In this document: positions 1 to 64,000 of the stretch, one piece after another | How the letters are laid out: the number at the start of each line of letters is the position of its first letter | Position numbering within the stretch: position 1 is the stretch's first letter | DNA from: Oscillospiraceae bacterium | GTDB lineage: Bacteria; Bacillota; Clostridia; UMGS1840 | Assembly: GCA_015068645.1 (NCBI GenBank) | Contig: SVKD01000001.1 | Coordinates: 1 to 64,000, forward strand | Reading direction: 5' to 3' | DNA: 64,000 nucleotides | Position numbers and translations under genes: made by a program | Notes under the pieces: model-generated | What the model was told of the DNA's origin: nothing | The model's input: only the letters and a program-made list of their open reading frames with translations | Databases searched by the model: none

Positions 1-1051
1 TCTACAATACTATGTTTTGCAATCTAGAAGGTCAGTTCCTTTCGAGTTTTCAAAATCCACTTGGGATAAAGACTTGTTTATTTCACACTCTCAGATGTTG
101 GATAATCAAAGAAGTTCATCATTAAAACATTTTGAAGCTCGCATCTTTCAAATAGAAAAACAAAAAGATGAATTCGATCTTATTTTGTCTAAAGTGTTAG
201 GAAACGATTTTTCCTGGACAATAGAACAGAGAGATAGTGGGCAATATTATATAAAATATTCTACAAATGGTATTTCGCATAGTAGCGAAGGTGTTGGCGA
301 TGGTATATGGAGTATTTTTACAATCTGCGCAGCACTTTTCGATTCGAAGAGTAATGAAACTATAGTTGTTGATGAACCAGAGCTTTCGGTACACCCAAGA
401 TTACAGAAAAAATTAATGGAGATATTTCTGGAGTATTCTACAACGCGACAAATAATTATAAGTACGCATTCTCCATATTTTATAAATTGGAATGTGATTA
501 CGAATAATGCAAATCTTATCCGTGTAACAAAAGATAATCAAAATTCAGTTTGTTTTAGTATTTCTGAAAACTGTCGAAAACAATTTAAGGGGATATTAAA
601 TGATATAAACAATCCTCATACTCTTGGATTGGATGCAAATGAAGTATTCTTTCTTGATGATGGTATAATACTTGTTGAGGGACAAGAGGATGTTGTGATT
701 TTAGATAGAATATCAAAAGAATTGGAAATAAAAATAGAAGGGACATTTTTTGGGTGGGGCGTTGGTGGTGCTCCAAAGATGGAAGCCTTTTTATATCTGT
801 TTAAAGATTTAGGATATAAACGTGTTGTTGTAATTTTAGATGGTGACAAAAGCAATGAAGCTGAAATGTTGTCTAAGAAATTTTCGGAAAACAATTATAA
901 GTTTATAACATTAGTAGAGGATGATATTAGAGACAAAAAAGATAGGAGTATTAAAGGAAAGGTAGGAATAACTTTTGAAAATGGGAAACTCAAAGATAAG
1001 TATATAGAATATGCGCAGAAGCTAATTATGGACATAAATTCTGCACTGTAG
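1..1051 (+). CDS. OLD-like ATPase with C-terminal TOPRIM domain, 5' end cut by window
   Basis: The reading frame is open to the first base of the window, so the TTG at 17 is internal and the N-terminal Walker A part lies outside. What remains shows an ABC-type ATPase second half: a signature-like SSEGVGDG, a Walker B strand ending VVDEPELSVHP, and the switch histidine in STHSPYF. After these comes a TOPRIM-like half beginning LVEGQEDVVIL (about residue 215 of the visible part) with a later LDGD acidic motif. This order is that of OLD-family nucleases, which act in DNA repair or phage defence; GajA of the Gabija system is a well-known relative. No UvrD-like partner follows, so a specific defence system cannot be named. 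The next gene lies 246 bases away and is unrelated. The family is fairly certain; the cellular role is not. Confidence 0.75.
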   Translation, partial: LQYYVLQSRRSVPFEFSKSTWDKDLFISHSQMLDNQRSSSLKHFEARIFQIEKQKDEFDLILSKVLGNDFSWTIEQRDSGQYYIKYSTNGISHSSEGVGDGIWSIFTICAALFDSKSNETIVVDEPELSVHPRLQKKLMEIFLEYSTTRQIIISTHSPYFINWNVITNNANLIRVTKDNQNSVCFSISENCRKQFKGILNDINNPHTLGLDANEVFFLDDGIILVEGQEDVVILDRISKELEIKIEGTFFGWGVGGAPKMEAFLYLFKDLGYKRVVVILDGDKSNEAEMLSKKFSENNYKFITLVEDDIRDKKDRSIKGKVGITFENGKLKDKYIEYAQKLIMDINSAL

Positions 1052-1161
1052 ATAATTGCTAAATTTAATATAATAGTTTGCCGATAAATAATATTTACAT
1101 ATCGGGAGCAGGAAAATCTTTTATTCCTGTAGGTTCTAAGGAAAAGTGTTTAAGAAAAATC

Positions 1162-1205
1162 CAGTGAAAAAATAGAGGAAAGTTAGTAGGTCCTATTATT
1201 CACTG
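1162..1205 (+). other. Intergenic stem-loop upstream of the structured repeat
   Basis: CAGTGAA at the left pairs with TTCACTG at the right, and AATA/TATT and AGGA/TCCT extend the stem inward around a loop of about 8 bases. No T-run follows, so it is not a standard terminator. It sits directly before the dispersed repeat at 1213 and may be part of the same element. Confidence 0.4.
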
Positions 1206-1212
1206 TTCTCCT

Positions 1213-1268
1213 GACTTGACACGAGCTACCTCGAAAAAGGGCTGCATCTAAACCTTGTGTGTCGCAAT
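1213..1268 (+). repeat. Dispersed structured repeat, copy 1
   Basis: The element starts ACTTGACACGAGCT and ends with the 20-base core at 1245-1264, CATCTAAACCTTGTGTGTCG, followed by CAAT. The same core occurs at 53465-53484 and 53929-53948 with one or two changes, always in the same orientation and always beside a small orphan gene. GACAC at the left can pair with GTGTC at the right and AAGG with CCTT inside, leaving CATCT near the loop. Its function is unknown; it ends 29 bases before the start of the next gene. Confidence 0.6.
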
Positions 1269-1297
1269 AATTCTGCGAAAGGGAATGGAGGGATAAC

Positions 1298-1879
1298 ATG
1301 AATGCTACAACCAGAAATGATTATGAAAAAGTGATAAAAAGTTTAAATATATCGATGGATTCGGAGGAAAAATGTATTGATGTGTATCATAAAAACAATT
1401 GGGATAGATTCACTATGCATTTTTGTGAAGAGACAGAGAATAAATGTCCATCATATATTGATTTTTTCTTTGACGCAAAAGAAATGGTAGACTTTTTAAA
1501 AACTTTTATAGAAAAAGGAAAATTTGAGAAGTGTTATGTTGCATCCCGCTATAATGGAAGGTATAAGCTTAAATTTATTGATGATGATGTGTGCAAAGAT
1601 ATCTATGATGAGTTTAAAAAATTACTGAATTCCTTAGGCTTAAAAATTAATACAAGTTGTGCAATAGAGATGGACAAAACAGAAATTTTAAATTGGTGTG
1701 ATAGAATTAGTATTGGTGCTTTTTCAGGGGTATCAGAATATGTAATTGTTATACCGGAATTAGAGATTATTATTAACCCACATCACCATATGAACTATCT
1801 TATATATTCTAATAATACAGAAGAATTGTTCACAAAAATTGCTGTTGATATTAGTGGTGAAATAGCTTGTTATTATTAA
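1298..1879 (+). CDS. Hypothetical protein, 193 aa, possible orphan immunity-type protein
   Basis: The ATG at 1298 follows a good ribosome site (GGAGG about 6 bases upstream). The product is soluble, acidic and Cys-containing, with no signal peptide or membrane segment and no motif I recognise. The composition is AT-rich, with codon use unlike the neighbouring housekeeping genes. Its leader carries the same repeat that brackets the small gene at 53526, and genes of this size and character are often orphan immunity or other accessory genes. That role is an inference from context only. A bidirectional terminator follows 30 bases after the stop. Confidence 0.7.
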   Translation: MNATTRNDYEKVIKSLNISMDSEEKCIDVYHKNNWDRFTMHFCEETENKCPSYIDFFFDAKEMVDFLKTFIEKGKFEKCYVASRYNGRYKLKFIDDDVCKDIYDEFKKLLNSLGLKINTSCAIEMDKTEILNWCDRISIGAFSGVSEYVIVIPELEIIINPHHHMNYLIYSNNTEELFTKIAVDISGEIACYY

Positions 1880-1910
1880 CGTAAGCACAAGGTATCATAT
1901 CATTAGAAAC

Positions 1911-1942
1911 AAAAACCCGAATGCTTTTGCATTCGGGTTTTT
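1911..1942. terminator. Bidirectional rho-independent terminator
   Basis: AAAAACCCGAATGC pairs with GCATTCGGGTTTTT around a short T loop. A-run and T-run flank the stem, so it can end the + strand gene at 1298 and the minus-strand zinc-ribbon gene that stops at 1954. Confidence 0.85.
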
Positions 1943-1953
1943 CGTTTATGAAA

Positions 1954-2223
1954 TTATTCAGCAGCTTTGATTTCTTCAAAACATGCGCTGCAATATACAG
2001 GTTTATCATCTCTGGGGATGAAGGGAACTTTTGCTTCGCCGCCACATTTTGCGCAAACAGCGGTGTGCAGTTCTCTTTTTGCTCCTTTTCTTGCAGTTCT
2101 GCAATCTTTACATCTGGAAGGTTTGTTCTGGAAACCTTTCTCAGCGTAGAATTCCTGTTCACCTGCAGTGAATACAAATTCTGCACCACAGTCTTTACAG
2201 ATTAAAGTTTCGTCTTGATACAT
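1954..2223 (-). CDS. Zinc-ribbon protein (zf_Tbcl-like), 89 aa
   Basis: The start is the ATG at 2223 because AAGGAGAG lies just upstream on the minus strand; an open frame reaching further upstream has no support. The 89-residue product has four Cys pairs: CKDCGAEF near residue 9, RCKDCRTARK near 38, CAKCGG near 57 and CSACFE near 78. That makes two zinc ribbons joined by a basic stretch. The first part (CKDC, then FTAGEQEFY, then RCKDCR) matches the short clostridial zinc-ribbon family often annotated as 'zinc-ribbon domain containing protein'. The role is unknown; nucleic-acid binding is plausible. It lies downstream of the SigH-like gene on the same strand, 85 bases apart, and may be co-transcribed. 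Confidence 0.85.
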   Translation of the reverse strand: MYQDETLICKDCGAEFVFTAGEQEFYAEKGFQNKPSRCKDCRTARKGAKRELHTAVCAKCGGEAKVPFIPRDDKPVYCSACFEEIKAAE

Positions 2224-2308
2224 GGGGATACTCTCCTTAGTAAATATATAAAAATTTTTTTTAGCCTTTGCGGGATTGAACCGGACCTTTTGACGTTGCG
2301 GGGGCAGT

Positions 2309-2869
2309 TTAGAGAAACAGGGGCGCTGCCTTCTTTTTAATTCTCTGCAAAGCATTGTCAATTGATTTTGGCGTTTTACCAAGGACAGTTGCAATTTCTT
2401 TGTAGGTCATACCGGAACTTACAAGATAAAGTACCGAAAGTTCAAATTTACTTAACACTTCTCTCAGTTTTTCATTGAGCATATGAAAGTCTTCGTTGTC
2501 AAAAAAGGCTTCTTCAGGGCCACCTGTTTTCAGCTCTTTCCATATAGTTTCATCAGCTTCAATGGAAACAGACTGATTCAGAGGTGCATGCTTTTTTCTG
2601 AGAGAGTTTTTGATAACTGTTTTTAAACGAAGCACAATGCAACGTTTAGCAAATATTTCAAAGGGGACTTCCTTGTTTGCATCGTAGCTTTTTACTGCTT
2701 GAAACAAACCGATCATACCTTCTTGCATCAGGTCATCTCTGTCAGCTCCGCTTAAAAAATATTTGAATGCCATTGTGCGAATAAAAGGTTTTAGTTCCAG
2801 GAAAATTTCTTCCAACGCCTTTTCGTCTAATTGTTTCGCTTTTTCGATGAGTGTTGAATCCATTTCCAT
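2309..2869 (-). CDS. sigH: RNA polymerase sigma factor, SigH (Spo0H)-like
   Basis: A 186-residue sigma-70-family protein. Region 2 contains YFLSGADRDDLMQEGMIGLF, the stretch most typical of SigH, and region 4 has the helix-turn-helix MTYKEIATVLGKTPKSIDNA followed by LQRIKKK. In spore-formers SigH directs early stationary-phase and sporulation genes. The length is slightly below that of B. subtilis SigH (about 218). Two close ATG codons exist (2869 and 2863); the first is used here. A TTGACA-N17-AATAAT promoter lies just upstream on the minus strand. The BofC-like gene upstream and spoIIR elsewhere in the window fit a sporulating host. Other SigH-like paralogues are possible, so the exact regulon is not certain. 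Confidence 0.85.
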   Translation of the reverse strand: MEMDSTLIEKAKQLDEKALEEIFLELKPFIRTMAFKYFLSGADRDDLMQEGMIGLFQAVKSYDANKEVPFEIFAKRCIVLRLKTVIKNSLRKKHAPLNQSVSIEADETIWKELKTGGPEEAFFDNEDFHMLNEKLREVLSKFELSVLYLVSSGMTYKEIATVLGKTPKSIDNALQRIKKKAAPLFL

Positions 2870-2904
2870 AAGACAGAATAATCCCTTTTATAAATTATAC
2901 AGTT

Positions 2905-2933
2905 ATTATTGCATAAATTTATAAAAATGTCAA
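2905..2933 (-). promoter_or_regulatory. Promoter of the SigH-like gene
   Basis: On the minus strand, TTGACA (2928-2933) and AATAAT (2905-2910) are separated by exactly 17 bases and lie about 40 bases before the start codon. Confidence 0.65.
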
Positions 2934-3036
2934 GTATTTTTCTCCAAGATTTACAAAAAAATATTCGAATAAAAGTTTCGCATTGTGATATTTTTACAAA
3001 TTCCGACAAAAAATATGATGATAATCACCAAAGTGC

Positions 3037-3582
3037 TTATCGGAAGGACTCTAAAATCTCTAAAAGTTCATATTCTGAGTTTACGGAAATTCCGGAAGAG
3101 AGGATTTTTTTATCTTCTTCGGTCAGCACAGTAGAGTTGATTTTTTCTTCCATTATGATTTCATCGGGTGTGTTTTTTCTGGTTACTGTAATTTTATTGT
3201 CTGCGAGAGTTAACAGAAAATGTTCATCACATTCTGAATCTGATTTTTCTTCCGCTTCAATTACATTCTCTTCAAATCGAATGATATGCCAATTTGGATG
3301 AAACGAGTGACAATCTTTTTGTGTTTTCCCTCGTAATTGTTCCGGGATGGGGAGTAATCTGCTCTGCTGATGTCCACAAGAATATAAGGTGGTGAGCTTA
3401 AGAGTGGCGGTTCGTAACAACTTAGTGGATGATGTGGATTTTGAAACTTCGGTTGCAGGCATGGGAAATGGAGTAAAACATATAACCAGTGTCAACAGTA
3501 ACAATAAACATACGATGGAACAGATCATTATGCGCTTTTTTTTTCTTTTTTTTCGGTATTCATAATAGTAAGGCGGAAACAT
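3037..3582 (-). CDS. BofC C-terminal-domain-like membrane-anchored protein
   Basis: The ATG at 3582 follows AAGGAAGTG on the minus strand. The 181-residue product begins with a basic patch (RKKRKKKR) and one hydrophobic segment at about residues 19-37, giving an N-in, C-out anchor. The C-terminal half resembles the BofC C-terminal domain: LRGKTQKDC, then PNWHIIRFEENV, then EHFLLTLADNKITV, ending SVNSEYELLEILE. In B. subtilis BofC is a forespore protein that controls SpoIVB signalling; many clostridia carry longer anchored proteins with only this domain. The exact role is therefore inferred. The stop codon lies inside a small hairpin (3016-3043) that may act as a weak terminator. Confidence 0.65.
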   Translation of the reverse strand: MFPPYYYEYRKKRKKKRIMICSIVCLLLLLTLVICFTPFPMPATEVSKSTSSTKLLRTATLKLTTLYSCGHQQSRLLPIPEQLRGKTQKDCHSFHPNWHIIRFEENVIEAEEKSDSECDEHFLLTLADNKITVTRKNTPDEIIMEEKINSTVLTEEDKKILSSGISVNSEYELLEILESFR

Positions 3583-3997
3583 TATATCACTTCCTTTGTT
3601 TCATTGTTTCCAAAAAGCGAAATAATATACCTTTGTTGGATTTTATATTATGAATTTTGTGGATTTTGGAAATACTATGGATGTTATTTCTGCTTCTGTT
3701 TTTCTTTTTTTAGCAAATTAGCTGTAAATTATGGATTTTTCTTTGTTGAAAACGGACAGAAAACAAAATAAAGCAGAGGTTCTGTTTGAATGCATAAATA
3801 TATGTGGAAAATTTTAAGAAACCAACCAAAAAGAAGGTTTGCTTCCATATTGTGAAAATGCTGTATTTCCAATGGTTTATTTAGGTTTGAAAAAAACTGT
3901 TCAAAATCCGAAAAAAAATGTGGAAAGCTATTGACAAAAACAAAAAAAAAGAGTATAATACAGACAAAAACAAAAATAAACACAGAAAAAGGGGTTT
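3583..3997 (+). promoter_or_regulatory. 415-base control region of the microcompartment operon
   Basis: This AT-rich stretch has no credible gene. It holds the divergent 5' ends of the BofC-like gene and the BMC operon. TGTGGA occurs at 3658-3663, 3803-3808 and 3919-3924; the last two extend to TGTGGAAA, and the third sits directly before the -35 box. They are candidate operator half-sites, perhaps for the DeoR-family regulator encoded in the operon. This is a visual match only; no catabolite-response element of normal form was seen. Confidence 0.35.
3931..3959 (+). promoter_or_regulatory. Strong promoter of the BMC operon
   Basis: A perfect TTGACA (3931-3936) and a perfect TATAAT (3954-3959) are spaced 17 bases apart, about 45 bases before the aldolase start. 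With no other strong promoter seen until the regulator gene, it probably drives the whole 14-kb operon. Confidence 0.85.
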
Positions 3998-4003
3998 TTG
4001 ATT

Positions 4004-4798
4004 ATGGCTATGATGAACGAGTACGAAATCAAAAAAGAAATGTGTGAAGTCGGCAGAAGAATTTATATGAACGGCTTCGTTGCCGCTAACGACGGTAATA
4101 TTACAGTGAAAATTTCCGACAATGTATTTTTTGCAACTCCCACCGGTGTATCCAAGGGTTATATGACTCCTGATATGATCATCAAGGTTGACGGAGAAGG
4201 TAAAGTTCTGGAAGGAAAATTAAAACCCTCCAGCGAATTAAAAATGCATTTAAGAGTATATAAAGAAAGACCGGACGTAAGAGCAGTTGTTCACGCTCAT
4301 CCTCCCACGGCTACCGGTTTTGCTATCGCAGGTGTTCCGCTGGATAAATACACCATGCCCGAAGCAATCATTTTCTTAGGTACTGTTCCGATTGCAAAAT
4401 ACGGTACTCCTTCTACCGATGAAATTCCGGATGCAGTTTCCGAACATTTACAGAGCTACGATGCATTCTTACTGGAAAACCACGGTGCATTAACCGTTGG
4501 TAACTCCTTAATGAACGCATACTTCAAAATGGAAACCTTGGAATTCTATGCTAAGATTTCCTTAAATGCAAGATTATTAGGTGGCGAACAGGAATTAACC
4601 TGTGACCAGATTGATAAATTAATGCAGGTGAGAGCACAGTTTAAAGTACCCGGCAAACATCCCGGTTGCAAAAAATGTGAAAAGAACGGAACTCCTGAAT
4701 GTAAAGAAGCACAGAGACTGGCGAAAAAAGAAGATAACCCGGATGCAGCTCTGGTTGCAGAAATCACCCAGAAAGTTCTGGCAGCAATGGGCAAATAA
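4004..4798 (+). CDS. Class II aldolase (fuculose/rhamnulose-1-phosphate type) with C-terminal encapsulation peptide
   Basis: The ATG at 4004 lies 9 bases after GAAAAAGGGG; the upstream TTG is too close. The first 210 residues form a class II aldolase like FucA: AANDGNITVK near the start, the zinc-binding HAHPPTA, and the later ENHGALTVG. Such enzymes split L-fuculose- or L-rhamnulose-1-phosphate into DHAP and L-lactaldehyde. The protein is about 50 residues longer than FucA (215). The extra part holds a Cys cluster (CKKCEKNGTPEC) and ends in an amphipathic helix, ALVAEITQKVLAAMGK, of the kind that targets enzymes into BMCs. Aldolases with this tail are known from fucose/rhamnose BMC loci of clostridia and planctomycetes. 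As the first gene it supplies lactaldehyde, the precursor of 1,2-propanediol. Rhamnulokinase at the end of the operon favours rhamnulose-1-phosphate, but fuculose-1-phosphate is possible. Confidence 0.9.
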   Translation: MAMMNEYEIKKEMCEVGRRIYMNGFVAANDGNITVKISDNVFFATPTGVSKGYMTPDMIIKVDGEGKVLEGKLKPSSELKMHLRVYKERPDVRAVVHAHPPTATGFAIAGVPLDKYTMPEAIIFLGTVPIAKYGTPSTDEIPDAVSEHLQSYDAFLLENHGALTVGNSLMNAYFKMETLEFYAKISLNARLLGGEQELTCDQIDKLMQVRAQFKVPGKHPGCKKCEKNGTPECKEAQRLAKKEDNPDAALVAEITQKVLAAMGK

Positions 4799-4897
4799 TC
4801 CATTTGATTCATTCGCTATACTATTATATATAATAGAAAGGAAAGGTCTGACCGGAATACCGTTTGTATTTTCGTAGGACGAATATGGTGAACACTT

Positions 4898-6562
4898 ATG
4901 AAATCCAATCGATTTAAAGTGCTGGGGCAAAGACCTGTCCATCAAGATGGGTTTATGAAGGAATGGGAAGAAGTTGGCTTTGTTGCCATGGATTCCAAAT
5001 ATGATCCCAAGCCCTCTTTGAAAATCGAAAACGGTATCATCGTGGAAATGGATGGTAAACGTCGTGAAGAGTTTGACTTTATCGACAGTTTTATTGCAGA
5101 TCATGCCATTGACTTATCTGTTGCAGAAAAAGCCATGGCGATTGATAGTTTGCAGTATGCCAGAGATTTGTGCGATATCAATACCGATAATAAAGAGCTA
5201 AAAAAATTGTTCTCCGGTTTGACCGCTGCAAAGCTAAAAGAAATCATGAACCACATGAACGTGGTTGAAATGATGATGGCAATGCAGAAAATGAGAGAAA
5301 GAAAAACTCCTTCTAACCAATGTCACGTCACCAACTTAGACGATAACCCGGTGCAGATTGCCTGCGATGCCGCAGAAGCAACCTTCCGAGGCTTTGACGA
5401 AACCGAAACCACCGTAGGGATTGCCCGGTATGCACCCCTTTGCGCAGTTGGTCTTTTCATCGGATCTCAGGTTGGACGTCCCGGCGTTTTATCCCAGTGT
5501 GGGGTAGAAGAAGCTGTGGAATTGAAGCTTGGTATGAAAGGGTTTACCACCTATGCGGAAACCATTTCCGTATATGGAACCGAGAAAGTATTTATTGACG
5601 GGGACGACACCCCTTATTCTAAAGCATTTTTAGCATCTGCCTATGCTTCTCGCGGAATGAAGATGCGTTGTACCTCCGGTACAGGCTCCGAAGTTCTGAT
5701 GGGAAATGCAGAAAAGAAATCTATGCTTTATCTGGAAATCCGTTGTCTTCTGGTTATCAAGGGAGCAGGGGTACAGGGCACTCAGAATGGTGCAATCAGT
5801 TGTATCGGTATCACGGGCTCTGTGCCTTCCGGTATCCGTTGTGTGCTGGCAGAAAACTTGGTTGCTGCTCAGCTTGGTTTGGAAGTTGCTTCCGGTAATG
5901 ACCAGACCTTCTCTCACAGTGATATCAGAAGAACTGCAAGAATGTTAATGCAGATGCTTCCCGGAACTGACTTCATTTTCTCCGGATACAGCTCCATTCC
6001 CAACTATGACAATATGTTTGCAGGTGCAAACTTTGATGCGGAAGACTTTGATGATTATAATGTCCTGCAGCGTGACTTGAAAGTTGACGGCGGTCTTCGT
6101 CCTGTATCGGAAGAAGATGTCATCAAAGTTCGTATGAAAGCTGCAAAAGCAGTACAAGCAGTATTTGCTTGTTTGGGATTCCCCAAAGTAACTGACGAAC
6201 AGGTAGAACAAGCCGTTTATGCTCACGGCAGCAAAGATATTACTGCAAAACGTAATGTCAATGAAGATTTAGCCGCTGCTCAGAAATTAGTAGATGGCGA
6301 TATCACAGGTGTAGACATTGTGCAGGCACTGAACAATTCAGGCTTCCACGATGTGGCAGTATCGGTATTTAACATGTTAAAACAACGTTTATCTGCCGAC
6401 TATCTGCAAACTGCATCCATTTTAGATAAGGATTTCGGTGTATTAAGCTCCGTGAACCATCCGAACGATTACAACGGACCCGGTACCGGCTACCGTGTTT
6501 CCGGTGAACGTTGGGAAGAAATCAAAAACATTAAGGATACCTTAGATCCTACCGTTATTTAG
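4898..6562 (+). CDS. pduC: B12-dependent propanediol dehydratase large subunit PduC
   Basis: At 554 residues it has the same length as Salmonella PduC. It opens with the family-typical SNRFKVLGQRPVHQDGFMKEW and contains the TIM-barrel and adenosylcobalamin/diol-binding regions found in diol dehydratases (for example MKMRCTSGTGSE, and SGYSSIPNYDNMF). With PduD and PduE it converts 1,2-propanediol to propionaldehyde inside the microcompartment. An in-frame stop just upstream fixes the start near 4898; GGTGA six bases before it is the ribosome site. A spare AGAAAGGAAAGG further upstream has no start codon in range. It has no encapsulation peptide of its own and is probably carried in by PduD and PduE. 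A glycerol dehydratase is less likely given the Pdu context. Confidence 0.95.
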   Translation: MKSNRFKVLGQRPVHQDGFMKEWEEVGFVAMDSKYDPKPSLKIENGIIVEMDGKRREEFDFIDSFIADHAIDLSVAEKAMAIDSLQYARDLCDINTDNKELKKLFSGLTAAKLKEIMNHMNVVEMMMAMQKMRERKTPSNQCHVTNLDDNPVQIACDAAEATFRGFDETETTVGIARYAPLCAVGLFIGSQVGRPGVLSQCGVEEAVELKLGMKGFTTYAETISVYGTEKVFIDGDDTPYSKAFLASAYASRGMKMRCTSGTGSEVLMGNAEKKSMLYLEIRCLLVIKGAGVQGTQNGAISCIGITGSVPSGIRCVLAENLVAAQLGLEVASGNDQTFSHSDIRRTARMLMQMLPGTDFIFSGYSSIPNYDNMFAGANFDAEDFDDYNVLQRDLKVDGGLRPVSEEDVIKVRMKAAKAVQAVFACLGFPKVTDEQVEQAVYAHGSKDITAKRNVNEDLAAAQKLVDGDITGVDIVQALNNSGFHDVAVSVFNMLKQRLSADYLQTASILDKDFGVLSSVNHPNDYNGPGTGYRVSGERWEEIKNIKDTLDPTVI

Positions 6563-6631
6563 AAAATAAAAAGAAAGGATTAGTGCATTTTTAAGTTTTC
6601 AAAATCAAATAAAAATGTATGTGGTATCAGT

Positions 6632-7288
6632 ATGGAATATAATGAACAACTCATAAAAGAAGTTACCAGACAGGTTATGGCAGCGATTCAGAATGCGGAA
6701 GTTGTATCTGAGCAGCCGAAAACTGTTTCCAAATCAAACGGAAAACGACTGACCATCACCGAAAACGGCGATGCTCCCAAAGGAGTAAGCCCTTCCGAAG
6801 TGGTAATCGGTCTGGGTGCTTCCTTTTCCAAAGATATGTTTGAAACCATGTCAGGCGTGAGCCATTATGATTTGGTCCGTGAAATTGCGGCAGGGGTAGA
6901 AGAAGAGGGAATGACCCCCAGATTTATCCGGGTGTATCACACTTCCGACGTTGCCTTTATCGCGTTGACCGCGGCTAAATATTCCGGCTCCGGCATTGGC
7001 GTTGGGATTCAGTCCAAAGGGACCACCACCATTCATCAGAAGGATTTATTCCCGCTGACCAATCTGGAATTATTCCCTCAGGCGCCGCTCATTACTTTAG
7101 AAATTTACCGTAAAATCGGTAAAAATGCGGCAAGATATGCAAAAGGACAGTCTCCGGAACCCATCAGCGTGATGAATGATTGTATGGTACGTCCTAAATT
7201 CCAGGCGAAAGCGGCACTTTTACACATTAAGGAAACCGAAAATGTGGTAGATAAGAAACCGCCGGTCGCTTTAAACATTGAATTTTAA
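6632..7288 (+). CDS. pduD: Propanediol dehydratase medium subunit PduD
   Basis: A 218-residue protein with an N-terminal amphipathic helix, EQLIKEVTRQVMAAI (residues 5-19), of the encapsulation-peptide type, then a disordered linker and the conserved core from about residue 55 (SEVVIGLGASFSKDMFETMSG, and GIGVGIQSKGTTTIH). The medium subunit supplies part of the B12-binding site of the PduCDE dehydratase and, in Salmonella, carries the targeting signal for the complex. The ribosome site directly before the ATG is poor, while a good AAAGGA at 6574 precedes only a tiny GTG-CAT-TTT-TAA frame; translation may be coupled or lowered here. It lies 69 bases after pduC and 12 bases before pduE. Confidence 0.93.
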   Translation: MEYNEQLIKEVTRQVMAAIQNAEVVSEQPKTVSKSNGKRLTITENGDAPKGVSPSEVVIGLGASFSKDMFETMSGVSHYDLVREIAAGVEEEGMTPRFIRVYHTSDVAFIALTAAKYSGSGIGVGIQSKGTTTIHQKDLFPLTNLELFPQAPLITLEIYRKIGKNAARYAKGQSPEPISVMNDCMVRPKFQAKAALLHIKETENVVDKKPPVALNIEF

Positions 7289-7300
7289 GGGGTGACAGTG

Positions 7301-7915
7301 ATGGATGTAAATATTTCTGAAATTGTAAAAGCTGTTGCCGAAAAAATTCAGGCAGAAACAGGAAACGGTGGGATTTCAAGCTCTGAGGTCAATGAAATTC
7401 TCAAAAAGATTGAAACTCCTCAGCCGAAAAAAACAGAAAAAACTGCGGATGAAATTGCTAATGAATTGACTAAAAAAGTCCTTCAGGATATGAAAGGCGG
7501 AAACGTTTCTTCAAGTGGTGGTTACACCTATCCCTTGGCAAAAAATCATCCTGACTTATTAAAATCCAAAACCGGGAAACCTTTTTCCGAAATTACCTTT
7601 GATAATGTGATTCAGGGAAAAGTAATCCATGAGGATTTTAAAACCAATGCGGACACCTTGCTGATGCAGGCAGAAATTGCTGAAAAAGCAGGCAAAAAAC
7701 AGTTTGCAGGTAATATGAGAAGAGCTGCTGAGCTGACTCGTGTTCCCGATGAAGAAGTGTTAAGGATTTATGACAAGCTTCGTCCCAACCGTGCCACTAA
7801 GCAGGAACTCTTAGATATTGCAAATGAGCTTCGTACCAAATATCAGGCAAATATTACCGCCGATTTGGTGGAAGAAACCGCTAAGGTTTACGAAAAACGC
7901 AACATTTTATTATAA
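7301..7915 (+). CDS. pduE: Propanediol dehydratase small subunit PduE with two encapsulation-like helices
   Basis: The ATG at 7301 is chosen because AAGGGGTGA lies 5-6 bases upstream; GTG 7292 overlaps that site. The conserved small-subunit core runs from about residue 73 (YTYPLAKNHPDLLKSKTGKP) to the end (AKVYEKRN). The N-terminal extension is unusually long. It contains one amphipathic helix at residues 4-17 (ISEIVKAVAEKIQAE) and a second at about 48-63 (ADEIANELTKKVLQDMKG), separated by a Pro/Lys-rich linker. Both look like BMC targeting helices. PduE is an essential part of the dehydratase and sits between pduD and the reactivase gene in the usual order. Confidence 0.92.
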   Translation: MDVNISEIVKAVAEKIQAETGNGGISSSEVNEILKKIETPQPKKTEKTADEIANELTKKVLQDMKGGNVSSSGGYTYPLAKNHPDLLKSKTGKPFSEITFDNVIQGKVIHEDFKTNADTLLMQAEIAEKAGKKQFAGNMRRAAELTRVPDEEVLRIYDKLRPNRATKQELLDIANELRTKYQANITADLVEETAKVYEKRNILL

Positions 7916-7942
7916 AATAGCAAAAAGAAAGGAGAAAAAATC

Positions 7943-9796
7943 ATGGCTAATCGTGACGTTGTTGCCGGTGTTGACATCGGAAACTCCACAACCGAAGCGG
8001 TGCTGATGAGAGTACGTGACGGCCACTGTGATTTTCTCTCCTATGCTATGATTCCCACCACAGGTGTGAAAGGAACACGAGAAAATAAAACGGGTGTGAT
8101 TGCTGCCTTAAAGCAAGGAGCAAAAGATGCAGGTTTATCGCTTTCGGAAATTGACGAAGTGCTCATTAACGAAGCAACTCCCGTTATTTCTGAATTATCC
8201 ACAGACGTGATTTCCCAGACCACCATTATTGGTTCCGTGATGATTGGGCATAATCCTGATACTCCTGGCGGTAATGGAATTGGCGTAGGGTATACTCACG
8301 ATGTAAAGTCGTTGCATCTTTGCAATAAAACTGACGATTACATCGCAGTGGTAGATGCATCTGTGGACTTTGAAGAAGCGGCAAAATTGATTAACCGTGC
8401 TTTTGATGACGGAATTTCCGTAACAGGAATTATCTGTAAAAAAGATGACGGCGTGTTGATTGCAAACCGTCTTAGTGTAACCTTACCGATTGTGGATGAG
8501 GTGATGCAGATTGAAAAAATTCCCTTTGGAAAATTGGCAGCCGTTGAAGTTGCATCCGAATCAGGCACCATCAAAGTGTTATCTAATCCTTACGGAATTG
8601 CAGGAATCTTCAAATTGACGCCGGAAGAAACCAAAAGCGTCATTCCCATTTCCAAGAGTTTAATCGGACTTCGGTCCGGCGTTGTCATCAATAATGATGA
8701 AGGCGGCGTAAAAACTCAGGAAATTCCGGTTGGTAATATTTATATTTACGGAACCGGCGGTGATTTCAGTGTTCCTGTTTCTCAGGGAGCAGATAAGATT
8801 ACAGAAACCGTTTTAAAAAGTGGCGATATTTTTGATATTGCCGGTGAAAAAAACACAAACACGGGAAACTCCTTTGAACGGATTAAACGCCGTATGGCAG
8901 ACTTAACCGGTCAAATGGCAGATTCCATTAAAATATCTGACCTTTCCGCAACCGATACCTTAGCACCGATGAAGGTGTCCGGCGGTTTGGCAAATGAATA
9001 TGCCATGGAAAGTGTAGTGATGCTTTCCTCTATGGTAAAAACCTCACATCTTCCCATGAAGCAGATTGCAGACGTGGTAACCGATGAAATCGGTGTAAAC
9101 GTTTCTATTATGGGAAAAGAGGCAGATAATGCAATTATCGGTGCATTAACAACTTCCGGTGCAGATACACCATTAGCGATTTTAGATTTGGGCGGCGGCT
9201 CTACCGATGCTGCTTTGATGGATCAACAAGGAAACATCAAAAGCGTGCATACTGCAGGGGCAGGAGAGATGGTTACCACCATCATTGATTTGGAACTTGC
9301 TTTGTCTGACCGAGACACGGCGGAACTGATTAAGAGGTACCCCTTAGCAAGGGTAGAAACCTTCAATATGCTCCGTTTTGAAGACCAGACGGTAAAATTC
9401 ACCAAGGAGCAGTTACCTCCCGAACTTTATAAAAGAGTTGTAATTCTCACCGAAGATAAAATGATTCCCATTCGGAAAAAGAATCTGACAATGGAACAGA
9501 TTACAGTAATCCGAAAGGAAGCAAAACGAAAAGTATTTGTGCAAAACGCACTGAAAGCTTTAACTAAAATCGCACCTGACGGAAACTTAAGAAACATTCA
9601 GTTTGTGGTTATGGTAGGCGGTAGTGCTTTGGATTTTGAAGTGCCCGACCTCATCAATGAGGCACTTTCCAAATATAATATTGTGGCAGGCCGGGGAAAT
9701 GTGTTAGGAAAATTCGGTCCCAGAGCCGCAGTTGCAGCTGGCCTTGTGTTAGGTCAGTATTCCAAACAGATGAGATTGGGAGGTGAGAGCGTTTGA
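7943..9796 (+). CDS. pduG: Diol dehydratase reactivase large subunit PduG (DdrA)
   Basis: A 617-residue ATPase of the DdrA family, beginning with the Hsp70/actin-like phosphate-binding strand AGVDIGNSTTEAVL and containing DLGGGSTDAALM near residue 417. It exchanges damaged cobalamin from inactive PduCDE in an ATP-dependent way. In Salmonella and Klebsiella it works with a small subunit, PduH (DdrB); no pduH-like gene follows here, and none was found elsewhere in the window. The gene has a strong AGAAAGGAG ribosome site and its stop overlaps the TTG start of pduO, so the two are translationally coupled. Confidence 0.93.
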   Translation: MANRDVVAGVDIGNSTTEAVLMRVRDGHCDFLSYAMIPTTGVKGTRENKTGVIAALKQGAKDAGLSLSEIDEVLINEATPVISELSTDVISQTTIIGSVMIGHNPDTPGGNGIGVGYTHDVKSLHLCNKTDDYIAVVDASVDFEEAAKLINRAFDDGISVTGIICKKDDGVLIANRLSVTLPIVDEVMQIEKIPFGKLAAVEVASESGTIKVLSNPYGIAGIFKLTPEETKSVIPISKSLIGLRSGVVINNDEGGVKTQEIPVGNIYIYGTGGDFSVPVSQGADKITETVLKSGDIFDIAGEKNTNTGNSFERIKRRMADLTGQMADSIKISDLSATDTLAPMKVSGGLANEYAMESVVMLSSMVKTSHLPMKQIADVVTDEIGVNVSIMGKEADNAIIGALTTSGADTPLAILDLGGGSTDAALMDQQGNIKSVHTAGAGEMVTTIIDLELALSDRDTAELIKRYPLARVETFNMLRFEDQTVKFTKEQLPPELYKRVVILTEDKMIPIRKKNLTMEQITVIRKEAKRKVFVQNALKALTKIAPDGNLRNIQFVVMVGGSALDFEVPDLINEALSKYNIVAGRGNVLGKFGPRAAVAAGLVLGQYSKQMRLGGESV

Positions 9797-10743
9797 TTTA
9801 TACCAAAAAAGGAGACGAAGGATACTCCGGAAATTTTAAAAATACCAGATATCCGAAGGATTACGTCTTATTTGATTTGCTTGGTACGATCGACGAGCTT
9901 TCATCCCACTTAGGACTTGCCAAAACCGAATCTATTGAAGTGGTTGGTGATACAATCACCGCTCTGCAAAAAGAATTCATTTTACTGATGGGTTCGATTG
10001 CAGGTAGTCAACCATTTGACACCAAGCAGGCAACTCTGCGACTGGAAAAATTGATTGATGCCTTTTCGGCAAAAATTACTCGTGATGGTAAATTCACCAT
10101 CAGCGGACAGACAAAAGGTGGTGCTCACTTAGATGTGGCACGAACCGTTGCCCGCCGAGTAGAACGAGAAGCGGTAAGAGCTTCCAAATTGTTTTTGGTG
10201 AAAAAAGAGGAGTTATCTTATTTTAACAGATTATCCGATTTGCTTTATGTGTTAGCAAGGTATCAGGATCAGCTCTATGTACCAAAGGATGAAAAAATCA
10301 TTATATATGATAAGCCAAATGATGGCACGTTCAATATGAAACTGGCAGAAAATCTTTGCCAGACGGTAATCAGTCGTGCCAGAGAAATGGGCGTTAAGGT
10401 TGTCTGTGCCGTTTGTGACGGTGGTGGAAACCTGATGGCGATGCTACGTGATGATGATGCATATATTGCAAGTATCAATGTGGCTCAGAATAAAGCATAC
10501 ACAGCAGTCAGCTTGAAAATGCCCACAGAAACATTGGCGGGACTCACCAAACCCGGTGATTCTCTCTATGGAATCCAGCATCAAGACAGCCGATTGGTAG
10601 TGTTTGGTGGGGGAATTCCTCTCATCATAAATGATGTGATCGTAGGTGGTTTTGGTGTCAGTGGCGGAAGTTTAGAACAAGATACCGCATTGGCAGCTTA
10701 CGCCAAAGAAGTTTTTCAGAACATTACGAAAGTGAATGAATAA
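9793..10743 (+). CDS. pduO: Cob(I)alamin adenosyltransferase PduO with C-terminal GlcG/HbpS-like domain
   Basis: It starts at TTG 9793, overlapping the pduG stop, after GGGAGGTGA. Residues 1 to about 170 are a PduO-type ATP:cob(I)alamin adenosyltransferase: IYTKKGDEGYSG at the start, FDLLGTIDELSSHLG, and RVEREAVRAS with YFNRLSDLLYVLAR. From about 185 a GlcG/HbpS-like (DUF336) domain follows, with CDGGGNLMAMLRDDDAY and a Gly-rich end (VFGGGIPL, GGFGVSGGS). This two-domain form is that of Salmonella PduO. It makes adenosylcobalamin for PduCDE; the second domain binds haem or flavin in relatives. Together with PduS it would recycle the cofactor within or at the shell. Confidence 0.93.
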   Translation: MIYTKKGDEGYSGNFKNTRYPKDYVLFDLLGTIDELSSHLGLAKTESIEVVGDTITALQKEFILLMGSIAGSQPFDTKQATLRLEKLIDAFSAKITRDGKFTISGQTKGGAHLDVARTVARRVEREAVRASKLFLVKKEELSYFNRLSDLLYVLARYQDQLYVPKDEKIIIYDKPNDGTFNMKLAENLCQTVISRAREMGVKVVCAVCDGGGNLMAMLRDDDAYIASINVAQNKAYTAVSLKMPTETLAGLTKPGDSLYGIQHQDSRLVVFGGGIPLIINDVIVGGFGVSGGSLEQDTALAAYAKEVFQNITKVNE

Positions 10744-10761
10744 AGAAAGGATGTGTTCAAA

Positions 10762-12207
10762 ATGAACGAACAACAGATTGCAAGCATTGTTGAACAGGTA
10801 ATTAAAGGAATGGCTGCCAAAGGTGCCGCTCCGAAAGCATCCGGTAAATATAAAGGTGTTTTCTCCACCATGGAAGAAGCATTGGAAGCAGCAAAAACAG
10901 CTTATAAACTGTTTCGTGGCTACTCTGTAGAACAGAGAGAAAACATGATTACCAAAATCAGAGAAAAAATTATGGCAGAAGCCGAAACCATGGCTAAAAT
11001 GGGCGTGGAAGAAACCGGTATGGGCAGAGTGACTGATAAAATCATCAAACACACTCTGGTTGCAGAAAAAACTCCCGGCACCGAAGATTTACAGCCTAGA
11101 GCATACAGTGGTGATACGGGCTTAACCTTAGTGGAAATGGCTCCCTTTGGATTAATCGGAAGTATCACTCCTACTACCAACCCTTCTGAAACTGTTCTTT
11201 GTAACTCCATTGGGATGTTGGCAGGCGGTAACTGTGTTGTATTTAATCCTCATCCGAGAGCAATCAACACTTCCAACTATGCGGTAGACTTAATCAACCG
11301 TGCAGTATTAGAAGCAGGTGGTCCTGAAAATGTGGTAGTATCTGTTACCAAACCTACCTTGAAAACTGCTGACGCTATGATTAAATGCCCCGACATTAAA
11401 TTGTTGGTGGCAACCGGTGGCCCCGGTGTTGTTAGAACACTGCTTTCCTCCGGTAAAAAAGCAATCGGTGCAGGTGCAGGAAACCCGCCCGTAATTGTAG
11501 ACGAAACTGCCGACATCAGAAAAGCGGCAAAAGATATCGTTGCAGGTGCAAGCTTTGATAACAATCTGCCCTGTATTGCAGAAAAAGAGTGTTTTGCTGT
11601 AGAAAGTATCAAAGACGAGCTGATTCACTATATGACTCAGAATGGTGCATACTTGCTGAAAAATAAATCCGATATTGATAAATTAGTAAATGTTGCATTA
11701 ACTGTGGAAGAATGCAAACAGGGCGAAGGATGCTCCGACAGACCGAAACGTAAATTGATGCTCAATAAAGATTGGGTTGGTAAAGATGCAAACCTGTTCT
11801 TAGAAGCAATTGGTATTACCGATGCTCCCAAAGATACCCGCCTGATCATTATGGAAACCACCGAAGATCATCCCTTTGTATCCGAAGAATTGATGATGCC
11901 GATTTTACCCATCGTGTCTGTAAAGGATGTTGACGAAGCAATCCGTTTGGGCGTGAAATACGAACACGGCAACCGTCACAGTGCTCATATGCATTCCAAA
12001 AACATTGATAACTTAACCAAATTTGCAAGAGAAGTGGAAACCACTATCTTTGTAAAAAATGCACCTTCCTATGCAGGTATCGGTGCAGGCGGTGAAGGTC
12101 ACACCACCTTTACCATCGCAGGACCCACCGGCGAAGGTATTACCTCCGCAAGAAGCTTCACCCGTCAGAGAAGATGTGTTCTGGTGGACGGCTTCAGAAT
12201 TATTTAG
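10762..12207 (+). CDS. pduP: CoA-acylating propionaldehyde dehydrogenase PduP
   Basis: The ATG at 10762 follows AGAAAGGATG with good spacing; GTG 10753 is too close. The 481-residue protein has an N-terminal targeting helix, EQQIASIVEQVIKGMAA, a short linker (APKASGKYKG), then an aldehyde dehydrogenase domain of the AdhE/EutE/PduP class. The catalytic Cys lies in FDNNLPCIAEKE near residue 272. It converts propionaldehyde, NAD and CoA to propionyl-CoA and NADH within the compartment. The product feeds PduL. The next gene begins 39 bases downstream. Confidence 0.94.
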   Translation: MNEQQIASIVEQVIKGMAAKGAAPKASGKYKGVFSTMEEALEAAKTAYKLFRGYSVEQRENMITKIREKIMAEAETMAKMGVEETGMGRVTDKIIKHTLVAEKTPGTEDLQPRAYSGDTGLTLVEMAPFGLIGSITPTTNPSETVLCNSIGMLAGGNCVVFNPHPRAINTSNYAVDLINRAVLEAGGPENVVVSVTKPTLKTADAMIKCPDIKLLVATGGPGVVRTLLSSGKKAIGAGAGNPPVIVDETADIRKAAKDIVAGASFDNNLPCIAEKECFAVESIKDELIHYMTQNGAYLLKNKSDIDKLVNVALTVEECKQGEGCSDRPKRKLMLNKDWVGKDANLFLEAIGITDAPKDTRLIIMETTEDHPFVSEELMMPILPIVSVKDVDEAIRLGVKYEHGNRHSAHMHSKNIDNLTKFAREVETTIFVKNAPSYAGIGAGGEGHTTFTIAGPTGEGITSARSFTRQRRCVLVDGFRII

Positions 12208-12246
12208 TTTAAAAATTCAGTATATATAGAAAGAGGGATCGTTAAG

Positions 12247-13470
12247 ATGGAAATGAACGAAAAAGCGATTGAATCAATCGTAAAACAAGTTTTAAACAAC
12301 TTAAACGGCGGTTCTGATTGCAGCTGTGGCGGAAATTGCACTTGCGGAAAATCTGCAGGTCCCATTCCCAAAACTGCAAAAGCCGCAATGCTCACCTCTT
12401 TGGAGCATTACGATATCAAAGAGTTTCCCATTCCTGAACTTGGTGACGACGATATCTTAGTCAAAGTAGAAGGCTGCGGTATCTGCGGAACTGACGCTCA
12501 CGAGTTCAAACGTGACCCCTTCGGCTTAATTCCCGTGGTATTAGGTCACGAAGGTACCGGCGAAATCGTGAAAATGGGTAAAAATGTGAAAAAAGACAGC
12601 GCAGGCAAAGCTTTAAACATCGGTGACAAAGTTGTTACCTGTATGATTTTTAAAGATGACCCCAACATCACTATGTTTGACTTAAACAAACAGAACGTTG
12701 GTGACGGTGCAGACGTTTACGGTTTAATTCCCGACGATGATATTCACCTGAATGGTTGGTTTGCTGACTATATGGTAATCAGAGGCGGTTCCACCGTATT
12801 CAATGTATCTGACTTAGATTTAGAAAGCAGAATCTTAATCGAGCCTGCTGCCGTTTTAATCCATGCAGTAGAACGTGCAAAAACTGTTGGTATCTTAAGA
12901 TTCAACAGCCGCGTGGTTGTTCAGGGTTGCGGACCCATCGGTTTGTTATGTATCGCAATCTTGCGTACCATGGGTGTTGAAAACATCGTTGCAGTAGACG
13001 GTGAAGAAAAGAGATTACAATTTGCAAAAGAAATGGGTGCAACTAAATCCGTTAACTTTAAAAACCATAAAGGTATTGATGAGTTAACCAACGCTGTGAA
13101 AGATGCATTCGGCGGTTACTATGCTGATTTTGCATTCCAGTGTACCGGTTCTCCCATCGCTCATTCCAATGTATATAAATTCGTAAGAAAAGGCGGCGGA
13201 CTGTGCGAACTTGGTTTCTTCATCAATGGTGGAGATGCTACTATTAACCCTCACTTCGATATTTGCGCAAAAGAACTGACTGTTGTTGGTTCCTGGGTAT
13301 ATACTTTACGCGATTATGCAACCACCTTCGATTTCTTAAAGAGAGCTCAGGGCATCGGTTTACCGATTAAAAAGCTGATTACTCACAAATATCCGCTTTC
13401 CCAGATTAATGAAGCTCATCAGACCAATCTGAAGATGGAAGGCTTAAAAATCGCCATCATCAATGAATAA
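12247..13470 (+). CDS. Encapsulated zinc-type (MDR) alcohol dehydrogenase with N-terminal Cys cluster
   Basis: The 407-residue protein starts with a BMC targeting helix (NEKAIESIVKQVLNNL), then a Cys-rich linker, CSCGGNCTCG, and a medium-chain dehydrogenase domain from about residue 45. The catalytic-zinc region is present (GCGICGTDAHEF, then LGHEGTGEIV) and so is the Rossmann motif VVQGCGPIGLLCIAI. The four closely spaced Cys of the classical structural-zinc lobe are not seen where they should be (around residues 130-160). In Pdu systems the NADH-recycling propanol dehydrogenase is usually the iron-type PduQ; here this zinc-type enzyme takes that place. With no FucO-like lactaldehyde reductase in the operon, it may also reduce lactaldehyde to 1,2-propanediol. 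Substrate is inferred from context. Confidence 0.88.
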   Translation: MEMNEKAIESIVKQVLNNLNGGSDCSCGGNCTCGKSAGPIPKTAKAAMLTSLEHYDIKEFPIPELGDDDILVKVEGCGICGTDAHEFKRDPFGLIPVVLGHEGTGEIVKMGKNVKKDSAGKALNIGDKVVTCMIFKDDPNITMFDLNKQNVGDGADVYGLIPDDDIHLNGWFADYMVIRGGSTVFNVSDLDLESRILIEPAAVLIHAVERAKTVGILRFNSRVVVQGCGPIGLLCIAILRTMGVENIVAVDGEEKRLQFAKEMGATKSVNFKNHKGIDELTNAVKDAFGGYYADFAFQCTGSPIAHSNVYKFVRKGGGLCELGFFINGGDATINPHFDICAKELTVVGSWVYTLRDYATTFDFLKRAQGIGLPIKKLITHKYPLSQINEAHQTNLKMEGLKIAIINE

Positions 13471-13503
13471 TCAGAGTGAATCTGAATATAAGGAGGATTT
13501 ACA

Positions 13504-14001
13504 ATGAATGCATTGGGAATGGTTGAGGTTTTTGGGTTCACTACCGCAATCGTTTGTGCTGATGCTGCTGCCAAAGCAGCTGCGGTAAAAATTATTGCGC
13601 TGGATACCACAAAACCTGCCAATGGCGATAGCGCGGAAGTTCCCTTGGTAATGATTGTGAAAATGGAAGGTTCCGTTTCTGCAGTAACCGCAGGTGTTGC
13701 GGCTGCAAAAGCGCAGGCAGAACAACGAGGACTCTACATTGTATCACACATCATTTCCCGTCCCGGACCGGATATTGACAAACTGGCTTATCTGTGCAAG
13801 GTGGGAAATGAACCTATCGGAAAAAAATCCGCAAAAAAAGCAGAGTCGAAAATTGAAAAAACTTCTGAAACAATCGCACCGGTTGTTTCGGAAGCAAAAG
13901 CAGAAACATCCCAACCGGTAGCAAATGCACCGAAAAAAAGAGGACGTCCTGCAAAGGCGAAACCTGCTGAAGATCCCGAACAGCAAACAATCGGGGAATA
14001 A
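13504..14001 (+). CDS. BMC-H shell protein with long AT-hook-bearing C-terminal tail
   Basis: Residues 1 to about 100 form one BMC (Pfam BMC) domain: ALGMVEVFGFTTAIVCADAA at the start, VSAVTAGVAAAKAQAE in the middle, and SRPGPDI at the end. The hexamer-forming domain is followed by a tail of about 60 residues rich in Lys, Glu, Ala and Pro and predicted to be disordered. Near its end is KKRGRPAK (residues 144-151), which matches an AT-hook core (RGRP flanked by basic residues). Extended BMC-H proteins such as PduK and EutK also carry C-terminal extensions, and EutK's is a nucleic-acid-binding-like fold, but this tail is different. The ribosome site is AAGGAGG. It is the first of four shell hexamer genes in a row. 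Confidence 0.9.
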   Translation: MNALGMVEVFGFTTAIVCADAAAKAAAVKIIALDTTKPANGDSAEVPLVMIVKMEGSVSAVTAGVAAAKAQAEQRGLYIVSHIISRPGPDIDKLAYLCKVGNEPIGKKSAKKAESKIEKTSETIAPVVSEAKAETSQPVANAPKKRGRPAKAKPAEDPEQQTIGE

Positions 14002-14053
14002 CAATTGTTAATAAAAATTATTATAAAAGGCCAAAGGCCAGGAGGATTTAAAA

Positions 14054-14332
14054 ATGAATTTTGAAGCATTAGGTATGGTTGAAACCAGAGGTTTAGTAGC
14101 TGCAATCGAAGCAGCTGATGCAATGGTAAAAGCAGCAAACGTTACCTTAGTTGGTACCGAAAAAATCGGTTCCGGTTTGGTAAGCGTTATGGTTAGAGGC
14201 GACGTTGGTGCAGTAAAAGCTGCTACCGAAGCTGGTTCTCAGGCAGCTGCTAGATTAGGCGAAATCGTTGCTGTACACGTAATTCCCAGACCCCATGGCG
14301 ACGTTGAAAAAATCTTACCCGAACTGAAGTAA
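14054..14332 (+). CDS. BMC-H shell protein (PduA/PduJ-like), copy A
   Basis: A 92-residue single-domain shell protein that forms flat hexamers. Typical features are [20 protein letters not shown], the pore-side [15 protein letters not shown], and [10 protein letters not shown] at the end. It matches the gene at 14737 at 85 of 92 residues. A small GGCCAAAGGCC hairpin abuts its AGGAGG ribosome site, and a stronger hairpin follows its stop (14362-14387); both features fit a highly expressed segment of the mRNA. It probably forms most of the shell facets together with copy B. Confidence 0.94.
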
Positions 14333-14361
14333 GATAAATCCTTGACTCTATCGAACGGATG

Positions 14362-14387
14362 TCTCTCGCTCCGTTTGGAGTGAGAGA
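14362..14387 (+). other. Intercistronic stem-loop after BMC-H copy A
   Basis: TCTCTCGCTCC pairs with GGAGTGAGAGA (one G-T pair) around a 4-base loop. No T-run follows, so it is more likely an mRNA processing or stabilising hairpin than a terminator. Confidence 0.6.
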
Positions 14388-14416
14388 TAATCCCGTAGTG
14401 AAAGGAGAACGAACAA

Positions 14417-14689
14417 ATGGAAGCAATCGGCTTATTGGAAGTGCAGGCATTAGCCGCAGCCATCGAAGGCTTAGACGCTATGTTAAAGGCCGCAAATGTA
14501 AGATTGGTTCATATTGAACGTCGTCTTGGTGGCCGTTTGGTGACTATGGTTGTTGCAGGTACTGTATCCGCTGTAACTTCTGCAGTGGAAGCCGGTCGTG
14601 TGGCGGCTGCCCGGATCGGTAATGTGAAATGTTGTGAAGTAATTGCAAGACCTCATGAAGAGGTTACCAAATTCCTCACAGATTTCTAA
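14417..14689 (+). CDS. BMC-H shell protein, divergent paralogue
   Basis: A 90-residue single BMC domain: AIGLLEVQALAAAIEGLDAM, then GRLVTMVVAGTVSAV, and RPHEEVTKFLTDF at the end. It is clearly related to the PduA/J-like pair on each side but differs in most surface and pore positions (LGGRL where the others have GSGLV), so its hexamer pore probably has different selectivity. The ribosome site is AAAGGAG. Its place between the two near-identical copies suggests insertion into, or divergence within, a duplicated array. Confidence 0.92.
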   Translation: MEAIGLLEVQALAAAIEGLDAMLKAANVRLVHIERRLGGRLVTMVVAGTVSAVTSAVEAGRVAAARIGNVKCCEVIARPHEEVTKFLTDF

Positions 14690-14736
14690 ATCCAATTTCG
14701 TAAAAAACAAAAATATAAATTATGGAGGTATTCGTA

Positions 14737-15015
14737 ATGAACTTTGAAGCTTTAGGAATGGTTGAAACCAGAGGTTTAGTAGCTGCAATCGAAGCAGCTG
14801 ATGCAATGGTAAAAGCAGCTAACGTTTCCTTAATTGGTACTGAAAAAATCGGTTCCGGTTTAGTAAGCGTTATGGTTAGAGGCGACGTTGGTGCGGTTAA
14901 ATCTGCAACCGAAGCTGGCGCTGAAGCTGCTGCAAGACTGGGCGAAATCGTTGCTGTTCACGTTATTCCGAGACCGCACGGTGATGTAGAAAAAATTCTG
15001 CCCCAGATTAAATAA
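14737..15015 (+). CDS. BMC-H shell protein (PduA/PduJ-like), copy B
   Basis: The start is ATG 14737, preceded by TGGAGGTA; the ATG at 14722 overlaps that site. The 92-residue product differs from copy A (14054) at only seven positions, mostly conservative (T31S, V33I, A56S, S62A, Q63E, E90Q, L91I). It should form the same hexamers, or mixed ones. A stem-loop follows 27 bases after the stop. The pair recalls PduA and PduJ of Salmonella, which are also near-identical. Confidence 0.94.
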
Positions 15016-15042
15016 TTGCATTTTTGAACATTGATGCAGGTG

Positions 15043-15069
15043 GTGCACGGTCTTTTTTAGGCCGTGTAC
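15043..15069 (+). other. Intercistronic stem-loop after BMC-H copy B
   Basis: GTGCACGGTC pairs with GGCCGTGTAC (ten pairs with two wobbles) around a T-rich loop. A further A/T-rich inverted repeat (AAAAAGAA with TTCTTTTT) follows before pduL. No terminal T-run is present. Partial termination or RNA processing may lower the expression of pduL and later genes relative to shell genes. Confidence 0.5.
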
Positions 15070-15180
15070 CGCAACGCAGAAAAAGAAAAGCAAAAAGAAA
15101 AATTCAGTTTGTTCTTTTTGGTTGCACCCTTGAACCCAAAAGAATGAACTGAGTTTGGGAAAGTTCCATTTAGAAAGGTT

Positions 15181-15852
15181 GTGAACATTTTGGAACGTGA
15201 AAAAATCGTTAGTGAAGTTGTAAAACAAGTGTTAGCAATGTATAAACAAAATGACAGTGCACCTGCAAACACTGCAGATGATTCCGAAATTAAGGTTGGG
15301 GTATCGCAACGTCATATCCATTTATCTCAGACTGATTTGGAAAAACTGTTTGGTAAAGGTTATGAATTAACCATGTTAAAGCCTTTGATGGGAAAAGAAT
15401 TTGCTGCAAAAGAAGTGGTTACTTTGGTTGGCAAATCCTTAAAATCCATCGAAAATGTTCGTGTTTTGGGGCCTGTTAGAAAAAATACACAGGTTGAAAT
15501 CTCCAGAACGGATACTTTTGTATTAAAAGTGAGTCCTCCGGTTCGTCCTTCCGGCGAAATCAAGGGTTCTGAACGTCTAGTTGTGGTAGGGCCGAAGGGA
15601 GCCATCTACCTGGATGAAGGCGTTATTATTGCAAACCGTCATATTCATATGACTCCGGATACCGCAAGAAAATTCGGCGTGACCGACAATTCTTTGGTAG
15701 ATGTGGAAATCGACGGTGTAAAACCCACCAGATTTTTTGATGTGCAGGTTCGGGTACGTGATGATTTCAACACCGAAATGCATATTGATACCGACGATGC
15801 AAACTCCGCAGGGTTAAAAAACGGAGACAACGTAAGAATTATTTCAAAATAG
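15181..15852 (+). CDS. pduL: Phosphate propanoyltransferase PduL
   Basis: The protein has an N-terminal targeting helix, REKIVSEVVKQVLAMY, a linker, and the two-barrel PduL core with its two zinc-binding histidine motifs: VSQRHIHLSQ near residue 43 and IIANRHIHMTPD near 150. It converts propionyl-CoA and phosphate to propionyl-phosphate and CoA, which keeps CoA inside the compartment. The start is uncertain: AGAAAGG ends only two bases before GTG 15181, so TTG 15190, three codons later, may be the true one. No propionate kinase gene (pduW) is nearby; a general acetate kinase elsewhere would finish the step. Confidence 0.94.
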   Translation: MNILEREKIVSEVVKQVLAMYKQNDSAPANTADDSEIKVGVSQRHIHLSQTDLEKLFGKGYELTMLKPLMGKEFAAKEVVTLVGKSLKSIENVRVLGPVRKNTQVEISRTDTFVLKVSPPVRPSGEIKGSERLVVVGPKGAIYLDEGVIIANRHIHMTPDTARKFGVTDNSLVDVEIDGVKPTRFFDVQVRVRDDFNTEMHIDTDDANSAGLKNGDNVRIISK

Positions 15853-15894
15853 CATACACCAAAAATTTAGTAAAAGAAAAGGGAATGTATTGTT

Positions 15895-16152
15895 ATGGTA
15901 GTAGGAAAAGTTACAGGTTCTATTTTCTCCACCCGCAAGTTAGATAGCTTAACCGGATTTAAATTGATGGTAGTTAACATTGGCAAGGGTAAGGATGATT
16001 TTGTTGTTGCCATGGATACTTTAGGTGCCGGCATTGGCGATGTGGTTTTAGTTACCTTAGGAGACAGTGCAAGATTTGCTTGCCAGAACGAAAAAACTCC
16101 CATTGATGCAGTAATCGTGGGAATTGTTGACCAATCTAATTATAATCTGTAA
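15895..16152 (+). CDS. pduN: BMC-P pentameric vertex protein (PduN/EutN/CcmL family)
   Basis: The 85-residue protein has the EutN/CcmL pattern: MVVGKVTGSIFSTRK at the start, LMVVNIGKG, then ALGAGIGDVV-like sequence (TLGAGIGDVVLVTLGDSA) and DAVIVGIVD at the end. Pentamers of this family close the twelve vertices of the shell. It is the only BMC-P gene in the operon. The ribosome site is AAAGGGAATG. It lies between pduL and pduS, with 42 bases on the left. Confidence 0.93.
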   Translation: MVVGKVTGSIFSTRKLDSLTGFKLMVVNIGKGKDDFVVAMDTLGAGIGDVVLVTLGDSARFACQNEKTPIDAVIVGIVDQSNYNL

Positions 16153-16204
16153 TTCGTTTTCAAAAAGCGTTTAATTGCGCTTCATAGAAGGAATTGAACT
16201 TAAG

Positions 16205-17518
16205 ATGCAAACCTTAAAAAATTTGATACAAAAAGCCGGCGTGGTTGGTGCCGGTGGAGCTGGGTTTCCCACTCACGTAAAATTGGCTGACAATATTGAA
16301 ACCATTTTAATTAATGGAACAGAATGCGAGCCTCTTTTAAAAACTGACTTTTATTTGCTGTGTGAAGAACGGGAACGATTAGAATCCGCTTTAGCCACAT
16401 TGATTGAAAAAACGGGTGCCAAAAATGGTGTAATTGGGATCAAAAAACACACAGCCGAATTACTTGGTATGAAAGAAGAAGTTACCCACGGTAATATTTC
16501 TTACCGTTTTACCGGGGATATTTATCCTTCCGGCGATGAAGTGGTATTGATTCAGGAAACTTTGGGAAAAACTGTACCGGCAGGACGTCTTCCCATTTCA
16601 GTTGGCGTTGTGGTTATGAATGTGGAAACACTTTATAATGTTGCCAATGCATTGGAAGAAACTCCTGTTACGCATAAGTATTTAACTGTTGGCGGAAAAA
16701 CCGACAAAACTTATGTAATAAAAGTTCCTGTGGGAACACCTGTTTCTCATATTTTTGAGAGCTTGAAGATTGAAGTTCCCCAAAATTGTACTGTGTTGGA
16801 TGGCGGCCCTATGATGGGGAGTATCGTGAATCCTAACACAGCAATTGTTACCAAGACAACGAAAAGTTTACTCATTATTGATGATCACACGCTTTGTATC
16901 CGTTTAAAAACCAGAAGCTTGGCTGATGCACTAAACCGTTCTTCCGGAAATTGTTGCGGATGCAGAATGTGTACCGATATGTGTCCCAGATATTTAATGG
17001 GATATCCCATTGAACCTCATAAAATTGTGCAGAGGTTATCTGCCAAAGCAACTGACACAAAAACCTTTATGGGAGCATTTTATTGCTCCAATTGCGGTGT
17101 TTGTCAGACCATTGCTTGTCCGCAGAATATTAGTCCCAACCGTTTGTTTGCACGGGTGAAAGCAGAACTTTTAAAAAACGGTGTGAAACCTGTGATGGCT
17201 GAAGAATCCAAGCCGGTTGCAGAACGGATATATCGCAGAGTTCCCTCCAAACGTTTGGTAAACAGGTTGGGTGTTTTAAAATATTATCGTGACGAATATG
17301 AATTCGTTACAATTCCTGAACCCAAACAGGTAACTATTCCCTTAAAAATGCACATTGGTGCTCCCGGGGAAGCGATTGTAAAAGCGGGAGATAGCGTAGC
17401 AGTTGGTCAGTTAATTATTAAACCCAAGGAAAATGCACTGGGTGCAAATATTCACAGTTCTGTGAACGGCACCGTATTTTCTGTAAGTGAATCCAGTATT
17501 GTGATTACCGTTTCTTAA
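16205..17518 (+). CDS. pduS: PduS: RnfC-like flavin/iron-sulfur cobalamin reductase
   Basis: The ATG at 16205 follows AGAAGGAA; a TTG 30 bases earlier has no good site. The 437-residue protein resembles PduS of Salmonella: the N-terminal Rnf/Nqo Gly-rich loop GVVGAGGAGFPTHVKL, then the flavin-binding and SLBB region, then two 4Fe-4S clusters (CCGCRMCTDMCP near residue 250 and CSNCGVCQTIACP near 294), and a C-terminal barrel-sandwich domain (PLKMHIGAPGEAIVKAGD). PduS reduces cobalamin for PduO and can pass electrons through the shell protein PduT, encoded next. The source of electrons is probably NADH. Confidence 0.93.
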   Translation: MQTLKNLIQKAGVVGAGGAGFPTHVKLADNIETILINGTECEPLLKTDFYLLCEERERLESALATLIEKTGAKNGVIGIKKHTAELLGMKEEVTHGNISYRFTGDIYPSGDEVVLIQETLGKTVPAGRLPISVGVVVMNVETLYNVANALEETPVTHKYLTVGGKTDKTYVIKVPVGTPVSHIFESLKIEVPQNCTVLDGGPMMGSIVNPNTAIVTKTTKSLLIIDDHTLCIRLKTRSLADALNRSSGNCCGCRMCTDMCPRYLMGYPIEPHKIVQRLSAKATDTKTFMGAFYCSNCGVCQTIACPQNISPNRLFARVKAELLKNGVKPVMAEESKPVAERIYRRVPSKRLVNRLGVLKYYRDEYEFVTIPEPKQVTIPLKMHIGAPGEAIVKAGDSVAVGQLIIKPKENALGANIHSSVNGTVFSVSESSIVITVS

Positions 17519-17550
17519 CGGTTTCTCTAAAAATAAGGCGGTAAATAATC

Positions 17551-18099
17551 ATGATGGTATCCATTGGAATTATTGAAGTGAGTAACATTGCAAAAGGTTA
17601 CTTCATTTGCGACAATATTTTGAAGAAAACACAAGTTTCTATGGTAATGGCACAGCCTATCTGCCCCGGTAAGTTTGTGATGATTTTTGGCGGAAGTGTG
17701 TCTTCTGTGCACTTGGCTTGTGAATACGCACAGGAAAATTTTGCCGATAAAATTTTAGATATTTCTGAATTTGGTAATATTGATGTTCGTGTATTTGATG
17801 CATTGAATGGTGCAGCAAGTGGTGAAACAAACGGTGCACTCGGCATTATCGAAACATTTTCCGTTGCATCTTGTATTTTGGCTGCGGATGCTGCCTTAAA
17901 AGCTGCTGCTGTGGAAATTTGTGAACTTCGCGTTGCAAGAGGGATGGGCGGTAAATCCTATGTGGCTTTGTCCGGAACTGTTGCAGCAGTAACTGCAGGT
18001 GTTGAAGCAGGAGCACAATCTGCCATTGATAACGGTGTGCTCAATGATACTGTTGTAATTGCATCTCCTCACGAGGATTTGTGGCAATATTTGCAATAA
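17551..18099 (+). CDS. pduT: PduT: tandem-BMC trimeric shell protein with central iron-sulfur site
   Basis: The 182-residue protein has two BMC domains: SIGIIEVSNIAKGYFICDNI at the start and ALGIIETFSVASCILAADAA from about residue 96. Such proteins form pseudohexameric trimers. Cys38 in PICPGKFVMIF matches the position of the Cys that binds a 4Fe-4S cluster at the three-fold axis of Salmonella PduT. It probably carries electrons across the shell to or from PduS, whose gene lies 32 bases upstream. It is the only BMC-T gene here; there is no PduB. Confidence 0.93.
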   Translation: MMVSIGIIEVSNIAKGYFICDNILKKTQVSMVMAQPICPGKFVMIFGGSVSSVHLACEYAQENFADKILDISEFGNIDVRVFDALNGAASGETNGALGIIETFSVASCILAADAALKAAAVEICELRVARGMGGKSYVALSGTVAAVTAGVEAGAQSAIDNGVLNDTVVIASPHEDLWQYLQ

Positions 18100-18111
18100 G
18101 AATTTTGAAAT

Positions 18112-18152
18112 TAGGCTTTAAAATGATAGTTGTTCTTTTAAGGCCTATTTCC
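18112..18152 (+). terminator. Probable terminator or attenuator between pduT and the regulator gene
   Basis: TAGGCTTTAAAA pairs with TTTTAAGGCCTA (12 pairs, one wobble) around a loop of about 12 bases. The tail TTTCCTT is a weak T-run, so termination may be partial, letting some transcripts reach deoR and rhaB. Confidence 0.6.
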
Positions 18153-18189
18153 TTATCATAAACTATTTGTGAGATACGGAGGTGTTCTT

Positions 18190-18948
18190 TTGTTTGCATT
18201 AGAACGAAGAAAACGCATCTTAGAACTTTTGAATCAAAACGGCAGTGTTTTGGTAAATGATCTGGCACGTGATTTGGAGGTTACAGTAGAAACAATCCGT
18301 CGTGACTTGGAAAAATTAGAGCAGATGGAGCAGTTGACTCGTACTCATGGGGGAGCAGTTCCGTATGAAGAAGCCACACTGGATTTATCATTGGAAAAAC
18401 GCCGAGGTTTAAATATTGAAGGGAAAATTGCTATTGCAAAAAAAGCGGTAAATCATATTCGTCCCGGCGATACTATTTTTTTGGACGGTTCCACTACGTC
18501 TTATTACTTATCCAAACAGTTAAAAGATATGAAAAATATCACAGTAATCACCAATAACCTTCAGATTTTAGAAGAATTATCCAACTGCGAAAAAATCAAA
18601 GTAATTTCTACCGGTGGTGTACTGGATGTGAATAACCAGTCTTTTGTTGGTGAGGTTGCCGTGGATAATATCAATAAAAACTTTTGTGCCAACAAAATGT
18701 TTTTCAGCAGTAAAGGGATGACCATGGAGCAGGGTGTTTTAGAATCCAATGACGTGGAATTTCAGATTAAACGGGCAATGCTTAATAATGCTATGAATAA
18801 ATTCTTGCTGTTGGATAAATCCAAATTTGAAAAAGTTGGTTTCATTAAGCTCAGCAATTTTTCAGAAATTGATATGTTATTTACCGATGAAGAATTATCT
18901 GATGATTGGAAAAAAGTATTTAAAAAACATAAAGTGACCGTAGAATAA
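18190..18948 (+). CDS. DeoR-family transcriptional regulator of the BMC operon
   Basis: It starts at TTG 18190, six bases after ACGGAGGTG. The 252-residue protein has an N-terminal winged helix-turn-helix of the DeoR type (RRKRILELLNQNGSVLVNDLA, then TVETIRRDLEKLEQ, and THGGAV) and a C-terminal sugar-phosphate sensor domain (FLDGSTTSYYLSKQL, VITNNLQILEEL, STGGVLD). DeoR regulators usually repress until a phosphorylated sugar binds. Lying between the BMC genes and rhaB, it is likely to sense rhamnulose-1-phosphate, lactaldehyde or a related intermediate and act at the promoter at 3931. The ligand is inferred. Confidence 0.9.
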   Translation: MFALERRKRILELLNQNGSVLVNDLARDLEVTVETIRRDLEKLEQMEQLTRTHGGAVPYEEATLDLSLEKRRGLNIEGKIAIAKKAVNHIRPGDTIFLDGSTTSYYLSKQLKDMKNITVITNNLQILEELSNCEKIKVISTGGVLDVNNQSFVGEVAVDNINKNFCANKMFFSSKGMTMEQGVLESNDVEFQIKRAMLNNAMNKFLLLDKSKFEKVGFIKLSNFSEIDMLFTDEELSDDWKKVFKKHKVTVE

Positions 18949-18980
18949 ATTGTAAAAATAAACAATAGGAGGAATTTGCT

Positions 18981-20450
18981 ATGAGTAAAAATGTGTTAGC
19001 ATTCGATTTTGGTGCTTCTAGCGGAAGAGCCATTATCGGTAGCTATGATGACAATAAAATTTCACTAAAAGAAGTACACCGTTTCCCAAATGATCCCGTT
19101 TATGTTGGCGGAACCTTGTATTGGGACGTACTCCGTTTGCTGTTTGAAATCAAACAGGGGATTTTAGCAGCACATCATAACGGCGGTTTTGACAGCATCG
19201 GTATTGATACCTGGGGTGTTGATTTCGGTTTAATCGATAAAGACGGAAGACTTTTGGAAAATCCTGTTCACTATCGTGATTCCAGAACCGACACCATTAT
19301 GGAAGAAGTATTCCAGATTGTTCCTAAAGAAGAAATTTATCAGAAAACCGGAACTCAGTTTATGAATTTCAATACTATCTTCCAGCTGTATTATTTAGCA
19401 AAATACAGAAAAGATTTATTGGATCGTGCAGACTGTTTCTTATTGTTCCCTGATTTATTGGCATACTTTTTAACCGGTGAAAAGACCGTGGAATATACCC
19501 ACGCTTCCACCACTCAGCTGATCAATGCCGAAACCAGAGAATGGGATTTTGATTTGATTGATAAGTTGGGTATTCCCAGACGTTTATTCCCGCAAATTGT
19601 TAAACCGGGCACCCAAAAAGGAATGCTTTCCAAAGAAATTTGCGATGAATTGGGTGTACCTTCTGTACCTGTTTGTGCAGTAGGCTCCCACGATACCGCT
19701 TCTGCAGTTATGGCAGTTCCTTCTGAAAAAGAAGATTTCATTTATATCAGTTGTGGTACTTGGTCCTTATTTGGTACCGAATCAAAACAGCCTTATATCA
19801 ATGAAAAATCTCAGAAATATAATTTGACCAATGAAGGCGGATACAACGATACCATCCGTTTCTTAAAAAATATTATGGGTCTATGGCTCATTCAGGAATC
19901 CAGACGTCAGTGGATTCGGGAAGGTTTTGCCGTAACTTATGGAGACTTAGAAAAAGAAGCGTTGGCAGAAGAAGCATTCAAATGCTTTATTGATTCTGAT
20001 TATCCTAAATTCGGTAAACCCGGTAACCTGCCTCAGTATATCAAAGATTACTGCAAAGATACCAACCAGTATGTTCCTGAAAGACGCGGGGAAGTAATGC
20101 GTTGTATCTATGAAAGCTTAGCATTAAAATATCGTTATGCGTTTGAAAATATTCAGGATGTTACCGGCAAAAAATATGAAGTAATTCATATTGTTGGTGG
20201 CGGTACCAAAGATAATCTGCTTTGCCAAATGACCGCAAATTCCTGTGGCGTTGATGTTGTAGCAGGTCCTATCGAAGCAACTGCATTGGGGAATGTGGCA
20301 GCACAGTTGATTGCAGGTGGTGATATCAAAGATTTAAAAGAAGCACGTCAGATTATCAAAAATTCTGAAACTACCACAACATATTCTCCCAAAGATGTGA
20401 AAGTTTGGGAAAAAGCATATCAGGAATTTTTAAAATTAGATATTCATTAA
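18981..20450 (+). CDS. rhaB: L-rhamnulokinase RhaB
   Basis: A 489-residue FGGY-family sugar kinase of the expected length. The start, VLAFDFGASSGRAIIGSY, and EVHRFPNDPVYVGGTLYWDV are typical of RhaB; IDTWGVDFGLID, SHDTASAVMAVP and the late VGGGTKDNLLCQMTANS are also conserved. It phosphorylates L-rhamnulose to rhamnulose-1-phosphate, the substrate of the aldolase at 4004. The gene has GGAGGAATTTGCT upstream of ATG and ends at a strong terminator. The isomerase (RhaA) and a transporter needed before it are not in this window. Confidence 0.93.
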   Translation: MSKNVLAFDFGASSGRAIIGSYDDNKISLKEVHRFPNDPVYVGGTLYWDVLRLLFEIKQGILAAHHNGGFDSIGIDTWGVDFGLIDKDGRLLENPVHYRDSRTDTIMEEVFQIVPKEEIYQKTGTQFMNFNTIFQLYYLAKYRKDLLDRADCFLLFPDLLAYFLTGEKTVEYTHASTTQLINAETREWDFDLIDKLGIPRRLFPQIVKPGTQKGMLSKEICDELGVPSVPVCAVGSHDTASAVMAVPSEKEDFIYISCGTWSLFGTESKQPYINEKSQKYNLTNEGGYNDTIRFLKNIMGLWLIQESRRQWIREGFAVTYGDLEKEALAEEAFKCFIDSDYPKFGKPGNLPQYIKDYCKDTNQYVPERRGEVMRCIYESLALKYRYAFENIQDVTGKKYEVIHIVGGGTKDNLLCQMTANSCGVDVVAGPIEATALGNVAAQLIAGGDIKDLKEARQIIKNSETTTTYSPKDVKVWEKAYQEFLKLDIH

Positions 20451-20455
20451 TTAAT

Positions 20456-20499
20456 AAAAAAAATCCATTTACTGTTTTTCAGTAAATGGATTTTTTTTT
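20456..20499 (+). terminator. Terminator of the BMC-rhaB operon
   Basis: AAAATCCATTTACTG pairs with CAGTAAATGGATTTT around TTTTT, followed by a run of nine T. It marks the end of the operon and abuts the palindromic repeat at 20491. Confidence 0.92.
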
Positions 20500-20572
20500 A
20501 TTGTGAATACAACAAGGTTCCGGGGCACCCGACCGCAATCTTTGATTGCGTCATCGGGTCGGGTTCTTATTT
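20491..20572. repeat. 82-nt palindromic intergenic repeat, copy 1
   Basis: The sequence from the terminator T-run through the end of the HAD gene is identical to 62272-62353 except for one base (C at 20528, T at 62309). It contains CCCGACC (20528) pairing with GGTCGGG (20557) and, inside, GCAATC pairing with GATTGC around TTT, with a 7-base bulge. It overlaps the last codons and stop of the minus-strand HAD gene. Both copies follow a + strand terminator in a convergent gene pair, like REP-type elements. Confidence 0.85.
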
Positions 20573-21238
20573 CAAAAGTACTTCTTCGAATGAATCTATG
20601 TATGCATCTGCAAGCAGATTAATGGATTTCTTGTCGCTTTTTGCACATTCATCAAATATTGCTACAACGGGGAAGCCGCCGTTTTTTGCCGAAATAATTG
20701 AAAAATATGCATCTTCAAATACTACGGTATTCGTTAAGTTTCCGCCCATACGTTGCATCGCTTCCAAATAAATGTCGGGAGTTTCTTTTGTTTTGCCGAT
20801 ATCAGAGCAGGTAATGACAAATTCTAAATAGGGGAGAACCCCGGTTCGTTTCAGGGCTGCTTCTGTAAGATGTCTTTCAGATGCAGTTGCTACACACATT
20901 TTAATGTTTTTGGATTTTAATAATTTTAGAAAATCCATCACGCCAGGTTTTAGGGGAGCTTCTTCTTCGTATCCTTTTTTTACTGTATCTGTAAAAATTT
21001 GCAGAAGTTCTTCGGCACTTATTTTTAAGGGGAAATGCTCTTTGATATAGTGAGAAGACTGGGTTAGTGTCATTGTTTTAAATCGTCTGTTTGTTTCTTC
21101 GTCAGGAATGATATCCAAAGATTTCAAAACAGTCTCACCAAGATTTACCCAGATTGGCATAGAATCTAAGAGAGTTCCGTCCATATCAAAAATGGCATAT
21201 TCCATTTTATCCAGTAGTTGTGAAAGTTTGCTGTTCAT
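20567..21238 (-). CDS. HAD-family phosphatase (beta-phosphoglucomutase-like)
   Basis: A 223-residue HAD hydrolase of subfamily I: motif I FDMDGTLLDSMPIW at residue 18, motif II as VATASERHLTEAAL, and the acidic motif VFEDAYFS near 175. A helical cap lies between motif I and II, as in phosphoglucomutase-like and general sugar-phosphate phosphatases. The substrate cannot be told. The 3' end lies inside the 82-nt repeat, which supplies the stop codon. It is convergent with rhaB and not obviously part of the BMC pathway. Confidence 0.85.
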   Translation of the reverse strand: MNSKLSQLLDKMEYAIFDMDGTLLDSMPIWVNLGETVLKSLDIIPDEETNRRFKTMTLTQSSHYIKEHFPLKISAEELLQIFTDTVKKGYEEEAPLKPGVMDFLKLLKSKNIKMCVATASERHLTEAALKRTGVLPYLEFVITCSDIGKTKETPDIYLEAMQRMGGNLTNTVVFEDAYFSIISAKNGGFPVVAIFDECAKSDKKSINLLADAYIDSFEEVLLK

Positions 21239-21270
21239 AAAAAGAGAGACCTTTCAAAATTTAATTAGAA

Positions 21271-21303
21271 GAAAAAGGATATACAGCGTATACCCTTTTT
21301 ATT
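21271..21303 (-). terminator. Terminator of the amino acid ABC operon
   Basis: On the minus strand AAAAAGGGTATAC pairs with GTATATCCTTTTT around GCT and is followed by a T-rich tail. It lies directly after the stop of the ATPase gene at 21305. Confidence 0.75.
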
Positions 21304-21304
21304 T

Positions 21305-22051
21305 TTAAGTATGATAGCTTTGTAAGAACGCATGTAAACGTTCGCTTTTCGGATGATCAAACACTTCTTCGGGAGTACCTTGTTCTACAATAATTCCGTT
21401 ATCAATAAAAATCACTTTATCAGAAACATCTCTTGCAAATGCCATTTCGTGGGTAACAATTACCATCGTTGTTTTTTGGTCAGCCAGTTGTTTGATTACC
21501 TTAAGCACCTCTCCGGTTAATTCAGGGTCTAATGCAGAAGTGGGTTCATCAAAACAGAGAATATCGGGATTTAATGCTAACGCTCTGGCAATGGCAACAC
21601 GTTGCTGTTGACCACCGGAAAGCTCGCAAGGATAATTGTTAATTTTGTTGGATAAACCTACTTTTGCAAGTAAATCTTTTGCCTTTTTTTCAATGTTTTC
21701 CGGAGTATCCACTTTTAAAAGATTGGGCGCTAATGTAACATTTTTTAGTACTGTATATTGCGGAAACAAGTTGAAGGATTGGAAAACCAACCCGAAATGA
21801 AGTCTCATTTCGCGGATATACTGTTCTTTCATTTTATCTTTTTGTTCGCCATCATAAATCACTTTTCCATTGACGGAAATTGTTCCTTTTTCTGCAAATT
21901 CTAAAAAATTCAAGCAACGTAAAAGAGTAGTTTTACCGCCGCCGGAAGAACCGATAATGGAGAGTACCTCACCTTTTTTGATGGAGAAATTTACGCCTTT
22001 TAATACTTCGGTTTTGCCAAAGCTTTTCATAAGATTTTTAACTTCTAACAT
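21305..22051 (-). CDS. Polar amino acid ABC transporter ATP-binding protein
   Basis: A 248-residue GlnQ/HisP-type ATPase: Walker [16 protein letters not shown] at residue 33, Q-loop [12 protein letters not shown], signature [16 protein letters not shown], Walker [15 protein letters not shown], and the switch [13 protein letters not shown]. It energises import by the permease and binding protein encoded just upstream on the same strand. Its ribosome site, GAGGTAA, overlaps the 3' end of the permease gene, showing coupling. Confidence 0.94.
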
Positions 22052-22066
22052 AGTGGATTTACCTCG

Positions 22067-22714
22067 TTACACTTTATAATAGCTGAGTTTCTTTTCGATG
22101 TATCCGAAGAGTAGGGTTAAAATACCGCAGAATGCGAGATAAAATGCACCGGAGTAGAACAGGGGCCAAAGAATATGTTCGCTGTTCATCATTCGTTTTG
22201 CATTCCAAGTGATTTCATAAATCATGATGGTGTTGGCAAGAGAAGTGTCTTTTACCAATGTTAAAAATTCGTTGCTCATAGGAGCAATAATTCTCTTTAC
22301 CACTTGCATTAAAATAATCTTGAAAAATACCTGTCGCTTAGTGAGACCGAGAACAGCACCTGCTTCGTATTGTCCTTTGGGAATACTTTCAATACTGCCA
22401 CGGAAAATTTCTGCGAAATAGCAAGAATAATTGAGAACAAAGGCAAATATTACCGCAGTAAACATATCGGTTCCTTTGATTCCCATTAAACCGGGACCAA
22501 ATCCGAATGCAATAAGTTGAAGCATCAACGGAGTTCCACGTATAATCCAAATCAAAGTTTTCACAGGATATTTAATCAGTTTTGATTTACTCATGGAACC
22601 GAATGAAATAATCAGCCCTAAGGGTAACGCCATAACCAGTGTTAATCCGAAAATTTTAAATGTTGTTACAAAGCCTTCCAAAAGGCTTTTTGTAACCTTT
22701 AAAAAAAGTTGCAT
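22067..22714 (-). CDS. Polar amino acid ABC transporter permease
   Basis: The start is ATG 22714, preceded on the minus strand by TGAGGTTACT; an upstream frame extension has no ribosome site. The 215-residue protein has about five membrane segments and the family motif LIWIIRGTPLMLQLIAFGFG and the EAA loop YEAGAVLGLTKRQVFFKIIL. One such permease usually dimerises in a GlnHPQ-type importer. It lies between the binding-protein and ATPase genes. Confidence 0.93.
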   Translation of the reverse strand: MQLFLKVTKSLLEGFVTTFKIFGLTLVMALPLGLIISFGSMSKSKLIKYPVKTLIWIIRGTPLMLQLIAFGFGPGLMGIKGTDMFTAVIFAFVLNYSCYFAEIFRGSIESIPKGQYEAGAVLGLTKRQVFFKIILMQVVKRIIAPMSNEFLTLVKDTSLANTIMIYEITWNAKRMMNSEHILWPLFYSGAFYLAFCGILTLLFGYIEKKLSYYKV

Positions 22715-22802
22715 AGTAACCTCATAATGATTGAAAAAGGGTTGTTGCAAAAGAGAATAGCTTCATTTTACCACAACCCTTTTTATATTTTGTCTTTTAA
22801 AA

Positions 22803-23582
22803 TTAGAACGCTAAGTTCAGATTGTATTTTTCAGCTAAAGCGGTTAAAGTACCGTCTTCGTATAATTCAGAAATTGCAGTGTTAACAGATTCCTGAAGTT
22901 CGGTATCATCCAGTCTGAAACCAATGCCGTATTCTTCGGTGGTCAGTTCGAGACCATATGCATAGTCTTCGTAGCTGGTTCCTTCTGCGGTGGATGCTTT
23001 AGCCATAGTGATATCGATAACACAAGCATCAGCCTGACCTGCTGCAACAGCCATTAAAGCATCAGTCTGCACATTTACAGGATTGTAGTTTTCGTCTAAA
23101 CCATTGGTTTTGATTGCTTCTTCACCTGCAGAGCCTGCTTCAGCGGTAAAGGTTAATCCTTTTAAGCTTTCCACAGTGGTGTAATCTTCGATTTTATCTT
23201 TTGCCATTACAACAACCTGCGCATTTTTTACGTAAGGAGTAGAAACTAAACAGTTGGTTTTTACTTCATCAGAAATAGTCATACCGTTCCAGATACAGTC
23301 AATCTGGTCAGAATCTAAGGTCACAAATTTAGTGTCCCAGTTGATTTCAACAAATTCGGGAGTTTTGTTCAGTTTTTTACAAACAGCTTCCGCAAATTCA
23401 GTGTCAAAACCGGTTAAGTTACCATTTTCATCTAAATAGTTCATGGGTTCATAGATGGTGTAGCCGATAACTAAAGTGTCATCGGAGTCGGTTTTGGATT
23501 CATTAGTAGTAGCTTTCTGGCAGCCGGTGAAGAGTAATAACATACAAAGAACCAGTGCCATCAGTTGCATAAGTTTTTTCAT
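22803..23582 (-). CDS. Polar amino acid ABC transporter substrate-binding lipoprotein
   Basis: A 259-residue protein with a lipoprotein signal (basic MKK, a hydrophobic core, lipobox LFTGC with Cys21) and a periplasmic-binding-protein type 3 domain: TIYEPMNYLDENGNLTGFD, FVEINWDTKFVTLDSDQIDC, and IWNGMTISDEV. It captures an amino acid outside the cell for the permease-ATPase pair downstream. The amino acid cannot be told, but cystine-, glutamine- and arginine-type binders share this form. A good promoter lies about 65 bases upstream. Confidence 0.93.
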   Translation of the reverse strand: MKKLMQLMALVLCMLLLFTGCQKATTNESKTDSDDTLVIGYTIYEPMNYLDENGNLTGFDTEFAEAVCKKLNKTPEFVEINWDTKFVTLDSDQIDCIWNGMTISDEVKTNCLVSTPYVKNAQVVVMAKDKIEDYTTVESLKGLTFTAEAGSAGEEAIKTNGLDENYNPVNVQTDALMAVAAGQADACVIDITMAKASTAEGTSYEDYAYGLELTTEEYGIGFRLDDTELQESVNTAISELYEDGTLTALAEKYNLNLAF

Positions 23583-23647
23583 TTTGAAAAATCTCCTTTG
23601 AAATAAAAATAATATAAAAAATTTTATTTACATAAATATGCCTAATT

Positions 23648-23676
23648 ATTCTAGCATATTCTTTAAAAAAAATCAA
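23648..23676 (-). promoter_or_regulatory. Promoter of the amino acid ABC operon
   Basis: On the minus strand, TTGATT (23671-23676) and TAGAAT (23648-23653) are spaced 17 bases apart, with TATGC before the -10 resembling an extended -10. Confidence 0.7.
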
Positions 23677-23712
23677 CTGTTAATTTGCATTTTTATAAAT
23701 TTTTATCGTAAT

Positions 23713-23741
23713 TTGACAAATTTAAGCAGGTATGATATAAT
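23713..23741 (+). promoter_or_regulatory. Promoter of trmK
   Basis: TTGACA (23713-23718) and TATAAT (23736-23741) with 17-base spacing. The -10 box ends directly before an ATG at 23742, which therefore cannot be translated from this promoter; this fixes the trmK start at 23781. Confidence 0.85.
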
Positions 23742-23780
23742 ATGTTAAATGAAAATGAGAATATTTTGGAGATTATAAAT

Positions 23781-24449
23781 ATGCAAATTCCGATTACTGA
23801 GCGTTTAAAAACTGTGGCTGAAATGATAGGGGAGACTGATGTACTTTGCGATATCGGCTGTGATCATGGTTATCTTCCCATCTATTTATTGCAGCAAAAT
23901 AAAATAAAAAAGGCTTATGCGTGCGATTTGCGAGATGGTCCATTAAAAACCGCATTGAAAAATATTGCTGCTTTTCATATGAAAGATATGATCCAAACTA
24001 TAAAAAGCGACGGTTTGAAAGAATTAGGCGGCATTGATTTTGATGTCATTTCTATTTGCGGAATGGGCGGTCGTTTGATTGCGGAAATATTGGAAGCTTC
24101 ATTGGAGATAGCAAAGCGTGCAAAGTATATGGTGTTACAGCCGCAAAGCGAAATTCCCGTACTAAGAAAGTTTTTGGCAGAAAACGGATTTTTGATTACG
24201 GAAGAGAGAATTGCCGTGGAAGACAGACGGTTTTATGTGATAATGTCTGTTTCCAAAGGGGTTGAACCAAATTCCGATGAAATGAGTTTGCTGCTCGGTA
24301 GAAAACTGTTGGAAAGCAATGACAGCTTTATTCAGCAATATTTGAAAAGAGAGTTGGCTCGTTTTCAAAAGATCTTGGAAGCTCGTGGTGGCGAAAACCA
24401 GGATCCGCAGCTTTGCAAAGCAATTACAGAACTGAAAAAATATGTATAA
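23781..24449 (+). CDS. trmK: tRNA (adenine-22-N1) methyltransferase TrmK
   Basis: Start chosen at ATG 23781 (MQIPITERLKTV) because the promoter excludes the ATG at 23742, and TTGGAG lies 9 bases upstream. The 222-residue protein has a Rossmann SAM-binding motif (LCDIGCDHGYLPIYLL) and the family-specific SICGMGGRLIAEIL and VLQPQSE. TrmK methylates A22 of tRNAs in Gram-positive bacteria. In many Firmicutes its partner gene is a Nif3-like protein; here the next gene is a CdaR/PucR-type regulator with its own promoter. Confidence 0.92.
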   Translation: MQIPITERLKTVAEMIGETDVLCDIGCDHGYLPIYLLQQNKIKKAYACDLRDGPLKTALKNIAAFHMKDMIQTIKSDGLKELGGIDFDVISICGMGGRLIAEILEASLEIAKRAKYMVLQPQSEIPVLRKFLAENGFLITEERIAVEDRRFYVIMSVSKGVEPNSDEMSLLLGRKLLESNDSFIQQYLKRELARFQKILEARGGENQDPQLCKAITELKKYV

Positions 24450-24484
24450 ATTCATATAAAATTACAAATAAATGTAAAAAATAC

Positions 24485-24513
24485 TTGAAATCTTCACATT
24501 TTTATGTTATGAT
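24485..24513 (+). promoter_or_regulatory. Promoter of the PucR-type regulator and probably ftsEX
   Basis: TTGAAA (24485-24490) and TATGAT (24508-24513) are spaced 17 bases apart, about 85 bases before the regulator start. Confidence 0.6.
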
Positions 24514-24598
24514 AATATGTGAAATATTATTGGAAAGTATGTACGGGTTCTTAATTTGTTTAAAACACGTACAATCAAACACAGTAAGGTGGTACAGT

Positions 24599-25684
24599 AT
24601 GATTCATAAACATTTTCAAAATGCCGTATATCAGTTTGTAGGAATCATTGAATATCAATTCGGGGTACTTGATGATAACAGTATCGTAATTGCAGGCTCC
24701 AACAATATGACCTTAGGAAAACATTTTCCAATTGATCTGGATTTACTCAATGACGGTTCAGTTGTGGTAGAAAATGGAGTGACCTATAAACCGATTTTTG
24801 TAAGATCCAAGCTTGAATTTTGTATCTATGTGGAATCTGATTCCGAAATAGCGAAAAAGTATGCTCAGATGCTTGCGGCAACTTTTTCTAATATCAAACA
24901 CTTTTATGAAGAAAAGTATGATGCAGGCAATTTCTTGAAAAATATACTCTTAGACAGCATCCTTCCCGGTGAGGTTTACGCTCGTTCCAAGGAATTAAAA
25001 CTTGCCTATGAAGTACCCAGAGCAGTATATCTTGTGAATCTTCCTGTTCAGGATGAAGGAAATGTTGCCGAAATTTTAAACGGTATGTTCCCGGAAAAAG
25101 GGAAACAGTTTGTAATTTCCTTAGATGAAAAGAATATTGCTGTTATTTGTGAAGTTTCAGAAACGGAACGTTCTGCAAAGAAACAGGAATCTTTGGTTTC
25201 TACCATTATTGATACCGTTCGCGCTGAAGCAATGGTTAATATTTGTGTGGGCATCGGTTCTGTTGCAGTTACGTTGCGAGATATTGCAGCTTCTTACCGT
25301 GAAGCACAGGTAGCATTGGAAATCGGTCGTGTATTTGATGCTGATAAAGAAATTTTAAATTATGAATCTTTGGGAATCGGCAGATTGATTTATCAGCTCC
25401 CCGTAAAACTTTGTCAGATGTTTTTGGATGAGGTTTTTAAAAAAGATTCTATTGATAAACTAGATTCTGAAACCTTGATGACAATTCAGAAATTCTTTGA
25501 TAACAGCTTAAACATTTCCGAAACCTCCAGAAAGCTTTTCATCCACAGAAATACATTGGTGTATCGCTTGGATAAAATTCAGAAATTAACAGGGCTGGAT
25601 TTAAGAGAATTTGATGATGCAATAATCTTCAAAGTGGCGATGATGGTAAAAAAATATCTCTCAGCAAATGTGATGAAAATTTGA
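24599..25684 (+). CDS. CdaR/PucR-type transcriptional regulator
   Basis: The ATG at 24599 has AAGGTGG at good spacing; the in-frame sequence before it covers the promoter and is not translated. The 361-residue protein has an unrecognised N-terminal part (about 130 residues), a GGDEF-like central domain (VCVGIGS-type stretch, then IAASYREAQVALEIG), and a C-terminal PucR helix-turn-helix (TLMTIQKFFDNSLNISETSR, LFIHRNTLVYRLDKIQKLTG, LDLREFDDA). Relatives sense sugar acids or purine-type metabolites; the ligand here is unknown. It lies 11 bases before ftsE and so is probably co-transcribed with the ftsEX-M23 genes, an uncommon neighbour for cell-wall genes. Confidence 0.85.
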   Translation: MIHKHFQNAVYQFVGIIEYQFGVLDDNSIVIAGSNNMTLGKHFPIDLDLLNDGSVVVENGVTYKPIFVRSKLEFCIYVESDSEIAKKYAQMLAATFSNIKHFYEEKYDAGNFLKNILLDSILPGEVYARSKELKLAYEVPRAVYLVNLPVQDEGNVAEILNGMFPEKGKQFVISLDEKNIAVICEVSETERSAKKQESLVSTIIDTVRAEAMVNICVGIGSVAVTLRDIAASYREAQVALEIGRVFDADKEILNYESLGIGRLIYQLPVKLCQMFLDEVFKKDSIDKLDSETLMTIQKFFDNSLNISETSRKLFIHRNTLVYRLDKIQKLTGLDLREFDDAIIFKVAMMVKKYLSANVMKI

Positions 25685-25695
25685 GGTGCTAAACA

Positions 25696-26391
25696 GTGTT
25701 ACAATTTAAAAATGTTTCAAAAACATATGAAGATACCAATGTAACTGCATTGGAAAATGTTAATTTAGATATTGAAAAAGGTGAATTTGTCTTTTTAGTA
25801 GGACATAGTGGTGCCGGAAAATCAACCTTAATCAAATTGATTACCGCGGAAGAACAGGCAACCTCCGGCGAAATCATTATCAATGATATTCAGGTAAATA
25901 AACTGAAAAGAAGAGAAATTCCGTATTACAGAAGAACTTTGGGTATGGTATTCCAGGATTTCCGTTTGTTGGATAATAAAACTGTGCTTGAAAATGTTGC
26001 ATTTGCCATGAAGGTTGTTGGTGCAACAAACCGCCAGATCAGAAGACGTGCTCCTGATGTTTTGGGGAGAGTTGGGTTGTCTCAGAAAGCACATTTTCTG
26101 CCGGAGCAGTTATCCGGTGGGGAACAGCAGCGTGTTGCCATTGCAAGAGCCTTGGCAAATAACCCGAATTTGATTATCGCGGATGAACCCACAGGTAATC
26201 TTGATCCTGATACATCCAAGGAAATTATGGAGTATTTAGAAGAAATTAACCGTAGCGGCACCACCATTATTGTTGCAACTCATGATAAAGATATCGTAGA
26301 CAGTATGCATAAACGTGTTATTGCTGTGGATGGCGGAACTATTGTCAGAGATGATGAAAGAGGAGGCTACAGCGAAGATGAAGAATTTTAG
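25696..26391 (+). CDS. ftsE: Cell division ATP-binding protein FtsE
   Basis: It starts at GTG 25696 after TTGAGGTG. The 231-residue ABC ATPase has the typical FtsE start [20 protein letters not shown], Walker [15 protein letters not shown], signature [15 protein letters not shown] and Walker [16 protein letters not shown]. FtsE and FtsX form a membrane complex that switches on peptidoglycan hydrolases during growth or division. The ftsX start lies 14 bases inside the end of this gene. Confidence 0.95.
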
Positions 26392-27259
26392 TTATTTCAT
26401 TAAAGAATCCTTCGGTAATTTGAGCACAAATAAAACCGTAACTTTTATGACAATGATTACCATCGTGGTATCTTTGCTGGTTACCGGCTTTATTCAGCTG
26501 ATATCCGTAAATCTGGTGCATGTCTCCAATCAGCTCAGCAATAATTTTGAATTTAATATTTACATTAAAGATACTGTTTTAGATGAAGAATTGGATGCAG
26601 TACATGAGAAACTTATGTCGATTGCAATGGTTGATAGTGCAACTTTAATGACCAAATCTGAGGCGTTTGCGGAGTTTAAAACCAAGATGGCTGATGATCC
26701 TGTTCTTCAGGGACTTTCTGAAGAAGATAATCCGTTCCGAAATCGTTTCATTGTTACGATCACTAATCTGGATCAAGCTGATTATGTGATGGATGAAATT
26801 CGTCTGTTAGACGAGGTTGATGCGATTTCTGATAATTTGGAAACTTCTCAGAAATTATCTGATGCAAGAGGAAAAATCAATATATACAGTATTGTTATTT
26901 ACTTAGGTTTGGCAGTGCTTTGTTTAAGCATTATCACCAATATTATCAATGTGTCTATTTATTCTCGCAGAAAACATATCAATATTATGAAATATGTTGG
27001 TGCAACCAACGGTTTCGTTAAAACACCGTTCGTGTTCGAGGGAATTTTGGTAGGTATTATAGGGGCATTAATTTCCAGTCTATTATTAGCTTACGGATAT
27101 CATTTGATTTTCCCGAAAATTCATCAGGTAATGAATGGTATTTATTTGATTAAACCTTTAAACATATTTTATCAGTTATTCTTAATTAATAGTGCTTACG
27201 GAATTTGTATCGGAGGATTAGGTGCCGGATTTGCTGTAAATAAACATTTGAAGGTATAA
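26378..27259 (+). CDS. ftsX: Cell division membrane protein FtsX
   Basis: The ATG at 26378 overlaps the ftsE 3' end and follows AGAGGAGG. The 293-residue protein has four membrane segments: one near residues 20-42, then a large extracellular loop (YIKDTVLDEELDAVHEKLMS to about 165), then three near the C-terminus. This is the type of FtsX that passes a conformational signal to an extracellular hydrolase. The M23 protein at 27575 is the obvious partner. Confidence 0.94.
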   Translation: MKNFSYFIKESFGNLSTNKTVTFMTMITIVVSLLVTGFIQLISVNLVHVSNQLSNNFEFNIYIKDTVLDEELDAVHEKLMSIAMVDSATLMTKSEAFAEFKTKMADDPVLQGLSEEDNPFRNRFIVTITNLDQADYVMDEIRLLDEVDAISDNLETSQKLSDARGKINIYSIVIYLGLAVLCLSIITNIINVSIYSRRKHINIMKYVGATNGFVKTPFVFEGILVGIIGALISSLLLAYGYHLIFPKIHQVMNGIYLIKPLNIFYQLFLINSAYGICIGGLGAGFAVNKHLKV

Positions 27260-27307
27260 TCCCTAAGGTTTTTAAAACTGAAATTAGCGTTTTACTTGGA
27301 GAATGTT

Positions 27308-27520
27308 ATGAAAGAAAAACAACAAGAGAATACGCGTTTTTCTACGCGAAAATACCGTTTGCAACACCAATATAGACGGCATCGCCGTTACAAACGGCGA
27401 TATTCCGCAGAAAGACAATCTTATAATGCTCAAGAGTTTCGCATTATGTTGATGTGGTCAGCCATTGCTGTATTTTTAATGGTAGTGCTAATTCCGTTGA
27501 TAACTAATTTTTTCAATTAG
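27308..27520 (+). CDS. Small basic single-span membrane protein, unknown
   Basis: The ATG at 27308 has TTGGAG seven bases upstream. The 70-residue product is extremely basic in its first 45 residues (RLQHQYRRHRRYKRRYSAER) and has one hydrophobic segment near the C-terminus (MLMWSAIAVFLMVVLIPLI) with almost no outer tail. The basic part is cytoplasmic by the positive-inside rule. It lies between ftsX (48 bases) and the M23 hydrolase gene (54 bases), so it may modulate the FtsEX complex or bind nucleic acid or lipid head groups. I do not recognise a family. Confidence 0.7.
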   Translation: MKEKQQENTRFSTRKYRLQHQYRRHRRYKRRYSAERQSYNAQEFRIMLMWSAIAVFLMVVLIPLITNFFN

Positions 27521-27574
27521 AACTAACAGAATGGATGATATCGGGATTGTTCTTGAAAGAAAGGAATGAAATTT

Positions 27575-28834
27575 GTGAAGCGTAATAGAATCATTACATT
27601 ACTTTTAGCTTTTATATTACTGCTTTCTTGTGGTTTGTCTTCCGTTGTTATGGCGGACGAACGTGCTGAATTAGAACAGCAAAATCAGGAAGTTCAGCAG
27701 AAAGCTGAAGAAGCGAAGGAAAAAGCTGATGAGGCTGAAGAATCAAAAGCGACTTACGAAGAAACCAAGTTGGTTTTGGACCAACAAATGATTGATGCTG
27801 CCGCAAAAGTAGAAGCATTGGACAACCAGGTTGCTGCGTTACAAACACAAATCGATGATAAAGAAGCAGAAATCTTACATTTGACTGAGGACGAAGACAA
27901 AAATCGAGAACTGTTCAAGCTTCGTATGAGAGCGCTTTATGAAGAAAACACGGCGTCTTATTTAGATGTTTTACTGTCCAGTTCCAGTTTGTCTGATCTT
28001 TTTTATCGGATGGACGTTGTAGAGCAGGTTGCTGCATTTGACCAAAAGGTAATTACCGATATCGTTGGACGTAAGTCTCTGGTTGAGGCTGCAAAAGTTG
28101 TCCTGGGTGAAAAAGAAGGTGAACTTCAGGTTGTAAAAACAGCGGCAGATACCGAAAAAGCAAATTTACAAACCTTAATCGACGAAAATGCAACAATGAT
28201 TGCTCAGTTAGAAGCGGATATAGAGAGCTATACAGCGGAATATGAAAAATTCGAAACAGAAAGTGCTTCTATTCAGGCGCAGATTGCTGCTATAGCTGCT
28301 GCTGAGCGGGAAGCTGCAGAAAAAGCAAAAGCGGAAGCAGAGGCAGCTCAGCAAAGTGAATCGTCAGATACATCTTCCGGGGATTCTTCTGGCTCATCTT
28401 CTTCCGATTCTTCATCAGGAAGCTCATCCTCTACTTCCGGTAGCGGTATGACATGGCCGGCTCCTGGTTATCCGACTGTTACTTCATATTTCGGCTCCAG
28501 ATTCCATCCTGTATTGAAGGTACAGAAATTACATACAGGTATTGATATTGGTGCTCCCAGCGGTGCATCTGTTGTGGCAGCAGATAGCGGTACGGTAATT
28601 ATATCCGGATATTCCGGCGCATATGGTAACTATATCGTTATTAATCATGGTGGAGGTATTTCTACTTTATACGGTCATCATTCTTCTAACGTAGTTTCAA
28701 AGGGTGCTGTTGTTAAGAAAGGACAGAAAATTGCAAATGTAGGTAGTACCGGTTGGTCAACTGGGCCTCATCTGCATTTTGAAGTTCAGGTAAACGGTGC
28801 AGTACAGAATCCGTTGAATTATGTTAGTCCTTAA
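27575..28834 (+). CDS. Secreted coiled-coil M23 peptidase, FtsEX-linked (EnvC/CwlO/PcsB-like role)
   Basis: GTG 27575 is preferred because AAAGGA abuts the ATG at 27566 but is well spaced from the GTG. A signal peptide ends near VVMADE (residue 27). Two long coiled coils follow (residues about 30-95 and 165-265), then a Ser/Gly-rich linker and a C-terminal LytM/M23 domain with the zinc motifs HTGID (His near 320, Asp near 324) and HLHFEV (near 399). The layout is that of EnvC- and PcsB-type proteins, which FtsEX activates through their coiled coils; unlike EnvC, the zinc residues are present, so it may cut peptidoglycan itself. Its place after ftsEX supports that pairing. Confidence 0.9.
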   Translation: MKRNRIITLLLAFILLLSCGLSSVVMADERAELEQQNQEVQQKAEEAKEKADEAEESKATYEETKLVLDQQMIDAAAKVEALDNQVAALQTQIDDKEAEILHLTEDEDKNRELFKLRMRALYEENTASYLDVLLSSSSLSDLFYRMDVVEQVAAFDQKVITDIVGRKSLVEAAKVVLGEKEGELQVVKTAADTEKANLQTLIDENATMIAQLEADIESYTAEYEKFETESASIQAQIAAIAAAEREAAEKAKAEAEAAQQSESSDTSSGDSSGSSSSDSSSGSSSSTSGSGMTWPAPGYPTVTSYFGSRFHPVLKVQKLHTGIDIGAPSGASVVAADSGTVIISGYSGAYGNYIVINHGGGISTLYGHHSSNVVSKGAVVKKGQKIANVGSTGWSTGPHLHFEVQVNGAVQNPLNYVSP

Positions 28835-28891
28835 AAAGGAGATTGTAGATTTTAAGATATGAAATCCGTTCTTCTTACATATACTTGTAAC

Positions 28892-28917
28892 GAGGGTACC
28901 ACGAATGTGGTACCCTC
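28892..28917 (+). other. Perfect stem-loop between the M23 and ctpA genes
   Basis: GAGGGTACCAC pairs perfectly with GTGGTACCCTC around GAAT. Only AAATTA follows, so it is not a normal terminator; it may process the mRNA or bind a protein. Confidence 0.6.
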
Positions 28918-28944
28918 AAATTACAGATAAAGCGAGGCATTGAT

Positions 28945-30165
28945 ATGGAAAATAATAATTCTTCGAAAAAAGGACCGAATTTAAAAAAAATTCTTCAGTC
29001 AGTTCTTTATGTTATAATTGCGATAGCAATTGGCTTAATTGGGTATTTCAGTGGTGTTTTGCAAGAAAGAAGCGGAACCAATGCAGGCAATTATACCATG
29101 CAGGCTCTTAAGCTGCAAAAATTGAATGAGTTGATTCACGAAAATTATTATTTTCAGGACGATATTGATGATGAAGAAGCTTTTGATTATGCGATGTCAG
29201 GTTATGTAAATCATTTGGGTGATCCTTTTTCGGGTTACATTTCTCAGGAAGATTTAGCAAGCTTTAATGAAGAAATTGAAGGGAATTATGTAGGAATCGG
29301 GATTGAGGTTACTGTAGATGACAGTAATTTTATCACTGTTATGAATTCTTTTGACGGTTCTGCGGCACAGGAAGCAGGTATTAAAACCGGAGATCGTATT
29401 ATTAAAGTGGAAGATACCCCTGTTACCGGTGATTTGCTTGACGAAGCTGTGGATATGATTCGTGGCCCTATTGGTGAATCTGTTGCATTGGAAATTCTCA
29501 CTCCGGACGGTGAAACAAAACAAATTGAACTTGTACGTACAGAAGTTTCTGTAGAGACAGTTCGTGCAGAGATGCTTGAAAATGGTATCGGTTATGTGCG
29601 TATTTCCAGCTTTGATATCGGAACTGATGCAGAATTTATTCAGAAGTTTGAAGAATTGGATCAATCTCAATTAAAGGGATTAGTGATTGATTTACGATCA
29701 AATTCCGGTGGTACGTTGGAAAGTGTAGTAGGTGTTGCTGATTATCTGATGCCGGAAGGTACCATTGTTTCCATCAAGTATACAGACGGTTCAGAAACGA
29801 AAGAACACTCCGATGCTGAAAATGCAGTGGATGTTCCCATTTGTGTATTGATTGATGAGGGATCAGCCAGTGCTGCAGAGCTTTTGGCAGGTGGTTTGCG
29901 AGATAATAATGCGGCAAAACTGATTGGCCAAAATTCATACGGAAAAGGCGTTGTTGGGCAGAATTTTTATATTGATTCCGATAGTGCAGTTTTGTTGACG
30001 GTCGGTGAGTATTTCCTGCCGTGTGGTGAAAACATTCACAAAGTTGGATTAAAGCCGGATATTGAAGTTGCAATTGAAGATCAGACCATGAGTGTTTTCT
30101 TAATGGAACGTTCTCGGGATACACAGCTGCAAAAAGCAATTGAGGAGCTGGAAAATTATGAATAA
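28945..30165 (+). CDS. ctpA: Carboxy-terminal processing protease CtpA/CtpB (S41 family)
   Basis: A 406-residue protein with an N-terminal membrane anchor (residues 13-37), a PDZ domain (about 110-190: YVGIGIEVTVDD, GIKTGDRIIKVED) and an S41 protease domain. The catalytic dyad is Ser in DEGSASAAELL (near 309) and Lys in NSYGKGVVGQ (near 334). Such proteases act outside the membrane in cell-wall control or, as CtpB, in sporulation signalling. It lies between the M23 hydrolase and ispE and its last codons overlap the ispE start. Confidence 0.93.
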   Translation: MENNNSSKKGPNLKKILQSVLYVIIAIAIGLIGYFSGVLQERSGTNAGNYTMQALKLQKLNELIHENYYFQDDIDDEEAFDYAMSGYVNHLGDPFSGYISQEDLASFNEEIEGNYVGIGIEVTVDDSNFITVMNSFDGSAAQEAGIKTGDRIIKVEDTPVTGDLLDEAVDMIRGPIGESVALEILTPDGETKQIELVRTEVSVETVRAEMLENGIGYVRISSFDIGTDAEFIQKFEELDQSQLKGLVIDLRSNSGGTLESVVGVADYLMPEGTIVSIKYTDGSETKEHSDAENAVDVPICVLIDEGSASAAELLAGGLRDNNAAKLIGQNSYGKGVVGQNFYIDSDSAVLLTVGEYFLPCGENIHKVGLKPDIEVAIEDQTMSVFLMERSRDTQLQKAIEELENYE

Positions 30166-31006
30166 ACTTGTAAAGCATGCGAAAGCTAAAATAAATTTAA
30201 CACTGGATGTTTTAGGTAAGCGAGAGGATGGTTATCATGATCTTAAAATGATTATGGTAGAGATTCCTCTGGCAGATACCGTAACGCTTACCAAACAAGA
30301 GGGTATTTCAGTCAATACCAATTTAACTTTTTTACCCAATAATGAAAAAAATATTGCATTTCGCGCTGCAAAATTATTTTTTGAAGCAACCGGGATTCAG
30401 GGTGGTGTTTCCATTGAAATCGAAAAAAAAATTCCGGTTAGCGCAGGACTTGCCGGTGGCAGTACCGATGCAGCATCAGTTTTTCTGGGACTGAACGAGT
30501 TGTATGAAGCGAATTTACCGCTTGAAAAACTTCAGAAACTTGGAAATACCATTGGGAAAGATATTCCGTTTTGTTTACAGGGCGGGGTAGCGTTAGCAGA
30601 AGGAACGGGAGAGTGTTTATCAGTACTTCCGAAGTTGCCTTCTTGTTGGATTGTTTTGATTAAACCCAAACATATTAATGTTTCCACGAAAGAAGTTTTC
30701 ACATCCCTTCAAGCGTCTAAATTAGAGCTTCATCCGGATACCCAAGGGGCAATCAGTGCATTGGAATCCGGAGACCTTCAAGGAATTTCTCGCAGAATGT
30801 ATAACGTTTTGGAGGAAGTTACCGTGAAAAAGCATCCCTTAATCTCGGAATTGAAATCCGTGATGCTGGAAGAAGGTGCGATGGGCAGTGTGATGAGCGG
30901 AAGCGGTCCATCCGTTTTTGGAATTTTTGATTCTTTGGATAATGCCCAAAAAGCAAAAGATCGCCTTATTGCTTATGATGATCAAGTTTTTTTAATGGAA
31001 GTATAA
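30158..31006 (+). CDS. ispE: 4-diphosphocytidyl-2-C-methyl-D-erythritol kinase IspE
   Basis: The ATG at 30158 overlaps the ctpA stop (ATGAATAA) and fits the family start NKLVKHAKAKINLTLDVLGK. The 282-residue GHMP kinase has the ATP loop PVSAGLAGGSTDAASVFLGL near residue 95 and the C-terminal SVMSGSGPSVFGIF. It phosphorylates CDP-methylerythritol in the non-mevalonate isoprenoid pathway. A strong terminator follows. Confidence 0.95.
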   Translation: MNKLVKHAKAKINLTLDVLGKREDGYHDLKMIMVEIPLADTVTLTKQEGISVNTNLTFLPNNEKNIAFRAAKLFFEATGIQGGVSIEIEKKIPVSAGLAGGSTDAASVFLGLNELYEANLPLEKLQKLGNTIGKDIPFCLQGGVALAEGTGECLSVLPKLPSCWIVLIKPKHINVSTKEVFTSLQASKLELHPDTQGAISALESGDLQGISRRMYNVLEEVTVKKHPLISELKSVMLEEGAMGSVMSGSGPSVFGIFDSLDNAQKAKDRLIAYDDQVFLMEV

Positions 31007-31021
31007 TTTTATTCAAAAATG

Positions 31022-31060
31022 ATAAGAATCGTATCAAAATGATACGGTTCTTATTTTTAT
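31022..31060 (+). terminator. Terminator after ispE
   Basis: ATAAGAATCGTATC pairs with GATACGGTTCTTAT around AAAAT, followed by TTTTTAT. The spoIIR ribosome site starts directly after it. Confidence 0.85.
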
Positions 31061-31076
31061 AGTGAGGAGAATGTGC

Positions 31077-31724
31077 ATGAAACAACTATATCAAAAAACA
31101 AATTGCATCAAGAAATTCTTGAATGATAACAAAGCAGTCATTATTGCAGTATTGGTTGTGTTTTTAATTGGTACATTGTTGGGAATGGTGGCGGAGGCAG
31201 AACAAATTTCAGAAAAGTTTCTTCGCTTTCATATTGTTGCAAACAGTAACTCGATGGAAGATCAAGGTGTTAAAATGAAAGTGCGGGAAACAATTTTTTC
31301 TGAAATGGATTTTTCGGAAATTTCTTCGAAAGAGGAAGCGCTGGCTTATTTTAAGAATCATCAAAAAGAACTGAAAAATATTGCGGATAGGGTGCTAAGG
31401 GAAAACGGTTTTTCTTATGAAGCTGATGTTTTTGTTGGCAAAAAGGAATTTCCGGTACGTGAATACTCCGATTTTGTATTACCAGCCGGATGCTATGACG
31501 CAGTTTCTATCACATTGGGGGATGGAGGCGGAGAGAATTTTTTTTGTGTAATGTATCCGTCATTATGTAAAATCGAAGGAGTTACGGAATCGGTCGATGT
31601 CGATTGTCAATCAATAAATTATATTTTAACTGATAAAGAAGCGTCCGTCATCACAGGAAACAAGAAGCAAATTGTTTGTAAATTTAAAATTGTGGAATTT
31701 TTTCAAAGGTTATTTTCTGTATAA
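31077..31724 (+). CDS. spoIIR: Stage II sporulation protein R (SpoIIR)
   Basis: ATG 31077 is eight bases after GAGGAG; the nearer starts are too close. The 215-residue protein has a membrane/signal segment (about 23-42) and then the SpoIIR domain: LRFHIVANSNSMEDQGVKMK, the central DVFVGKKEFPVREY, VLPAGCYDAVSITLGDG and FFCVMYPSLC. SpoIIR is made in the forespore and crosses into the intermembrane space to trigger SpoIIGA and so activate sigma-E in the mother cell. It is strong evidence for a spore-former. It ends at a terminator. Confidence 0.93.
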   Translation: MKQLYQKTNCIKKFLNDNKAVIIAVLVVFLIGTLLGMVAEAEQISEKFLRFHIVANSNSMEDQGVKMKVRETIFSEMDFSEISSKEEALAYFKNHQKELKNIADRVLRENGFSYEADVFVGKKEFPVREYSDFVLPAGCYDAVSITLGDGGGENFFCVMYPSLCKIEGVTESVDVDCQSINYILTDKEASVITGNKKQIVCKFKIVEFFQRLFSV

Positions 31725-31728
31725 AAAT

Positions 31729-31768
31729 TAAGTCAGATTATCTAAAAAATGAGGTAATCTGACTTTTT
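31729..31768 (+). terminator. Terminator after spoIIR
   Basis: AAGTCAGATTA pairs with TAATCTGACTT, followed by TTTT. Confidence 0.9.
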
Positions 31769-31833
31769 TCTTGATTCGTGGTGAAAAAAAAGAGAAAAAA
31801 GGTAAAAAAACGCAAAAAGTTATGCAAAAACTC

Positions 31834-31861
31834 TTTACAAATTACAGATTTATGATATAAT
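31834..31861 (+). promoter_or_regulatory. Promoter of ppdK
   Basis: TTTACA (31834-31839) and TATAAT (31856-31861) are 16 bases apart, about 110 bases before the start codon. Confidence 0.75.
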
Positions 31862-31870
31862 ATAGCATTA

Positions 31871-31927
31871 TGGTCTAATGTGTTTTCAAAAGCGTGACAC
31901 GATTCTTTTGAATAACCGATTAGACCT
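31871..31927 (+). promoter_or_regulatory. Two-tier stem-loop in the ppdK 5' leader
   Basis: GGTCTAAT (31872-31879) pairs with ATTAGACC (31919-31926), and inside it TTCAAAAG pairs with CTTTTGAA (31905-31912) around a GC-containing loop. It starts about four bases after the likely transcription start. It may stabilise the mRNA or act as a regulatory leader; it is not a riboswitch I recognise. Confidence 0.55.
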
Positions 31928-31972
31928 ACCAATTGTAAAAAATAACATTATATACTTAGGAGGTTTTTACTA

Positions 31973-34597
31973 ATGGGTAAAAAATTTGTATACCTTTTTT
32001 CCGAAGGTGACGCAAAAATGCGTGAACTGCTGGGTGGTAAAGGTGCGAACCTGGCTGAAATGACCAAAATTGGTCTGCCGGTTCCTCAGGGCTTCACTGT
32101 TTCTACCGAAGCTTGTACTCAGTACTATGAAGATGGCAGAACCATCAACGCAGAAATTCAGGCTGAAATTATGGAAAATATCACAAAAATGGAAGCAATC
32201 TGCGGCAAAAAATTTGGAGATAAGGAAAATCCGTTATTAGTTTCTGTTCGTTCCGGTGCAAGAGCTTCTATGCCCGGTATGATGGATACCATCTTAAATT
32301 TAGGTTTAAATGAAGAAGTTGTTGAAGCAATTTCTGCAAAAACCGGTAACGCAAGATGGGCTTGGGACTGCTACAGAAGATTCATTCAGATGTATTCTGA
32401 CGTAGTTATGGAAGTTGGTAAGAAATACTTTGAAGAACTTATCGACGAAATGAAAGAAAAGAAAGGCGTTACTCAGGACGTTGAATTAACTGCTGAAGAC
32501 TTAAAAGAATTAGCAGGTCAGTTCAAAGCTGAATACAAATCCAAAATCGGTAAAGACTTCCCGTCTGATCCTAAAGAACAGTTGATGGGTGCAGTTGAAG
32601 CTGTATTCCGTTCTTGGGACAACCCCCGTGCTAACGTTTACAGACGTGACAACGATATTCCTTATTCCTGGGGTACCGCTGTTAACGTACAGATGATGGC
32701 ATTTGGTAACATGGGCGATGACTGTGGTACCGGTGTTGCATTTACCCGTGACCCCGCTACCGGTGAAAAAGGTTTGATGGGTGAATTCTTAGTAAACGCT
32801 CAGGGTGAAGACGTTGTTGCAGGTGTTCGTACTCCTATGCCCATCGCTCAGATGGCTGAAACCTTCCCCGAAGCTTTCGCTGAATTCAACAAAGTTTGTG
32901 CAATCTTAGAAGATCACTACAGAGATATGCAGGATATGGAATTTACCATTGAAAACAAAAAACTGTATATGCTCCAGACCAGAAATGGTAAGAGAACTGC
33001 AAAAGCTGCTTTAAAAATCGCTTGTGACTTAGTAGACGAAGGCATGATCGATAAAAAACAGGCTGTTGCTATGATCGATCCCAGAAACTTAGATACTTTA
33101 TTACATCCCCAGTTTGATGCAAAAGCATTAAAAGCTGCAACTCCCATGGGTAGAGGTTTAGGTGCTTCTCCCGGTGCTGCTTGCGGTCAGGTTGTATTTA
33201 CTGCAGAAGATGCAGAAAACTGGAATAACCAGGGCAAAAAAGTTATCTTAGTTCGTTTAGAAACCTCTCCCGAAGATATCACCGGTATGAAAGCATCCCA
33301 GGGTATCTTAACCGTTCGTGGCGGTATGACCTCTCACGCAGCAGTTGTTGCTCGTGGTATGGGTACCTGCTGTGTATCCGGTTGTGGCGAAATCAACATG
33401 GATGAAGAAAACAAAAAATTCACCTTAGCAGGTAAAACTTTCGTAGAAGGCGATGAAATCTCCATCGACGGTTCCACCGGTAACATCTACGACGGTATTA
33501 TCCCCACCGTTGACGCTGAAATCGCTGGCGAATTCGGCAGAATCATGCAGTGGGCAGACGAGTTCAGAACCTTAAAAGTTAGAACCAATGCTGACACTCC
33601 TGCTGATGCGAAAAAAGCTGTTGAATTAGGTGCTGAAGGTATCGGTCTGTGCCGTACCGAGCATATGTTCTTCGAAGCAGACAGAATCGCTGCATTCAGA
33701 GAAATGATTTGCTCCGACACCGTTGAAGCTAGAGAAGTTGCATTAGAAAAAATCCTGCCCTATCAGCAGGGTGACTTTGAAGCTCTGTACGAAGCACTGG
33801 AAGGAAATCCGGTATGTATCCGTTTCTTAGATCCTCCGTTGCATGAGTTTGTTCCCACCGAAGAAGCTGACATTGCTGCTTTAGCAAAAGCTCAGGGCAA
33901 AACCGTGGAAGATATCAAAGCAATCATTGCTTCCTTACACGAATTCAACCCCATGATGGGTCACAGAGGTTGCCGTTTAGCAGTTACCTATCCTGAAATT
34001 GCTAAAATGCAGACCAAAGCAGTTATCCGTGCAGCTATCAATGTGAAAAAAGCTCATCCGGATTGGAACATCGTTCCCGAAATCATGATTCCCTTAGTTG
34101 GCGATATCAAAGAATTAAAATATGTGAAATCTGCTGTTGTTGCTACTGCTGATGCTGAAATCGCAGCTGCAGGCGCAGACTTAAAATATGAAGTTGGTAC
34201 TATGATTGAAATCCCCAGAGCTGCATTAACTGCAGACGCTATCGCAACTGAAGCTGAATTCTTCTGCTTCGGTACCAACGACTTAACTCAGATGACCTAC
34301 GGTTTCTCCCGTGATGACGCAGGTAAATTCTTAGATGCATACTATGATGCAAAAATCTTTGAAAACGATCCCTTCGCTAAACTGGACCAGACCGGTGTTG
34401 GTCAGTTAATGGAATTAGCTGTTACCTTAGGTAAAAAAGCTCGTCCCGAAATTCATTGCGGTATCTGTGGTGAACACGGCGGTGACCCTGTTTCCGTTGA
34501 ATTCTGCCACAAAATCGGTTTGGACTACGTTTCTTGTTCTCCCTTCCGTGTACCGATTGCAAGACTGGCTGCTGCTCAGGCTGCAATCAAAGGCTAA
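31973..34597 (+). CDS. ppdK: Pyruvate, phosphate dikinase
   Basis: An 874-residue protein, the same length as the Clostridium symbiosum enzyme. The N-terminal nucleotide-binding part begins KFVYLFSEGDAKMRELLGGK; the phosphohistidine lies in GGMTSHAAVVARGMG (His near 455); the C-terminal PEP/pyruvate barrel has the active-site Cys in IHCGICGEHGG (near 832). It interconverts ATP, pyruvate and phosphate with AMP, PEP and pyrophosphate, and in clostridia often works in glycolysis. AGGAGG at 31959 gives strong translation, and codon use is that of a highly expressed gene. It has its own promoter, structured leader and terminator. Confidence 0.96.
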   Translation: MGKKFVYLFSEGDAKMRELLGGKGANLAEMTKIGLPVPQGFTVSTEACTQYYEDGRTINAEIQAEIMENITKMEAICGKKFGDKENPLLVSVRSGARASMPGMMDTILNLGLNEEVVEAISAKTGNARWAWDCYRRFIQMYSDVVMEVGKKYFEELIDEMKEKKGVTQDVELTAEDLKELAGQFKAEYKSKIGKDFPSDPKEQLMGAVEAVFRSWDNPRANVYRRDNDIPYSWGTAVNVQMMAFGNMGDDCGTGVAFTRDPATGEKGLMGEFLVNAQGEDVVAGVRTPMPIAQMAETFPEAFAEFNKVCAILEDHYRDMQDMEFTIENKKLYMLQTRNGKRTAKAALKIACDLVDEGMIDKKQAVAMIDPRNLDTLLHPQFDAKALKAATPMGRGLGASPGAACGQVVFTAEDAENWNNQGKKVILVRLETSPEDITGMKASQGILTVRGGMTSHAAVVARGMGTCCVSGCGEINMDEENKKFTLAGKTFVEGDEISIDGSTGNIYDGIIPTVDAEIAGEFGRIMQWADEFRTLKVRTNADTPADAKKAVELGAEGIGLCRTEHMFFEADRIAAFREMICSDTVEAREVALEKILPYQQGDFEALYEALEGNPVCIRFLDPPLHEFVPTEEADIAALAKAQGKTVEDIKAIIASLHEFNPMMGHRGCRLAVTYPEIAKMQTKAVIRAAINVKKAHPDWNIVPEIMIPLVGDIKELKYVKSAVVATADAEIAAAGADLKYEVGTMIEIPRAALTADAIATEAEFFCFGTNDLTQMTYGFSRDDAGKFLDAYYDAKIFENDPFAKLDQTGVGQLMELAVTLGKKARPEIHCGICGEHGGDPVSVEFCHKIGLDYVSCSPFRVPIARLAAAQAAIKG

Positions 34598-34628
34598 AAT
34601 ACAATATCAGTTGTAATATAGCATCAGT

Positions 34629-34668
34629 AAAAAGGGTTGTGAATCATTTGATTCACAACCCTTTTTTT
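34629..34668 (+). terminator. Terminator after ppdK
   Basis: AAAGGGTTGTGAATCA pairs perfectly with TGATTCACAACCCTTT, followed by a T-run. Confidence 0.93.
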
Positions 34669-34719
34669 ATTATATAATACATTTTTTTGCGACAAACTAT
34701 CGTATTTTTTAAAAAAATA

Positions 34720-34748
34720 TAGACAAATTCGATACAATGTGATAAAAT
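34720..34748 (+). promoter_or_regulatory. Promoter of the zinc-ribbon membrane protein gene
   Basis: TAGACA (34720-34725) and TAAAAT (34743-34748) with 17-base spacing. The leader then forms a long hairpin (34784-34817: CAATCTTTAATTCC with GGATTAAAGATTG, one bulged base) about 20 bases before the ribosome site. Confidence 0.6.
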
Positions 34749-34857
34749 GTTAACGACAGCAAATTCAATAATTAAGCAAAATTCAATCTTTAATTCCATA
34801 CGTTGGATTAAAGATTGATTTCGTTGCGGTTCACAATAAGAAAAGGAGAATGCAACT

Positions 34858-35421
34858 ATGACTTGTAAAAAATGTGGCGCAGAAATTAGCTTTGGTCAAA
34901 CTGTATGTTCTGCTTGTGGAGCTTTAGTGAAAAATGATGTTCCTTCCCAATCGTCGGGAGTACCAACCTATGCAGATGATATACCAATGAATTGGTATAG
35001 TTTTTTGATTTATTTTAGCCTGTTTGCTTCTGCAATTTCAAATTTGTTGACTGGATACCAATTGATTACCGGATCTTGCTATTTTGATCAGGCAGATACA
35101 ATGTACAAGATGGTTGATGGATTGAAAAATTTAGACACGATAGTCGGAAGCCTTAGCATTGGAATTGCGATACTTTGCATTGTTACGCGTTTTGCACTTT
35201 CCGGATATCGCAAAATTGGTCCTGTACTTTTGGCGTTGACTTACGGATCTGTTGCATTATTGAATCTTGGTTATATGTTGAGTTTGGATTCTATTTTACC
35301 TGATTATATTACAAAAGAAACGGATCTTTCAAGTTTTACTTCGAGTGCTATTGCATCTGGTGTATTGCTGGTTTGTAATATTATATATTTTCGTAAAAGA
35401 AAGCATCTTTTTGTAAGATAA
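34858..35421 (+). CDS. Zinc-ribbon domain membrane protein, unknown
   Basis: AAAAGGAG precedes the ATG. The 187-residue product begins with a short zinc ribbon (CKKCGAEISFGQTVCSACGA, residues 3-22), then a polar linker and four hydrophobic segments (about 45-62, 97-112, 121-141 and 160-178), ending in a basic tail. The zinc ribbon faces the cytoplasm. Clostridial genomes carry many such 'zinc-ribbon plus membrane' proteins with no known function. It is a single-gene unit with its own promoter and terminator. Confidence 0.8.
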   Translation: MTCKKCGAEISFGQTVCSACGALVKNDVPSQSSGVPTYADDIPMNWYSFLIYFSLFASAISNLLTGYQLITGSCYFDQADTMYKMVDGLKNLDTIVGSLSIGIAILCIVTRFALSGYRKIGPVLLALTYGSVALLNLGYMLSLDSILPDYITKETDLSSFTSSAIASGVLLVCNIIYFRKRKHLFVR

Positions 35422-35526
35422 TTATCTATATGGTTTGGTGCCCAAAAAGTAATACTCCCGAAAATATATTGGTTTGTAAGGAAACCTATATTCATAAACA
35501 ATATAACTACATTTCGATTGTTGTAA

Positions 35527-35564
35527 AAAAGAGTTGTGAATCCGAAGGATTCGCAACTCTTTTT
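35527..35564 (+). terminator. Terminator after the zinc-ribbon membrane protein gene
   Basis: AAAAGAGTTGTGAATCC pairs with GGATTCGCAACTCTTTT, with a T-run. It lies 11 bases before the next -35 box. Confidence 0.9.
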
Positions 35565-35574
35565 ACTTTAAAAA

Positions 35575-35603
35575 TTGACAAGAGCAATAAATGGTGTTAT
35601 AAT
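35575..35603 (+). promoter_or_regulatory. Promoter of the M20 amidohydrolase gene
   Basis: TTGACA (35575-35580) and TATAAT (35598-35603), 17 bases apart. Confidence 0.85.
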
Positions 35604-35634
35604 AATAACAATCATATAAACAGGAGAATTTTTT

Positions 35635-36933
35635 ATGATTACTGTACTCAATCAAAAATTGTATAACACCATAGAAGAACAAAAAGAACAAATTTTATCC
35701 ATTGCAGAAGAAATCTTGAAAAATCCTGAGATAGGATATTTTGAAGAAAAAACATCTGCTTTGGTAAGAAAAACCTTTGAGGATTTAGAAATTTCTTATG
35801 AATATCCGTTAGCCCTAACCGGTGTAAAAGCCACTTTGGATACCAAAAAAGAAGGGCCTAATGTTTGCATTATCGGAGAAATGGATTCTTTGATTTGTAA
35901 AGGACATCCTTTCTGTGATGAAGAGGGGAAAGCTCATGCCTGCGGACATCATGCCCAGATTGCGGCAATGCTTGGTGCGGCAATTGGACTCAAAAAAAGC
36001 GATGTTTACAAAGAACTGTGCGGTAAAATTACTTTTATGGCGGTACCTGCTGAGGAATTTATTGATTTATCTTCCCGTAAGGAATTAAAATCACAGGGGA
36101 AAATTGAATATTTTGGCGGTAAGCAACAGCTTTTTTTGGAAGGTGCTTTTCGTGATGTAGATATCGTCTTAATGATTCACGCTCAAACAGAAGCTCCCGA
36201 AGGAAAATTCTATTCCAGAACCTCTAATCTTGGCTTTATGGCAAAAACCATTACCTTCCGCGGAAAAGCGGCACACGGAAGCCGTCCCGATGAAGGTGTA
36301 AATGCCTTAAATGCGGCGGCACTTGCCATTTTGGGGATCCATTCCAACCGTGACACCTTTACCGAGGAAGAACATATTCGTATTCATCCCATTATCACCA
36401 AAGGCGGTGACGTGGTGAATTCCGTTCCTGATGAGGTATGCATTGAAACTTATGTTCGTGGTGCCACTTTCGACGCCATCAGAAAAGGTAGTGATGCAGT
36501 AAACCGTGCAGTATACGGTGCGGCTCAGATGATTGGTGCAGAAGCAACCGTTGAAGATATGCTTGGCTTTTTACCCTTAAAAGAAAGCAATGAAATCAAT
36601 GATGTGATGGACGAAGTTGCCAAAGAGGTGTTGGGAGAAGATTCTTTAGTACCAGGTGTGCCTGCAGTGGGGTCTTCTGATATCGGGGATGTAAGTTGTG
36701 TGATTCCTACTGTTCAGCCATCCATTGGTGGTTTTTCGGGAACCATTCATTCCAAAGATTTTTTGGTAAACAATCCCGATGTTGCTTATATCGGAGCAGC
36801 TAAAATTTTAGCTGCCACTGCAGTTGAGTTATTGAAAGATGGTGCCAAAGCTGCAAAAAAAGTTATTGAAAACTTCCATCCCTTATTTACGCAGGATGAA
36901 TACTTAGCCTATTTAAAACGTGGCAAAATATAA
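35635..36933 (+). CDS. M20-family metal-dependent amidohydrolase
   Basis: A 432-residue M20D-type peptidase/amidohydrolase. Metal-binding motifs are visible: IIGEMDSL, HACGHHAQIAAMLGAA near residue 101, VPAEEF near 143, and the late His in FSGTIHSKDF. The dimerisation domain has TFRGKAAHGSRPDEGVNAL. Relatives hydrolyse N-acyl amino acids, hippurate or amide-linked dipeptides; the substrate cannot be told. Several such enzymes act on aminobenzoyl-glutamate, which is of interest because folate genes follow, but this is only proximity: it has its own promoter and terminator. Confidence 0.88.
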   Translation: MITVLNQKLYNTIEEQKEQILSIAEEILKNPEIGYFEEKTSALVRKTFEDLEISYEYPLALTGVKATLDTKKEGPNVCIIGEMDSLICKGHPFCDEEGKAHACGHHAQIAAMLGAAIGLKKSDVYKELCGKITFMAVPAEEFIDLSSRKELKSQGKIEYFGGKQQLFLEGAFRDVDIVLMIHAQTEAPEGKFYSRTSNLGFMAKTITFRGKAAHGSRPDEGVNALNAAALAILGIHSNRDTFTEEEHIRIHPIITKGGDVVNSVPDEVCIETYVRGATFDAIRKGSDAVNRAVYGAAQMIGAEATVEDMLGFLPLKESNEINDVMDEVAKEVLGEDSLVPGVPAVGSSDIGDVSCVIPTVQPSIGGFSGTIHSKDFLVNNPDVAYIGAAKILAATAVELLKDGAKAAKKVIENFHPLFTQDEYLAYLKRGKI

Positions 36934-36942
36934 AGAGAAAAG

Positions 36943-36978
36943 GCGAATTGTGATTGGGTGTCACAATTCGTTTTTTTT
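36943..36978 (+). terminator. Terminator after the M20 gene
   Basis: GCGAATTGTGA pairs with TCACAATTCG followed by eight T. Confidence 0.9.
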
Positions 36979-37021
36979 ATGAAAAAATTGTATTATTTCG
37001 AAGAAAAGAGAGAATTATCTA

Positions 37022-37050
37022 TTGACAAAATCGATGGTTGGGTGTATGAT
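37022..37050 (+). promoter_or_regulatory. Promoter of the folate riboswitch-folT-folC unit
   Basis: TTGACA (37022-37027) and TATGAT (37045-37050), 17 bases apart, about 30 bases before the riboswitch. Confidence 0.8.
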
Positions 37051-37080
37051 TATTATCGTTGGAATTTGATTCCAAAATAA

Positions 37081-37196
37081 GCAGAGTAGGAAATAATGCG
37101 TTAAGTGAAAAGAGAACGGGAAGTTGTCTCTTTTACGAAAGATTGTTGTGGTGAAAACACCAAAAAATCTGCGATGTTATTTCCGCATTCCGTTGC
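37081..37196 (+). promoter_or_regulatory. Tetrahydrofolate (THF) riboswitch, class I
   Basis: The leader contains the conserved blocks of the THF aptamer in order: AGAGTAGG, GCGTTAAGTG, GGGAAGTTGTC, ACGAAAG and GGTGAAAACACC, closed by AGGAAATAATGCG pairing with the ATGTTATTTCCGCAT region. A further hairpin (CTACAAAA with TTTTTGTAG) lies between the aptamer and the ribosome site and is the likely expression platform. The downstream genes are a folate ECF transporter and folylpolyglutamate synthase, exactly the regulon expected. A short reading frame across it (from 37105) is not a gene. Confidence 0.88.
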
Positions 37197-37282
37197 TACA
37201 AAAGAATACACAAGCCGTTTCTTTCAGCCTGATTCGGCTATTTGCGTCCTTTTTGTAGTGTGGTACAAGAAAGGATTTTTTT

Positions 37283-37807
37283 ATGTCTAAAACTACAAAT
37301 TTAAGAAGAATGGTCATTTTGGCATTCCTGATTGCACTCAACATTGTGTTGGTCAGAGTGCTTTCTTTTCAGACTCCTGTATCTCGTTTGGATTTTGGTT
37401 TTTTACCCATTTCTGTGGCAGGTGCAATGTTTGGTCCCGTTTGGGGCGGAATTACAGGCGGTTTAGCAGATATTGGCGGAATGCTCTTTAATGCCAAAGG
37501 AATGGCATTCTTTTTCGGTTGGACACTCAATGCAATTTTACACGGCGTGTTTTACGGACTGTTTCTTTATAAAAAGAAGAAAACGCTGATTCGTGTTTTG
37601 TTATGTGTGTTAATCAAGGGCGTTTTCGTGGATTTATTTTTGGGAAGTATTTGGGGCGCAATTTTCCGTGGCGGTATACATTTAATAGATGCGGTTGCAT
37701 GGGAGCGTTTCATTGTTTTTATGATTAAAGCGCCTATTGAAATTATCACAGGTTATTTATTTTTTAAAGTGTTGTCTCCTCAGGTGAGGGAATTAAAAGA
37801 GGTGTAA
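37283..37807 (+). CDS. folT: Folate ECF transporter S component FolT
   Basis: A 174-residue membrane protein with about six segments: NLRRMVILAFLIALNIVLVR, then the substrate loop RVLSFQTPVSRLDFGFLPIS, and AGAMFGPVWGGITGGLADI, a pattern of the folate-specific S components. It binds folate outside and uses the shared ECF energising module (EcfAAT), which is not in this window. The ribosome site AAGAAAGGA lies after the riboswitch, so import is shut off when reduced folates are plentiful. It overlaps nothing and is four bases from folC. Confidence 0.92.
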   Translation: MSKTTNLRRMVILAFLIALNIVLVRVLSFQTPVSRLDFGFLPISVAGAMFGPVWGGITGGLADIGGMLFNAKGMAFFFGWTLNAILHGVFYGLFLYKKKKTLIRVLLCVLIKGVFVDLFLGSIWGAIFRGGIHLIDAVAWERFIVFMIKAPIEIITGYLFFKVLSPQVRELKEV

Positions 37808-37810
37808 AAG

Positions 37811-39067
37811 TTGAAACAGACAACCAAACAAGATTTTGTAAGTTATGCCAACAGTTTTCAAACAGTTATTAACTTGGGGTTGGAGAGAATTTCAGCATTG
37901 TTAAACTGCGTTGGGAATCCTCAGGATAAGCTTTCTGTAATTCACGTGGCAGGAACCAACGGAAAAGGTTCTGTGTGTGCTTTTTTGCAAACGATATTGA
38001 CCAAATCAGGTAAAAAAACCGGAAAATTTATTTCCCCCAATATGCTACGGGTGAATGAACGAATTTCCATCGACGGTGAGGAAATTTCGGATAAAGATTT
38101 GAATCGTCTTTTATTAAAAATTGAGAGCCATCTTCCCACAGTTAAAGAAGCAACAGGAGAGATTCCTTCTCAGTTTGAAGTGTGGACCGCGGTTGCATTT
38201 TGCTATTTTTTGGAGCAAAACTGTGATGTTGTCGTGTTGGAAACAGGCCTTGGCGGTCGTTATGACGCAACTAATGTTGTAACAAAACCTCTTTGCACTG
38301 TGATTACCAGAATTGCCGTTGACCATGTGGCATATTTAGGGGACACCATTTCTAAAATTGCATATGAAAAGGCCGGGATTATCAAAGAGGGGATTCCTCT
38401 TGTAACTTTGCCTCAGGATGAGGAAACTATGGCAGTATTAAAACAGGTTGCCCAGGAGAAAAAAGCTCCTGTTTACGTCACCAGTTCGCCTGAAATCGGA
38501 ATTTTACAAAACGCTTGCGAAACTTTTTCATACGATGGAATTGACAATCTTATTTGTGGTATTTCAGGTTATCATCAAGTTGAAAATGCTTGTCTTGCTG
38601 TAGAAACTGCTTTACGTTTGGGTGTTAGTGAAAATTGCATCCGAGATGGAGTGGAAAAAGCACGTCATATTGGTAGGCTGGAGTTGGTAGAAGACGGCAT
38701 TTTATTTGACGGTGCTCATAATCTGAATGGTATGCTTGCTTTGAAAAAAAGCTTGGACAGATATTATCCAAACATCGAAAAGATTTTTGTATCCGCATTT
38801 ATGAAGGATAAAGACATTCGTGAAAGTTTGGCTGTATTTTCAGGAGAAGCATTTTATTTCACTGCAGTAGCAGATAATGAGCGAAGTGAAACACCTGAAA
38901 ATTTATGCAAAATCGGTGCAGACATCGGAGTGATTGCAACAGCCTTTGCGGATTTGCAGACCGCAATTTCCAAAGCAAAAAAAACGGGGAAAATGATTGT
39001 GGTGTGCGGTTCGTTATACCTCTATCAGGATTTATATAAAATTATTGAAAAAAACGGTAAAAAATAA
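37811..39067 (+). CDS. folC: Folylpolyglutamate synthase / dihydrofolate synthase FolC
   Basis: It starts at TTG 37811 after GAGGTGTAAAAG. The 418-residue Mur-ligase-type enzyme has the P-loop HVAGTNGKGSVCAFLQTIL near residue 46, NERISIDGEEI, ETGLGGRYDATNVV, RIAVDHVAYLGDTI with KAGIIKEG, and the C-terminal FDGAHNLNGM. It adds glutamate to folates, which traps imported folate in the cell and so complements FolT. Both are under the THF riboswitch. Confidence 0.94.
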   Translation: MKQTTKQDFVSYANSFQTVINLGLERISALLNCVGNPQDKLSVIHVAGTNGKGSVCAFLQTILTKSGKKTGKFISPNMLRVNERISIDGEEISDKDLNRLLLKIESHLPTVKEATGEIPSQFEVWTAVAFCYFLEQNCDVVVLETGLGGRYDATNVVTKPLCTVITRIAVDHVAYLGDTISKIAYEKAGIIKEGIPLVTLPQDEETMAVLKQVAQEKKAPVYVTSSPEIGILQNACETFSYDGIDNLICGISGYHQVENACLAVETALRLGVSENCIRDGVEKARHIGRLELVEDGILFDGAHNLNGMLALKKSLDRYYPNIEKIFVSAFMKDKDIRESLAVFSGEAFYFTAVADNERSETPENLCKIGADIGVIATAFADLQTAISKAKKTGKMIVVCGSLYLYQDLYKIIEKNGKK

Positions 39068-39082
39068 TAGAAAAATAACAGA

Positions 39083-39122
39083 AAAATTCGTGGAAAACAC
39101 TTGCATTTTCCACGAATTTTTG
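39083..39122 (+). terminator. Terminator after folC
   Basis: AAATTCGTGGAAAA pairs with TTTTCCACGAATTT around a 7-base loop. The next promoter is embedded in it: the -35 box lies in the loop and right arm. Confidence 0.88.
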
Positions 39123-39129
39123 TTATAAT
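39101..39129 (+). promoter_or_regulatory. Promoter of smc-ftsY, overlapping the folC terminator
   Basis: TTGCAT (39101-39106) and TATAAT (39124-39129) are 17 bases apart. The spacer is the descending arm of the terminator hairpin. Confidence 0.75.
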
Positions 39130-39187
39130 AAAATGATTCAATTTAACTTGGAGTAAAAAATGATCATCAGGAAAGGAAAACTTCGGT

Positions 39188-42100
39188 ATGTATTTGAAAA
39201 CCATTGAACTAAACGGCTTCAAATCTTTTCCCGATAAAACAGTATTAGACTTTACAGGGGGCGTTACCACCATTGTTGGACCCAACGGCAGCGGAAAGAG
39301 TAATATTTCTGATGCAATTCGTTGGGTTTTGGGGGAATCCCGTGCAAAGTCTCTTCGTGGTGGTAATATGCAGGATGTTATTTTTTCCGGTACTGCCAGA
39401 AGAAAACCTATGAATTATGCCGAAGTTTCTGTAACAATAGATAACTCTGACCACGCTTTACAGATAGACTTTGATGAGGTTATGGTTACCCGTCGGGTTT
39501 ATCGTTCCGGTGAAGGAGAATATTTCATTAATAAATCGCCTTGCAGAATGAAAGACATCAATGAGCTTTTTATGGATACCGGTCTGGGACGTGATGGGTA
39601 CTCCATTGTCGGGCAGGGGAAAATTGATGAAATTATATCTGGAAAACCACAGGAAAGACGCAACTTTTTTGAGGAAGCTGCCGGAATTTCCAAATATCGC
39701 CACAAAAAAGATGAAGCAGAAAGAAAATTGAATCAAACAAACGATAACCTGCTTCGTTTAAATGATATTTTGTCTGAACTGGAGCAGCGTCTTCCTGGTT
39801 TAGAAAAGTCTTCGAAGAAAGCGGCAACTTACTTAGCATTAAAAGACGAGCTTCGGATTTTAGAAATCCGTTATTGGTGTAGCTATATCAAAAAATACCG
39901 AGAAATGTTGTCAGAGTTGGATGCTAAAAATCAAAAACTGACATTGGATATGAATGTTGCAACCAAGCGTATTGAAGATTTGGATCAAGCGGCTTTGAAA
40001 TTAAGCCAAAAGCGTCGGGAAGCAGATTTGTTGACCGAAGAGTTTCATAAAAAAGAAAAAGATTATGAATACAATATTGCAGCATTTGAAAATCAGATCA
40101 CCTTATATCAGGTGGAAATTGAACGTAATATCAGAGATATTGAACGTTTACATAACGAAAAAGAAACCGATAAAATGCGTTTAACTCGGTATGAAGCCCT
40201 GATTTCAGACCGTGAAGATAAAATTAATCAGTTAAAAGAAAATCGTCAGAATATTGAATCTGAAATGGAAACTTTTTCTCATCTTCAGAAGGAAATTGAC
40301 GGATTATATCAGGATGTTACTGATCTTCAGAATCACCTGGAAGAAAACCGTAAAAAACGTTCTGAGCTTACCGTAGAGAGAAATACCAAGCAGGGAAAGG
40401 TTATGTATCTTTCTGAAATGGAGAAAAACTACGAAGGCTATCAAAAAAGCGTTAAAGAAATTTTTTCGGCTTCCAAAAATGGACTGTTACCCGATGTTAC
40501 ACTTCACGGTACACTTGCAGATATTATCAAAGCAGATAAGAAAACTGCACTGGCATTTGATGCTGTGTTAGGAAATTCTTTGCAAAATATTGTTGTGGAA
40601 GACGAGGGAGATGCCAAACAGGCAATCAACTATCTGAAAAAGCATGAACTTGGTCGTGTTACCTTCTTACCTGTAAAAACCGTGAAAGAGCGAGATTATA
40701 ATTTCGGTGAGGCTTTAAGGGAAAACGGTGTTGTGGGAAAAGCCACTGAATTAGTTTCTTATCAGGACAAATTTAAAGGTGTTGTGTCTGGGCTTTTGGG
40801 AAAAACACTGGTCGTGGATAACTATCAGGCAGCAGCACATATTTCCGGAAAATATCAGCATAGTTTCAGAATTGTTACGCTGACAGGAGAAGTTTTTAAT
40901 GCAGGTGGATCTATTGTTGGCGGACAGATTTTAAAATCTGCGGGTTTTTTATCAAAAAGCGCCAATATTGCCGAATTAAAAAACGAAATCAAACAAATTG
41001 ATAAAACCCTTTTAAAAATGGTGCAGGAAGAAACGGATCTTACTTATTCGATTGATTCCAAAAAACTTCAGGCAGAAACTCTTTCTGAGGGACTCACAGA
41101 ATTAAATCAGAAAAAAGCGTATTTGACCTTTATTGAGCAGGGAATTCGTGACGAGATAGAACATCAGAAAACGGTTCTCACTGAGAAAGAAGAATACGAG
41201 TCTGCGCTCCGTCATAAAAATCATGAGGCTGATAATTTAATTCAAAGAAATGAAGCTTTAACCGAAGATATTGCGTTTAAGCAAGAACAAATTCAGCAAG
41301 AAGAGCAATATTTGAAGAACACCATAGCGGAACTGGAAGGGATTCGGTTGCAAAAGGAATCTATTGATGAAACCTTTATTGCGCAACAAGACGCGCAGAA
41401 GCAGGCTCGTGATGCTTTGTTGGTGTTAGAGCAGGAGCTCGCAAAATTAACTGTAAAAACTGAAAAAATTCAGAATGATATTGAAGTTTACACGGAGAAT
41501 TTGTGGGAACAATATGAGTTAACTTATTCTCAAGGATTGGAACTGGTTTCTACCGAAGAAGGCGAAAGTGAAAACGAACGCAAAAAAATCAGTGAACTAA
41601 AATCCAAAATAAAATCTTTGGGAGATGTCAACTTATCCTCTGTGGAAGAGTATCGTGAAGTAAATGAACGATACACCTTTATGAAAAAACAAGAAGAAGA
41701 TTTAAAAAATGCCAAGGAAGAATTGGAAACCTTGATTTCGGATATGCTTTCCATTATGAAAACAGATTTTACCACACAGTTTCATTTGATTCACGAAAAC
41801 TTCAAAGAAACTTTCCAAGCACTTTTCAATGGTGGAAATGCATCTTTGAAATTAACTGAACCTGATAACGTATTGGAAAGCGGTATCGAAATTATCGTAC
41901 AACCTCCGGGCAAAAAACTGGAAAGTATCTCGTTGTTGTCCGGTGGTGAAAAAGCATTCACAGCTATTGCGTTATTATTTTCTGTATTGAGTTTAAAACC
42001 GTTGCCGTTTTGCGTATTTGATGAAATTGAAGCGGCGTTGGATGAAGTCAATGTGTATCGTTTTGCTGAGTATATCAAGAGCTACAAAAATAAAACACAG

Positions 42101-42229
42101 TTCATCTTGGTATCTCATCGTAGAGGTACTATGGAAAATGCAGATAATTTGTATGGAGTTACTATGCAGGAAAAAGGAGTTACCAAATTGGTTTCCTTAA
42201 AAATGAAAGATGTTATTATGGAAAACTAA
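39188..42229 (+). CDS. smc: Chromosome segregation ATPase SMC, with short arms
   Basis: The protein has all parts of a bacterial SMC: N-terminal head with Walker A GPNGSGKSN (residues 31-39) and the start YLKTIELNGFKSFPDKT; a coiled-coil arm; a hinge at about 430-585 (LPDVTLHGTLADII, then IVTLTGEVFNAGGSIVGG); a second arm; and the C-terminal head with signature LSGGEK (917-922) and Walker B FCVFDEIEAALDE. SMC with ScpAB condenses and separates chromosomes. At 1013 residues it is some 170 shorter than B. subtilis SMC (1186); each arm is about 265 residues rather than about 335. The frame is intact and both heads and hinge are complete. It is followed by ftsY in the usual order, but rnc is not upstream. 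Confidence 0.95.
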   Translation: MYLKTIELNGFKSFPDKTVLDFTGGVTTIVGPNGSGKSNISDAIRWVLGESRAKSLRGGNMQDVIFSGTARRKPMNYAEVSVTIDNSDHALQIDFDEVMVTRRVYRSGEGEYFINKSPCRMKDINELFMDTGLGRDGYSIVGQGKIDEIISGKPQERRNFFEEAAGISKYRHKKDEAERKLNQTNDNLLRLNDILSELEQRLPGLEKSSKKAATYLALKDELRILEIRYWCSYIKKYREMLSELDAKNQKLTLDMNVATKRIEDLDQAALKLSQKRREADLLTEEFHKKEKDYEYNIAAFENQITLYQVEIERNIRDIERLHNEKETDKMRLTRYEALISDREDKINQLKENRQNIESEMETFSHLQKEIDGLYQDVTDLQNHLEENRKKRSELTVERNTKQGKVMYLSEMEKNYEGYQKSVKEIFSASKNGLLPDVTLHGTLADIIKADKKTALAFDAVLGNSLQNIVVEDEGDAKQAINYLKKHELGRVTFLPVKTVKERDYNFGEALRENGVVGKATELVSYQDKFKGVVSGLLGKTLVVDNYQAAAHISGKYQHSFRIVTLTGEVFNAGGSIVGGQILKSAGFLSKSANIAELKNEIKQIDKTLLKMVQEETDLTYSIDSKKLQAETLSEGLTELNQKKAYLTFIEQGIRDEIEHQKTVLTEKEEYESALRHKNHEADNLIQRNEALTEDIAFKQEQIQQEEQYLKNTIAELEGIRLQKESIDETFIAQQDAQKQARDALLVLEQELAKLTVKTEKIQNDIEVYTENLWEQYELTYSQGLELVSTEEGESENERKKISELKSKIKSLGDVNLSSVEEYREVNERYTFMKKQEEDLKNAKEELETLISDMLSIMKTDFTTQFHLIHENFKETFQALFNGGNASLKLTEPDNVLESGIEIIVQPPGKKLESISLLSGGEKAFTAIALLFSVLSLKPLPFCVFDEIEAALDEVNVYRFAEYIKSYKNKTQFILVSHRRGTMENADNLYGVTMQEKGVTKLVSLKMKDVIMEN

Positions 42230-42241
42230 AGGAGAAAAGCG

Positions 42242-43147
42242 ATGTTTTTTATCGATAAATTTAAACGTGGAATTGCTAAAACCAAAAAAGCAATGTCAGA
42301 AGGAATCAACAATGCCTTTAAAATCTTCAAAAAAATTGATGAAGAATTATATGATGAATTAGAAGAAATTTTAATCTTATCTGATATCAGCGCAGAAAGT
42401 TCCGCTTATATTATTGAAGAATTGCGCGCACGGGTAAAGCAGAAGCGATTGACTGAAGCGGATGAAGTGAAAAAGGAAATGAAAGCGATTATAGCAGAAA
42501 TTTTATCACCGGATCATGCTTTGAAAAAAGAAAATAAACCTTATATTATGATCTTGGTAGGTGTAAACGGAGCAGGGAAAACCACAACTGCCGGAAAGCT
42601 TGCACATCAGTTTTCCAAAGAGGGAAAATCCGTTATTCTGGCAGCAGCAGACACCTTCCGTGCAGCTGCAACCGAACAGTTAGAAGTTTGGGCACAAAGA
42701 AGTGGTGCAGATTTCTTCTGCGGAGAAGCTGAGCAAGATCCTGCATCTGTGGTTTATCAAGCGGCAGAACATCTGAAAAAGACAGGAAAAGATGTATTAA
42801 TTTGTGATACCGCCGGACGCCTTCAGACCAAAAAAGGTTTAATGGATGAGTTATCCAAAATGCATCGTATTTTAAAACAGCAGACCGGAGCAGAATTCAT
42901 AGAATCCCTTTTGGTGGTGGAAGCTGCTACCGGACAGAATGCTTTGCTTCAAGCGCAAAGTTTTTCGGAAGCAGCAGGCCTTACCGGATTGATTTTAACA
43001 AAGCTTGACGGAACTGCAAAAGGCGGTGTTATTATTCCGTTGGTTCAGAAAACAGGATTACCGGTTAAAATGATCGGTGTAGGGGAGCAGTTAGAAGATT
43101 TAATGGATTTCGATCCTATTTCGTATGCAGAGGAATTATTCGACTAA
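42242..43147 (+). CDS. ftsY: Signal recognition particle receptor FtsY
   Basis: A 301-residue SRP-type GTPase: short N domain (FFIDKFKRGIAKTKKAM), then GTP-binding G1 LVGVNGAGKTTTAGKLA near residue 102, ADTFRAAATEQL, DTAGRLQTKKGLMDEL, and LTKLDGTAKGGVIIPL. It docks ribosome-SRP complexes at the membrane. No long acidic A domain is present, as usual in Gram-positives. AAAGGAG lies nine bases upstream, 12 bases after smc. Confidence 0.96.
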   Translation: MFFIDKFKRGIAKTKKAMSEGINNAFKIFKKIDEELYDELEEILILSDISAESSAYIIEELRARVKQKRLTEADEVKKEMKAIIAEILSPDHALKKENKPYIMILVGVNGAGKTTTAGKLAHQFSKEGKSVILAAADTFRAAATEQLEVWAQRSGADFFCGEAEQDPASVVYQAAEHLKKTGKDVLICDTAGRLQTKKGLMDELSKMHRILKQQTGAEFIESLLVVEAATGQNALLQAQSFSEAAGLTGLILTKLDGTAKGGVIIPLVQKTGLPVKMIGVGEQLEDLMDFDPISYAEELFD

Positions 43148-43189
43148 CAGATTAAAAAACTTTTTGTTGCGATGAAGAGGTGAATATCA

Positions 43190-46033
43190 GTGACTAAGGG
43201 AATGAAGAAAACAATTGTGGGCTTATCAATTGGCTTTTCTGTGGTATTGTTGTTGGTGCTTGTTTTAGCAGGTTGTAATTATTATGTAGAGTATACTCAA
43301 ATCAAAGAGATTGGATCTAATTTTGGATCTGTTTTTTCAAGAAACGTAATGACGCAGACGATTGTTCAGTTTACAAGCTTTATTATTGTGCTGTTTGCTA
43401 TATTCTTTAGTTTAATGAGGGTTCGCAAAACAATGCTGAAAGAAGATGAAGAGACATTTCATTTTTTGGAACCAGTATTTCCTATTTGGTTAATTTCCTT
43501 TATTTTCGCAATTATTGCAAGCAATCTGATTAATAAAGCCATTTATTCTAATTTTTTGATGTTTGCAAATACCACCGAATGGGGAATTTCTGATCCGATT
43601 TTCGGTCAGGATATTTCTTATTATGTATTTATTCGTCCGTTTCTGATATCAGTGTTGGACAGTTTGATGGGGCTTGCCATTTTTATCGCCGGATTTGTTG
43701 CAGTTTTTTATGTTTTGCTTTATGGTAGACTTGGAATTACCAATTTAAAAGCACTTGGTAAAAATAAAAAGATTGTATCTCATATTGTTTTTAACTTGTT
43801 AATGATTATTTTGATCCGATTGCTTTCTTATCGTTTCCGAGCGGAAGATATTCTGTTTTCTGAGTTTGCCAATATGACCGGTGCCGGTTTTACGCATGTT
43901 AATATCTGGTTAAAATATTATATGGCAGTTCCCTATATCAGTATTTTGATTGTTGGCGGTATTCTTTTTTTCGTGAATAAAGGAAAATATAAATATTCCG
44001 TCTATACTGCATTGATTTTTCCCGTAATTGTGATTGCGGTAACAGCCAGTGCGTTGATTACCCAACATTTTCAAGTAAATCCTGCGGAAGCACAAGTGGA
44101 AGCACCGTATACCAGCCATCATATTACCGCTACCCGTACAGCCTATGGATTAGCTGATATTGAGAAAAAAAATTTCCCTATCGATAATACCTTTCAGGCA
44201 CAGGATGTGATTTCTCATAACGAAGAAATCGGTCAGATTTCTTTGTTGGATCCTGTTGTTTCTCAAGATATTTTAGGACAGTTGCAGGGTATCAGAAATT
44301 ATTATGAGTTCCTTGATGTTGATACTGTTGCTTACAAAATTGATGGACAGAAAGAGGCTGTGATGATTTCTCCCAGAGAATTGAGAAAACTGGATGAATC
44401 TCCCACATCACAGCAATACAGTAACGATAAAATGCATTTTACTCACGGTTACGGTATAGTTGCTTTTCCGGCAAATCAAATCACCGAAGCGGGACATCCG
44501 GTTTTATATGTAAAAGATACGCCGATTTTATCTTCTGTTACAGATATTAAAGTTTCAGAGCCCAGAATCTATTACAGTGAATATCGGGATGATTATTCGG
44601 TTGTGAATACAGCGATTAAAGAGTTTGACCACTTGAAAAACGGTCAAAAAGTGGAAACTGAATACAGTGGTGAATCCGGAATTCCGATGACGTTTATGAA
44701 TCGGATGCTTTTTGCGTTTCGATATGGAGATTATCAGTTATTTGCATCGAAGCACATTACTCCGGAAAGCAAACTGTTGATTAATACAAATGTAATAGAT
44801 AGAGTTAAAGTTGCAGCACCTTTTTTAAATTTTGATGAGAATCCTTATATTTTAGCAGATGCAAACGGTCGATTAAAATGGATTGTGGATGCATATACCA
44901 CCACCAATTATTTTCCTTATGCAAAAATCCTTGAAAATGAATCCTTCGAGGATGAATTTAACTATATTCGTAATTCCGCAAAAGCGGTGGTAGATGCCTA
45001 TGACGGGACAGTTCAAATTTACATTACTGATCCTACGGATAAGTTAATCACGGTATATCAAAAAATATATCCGGAAGTATTTACGAAGGAGGATTTTCCT
45101 GAAGATTTAAAATATAGTATGCGTTATCCCGAAACTTATTTTAAGATTCAAACGGAGATTTTAAAAGAATATCATATTCAGGATGCTGTTACATTTTTCA
45201 ACCGTTCTGATAATTGGGAGATTGCCAAAGAAATACGTTCAGAAACATCTTCCTGGAAAGACAGCATTTCTGAAGATCAGCAAAAATCTGCAGTTAAGCC
45301 ATCATATCAGATGGTTACTACAGATGGTAAACAAAATTTGAAATTGATGATTCCGTTTACCGTTGAGGGGAAAGATAATATGGTTGCCTGGTTTTCTGCC
45401 GGATCTGACGGCGATTGCTATGGAAAACTTACATTGTATGAGATTCCGCAGGAAAGCACAGTATACGGTCCGCTCCAAATAGAAAAACGTATCAATTCCG
45501 ACCCGGAGATTGATGGGGCTATGTCTGTTTTTGGGTCCGGAGAATCTACTATTATTCGCGGCAATTTAATTACGGTTCCGATTGAAAATTCTATTTTATA
45601 TGTAGAGCCTATTTATGTTACTGCCGGAAAAAATACGTTTCCGGAATTAAAGAAAGTAGTTGCTGCTTATGACAGTAAAATAGCTATCGGACCGACATTA
45701 GATGAAGCAGTAGCAGCGTTATTCCCTGTGGAGGGTTCTGTGAATTCACCGGAAACGGAAACAGTGACAGCTGGATCAGGTACGCCTTCGCAAGATACCG
45801 TTCAGCCGATACAACCGGTGGATCCAATCAATCCAATTGAGCAAATTCAGCCTGAAAATTCAGATATTACGGATGTTCAGAAGGTGACCGATGCATTCCG
45901 CAAGGTTCAGGAAGCGTCTCAAACCAATGATTGGGAAGCTTTTGGAAAAGCGATGAATGATTTGGAAGTGATTATTAACGAATTAAATGGCATCGAAAGT
46001 GATTTGACAACAGCAGAAGAAGCTGCATCCTGA
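43190..46033 (+). CDS. UPF0182-family large membrane protein
   Basis: It starts at GTG 43190 after AAGAGGTGA. The 947-residue protein has seven hydrophobic segments in the first 300 residues, with the family's SDPIFGQDISYYVFIRPFLI, then a very large outer domain with the COG1615 pattern: NPAEAQVEAPYTSHHITATR, AYGLADIEKKNFP, and RYPETYFKIQTEILKEYH. The C-terminal 100 residues are Pro/Thr-rich and then helical. The function of UPF0182 proteins is not known; an envelope role is likely. It is clearly separate from ftsY and proB. Confidence 0.9.
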   Translation: MTKGMKKTIVGLSIGFSVVLLLVLVLAGCNYYVEYTQIKEIGSNFGSVFSRNVMTQTIVQFTSFIIVLFAIFFSLMRVRKTMLKEDEETFHFLEPVFPIWLISFIFAIIASNLINKAIYSNFLMFANTTEWGISDPIFGQDISYYVFIRPFLISVLDSLMGLAIFIAGFVAVFYVLLYGRLGITNLKALGKNKKIVSHIVFNLLMIILIRLLSYRFRAEDILFSEFANMTGAGFTHVNIWLKYYMAVPYISILIVGGILFFVNKGKYKYSVYTALIFPVIVIAVTASALITQHFQVNPAEAQVEAPYTSHHITATRTAYGLADIEKKNFPIDNTFQAQDVISHNEEIGQISLLDPVVSQDILGQLQGIRNYYEFLDVDTVAYKIDGQKEAVMISPRELRKLDESPTSQQYSNDKMHFTHGYGIVAFPANQITEAGHPVLYVKDTPILSSVTDIKVSEPRIYYSEYRDDYSVVNTAIKEFDHLKNGQKVETEYSGESGIPMTFMNRMLFAFRYGDYQLFASKHITPESKLLINTNVIDRVKVAAPFLNFDENPYILADANGRLKWIVDAYTTTNYFPYAKILENESFEDEFNYIRNSAKAVVDAYDGTVQIYITDPTDKLITVYQKIYPEVFTKEDFPEDLKYSMRYPETYFKIQTEILKEYHIQDAVTFFNRSDNWEIAKEIRSETSSWKDSISEDQQKSAVKPSYQMVTTDGKQNLKLMIPFTVEGKDNMVAWFSAGSDGDCYGKLTLYEIPQESTVYGPLQIEKRINSDPEIDGAMSVFGSGESTIIRGNLITVPIENSILYVEPIYVTAGKNTFPELKKVVAAYDSKIAIGPTLDEAVAALFPVEGSVNSPETETVTAGSGTPSQDTVQPIQPVDPINPIEQIQPENSDITDVQKVTDAFRKVQEASQTNDWEAFGKAMNDLEVIINELNGIESDLTTAEEAAS

Positions 46034-46095
46034 TGCCACCTATTTGAGATTTCTCAAGCTTTTATTTTTTAATGACACGTGGAGAGAGTTAGAGT

Positions 46096-46890
46096 ATGAG
46101 ACAGTTAACTTCAAATACCGTGGTGATAAAAATCGGAACAAGTTCCTTGACTTATGATAACGGTAAAATGAATTACAGAAGAATCGAAAAATTGGTAATG
46201 GTATTATCCGACCTTCAGAATCAGGGGAAAAAAGTTGTTCTGGTTTCTTCCGGTGCGATTGGTGTTGGTGTAGCAAAGCTAAACCTTCCCAAGCGTCCTA
46301 CCGAAGTGAAAGAAAAACAGGCAACTGCTGCTGTAGGTCAATGTCAGTTAATGGCAATTTACGATAAGTTTTTTGCTCAGTACGGACAGGATGTTGCGCA
46401 GATTCTGATCACCAAATATATAATTGATAATGAACATTCCCGTCACAATGCAGAAAACACATTTTCTGCATTATTGGAAATGGGGGTCATTCCTATTGTA
46501 AATGAAAATGACGTAATTTCTACCGAAGAGATTGAGTTCGGCGACAATGATACCTTATCTGCTTATGTAGCTCGGTTAGTAGGTGCCGATTTACTAATTA
46601 TCTTAACGGATATTGATGGCTATTATAATGACAATCCTAAGATGAATCCTGAAGCTAAACTGATTTCTGATATTTACGAAATTACGGACGAAGTAAAAGC
46701 AAAAGCAGGTGGTGCAGGTTCAAAAATGGGAACCGGCGGAATGTATACCAAGATACTTGCGGCAGAAATTGCAAAAAAAGATGAAATTACTACTGTAATT
46801 GCGCAAGGTGATGATCCGGAAATTATTTATCAGATTATTGATGGAGAGCCGGTTGGAACCGCTTTTCACAGCAGAAAGGAGACGGTATAA
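46096..46890 (+). CDS. proB: Glutamate 5-kinase ProB (no PUA domain)
   Basis: A 264-residue amino acid kinase: NTVVIKIGTSSLTYDNGKMN at the start, VVLVSSGAIGVGVAKL, the glutamate-binding NENDVISTEEIEFGDNDTLS and the GGAGSKMGTGGMYTKILAAE motif. It makes glutamyl-5-phosphate, the first step of proline synthesis. The C-terminal PUA domain of the longer form (about 367 residues in E. coli) is absent, as in several Firmicutes. Its stop is directly followed by the proA start. In many bacteria this enzyme is inhibited by proline. Confidence 0.94.
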   Translation: MRQLTSNTVVIKIGTSSLTYDNGKMNYRRIEKLVMVLSDLQNQGKKVVLVSSGAIGVGVAKLNLPKRPTEVKEKQATAAVGQCQLMAIYDKFFAQYGQDVAQILITKYIIDNEHSRHNAENTFSALLEMGVIPIVNENDVISTEEIEFGDNDTLSAYVARLVGADLLIILTDIDGYYNDNPKMNPEAKLISDIYEITDEVKAKAGGAGSKMGTGGMYTKILAAEIAKKDEITTVIAQGDDPEIIYQIIDGEPVGTAFHSRKETV

Positions 46891-48132
46891 ATGGAATTAA
46901 GAGAACAAGCTTTGTTAGCGAAAGAAGCAAGTTACCAACTGTCTCTTGTAGGGATTTCTCAGAAGAATGATGCATTGTTGAAGATTGCGGATTATTTACT
47001 TACCAACACTGATTACATCTTAGAAGAAAATGAAAAAGATATTGCAAATGCAGAAGTAAACGGTGTTCGTCCTACAATGATTGACCGTCTGCGGTTGACG
47101 AAAGAACGTATTTGTGATATGGCGAAAGGTGTTCGGCAGGTTGCTGCATTAAAGGACCCTGTTGGTGAAGTTATCAATATGACGGAACGTCCCAACGGAT
47201 TGGTAATCGGTAAAAAACGTGTTCCCCTCGGTTTGGTTGGTATTATTTACGAAGCACGTCCTAATGTTACCGTGGATGCAGTTTGCTTAACCTTAAAGAC
47301 TGGGAATGCTACCTTGCTTCGCGGTGGGAAGGAAGCGCTTTGCTCCAATCTGGCTTTAACCAAAGTGATGAAGGAAGCTATCGTTTCGGCAGGACTTCCT
47401 GAAAGTACAGTTGAACTTTTATCCGATACCAGTCGTGAAACTGCCAAGGAAATGATGAAATTAAACGGCATTGTGGATGTGCTGATTCCCAGAGGCGGAG
47501 CAGGCTTAATTAAGACTGTAGTAGAAAATGCAACAGTTCCCGTAATTGAAACAGGAACAGGGAACTGTCATACTTTTGTGGATGATTCTGCAGATTTAGA
47601 TATGGCTCTTTCGATTTTAGTGAATGCCAAAACCCAACGTCCGTCTGTATGTAATGCCTGCGAAAGTTTATTGGTTTCTGAAAAAATTGCTGATAAATTT
47701 TTGCCCATGGCGAAAAAAGCATTGGAAGAAAAAGGCGTAGAACTTCGCGGTTGCGAAAAAACCTTGCAGTTAATTTCTGTAAATCCTGCAACTGATGAGG
47801 ATTTCTACACCGAATATAATGATTTAATTTTATCGGTGAAAATTGTTTCCGGGATCGATGAAGCAATTGCTCACATCAATTCTCATAATACGAAGCATTC
47901 TGAGTGTATCGTAACAAGTAGCTATGAAAATTCACAAAAATTCTTAAAATCGATAGACGCGGCAGCGGTTTATGTAAATGCTTCTACCCGTTTTACTGAT
48001 GGATTTGAATTTGGTTACGGTGCTGAAATTGGTATTTCTACCCAGAAGCTTCACGCAAGAGGGCCAATGGGATTAGAAGCACTGACCACGGTAAAATATA
48101 TTATTTACGGAAACGGTCAGATTCGCAGTTAG
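46891..48132 (+). CDS. proA: Glutamate-5-semialdehyde dehydrogenase ProA
   Basis: The ATG follows the proB stop with no gap, after AAAGGAGACGG inside proB. The 413-residue enzyme has [57 protein letters not shown] and the catalytic Cys in [13 protein letters not shown]. It reduces glutamyl-phosphate to the semialdehyde, which cyclises on the way to proline. No proC is in the window. Confidence 0.95.
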
Positions 48133-48167
48133 TTTTGAATTTTTGGATAGATTATAGAAGAGATTAG

Positions 48168-49454
<1,287 letters not shown>

Positions 49455-49469
49455 ATCTTAGGAAAAATA

Positions 49470-49498
49470 TTGACAAGATTCGAGAAATGTTGTAAAAT
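49470..49498 (+). promoter_or_regulatory. Promoter of guaB
   Basis: TTGACA (49470-49475) and TAAAAT (49493-49498), 17 bases apart. Confidence 0.8.
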
Positions 49499-49548
49499 AG
49501 ATTCAATAATCATTTTTGATTCCAAAAAGAGAAAGAAGGAGAAGAACA

Positions 49549-51054
49549 GTGGCTTATTTTTTTGAAAATCAATCTCACACTTTCAGTGAATATCTGTTAG
49601 TTCCGGGATATTCTTCCTGTGAATGTATTCCGGATAAGGTTAGTCTAAAAACGCCGTTGGTAAAATATAAAAAAGGGCAGGAAGAATGCCCGATTAGTTT
49701 GAATATTCCAATGGTTTCTGCGATTATGCAGTCTGTATCCGGTGAAAAACTGGCAGTTGCTTTGGCGATGGAAGGCGGCGTTTCATTTATTTACGGATCC
49801 CAGACCATTGAAGAAGAAGCAGAAATGGTTCGTCGTGTAAAAGCACATAAAGCAGGTTTTGTATACAGCGATTCTAATATTAAACCCGACCAGACTTTAG
49901 CAGATATTTTAGAACTTTTGGAAAAAACAGGTCACTCCACCGTGGCAGTTACCGATAACGGAAAACCCAACGGCAAATTGTTAGGTGTGATCACCTCCAG
50001 AGACTACCGTGTATCCAGACTTTCTATGGATGTGAAAGTTTCTGAACTGATGACTCCATTAGAAAAACTGATTACCGGTAATAAAAATACTACTTTAAAA
50101 GAAGCAAATGATATTATTTGGGATAATAAATTAAATTCTTTACCGATCGTGGATGATAACGGTAATCTGATGTATTTCGTATTCCGTAAAGACTATTCTT
50201 CTCATAAGGAAAATCCGTTGGAATTATTAGATGCAGATAAACGTTATATTGTAGGTGCGGGGATTAATACCCGTGACTACGAAGAAAGAATTCCCGCTTT
50301 GGTAGAAGCCGGTGCAGACGTGTTGTGTATCGACTCTTCCGAAGGTTACACCGAATGGCAGAAACGTACCTTAGAATTTGCAAGAGCAAAATACGGAGAT
50401 AAAATCAAAATTGGTGCGGGCAACGTTGTAGATGCAGAAGGATTCCGTTTCTTAGCAGAAGCAGGTGCGGATTTTATTAAAGTTGGTATCGGTGGCGGTT
50501 CCATTTGTATTACTCGCGAAACCAAAGGTATCGGTCGCGGACAGGCAACCAGCGTGATTGATGTTGCAAAAGCAAGAGACGAATATTTTAAAGAAACCGG
50601 CATTTATGTTCCTATTTGTTCTGATGGCGGTATCGTACATGATTACCATATTACTTTAGCATTAGCGATGGGGTCTGACTTTGTAATGCTGGGAAGATAT
50701 TTCTCTCGTTTTGATGAAAGTCCGACTCAGAAAGTAAATATTAATGGTAACTATTTTAAAGAATATTGGGGCGAAGGTTCTAACCGTGCAAGAAACTGGC
50801 AAAGATATGACAGTGGCGGACAGGCAAAATTATCTTTTGAAGAAGGCGTTGACTCCTATGTTCCTTATGCAGGTTCCTTAAGAGACAACGTAAGTGTTAC
50901 CTTAAAAAAAGTAAAATCCACTATGTGTAACTGTGGTGCATTAACCATCGAAGAATTGCAAGAAAAAGCAAAACTTACCTTAGTTTCCTCTACCAGTATT
51001 GTGGAAGGTGGCGCACATGACGTTATCTTAAAAGACAAAGCTATCGGAAAATAA
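49549..51054 (+). CDS. guaB: IMP dehydrogenase, Tritrichomonas-like type
   Basis: It starts at GTG 49549 after AGAAGGAG. The 501-residue protein has the catalytic barrel with Cys320 in [19 protein letters not shown], two CBS domains in the middle (about residues 95-215), a flap with [17 protein letters not shown], and the end [20 protein letters not shown]. It oxidises IMP to XMP for GTP synthesis. The length and the whole catalytic region match, from memory, the IMPDH of the parasite Tritrichomonas foetus (503 residues, Cys319), rather than the usual bacterial GuaB. That parasite gene is thought to come from bacteria. It is a single-gene unit with its own promoter. Confidence 0.93.
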
Positions 51055-51115
51055 AAGTCAAAACTTGTGAATTTTAACGAAAATCCAAATTTTCAAAAAA
51101 TTTCCAAGAAAAAGC

Positions 51116-51144
51116 TTGATATTCTTTTCACAATATAGTATAAT
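51116..51144 (+). promoter_or_regulatory. Promoter of gap
   Basis: TTGATA (51116-51121) and TATAAT (51139-51144), 17 bases apart, leaving a leader of about 118 bases. Confidence 0.8.
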
Positions 51145-51149
51145 AAATA

Positions 51150-52278
<1,129 letters not shown>

Positions 52279-52294
52279 TTAAATCTTTGTTTTA

Positions 52295-52329
52295 AAAAAA
52301 GGTGTTTCCAACTTGGGAACACCTTTTTT
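52295..52329 (+). terminator. Terminator after gap
   Basis: AAAAAAGGTGTTTCC pairs with GGGAACACCTTTTTT. Confidence 0.92.
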
Positions 52330-52346
52330 GTATTTTCGGATGCTAC

Positions 52347-52375
52347 TTGCCAACAGTTATTTTTTATGATATAAT
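52347..52375 (+). promoter_or_regulatory. Promoter of the small orphan genes
   Basis: TTGCCA (52347-52352) and TATAAT (52370-52375), 17 bases apart. Confidence 0.7.
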
Positions 52376-52428
52376 AAATAAAATTGAATTACAAATGAAA
52401 AATATCGGGTAATCATGGAAGTGTGATC

Positions 52429-52782
52429 ATGAAAAAACTTAAAATAACTGTTTTAATCATAATATCTGCATTTGTATTATTTTGGATTGGTTCAATTGCT
52501 ATGTGTGAATATAATACATATAAGTATGGTGAATTTTTTAGAAATATAAAAATACACGATATTGGCGGAGAAGGATATTTGGATGATTGCAAGATAAAAG
52601 TTTTAAAGTATAACAACGATTACGCTAAAGTATATGCTGTTTTTGAAAATGACATAAATGAAGTTGGTTTACTTTATTACTTTACAAAAAATGAGGATGG
52701 CAATTGGATTTTTGATTCCTATGATACTGTATATTCAACGACAGGAAGTGCTGATGGGTTTATTTGGCCGTATGGAAGATAA
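52429..52782 (+). CDS. Hypothetical membrane-anchored protein, 117 aa
   Basis: ATG 52429 follows GGAAGTG. The product has one N-terminal hydrophobic segment (ITVLIIISAFVLFWIGSIAM), then an outer domain of about 90 residues (RNIKIHDIGGEGYLDDCKIK, YTK-like YYFTKNEDGNWIFDSYDTVY). It could be an anchored or cleaved secreted protein. I do not recognise a family. It is very AT-rich and stands at the head of a short group of orphan genes. Confidence 0.65.
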   Translation: MKKLKITVLIIISAFVLFWIGSIAMCEYNTYKYGEFFRNIKIHDIGGEGYLDDCKIKVLKYNNDYAKVYAVFENDINEVGLLYYFTKNEDGNWIFDSYDTVYSTTGSADGFIWPYGR

Positions 52783-52960
52783 AATTAAAATTGTTGGTCT
52801 TGGATTAACACAATGCATTACAAAATGTCAAAAATTGTTGAAAGATATTGAAAAGGATATCCGTTTTTTGGTACATTCGATATGATAAACTGTAATAAAA
52901 GGAATTTATTATGAATATTTGCAGTATAAAATATCAAATGTTTTTATGAAAGGTGTGTGT
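52783..52960 (+). other. Gap between small orphan genes, possibly decayed coding DNA
   Basis: An open frame running across the end of the previous gene reaches 52885, and its last part reads like protein (EDKIKIVGLGLTQCITKCQK). It has no ribosome site of its own and overlaps the previous gene in another frame. It may be a remnant or chance. No promoter or terminator of clear form was seen. Confidence 0.3.
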
Positions 52961-53440
52961 ATGATGAAATGGTATGAACCATTGATATGGGATGAATTTC
53001 TAAGCTATTTTTCGGATGAGTCTGTTTCTTATTTCAAAATTGTGAATGGGGAAAGAGTTGTTGACCAGATGCTGGAGAACTATCGTGAAGTTGTTTGGGG
53101 CCTTACGACCGGAGATAACTCAATAAGACTAAAATATGAAGCTGATTTTATAGAAGTTTTGATTGAGGAAATGTCTGAGTATAGGTACAGAGCGTTTATG
53201 CACTATGTACAATGCAAAGATGCACCCGGCATAATTGGCAACATATGGAAAAGTGAATTCTGCACTTTTTTTCGTGACCAAAATGTAGATATGGAAAGAA
53301 TGTCGGCTGATGAATTAGCGGCATGCATTATGTATCCATTTTGGGGAAGATGGGGTTCTGATTATATAGATAATCTTAATCTGGAAAATGGTAGATTAAA
53401 AGATGCCGTTTTAATGCTTGCTAAAAAAGAGTCATTTTAG
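52961..53440 (+). CDS. Hypothetical soluble protein, 159 aa, possible immunity-type protein
   Basis: ATG 52961 is five bases after AAAGGTG; earlier in-frame starts lack a ribosome site. The product is soluble and acidic, with no signal peptide: WYEPLIWDEFLSYFSDESVS at the start, a helical middle (YEADFIEVLIEEMSEYRYRA), and a Trp/Tyr-rich end (YPFWGRWGSDYIDNL). I do not recognise a family. The size, charge and neighbours (repeat copy 2 starts five bases after the stop) resemble orphan immunity genes, an inference from context. Confidence 0.65.
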   Translation: MMKWYEPLIWDEFLSYFSDESVSYFKIVNGERVVDQMLENYREVVWGLTTGDNSIRLKYEADFIEVLIEEMSEYRYRAFMHYVQCKDAPGIIGNIWKSEFCTFFRDQNVDMERMSADELAACIMYPFWGRWGSDYIDNLNLENGRLKDAVLMLAKKESF

Positions 53441-53444
53441 TCCA

Positions 53445-53488
53445 AACTTAGCACAAGCTGTTTGCATCTAAACCTTATGCCTCGCTAT
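53445..53488 (+). repeat. Dispersed structured repeat, copy 2
   Basis: AACTTAGCACAAGCTG followed by the core CATCTAAACCTTATGCCTCG (53465-53484). Relative to copies 1 and 3 the outer arms differ, but GCACAAG at the left still pairs with CTTATGC at the right with one mismatch, so the fold is kept. It lies between two orphan genes. Confidence 0.6.
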
Positions 53489-53525
53489 ATGGATATGTCG
53501 AATATTGTCGAAAGGAGGCGATAGT

Positions 53526-53897
53526 GTGAAAAAGTTTTTTAGAAAATTTATAAAAGAAAAACGGGCAGTTCCTCAAATGCCTGAATGGAACGAGATTGTT
53601 AAAATGCTTTATGACAAAAATCTTGATTGTTTTGACGATGAAATTGTAAGGGTTATTTATTCAAAAGATAAGGCAATGAGATATATAGTGTTGAAAAGTG
53701 GTACAGGTTTCTTTAGCTATCGTCTTGAGAAAATATATCAGCTTGACGAAGAAGAATGGAGTTATAGATGCAGTTTTGATTTAACACCAGCATTCTGGCA
53801 GGATGTCGATTATGGAAACAAGTCGATTTTTTCTACTTTGGAAGATGCCTTAAACGAACTGAAACAAGAAGCAGAATATAAGTTTTTTCGTTCTTAA
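53526..53897 (+). CDS. Hypothetical soluble protein, 123 aa, bracketed by direct repeats
   Basis: GTG 53526 is seven bases after a strong AAAGGAGGCG. The product has a basic start (KKFFRKFIKEKRAV), then an alpha/beta domain with many aromatic residues (GTGFFSYRLEKIYQLDEEEWSY, TPAFWQDVD) and a helical end. It has no signal peptide. I have the impression of small clostridial accessory proteins found beside polymorphic toxins, but no family can be named. Copies 2 and 3 of the structured repeat lie on each side in direct orientation, so the gene looks like a cassette. Confidence 0.7.
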   Translation: MKKFFRKFIKEKRAVPQMPEWNEIVKMLYDKNLDCFDDEIVRVIYSKDKAMRYIVLKSGTGFFSYRLEKIYQLDEEEWSYRCSFDLTPAFWQDVDYGNKSIFSTLEDALNELKQEAEYKFFRS

Positions 53898-53906
53898 CTT
53901 AACACG

Positions 53907-53952
53907 AACTTGACACCCAAAAGGGTTTCATCTAAACCTTATGTGTCGCAAT
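53907..53952 (+). repeat. Dispersed structured repeat, copy 3
   Basis: AACTTGACACCCAAAAGGGT leads into the core CATCTAAACCTTATGTGTCG (53929-53948) and CAAT. GACAC pairs with GTGTC, and AAGGGTTT with AAACCTT around CATCT, giving the best fold of the three copies. It lies 9 bases after the stop of the 123-residue gene. Confidence 0.65.
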
Positions 53953-54018
53953 CACTAAACAAGATTGGCTTCTTGATTATATAGTCTTTATAAAAAAATC
54001 TTTATACGAGGAAACAGT

Positions 54019-54960
54019 ATGAACTCTGAAAGAAATTCATTTTTTTCTAATCCAATAAGTGTCGCCCTGATTGCTTGCTTTTGCTGTGCACTATGGGGGA
54101 GCGCAACTCCGTTTATTAAAATTGGATCTCCTTTGATGATACCTGATGACAAAATTGCATCGACGATGTTATTTGCCGGAATCCGTTTCTTTTTAGCAGG
54201 GTGTATGGTAATATTATATAGTTGTATTACCTGTCGTAGATTTGTGGCTCCGAAAATTAAAAACATCAGAAAAATTACATGGGTTGCAATGTTTCAAACA
54301 GTAATTCAGTATGTATTCTTTTATATTGGAGTTGCCAATACGACAGCAGTAAAAGCGACTTTGGGCAGTGGGTGCGGCAGCTTTTCTGCAATTTTGGTTA
54401 CAACGCTTATTTTTCGTTCCGAAAAATTAACTTTGAAAAAGCTTTTAGCGTGTCTGATTGGTTTTTTGGGAATTTTGTTAGTACATTTTGACGGATTGGA
54501 TTTTACAATGAATTTTTTAGGAGACGGCTTCGTGCTGTTGGCAACAATTGCTTACGGGGTATCCGCTTCTTTGATAAAGCGTTACTCAGATTTAGAAAGT
54601 CCTGTTGTGATTAGTGGTTATCAGTTTTTGATCGGTGGATTGATTATGACGGCAATCGGCATTTTATTTGGTGGTACAGTTATTTTTTCAGATTTTATTT
54701 CTTGGTATATTTTGTTGTATCTGGCATTATTATCTGCCGTGGCTTATTCTTTATGGGGAATTTTATTAAAGTATAATCCTTTGTCTAAAGTTGCAGTGTA
54801 TGGATTTATGATTCCTGTATTTGGCGTGATTTTATCGCAATTAATCTTAACGGAAAACAGTAGTCTTCCTGTCTGGAGATTATATGTTGCTTTAGTCCTG
54901 GTTAGTTTTGGCATTTATTGGTTAAATTACGAACCAAAGCAAAAGAAGCGATTATTTTGA
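54019..54960 (+). CDS. EamA/DMT-superfamily transporter
   Basis: A 313-residue membrane protein with ten hydrophobic segments in two EamA halves: IACFCCALWGSATPFIKIGS opens the first and LATIAYGVSASLIKRYSDLE the second. Such proteins export or import amino acids, nucleosides or other metabolites; the substrate cannot be told. The ribosome site is ACGAGGAAACAGT. It starts 66 bases after repeat copy 3 and ends at a bidirectional terminator. Confidence 0.88.
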   Translation: MNSERNSFFSNPISVALIACFCCALWGSATPFIKIGSPLMIPDDKIASTMLFAGIRFFLAGCMVILYSCITCRRFVAPKIKNIRKITWVAMFQTVIQYVFFYIGVANTTAVKATLGSGCGSFSAILVTTLIFRSEKLTLKKLLACLIGFLGILLVHFDGLDFTMNFLGDGFVLLATIAYGVSASLIKRYSDLESPVVISGYQFLIGGLIMTAIGILFGGTVIFSDFISWYILLYLALLSAVAYSLWGILLKYNPLSKVAVYGFMIPVFGVILSQLILTENSSLPVWRLYVALVLVSFGIYWLNYEPKQKKRLF

Positions 54961-54985
54961 TACATTTTTGAACTGTTTTTTTAAG

Positions 54986-55026
54986 AAAAAAACTCCTGCA
55001 AACCAATTTAGTTGCAGGAGTTTTTT
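54986..55026. terminator. Bidirectional terminator between DMT transporter and mltG
   Basis: AAAAAACTCCTGCAA pairs with TTGCAGGAGTTTTTT; A-run and T-run let it serve both converging genes. Confidence 0.92.
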
Positions 55027-55043
55027 GTGGTTTTGTTCGGATT

Positions 55044-56096
55044 TTATCGGGTTAAACCAAACTGTTGAATGAGAGAAATATGTTCCTGATAGGATTTAGA
55101 ATAATGATTTTCTCCATTTTGATCGGTGAAAAAATATAGATAATCGGTTTCGGTTGGATTAAGAACGGCGTTAATGGCTCTCATACCGGGAGCCGAAATC
55201 GGTGTTGGCGGAAGCCCTGCTTTTTGATAGGTGTTATAAGGAGACTCAATATGAGTATCTTCTACCGATAAAACAGGTTTTCTTTCATGCAAAATAAATT
55301 GAACGGTTGCACAGGATTCTAAGGGCTTTTTATTTTCCAATCTGTTTAAGAAGACAGCAGCTACAATGGGGAAATCTTCTGCTTCGCGTGCTTCTCGTTC
55401 CACAATAGAAGATAAAATGATAACTTCTTCAACATCCATATCTAATGATTTTGCTTTTTTGTCAAGTTCGTCTGTCCATTTTGATTTAAAGTTGTCGGTC
55501 ATCTTTTGGATAATTGATTCACAAGATACATTTTGTTTGAATTCGTATGTATCGGGAAATAAAAATCCTGCTAACATATCTTTTCCGGATACGGTAACAT
55601 CTTGATTGAGCGTTAAAGTGAATTCATCCAAAGCTGTGTAGAATTCATCTTCATTGGAAATCAATTTCTTTTCTAATAAGCGCTGGGCAATTTCCCGAAG
55701 TTCAAATCCTTCCGGAATAGTTACCGTGATTGTATCTGATTGAGGCTTTGCAATTGCTTTCACAATTTCTTTGTAGGAGCTATTCTTTGAAACTTTGATG
55801 TCACCGGGATGAATTGTGACATCCGATTTAGATATTTTATAATAAAGTTTGAAAAAATTTTGATTTAAAATAACATCGGACTTTTCAAGTTTTTCACAAA
55901 CAACGGTTACATTATCGTTTTCAGATATGGCTATGGTAACCGAATCCGAAGAACCGGACCAACCGAACATGTCAAAACAAAACATAACTACGGTAAGGAT
56001 TACCACAAAAATAACTAATTTTATAATTTTTTTAATTTTTTTTCTTCTTCTGATTTTTTTTATTCTACTGCTAGTAGGTCTGTGTGGTGTTTTCAC
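55044..56096 (-). CDS. mltG: Endolytic murein transglycosylase MltG (YceG-like)
   Basis: It starts at GTG 56096, overlapping the stop of the upstream protease gene (GTGA). The 350-residue protein has a basic cytoplasmic start (KKIRRRKKIKKIIK), one membrane segment (about 27-44), a LysM-like region, and the YceG catalytic domain: the active-site Glu in IILSSIVEREAREAEDFP, LESCATVQFIL, and SPYNTYQKAGLPPTPIS with APGMRAINAVLNP. MltG cuts new glycan strands and sets their length. It is transcribed with the CPBP protease gene. Confidence 0.94.
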   Translation of the reverse strand: MKTPHRPTSSRIKKIRRRKKIKKIIKLVIFVVILTVVMFCFDMFGWSGSSDSVTIAISENDNVTVVCEKLEKSDVILNQNFFKLYYKISKSDVTIHPGDIKVSKNSSYKEIVKAIAKPQSDTITVTIPEGFELREIAQRLLEKKLISNEDEFYTALDEFTLTLNQDVTVSGKDMLAGFLFPDTYEFKQNVSCESIIQKMTDNFKSKWTDELDKKAKSLDMDVEEVIILSSIVEREAREAEDFPIVAAVFLNRLENKKPLESCATVQFILHERKPVLSVEDTHIESPYNTYQKAGLPPTPISAPGMRAINAVLNPTETDYLYFFTDQNGENHYSKSYQEHISLIQQFGLTR

Positions 56097-56950
56097 AATC
56101 GGTTAACCCCCAATGTTACAAAGAGTATGCAGAAAACGTAAAATAACGGATTCATTAAAAGTGATCTGATATATCGAATAAAAGGTTTAGAATTTATGAA
56201 ACTGTGTTCAGATAGTTCTTTTTTCTTTGGAAAAATTTTAATAAAGATAATGAAAGAGAGAAAAACCCAAAAGGGAAGAGAAAGAGAAAAAATACGTTTC
56301 AATTTTGGATATTTTAATAGGATATTTAACACACAGGCTGAAAAGTTCGCAAAAAAATGAGCTGTGATGCAAAGGATTAACGGTGCTCCCGTGATACGCA
56401 CAATACCTAAAAAGCATCCGATAAACAAGGTTGCAGGGACATTATAAAAGTCAATGTGAGCCATCGAGAAGAACAGTGCGGAAAATAAAATAGCTGCAAT
56501 CGAAGATTTTTTTTTGATTTCAAGGAAAATCATTCGTCTGAAGAGAACTTCTTCAAACACAGCTGGAACCAAGCAAACAACCACACTTTGTATCATAAAT
56601 TGTAAAAAAGTTTTCGCGATTGGTAAAGCTGAAGGTGGAGAGCATCCGAGTTTACGCAAAAGTACATTAAGCGGTAAATTCAAAGCCACTCCTATCAATT
56701 GCAATAGAATTCCGATAACAGCAAAATGTAAAATTTCAGAGAAATTAACACCCGTGTATTCTTCTTTTGGGAGATACCTTTTTTTGCGAAACAATAAATA
56801 TGTGGGTAAAAACACAGAACAAATTTGCTGTAATAATAAAAATCCATGTATTGCGGTAAAAGAATGTTGTATTGCAATAAATTCTTTTCCTAAAAAAGAT
56901 AATCCCAGTTGAATTAATGGTATCAGAATTAAAATAATCAGGTAACGCAA
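56093..56950 (-). CDS. CPBP-family intramembrane metalloprotease
   Basis: It starts at TTG 56950 after GAGGAGAAAAATA. The 285-residue protein has about eight membrane segments and the CPBP/Abi motifs: EEVLFRRMIFLEI near residue 138, FFSMAHIDFYNVP near 171, and HFFANFSACVLN near 205. These enzymes are Rce1-like; in Gram-positives they act in bacteriocin immunity, regulated proteolysis or unknown roles. The substrate is not known. It overlaps mltG by four bases, suggesting joint expression. Confidence 0.88.
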   Translation of the reverse strand: MRYLIILILIPLIQLGLSFLGKEFIAIQHSFTAIHGFLLLQQICSVFLPTYLLFRKKRYLPKEEYTGVNFSEILHFAVIGILLQLIGVALNLPLNVLLRKLGCSPPSALPIAKTFLQFMIQSVVVCLVPAVFEEVLFRRMIFLEIKKKSSIAAILFSALFFSMAHIDFYNVPATLFIGCFLGIVRITGAPLILCITAHFFANFSACVLNILLKYPKLKRIFSLSLPFWVFLSFIIFIKIFPKKKELSEHSFINSKPFIRYIRSLLMNPLFYVFCILFVTLGVNRL

Positions 56951-56984
56951 TATTTTTCTCCTCTATGTAAATAAAAACATAACA

Positions 56985-57437
56985 TTATGGTTCCAATATT
57001 TGTCCGTCTTCAATGGCTGAAATCATATTGACCCGTCTTTCGTGACGTTCTCCCTGAAATTCAGCATCCAGCCAATGTTTTACAATCATTTTTGCAAGTT
57101 CGGGGCCAACAACACGAGCTCCCATTGCTAAAATGTTTGCATTATTATGTTCTTTGGCTAATTGTGCAGAATAGGGTTCTGTGCATACAACTGCACGGAT
57201 TCCCTTTACTTTATTGGCTGCAATAGAAATACCAACACCGGTTCCGCACAATAAAATTCCGCGGTCGCATTCACCATTGGCGATTGCTAATGCTACTTTT
57301 TGAGCATAAACAGGATAATCTGCACGGTCTGAGGAATACGCCCCATAATCCTTATATTCTAGCTTGTATTCTTTTAAAACTTCCAATACAGCTTCCTTTA
57401 ATTCAAATCCAACATGATCGTTGCCAATTGCTATCAT
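56985..57437 (-). CDS. rpiB: Ribose-5-phosphate isomerase B
   Basis: A 150-residue RpiB/LacAB-type isomerase: IAIGNDHVGFELKEAVLEVL at the start, DYPVYAQKVALAIANGECDR, GILLCGTGVGISIAANKVKG with the active-site Cys, and EHNNANILAMGARVVG. It interconverts ribose-5- and ribulose-5-phosphate in the pentose phosphate pathway. Related enzymes act on galactose- or allose-6-phosphate. AAAGGAG precedes the ATG, and the start overlaps the end of the glycosyltransferase gene by four bases. Confidence 0.94.
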   Translation of the reverse strand: MIAIGNDHVGFELKEAVLEVLKEYKLEYKDYGAYSSDRADYPVYAQKVALAIANGECDRGILLCGTGVGISIAANKVKGIRAVVCTEPYSAQLAKEHNNANILAMGARVVGPELAKMIVKHWLDAEFQGERHERRVNMISAIEDGQILEP

Positions 57438-58555
57438 AATTTGTTCTCCTTTTTTTCTGCAAGTTTAAAAATATGGTTACATAGTTGTTCGGTAGAGTTC
57501 GGTTTTTTAATCAAACGGATATTATGAAGCATCGTTTCAATTTTTTGTTCATTCATAAACAGCTGTGCGATAATTTCATCTACAGGGATGATTTTTGAAA
57601 TTTTCATACAGGCGCCGAAATTCAGCAAAAAGTCAAGGTTTCTTTCTTCCTGACCCGGAATGGGTTTAAAGATTGCCATAGGAAGTTCTTTTGCCAAGGC
57701 TTCTGAAACTGTAAGACCGCCCGGTTTTGTGATGATGCAATCCGATGCATCCATCAAACAGTCCACATTATCAACAAAGCCAAAATTGTAAACTTTATGT
57801 TTATATTTTGCTTTATCAATTTTTTTCTTGAGCTTTTTATTATTGCCGCAAACAGTGATTATTTGAAAATCTTGTTCAACGGAATCAATATTTTTAATCA
57901 TTTTGGATATATTTCCGTACCCCATACTGCCGCTCATCACCAAGATTGTGGAAATATTATCAAATTTTAATTGTGCTCTGATTTCTTTTTTATTATTTTT
58001 GATTCGAAATTTTTCATAAATGGGAATACCGTAGGGAAGAAGTTGTTCCTTGCGGAATCCTTTTTTTAGCATAGACGGAATCAGATATTCGTTGGGCAGG
58101 ACATAAAAATCTAAATCTGTCAGTTCCCAGTGAGGATGTACTTTAAAATCGGTAACAACTCCAATGGTATGATATGCTTTATCATGTTCTTTCAGATAGG
58201 TCATCATCAGTGCCGCATATACATGGGTGCAGACAACCACATCCGGTTTACACTCATCCAGGAAACTGCTCATTTTTTTGTAAAAAATTGAATTTGTAAA
58301 TTGCAAAAGGGCAGTGCTGGATGTTTTACTTTCCATTTTTTCTGCAAGACGATAAAATTTTCCGTATAATTTTGGGGAATACTTTGTAGATAACAGATAT
58401 CCGTGAGCCAAGGTTTCTTTCATAGCCGGACTTAAATATTCATAACAATCCAGTTGTTCCACCTGATGACCTGCTTGCTCCATATAAGTTGTAATAGCAT
58501 TTCCGGTTTGATGGTGTCCTTGACCGGTAGTGATGGATAAAATCAAAAGCTTCAT
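57434..58555 (-). CDS. MGDG-synthase-type glycosyltransferase (diacylglycerol glucosyl/galactosyltransferase)
   Basis: A 373-residue GT28-type enzyme. The N-terminal half has LILSITTGQGHHQTGNAITT and the MGDG-synthase pattern (VVCTHVYAALMMTYLKEHDK, GVVTDFKVHPHWELTDLDFY); the C-terminal half has the sugar-nucleotide site VMSGSMGYGNISKMI and KPGGLTVSEALAKELPMAIF with PGQEERN. Relatives (UgtP/YpfP, MGD) add glucose or galactose to diacylglycerol in the membrane and provide glycolipids and anchors for lipoteichoic acid. The donor sugar is not certain. Confidence 0.9.
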   Translation of the reverse strand: MKLLILSITTGQGHHQTGNAITTYMEQAGHQVEQLDCYEYLSPAMKETLAHGYLLSTKYSPKLYGKFYRLAEKMESKTSSTALLQFTNSIFYKKMSSFLDECKPDVVVCTHVYAALMMTYLKEHDKAYHTIGVVTDFKVHPHWELTDLDFYVLPNEYLIPSMLKKGFRKEQLLPYGIPIYEKFRIKNNKKEIRAQLKFDNISTILVMSGSMGYGNISKMIKNIDSVEQDFQIITVCGNNKKLKKKIDKAKYKHKVYNFGFVDNVDCLMDASDCIITKPGGLTVSEALAKELPMAIFKPIPGQEERNLDFLLNFGACMKISKIIPVDEIIAQLFMNEQKIETMLHNIRLIKKPNSTEQLCNHIFKLAEKKENKL

Positions 58556-58577
58556 AACATACTCCGTTTTAAAAAAT

Positions 58578-59156
58578 TTACTTTAAAACTTCCCGACACA
58601 TTCTTTTTGCCAAAACAGGAATTCTTGCCAATGCATACTGATCTTCGCAGGAAGGACGTTGGGCACTTAATCCAAAATGTCCGCAGCCGGTTTCATCTGC
58701 GTCAGTAACAATGGAAAACCCTAAAACCATACAACAATCCTGAATAGCTCGTATGGTTGATTGTTGTCCCCCGTATTTTGTGGCACCAACACTTACTGCA
58801 CAGGCAGGTTTTCCCATAAATGCTTTTTTTGCGCGAGCATCTCTGGTCTTATCAAAAAAACATTTCAGCTGAGCGCTCATTGTGCCGAAATAAACGGGAC
58901 TTGCAAAAATAACACCATCAGCATCCATTGTTTTGTTCATTGCTTCTTCAAAAGAGGTTCCTAAATAGCAGGAGCGATTGCAAGGAGAAGAACAACAAAT
59001 ACAGTAGGGAAGGTTTAGTTTTCCTAATTCTTCCCCAATATGTATTATTTCATAAGAAACGTTCTGTTTTTTGATTTCTTCACCCAGCAAAGATAGAAGA
59101 TGCGCGGTGTTTCCATTCATATTCGGGCTTGCATTAATCGCAATAATTTTTTTCAC
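58578..59156 (-). CDS. Flavodoxin-family NAD(P)H-dependent oxidoreductase
   Basis: GTG 59156 is chosen because AAAGGA is well spaced from it and the fold begins directly after (KKIIAINASPNMNGNTAHLL). The 192-residue protein is a flavodoxin-like FMN protein (WrbA/iron-sulfur flavoprotein group) with FMN loops INASPN, SPVYFGTMSAQLKCFFD and VGATKYGGQQSTI. It carries a Cys-rich insert, YCICCSSPCNRSCYLG near residue 50, in the place where iron-sulfur flavoproteins have their cluster-binding Cys. The partner and substrate are unknown. Confidence 0.85.
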   Translation of the reverse strand: MKKIIAINASPNMNGNTAHLLSLLGEEIKKQNVSYEIIHIGEELGKLNLPYCICCSSPCNRSCYLGTSFEEAMNKTMDADGVIFASPVYFGTMSAQLKCFFDKTRDARAKKAFMGKPACAVSVGATKYGGQQSTIRAIQDCCMVLGFSIVTDADETGCGHFGLSAQRPSCEDQYALARIPVLAKRMCREVLK

Positions 59157-59298
59157 AGTAACACTGTCCTTTCTGATTTTTTCATAAAAAGCAGGGATGC
59201 TTTTTATGAAATCTATGCACAAAGATTTTATCTTAATTCTCTTATATTGCAATTATATAACAATTTGATTAAAAAGTAAAGTTTTTTTCCGATTTTTA

Positions 59299-59327
59299 TT
59301 TACATTTGGTAAAGTTAGTGATATAAT
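59299..59327 (+). promoter_or_regulatory. Promoter of galE
   Basis: TTTACA (59299-59304) and TATAAT (59322-59327), 17 bases apart, about 40 bases before galE. Confidence 0.8.
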
Positions 59328-59366
59328 GGATTTGTAAAAAGCTACACACATATTAGGGAGGTACCT

Positions 59367-60380
59367 ATGAAAATCTTAGTAACCGGCGGAGCCGGATATA
59401 TTGGAAGCCACACTGTTTTACTTCTACTGGAAAATGGCTACGATGTTGTGGTGGTGGATAACTTATGCAACAGTAGTTTTGAATCTTTGAAAAGGGTTAT
59501 GGAATTAACCGGAAAATCCTTAGACTTTTATGAATGTGATATTAATGATTACGATCAGTTGGATGATATTTTTTCCAAACACGAAATTTCTTCTGTCATT
59601 CATTTTGCAGGCTTAAAAGCGGTAGGGGAATCAGTTTCCATTCCGCTTCGCTATTACGAAAACAATTTAACCGGCACATTCACATTGCTGGAAGTTATGA
59701 TAAAACACAACGTGAAGAAAATGGTATTCTCGTCTTCGGCAACTGTTTACGGTGATCCCGCTAAAGTTCCGATTACTGAAGATATGCCTAATTCTGCAAC
59801 CAATCCGTATGGCAGAACAAAATTATTCTTAGAGCAGATTTTATCCGATGTTTATGTATCGGATCCTGAATTTTCTATTTCTTTGCTTCGTTATTTTAAT
59901 CCCGTTGGTGCACATCACAGTGGTAGAATCGGAGAAAATCCCAAAGGAATCCCTAACAACTTAATGCCGTATATTACTCAGGTTGCTTCCGGCAAATTAA
60001 AAGAACTGAGCGTGTTTGGCGGCGACTATAATACTCACGACGGTACAGGCGTGAGAGACTTTATCCACGTTATGGATTTGTCTATGGGACATTTAAAAGC
60101 AATTGAATATATTCAGAATAAAAAAGGTGTTTTTGTACATAATTTGGGCACCGGTACCGGATATAGTGTCCTGGATATTATTAAAGCTTTTGAAGAAGCA
60201 AATGGTATTAAAATTGCGCATAAAATTGTTGACCGTCGACCCGGTGACATTGCAGAATGTTATGCTGATCCCACAAAAGCAAGAGAAGAATTAGGTTGGG
60301 AAGCAACCAAAGACATTGTGGATATGTGTCGAGATGCGTGGAATTGGCAAAAGCAAAATCCCAATGGATTTGAAGGCTAA
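59367..60380 (+). CDS. galE: UDP-glucose 4-epimerase GalE
   Basis: A 337-residue SDR enzyme of normal length: NAD loop [34 protein letters not shown], active site [12 protein letters not shown] and [14 protein letters not shown] (YxxxK), then [17 protein letters not shown] and [18 protein letters not shown]. It interconverts UDP-glucose and UDP-galactose for galactose use and cell-surface sugars. AGGGAGG precedes the ATG. An AT-rich stem-loop (60379-60411) just after its stop may partly separate it from the SLH gene. Confidence 0.96.
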
Positions 60381-60428
60381 ATTTATTTGTTAAAAAATCA
60401 AAAATAAATTTTTTGGAGGGTTTTTACC

Positions 60429-62225
60429 ATGATCAAGAAAATTTTATCTTTCGTTCTCTGCTTCATGATGCTGGCGAGCACGATGGTTATGGGAGCATCT
60501 TTCACAGATGTTACCGAGGAAAGCCATGGCTGGGCATATGCAGCGATTTACGATATGGCACAGAAGGGAATTATCAACGGTATTTCCGAAACAGAGTTTG
60601 CTCCCGATGTTGATGTTACAAAAGTGCAATCGATGCTGTTGATTGCAAGAATTTTAGGATTCAATACAACTGCTGTAAAAGACAATATCAATAGCATCTA
60701 TTCTGTATATGAAGAAGACTTGGCTGAACTGGATACCATTTACGGAAAAGAATTGGCGTTTTTAGTATTCCGCGGTGTATTCACCATTGATGAAATCATT
60801 GACACGGATTTAGACGCACCTTTAAGCCGTGAAGAAGCTGCTCTTTATATTACAAAAGCTGCAGACGGCGTAGAAGATATGAATAATATCGACGTAGTGG
60901 AAGACCTGTATGCAGACGACGCGGAAATTGCCAACAAATATAAAAAAGCAGTATACTTTGTACGTAGCACCGCATTAATGAATGGTACCGGAGAAAATAA
61001 ATTTTCTCCTAAATCTAATGTTACCCGCGCACAGATGGCAACTTTATTATACCGTATGATGGATAGCATTGATGTTACTTTGGTAAAAGGTACCATTGAT
61101 AGTGTAAACGTTGCGGAAGATACTGCTAAAATCTATGTAGCATCCAAAACTTATGACATCGAATCCGATGTCATAATCAGAAATCGCGGTATTGAAATCT
61201 CTCCCATGGATTTATATGCTGACGTTGCCGCTGTAGTATCTATGGTGGACGACAAAATTGTTACCATTGATACCTTTTTTGAAGTTCCTGAAATCACCGA
61301 TACTGTTGATGGCGAAGTGAAATTTGTAAATGCTGCACGGAGCTCCTTACAGCTGAAAAATCCTGACACCGGCGTGCTGACTACTTACGAACTTTCCGGC
61401 AGATCTAAAATCATTGTAAATGGTGCAAACGGAACTTTATCCAACGTAAGAAACGGAGATTACGCTGTTTTAGATTTAAATCAATACAATAAAATTGTGA
61501 ACTTGACTATTTCTGATTCTGTTTCTAAAATTTCTGATGTAACCATCGCTGATATTATTATCGAAGATACTCACGTTATTTTAGAGTTGGAAAACGCTTC
61601 CGGTAAAACCTCTCAGCATACCATTAATGCAGATAATATTTCTATCAAAAAGAACGGCGTAAAAACTGATTTCTCTGCACTCGGCATTGGTGATAAAATT
61701 TCTACCGTAAATTTAAAATACAACAGAATCACCGAAATCGAAGCATTTTCTGAAATCAAATCCACTACCGGAACTATTTCTGAAATTGTAATTTCTGCAG
61801 ATTCCAGCGTTACCTTGATGAATGGTAATGTTCCCAGTACCTTTAAAATCAGTAAAGATACTAAATTCTATGTATTTGGCGAATTAAAAACCATTTATGA
61901 TTTAAGACTTGCTCAATATGCAAAAGTTACTTTAGACGGCGTAACCGTATCTAAGATTGAGGTTTCCACTCAGACTCAGAATGCAAATGCAACCGGTATC
62001 GTTCAGTCTGTTAACACAACTGCAAACTTAGTAACTGTTATCAATTTGGATGGTTCTACTTCCGTAATTTATGTAAGTCCCAGCAAAACTAAAATTATTG
62101 ATAACGGTTCTACCAGCACACTCTCTAAATCCATTAAAGACATTAAAGCAGGTGACGATATTACCTGTATCGGTGTTCTGACTAACGGTGTGTTTGAAGC
62201 ACAAACTATCGTTATTATTAAGTAA
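60429..62225 (+). CDS. Secreted protein with S-layer homology (SLH) domains
   Basis: The 598-residue protein has a signal peptide ending near MVMGASF (residue 23), then SLH-type repeats in the first 215 residues (FTDVTEESHGWAYAAIYDMA with GIINGISETEFAPDVDVTKV, a degenerate middle repeat, and TALMNGTGENKFSPKSNVTR with AQMATLLYRMM). The rest is a run of beta-rich modules of about 65-75 residues (for example GTIDSVNVAEDTAKIYVAS, GTISEIVISADSSVTLMNG, GIVQSVNTTANLVTVINLD). SLH domains bind pyruvylated wall polymers, so it is a wall-anchored surface protein. TTGGAGGG precedes the ATG and codon use suggests strong expression. Confidence 0.92.
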   Translation: MIKKILSFVLCFMMLASTMVMGASFTDVTEESHGWAYAAIYDMAQKGIINGISETEFAPDVDVTKVQSMLLIARILGFNTTAVKDNINSIYSVYEEDLAELDTIYGKELAFLVFRGVFTIDEIIDTDLDAPLSREEAALYITKAADGVEDMNNIDVVEDLYADDAEIANKYKKAVYFVRSTALMNGTGENKFSPKSNVTRAQMATLLYRMMDSIDVTLVKGTIDSVNVAEDTAKIYVASKTYDIESDVIIRNRGIEISPMDLYADVAAVVSMVDDKIVTIDTFFEVPEITDTVDGEVKFVNAARSSLQLKNPDTGVLTTYELSGRSKIIVNGANGTLSNVRNGDYAVLDLNQYNKIVNLTISDSVSKISDVTIADIIIEDTHVILELENASGKTSQHTINADNISIKKNGVKTDFSALGIGDKISTVNLKYNRITEIEAFSEIKSTTGTISEIVISADSSVTLMNGNVPSTFKISKDTKFYVFGELKTIYDLRLAQYAKVTLDGVTVSKIEVSTQTQNANATGIVQSVNTTANLVTVINLDGSTSVIYVSPSKTKIIDNGSTSTLSKSIKDIKAGDDITCIGVLTNGVFEAQTIVIIK

Positions 62226-62241
62226 TAAACCTTTTTCATAA

Positions 62242-62280
62242 AAAATACCGAGACTGGCAAAAGTCTCGGTATTTTTTTTT
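62242..62280 (+). terminator. Terminator after the SLH protein gene
   Basis: AAATACCGAGACT pairs with AGTCTCGGTATTT around GGCAAA, followed by a T-run that merges into the 82-nt repeat. Confidence 0.92.
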
Positions 62281-62353
62281 ATTGTGAATACAACAAGGTT
62301 CCGGGGCATCCGACCGCAATCTTTGATTGCGTCATCGGGTCGGGTTCTTATTT
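62272..62353. repeat. 82-nt palindromic intergenic repeat, copy 2
   Basis: It matches 20491-20572 at 81 of 82 positions; the single change (T at 62309) weakens one pair of the outer stem. As in copy 1 it follows a + strand terminator T-run and lies before the 3' end of a minus-strand gene (here 6 bases before the FeoB-associated gene stop). Confidence 0.85.
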
Positions 62354-62358
62354 GCTTT

Positions 62359-62517
62359 TTAAAATGGATTCTTACAACGCTGGTTTTCCTGACAGTGTTC
62401 ACATCCACCACTAGGACAACCAATACATTTTGTGCCTTTTTTACGGTTTCTTATAAGATACCAGATTGCATTTCCAAGCACAATCACGATAATTCCGATT
62501 GTAATTACATTTTTCAT
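62359..62517 (-). CDS. FeoB-associated Cys-rich membrane protein, 52 aa
   Basis: On the minus strand an ATG at 62517 follows GAAAGGATAAAG. The 52-residue product has one N-terminal membrane segment (VITIGIIVIVLGNAIWYLI), a basic turn (RNRKKG), and a cytoplasmic Cys-rich tail, KCIGCPSGGCEHCQENQRC, with five Cys. This is the pattern of the FeoB_associated family (Pfam) found after feoB in Firmicutes, thought to help ferrous iron transfer. It lies 17 bases after the feoB stop on the same strand. Confidence 0.88.
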   Translation of the reverse strand: MKNVITIGIIVIVLGNAIWYLIRNRKKGTKCIGCPSGGCEHCQENQRCKNPF

Positions 62518-62534
62518 AGCAATCTTTATCCTTT

Positions 62535-64000
62535 CTAAACGGTTTGTTTCACACGTTTTTCTTCCTGAAGTTTATGGTTGGTACGTACAATAAGTCCAAT
62601 CACAATAAGCACCATTACCAACACTGCCAGCAATCCGGGAATAAAAGCTTCGCCCATATGTCCGGTAGTAAATAAAGTTCCCAGCTGATATACTAAAAAT
62701 GCCATAGTGTATCCGGTACCAAGTTGCAATGCCAAACCACCGAACAACCATTTTTTGCTTTTTAGTTCTGCATTCATCGCACCGATTGCAGCAAAACAGG
62801 GAGGCGTGAATAAGTTGAATACTAAGCAGGCGAGTCCTGCAGCAGCAGTAATTCCTAACACACCTGCAATATTTGCTGCGGACCCTTCTACCATTGTCAA
62901 TTCTTCGGTATTGATAAAATTGGAAATGCCATATACGGATGCTAAGGTTCCTACCACGTTTTCTTTTGCGATAAAGCCGGTCACAGACGCAGCTGCCATT
63001 TGCCATACACCAAATCCCAGGGGAATTAACAAAAAGGCAATGGGAGAAGAAATAGATGCCAATATAGAGGAATTCACATCATCAGTGGGTTGTAAATTCC
63101 ATCCGTATCCTTGCATAATGGTAACCAGAGCATTACATACTAAAATAATGGTTCCTGCTTTCACAATATATGCCCAACCACGTGAACACATGGAAAGAAA
63201 TGCACGTTTCACAGAAGGTGCCTTATATTCCGGTAACTCAATCATGAAAAATGATTTTTTCACCCGGTAACCAACAATTTTATTCACCAGAAGTGCACCC
63301 AGGAAGATTAACAGAATTCCAACAAAGTACATAATTGTCCCAATCCAGGGGTTATCTCCAAAAAATACGCCTGCAAATAATGCGATAACGGGAAGTTTTG
63401 CACCGCAGGGCATAAAGGGGGCGAGCATTGCAGTTGCCCGTCTTTCTCTTTCATTACGGATGGTACGGCAAGCCATAATTCCCGGAATCGCACAACCGGT
63501 TCCGATGACAAAGGGAATGACGGATTTTCCGGAAAGTCCCACTTTTTTAAAGATGGGATCCAGCACAACTGTTGCTCTTGCCATATAACCGCAATCTTCT
63601 AATAGCGCAATTAAGAAATACATCACCATAACTAAAGGTAAAAATCCAACAACTGCACTAAAACCGCCAACGATTCCGTCCACAACAACTGTTTGCAGAA
63701 TCGGCGCAGTGCCTTCCATCCAGCCTGCAACAAGCTCCCCGAAACTGTCAATAGCAGGACATAAAATTTCGTCTGCCAGCCAGGGACCAAGCCACGCCTG
63801 AGATACAAAGAATACAAACCACATCACAACGGCAAAAATAGGGAGACCAACCCATTTATTTGTGATAATATCGTCAATCTTATCGCTGATGGTGGAATCC
63901 ATACTCCGGATTTTTCTGCTTTCCACAGCGGACACAATTAAATTGACAAACCGAAAACGCTTTTTATCAGCATCTCTCACTGCCTTTTTATCAGAAAAAT
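62535..64000 (-). CDS. feoB: Ferrous iron transport protein B, 5' part outside the window
   Basis: The frame is open to the last base, so the GTG at 63980 is internal and the N-terminal GTPase domain lies outside. The visible part is the membrane domain, with Gate motifs VIPFVIGTGCAIPGIMACRT and FMPCGAKLPVIALFAG and a second FNLFTPPCFAAIGAMNAELK, and about nine hydrophobic segments. FeoB moves ferrous iron into the cell, driven or gated by GTP. The Cys-rich partner follows; feoA, if present, would be upstream. Confidence 0.94.
   Translation of the reverse strand, partial: FSDKKAVRDADKKRFRFVNLIVSAVESRKIRSMDSTISDKIDDIITNKWVGLPIFAVVMWFVFFVSQAWLGPWLADEILCPAIDSFGELVAGWMEGTAPILQTVVVDGIVGGFSAVVGFLPLVMVMYFLIALLEDCGYMARATVVLDPIFKKVGLSGKSVIPFVIGTGCAIPGIMACRTIRNERERRATAMLAPFMPCGAKLPVIALFAGVFFGDNPWIGTIMYFVGILLIFLGALLVNKIVGYRVKKSFFMIELPEYKAPSVKRAFLSMCSRGWAYIVKAGTIILVCNALVTIMQGYGWNLQPTDDVNSSILASISSPIAFLLIPLGFGVWQMAAASVTGFIAKENVVGTLASVYGISNFINTEELTMVEGSAANIAGVLGITAAAGLACLVFNLFTPPCFAAIGAMNAELKSKKWLFGGLALQLGTGYTMAFLVYQLGTLFTTGHMGEAFIPGLLAVLVMVLIVIGLIVRTNHKLQEEKRVKQTV

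Follow-up and report, generated by a model that had tools for sequence, protein, structure and literature searches.

The window, a 64,000-nucleotide stretch of DNA from an Oscillospiraceae bacterium (contig SVKD01000001.1), encodes a BMC-H shell protein of a bacterial microcompartment (BMC) whose disordered C-terminal tail carries an AT-hook-like motif. In our judgment there is an even chance that this protein, the 13504-14001 gene product, anchors a B12-dependent diol-dehydratase metabolosome to the nucleoid as a minor BMC-H subunit; the outward tail, DNA binding, low abundance and positioning role are properties that we infer for it. In related organelles, the same or other DNA-binding-type tails occur on different shell proteins, one per operon, a pattern that would fit attachment of these organelles to the chromosome through one specialized anchor subunit.

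The 165-residue gene product has a single BMC domain with a BMC-H fold, which identifies it as a BMC-H shell protein (PF00936). The fold occupies residues 1-95 and was modeled by AF2 with pLDDT values of 82-98 across most of the core, mostly above 90, and its nearest folds in Foldseek were CcmK/EutM-type BMC-H hexamers (E about 1e-7). The pore-side loop (13600-13647; DTTKPANGDSAEVP) is the lower-confidence part of the model. This loop is longer in K-type BMC-H proteins than in PduA/EutM and could possibly affect pore size. Residues 101-165 were predicted to be structureless (pLDDT 51-69), which agrees with the disordered tail of about 60 residues described in the initial annotation, and KKRGRPAK was located exactly at residues 144-151 as described there. 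The protein had been counted as the fourth BMC-H but is the first in operon order among four BMC-H genes. Antibody chains that phmmer matched to the protein in the PDB were rejected as composition artefacts.

The tail was initially said to contain a canonical AT-hook. The RGRP core, with flanking K/P in a basic, Pro-containing context, bears this out, but the Pfam AT_hook model (PF02178) scored 13.0 bits (E 0.099), under its gathering cutoff of 17.4, so the motif alone is a weak claim, suggestive rather than diagnostic. No other Pfam family matched the tail, and a match of the tail to the AT-hook of ELYS was not significant (E 8.3).

The main evidence for the tail motif is its conservation, not its Pfam score. 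The taxonomic family to which the window belongs comprised, in our collection, one genus with five species, and the tailed BMC-H was present in all five. The tails aligned as a variable linker that differed in length and sequence among the species, an APKKRGR segment kept in every one, PAKA or KPKA, a short spacer and a terminal P-x-QQ[KT]IGE peptide. The motif codons differed synonymously (AGA/CGA/CGG, GGA/GGC, CGT/CGC/AGA), which argues for selection on the motif at the protein level. When each tail was shuffled, RGRP or RGRKP was expected 0.003 times over the five genus tails and was observed five times; of 1887 other ORFs in BMC loci, each 220 aa or longer, 3 had either motif in the last 70 residues. 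Because the five species are closely related, the BMC core is also nearly invariant among them, and the conservation of the tail is best read as constraint rather than deep age.

The B12-dependent diol-dehydratase metabolosome operon spans positions 3998-20450 (Table 1). An FGGY sugar kinase and an aldolase in the operon point to deoxy-sugar (fucose/rhamnose-type) breakdown. By inspection, the cargo enzymes bear their own N-terminal helical encapsulation-like peptides, so the tail of the 13504-14001 gene product would be dispensable for loading.

Table 1. Features of the tailed BMC-H protein and genes of the surrounding BMC operon, by position in the window.
Feature	Position	Strand	Remarks
Class II aldolase	3998..4798	+	Deoxy-sugar phosphate aldolase type
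Coenzyme-B12 diol dehydratase	4898..7915	+	Large, medium and small subunits
Diol dehydratase reactivase, large subunit	7943..9796	+	
Cobalamin adenosyltransferase	9793..10743	+	PduO-type
CoA-acylating aldehyde dehydrogenase and zinc alcohol dehydrogenase	10753..13470	+	Aldehyde dehydrogenase PduP-like
Ribosome-binding site AAGGAGG	13490..13496	+	Kept in 4/5 congeneric species, GAGGAGG in the fifth
AT-hook-like-tailed BMC-H gene	13504..14001	+	165 aa; K-type paralogue; long pore-loop insertion (DTTKPANGDSAEVP)
BMC domain (PF00936), residues 3-87	13510..13764	+	Pfam E 6.9e-18
Disordered C-terminal tail, residues 101-165	13804..13998	+	No secondary structure predicted; pLDDT 51-69
AT-hook-like motif APKKRGRPAK, residues 142-151	13927..13956	+	APKKRGR invariant in five species
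Conserved C-terminal peptide PEQQTIGE	13975..13998	+	P-x-QQ[KT]IGE in five species
BMC-H, PduA/J type	14054..14332	+	No extension
BMC-H, tailless	14417..14689	+	In clade whose f12 members bear RRRGRPKK-type tails
BMC-H, PduA/J type	14722..15015	+	No Lys-rich extension
Phosphate propanoyltransferase (PduL)	15181..15852	+	
BMC-P vertex protein	15895..16152	+	EutN_CcmL
Electron carrier	16175..17518	+	PduS/RnfC-like
BMC-T shell protein	17551..18099	+	PduT-like
DeoR regulator and FGGY sugar kinase	18169..20450	+	Kinase rhamnulokinase-like

Conservation of the motif among orthologues, which the initial annotation had made a touchstone of its proposal, held within the genus but did not extend beyond it, where the orthologue lacked the tail and another paralogue carried one. 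Elsewhere in the class, orthologues of the 13504-14001 gene product were short and tailless or were fused to a second BMC domain. Candidates of about 217 aa that had been considered as tailed orthologues turned out to be fusions of two BMC domains; such tandem proteins, a K-type BMC-H joined to a second BMC-H domain, were seen in several families (L040, L042-L045, L050, and L053). A candidate from G038 matched through residue 160, yet its tail was acidic with a PduK-like Cys motif, and it was set aside. This PduK-like BMC-H, encoded on the minus strand of L055, has an acidic linker and ends in a Cys motif (CNLCLDPECPRHKGEPRVECIHF) similar to that of E. coli PduK.

Hook-type tails also occur on other BMC-H proteins, in a second family (f12) and in Faecalispora. 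The f12 operons are of the same kind, but there the tail, with RRRGRPKK, RRRGRKPK, or KRGRPKK at its end, belongs to another BMC-H paralogue; about half of the f12 tails keep RGRP and the remainder are merely Lys/Arg-rich. The placement is reciprocal: the K-type BMC-H is tailless in f12, and the window orthologue of the f12 carrier (14417-14689) is tailless. The Faecalispora BMC-H, which groups with PduK, has a long acidic tail that terminates in two hook-like repeats (KKGRPAKSPGRPAK). The BMC-domain tree separated the window carrier from the f12 carriers, which shared a clade with the 14417-14689 gene product. Well-supported branches forced at least four changes of the hook label, and a single clade of window-genus and f12 carriers was rejected (AU p = 1e-7, at a cost of 78 log-likelihood units); the main clades are well separated, but with so few columns and several long branches fine placement is unsure. 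By this evidence, hook tails arose independently on different BMC-H paralogues. Hook and non-hook BMC loci could not be told apart by GC content, and tblastn against plasmids found nothing.

Other BMC-H proteins carry extensions of different design. SAP/Rho_N-like tails, in which a 40-residue helical C-terminal domain follows a long disordered, often acidic linker, occur in many Clostridia families and in Brevibacillus (L134, L136, L138, L140, L141, L241-L246, L250, L251, L255-L257, and L259). Pfam matched Rho_N in 13 of 18 such tails (best E 6.9e-10) and SAP in 8 of 18 (best 1.2e-5), and tails checked singly scored under the curated Pfam cutoffs. SAP and Rho_N families bind nucleic acids. In a fourth design, PduA/J-type BMC-H proteins begin with a Lys-rich arm that has no hook.

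The distribution of these extensions was surveyed in 114 non-redundant loci, each with at least four BMC-domain ORFs, with class thresholds set by hand. Exactly one BMC-H extension of basic or nucleic-acid-binding type was detected in 76 loci (35 N-terminal Lys-rich, 15 C-terminal hook, 15 SAP/Rho_N-like, and 11 C-terminal basic), two in no locus, and none in 38, at least one of which (L110) has an N-terminal arm by eye. Since extension classes follow lineages, one extension per locus is a pattern and not a test of independence. A tentative generalization, to which we give somewhat less than an even chance, is that in each metabolosome locus a single BMC-H is devoted to anchoring. Its nucleic-acid-binding extension would be interchangeable, having shifted from one paralogue or terminus to another while never exceeding one per locus, and compartments would be positioned by binding the nucleoid directly at many points, with no need of a ParA-type motor. 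The interchangeable kinds are proposed to be an AT-hook, a SAP/Rho_N-like domain, a winged helix and a Lys-rich arm, for which a second translation start may be responsible.

The 13504-14001 gene product probably works like PduK and EutK. PduK is also a BMC-H with a C-terminal extension, but it terminates in a Cys-rich motif (CNLCLDPACQ...C in E. coli), possibly of Fe-S type, and has no hook, whereas residues 101-165 of the window protein contain no Cys. PduK was placed with the Faecalispora protein in the BMC-domain tree and the window protein in another clade, both amid long branches. EutK likewise joins a BMC-H to a positively charged, possibly nucleic-acid-binding C-terminal module. That module is a folded winged-helix-type domain, different from the hook as the initial annotation had held, whereas the disordered tail of the window protein bears a short linear motif and no winged-helix-type domain (PF16365). 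EutK was the best NCBIfam match of the window protein, through the BMC part only and under the equivalog cutoff (35.7 bits vs. 218), and was its nearest reference row in the tree, a placement subject to a long-branch warning. The RGRP core and flanking K/P are shared with AT-hook proteins (HMGA, Lsr2/H-NS type RGR motifs, and CarD), from which the window protein differs in its Pfam score and in being a shell protein, proposed to display six copies per hexamer. We know of no AT-hook protein that is a shell protein. The McdAB system of carboxysomes distributes BMCs on the nucleoid, as the proposed anchor would, but employs a ParA-type ATPase and an adaptor, whereas inspection of ORFs and annotations in the window BMC operon revealed no ParA/McdA-like gene.

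A direct tether is proposed, in which a hook of the kind that enters the AT-rich minor groove in HMGA, H-NS and Lsr2 is displayed on a hexameric shell subunit. The BMC domain would assemble into the shell, and up to six flexible tails per hexamer would exit the concave, cytosol-facing side, an orientation suggested by other BMC-H structures and published work. Single hooks would make weak, short-lived contacts, and many per shell would together bind the nucleoid firmly but reversibly, which would spread compartments along the cell, prevent polar clusters and share compartments between daughters. RGR motifs of H-NS and Lsr2 insert in the AT-rich minor groove (PMC4466236). Compartments of Salmonella become polar on deletion of pduK (PMC9132943), and Eut compartments do so on deletion of eutK (PMC12487888); the authors of the EutK study proposed a nucleic-acid link for its C-domain. 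PduK is dispensable for shell integrity, core formation and encapsulation, and its extension has been placed on the outward-facing concave face of the shell. The tethering idea of the initial annotation fits the polar compartments and the outward PduK extension, while the DNA binding that it invokes is something we infer. A 2025 review names PduK and foresees the discovery of new positioning strategies.

The main rival to the nucleoid-anchor reading is that the tail is a cationic arm only, a generic polycation that binds polyanions broadly (RNA, ribosomes, nucleoid, and polyphosphate), with the hook core incidental. The abundance of Lys-rich extensions without RGRP in the survey, N-terminal and C-terminal alike, is consistent with such a role, as is the excess of Lys over Arg in the window tail; with about half of the f12 tails lacking RGRP and the N-terminal extensions hookless, cationic binding could be the common trait. 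We nevertheless consider it rather unlikely, given that the only two Arg of the window tail both lie in RGR, that the net charge of the whole tail stretch is merely +4, and that the hook core is the invariant part of the tail and far exceeds its shuffled expectation. An RNA tether, by which the tail would hold RNA, perhaps the long operon mRNA, and keep compartments at their site of synthesis, appears improbable. Some AT-hooks bind RNA, and the Rho_N family, found here on other BMC-H tails, binds RNA in Rho, but nothing RNA- or operon-specific was found, which leaves the initially suggested binding to the protein's own operon mRNA without specific support, and the SAP and EutK winged-helix-type modules indicate DNA as much as RNA.

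The tail might instead point inward and bind acidic cargo surfaces or organize the enzyme core, much as another shell extension, the PduB N-terminus, is published to link shell with cargo. The outward direction of the concave face from which the PduK extension emerges, the lack of a predicted helix in the tail and the dispensability of PduK for core formation and encapsulation make a lumenal scaffold quite improbable. Absence of the tail in orthologues outside the genus would suit a functionless low-complexity sequence that holds the motif by accident, but drift is hard to credit for a motif that stayed invariant through synonymous changes in five species, and the independent origins and one-per-locus pattern also speak against it. 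Against the nucleoid-anchor reading stand the Pfam score under the cutoff, the f12 tails and N-terminal arms without a hook, the 38 loci without such an extension and the tailless orthologue outside the genus.

The idea of a nucleic-acid-binding BMC-H tail is already known, for EutK. What appears to be new is that the hook is a linear motif and that it arose several times independently, along with the SAP/Rho_N-like tails and the pattern of one extension per locus. A BMC-H with an AT-hook had been called undescribed, and our literature search, which left most subscription journals outside its reach, found no paper that joined "bacterial microcompartment" with "AT-hook" and none on BMCs with AT-hook, SAP or Rho domains. 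For the positioning and inheritance of metabolosomes other than carboxysomes, the direct-tether model is testable by a two-residue change, the hook being short, mutable and borne by a single shell protein. If each locus has one BMC-H with a hook or SAP/Rho_N-like module, the anchor could be recognized by it across many BMC loci, and such a module would offer a means of directing engineered compartments to DNA.

The genes for Lys-rich N-terminal arms share a further feature. All 36 distinct genes had a strong Shine-Dalgarno sequence (AAGGAGG) at the end of the arm, closely followed by another ATG where BMC-H proteins normally start (L081, L093, L159-L161, L164, L169-L173, L179, L187, L194, L210, and others). 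A common MAxKKT-type start and open frames argue that the arms are translated, although some possibly are not. Because the internal Shine-Dalgarno sequence precedes the second ATG at the normal start, these genes likely give a long and a short product. PduB and PduB' are such a pair.
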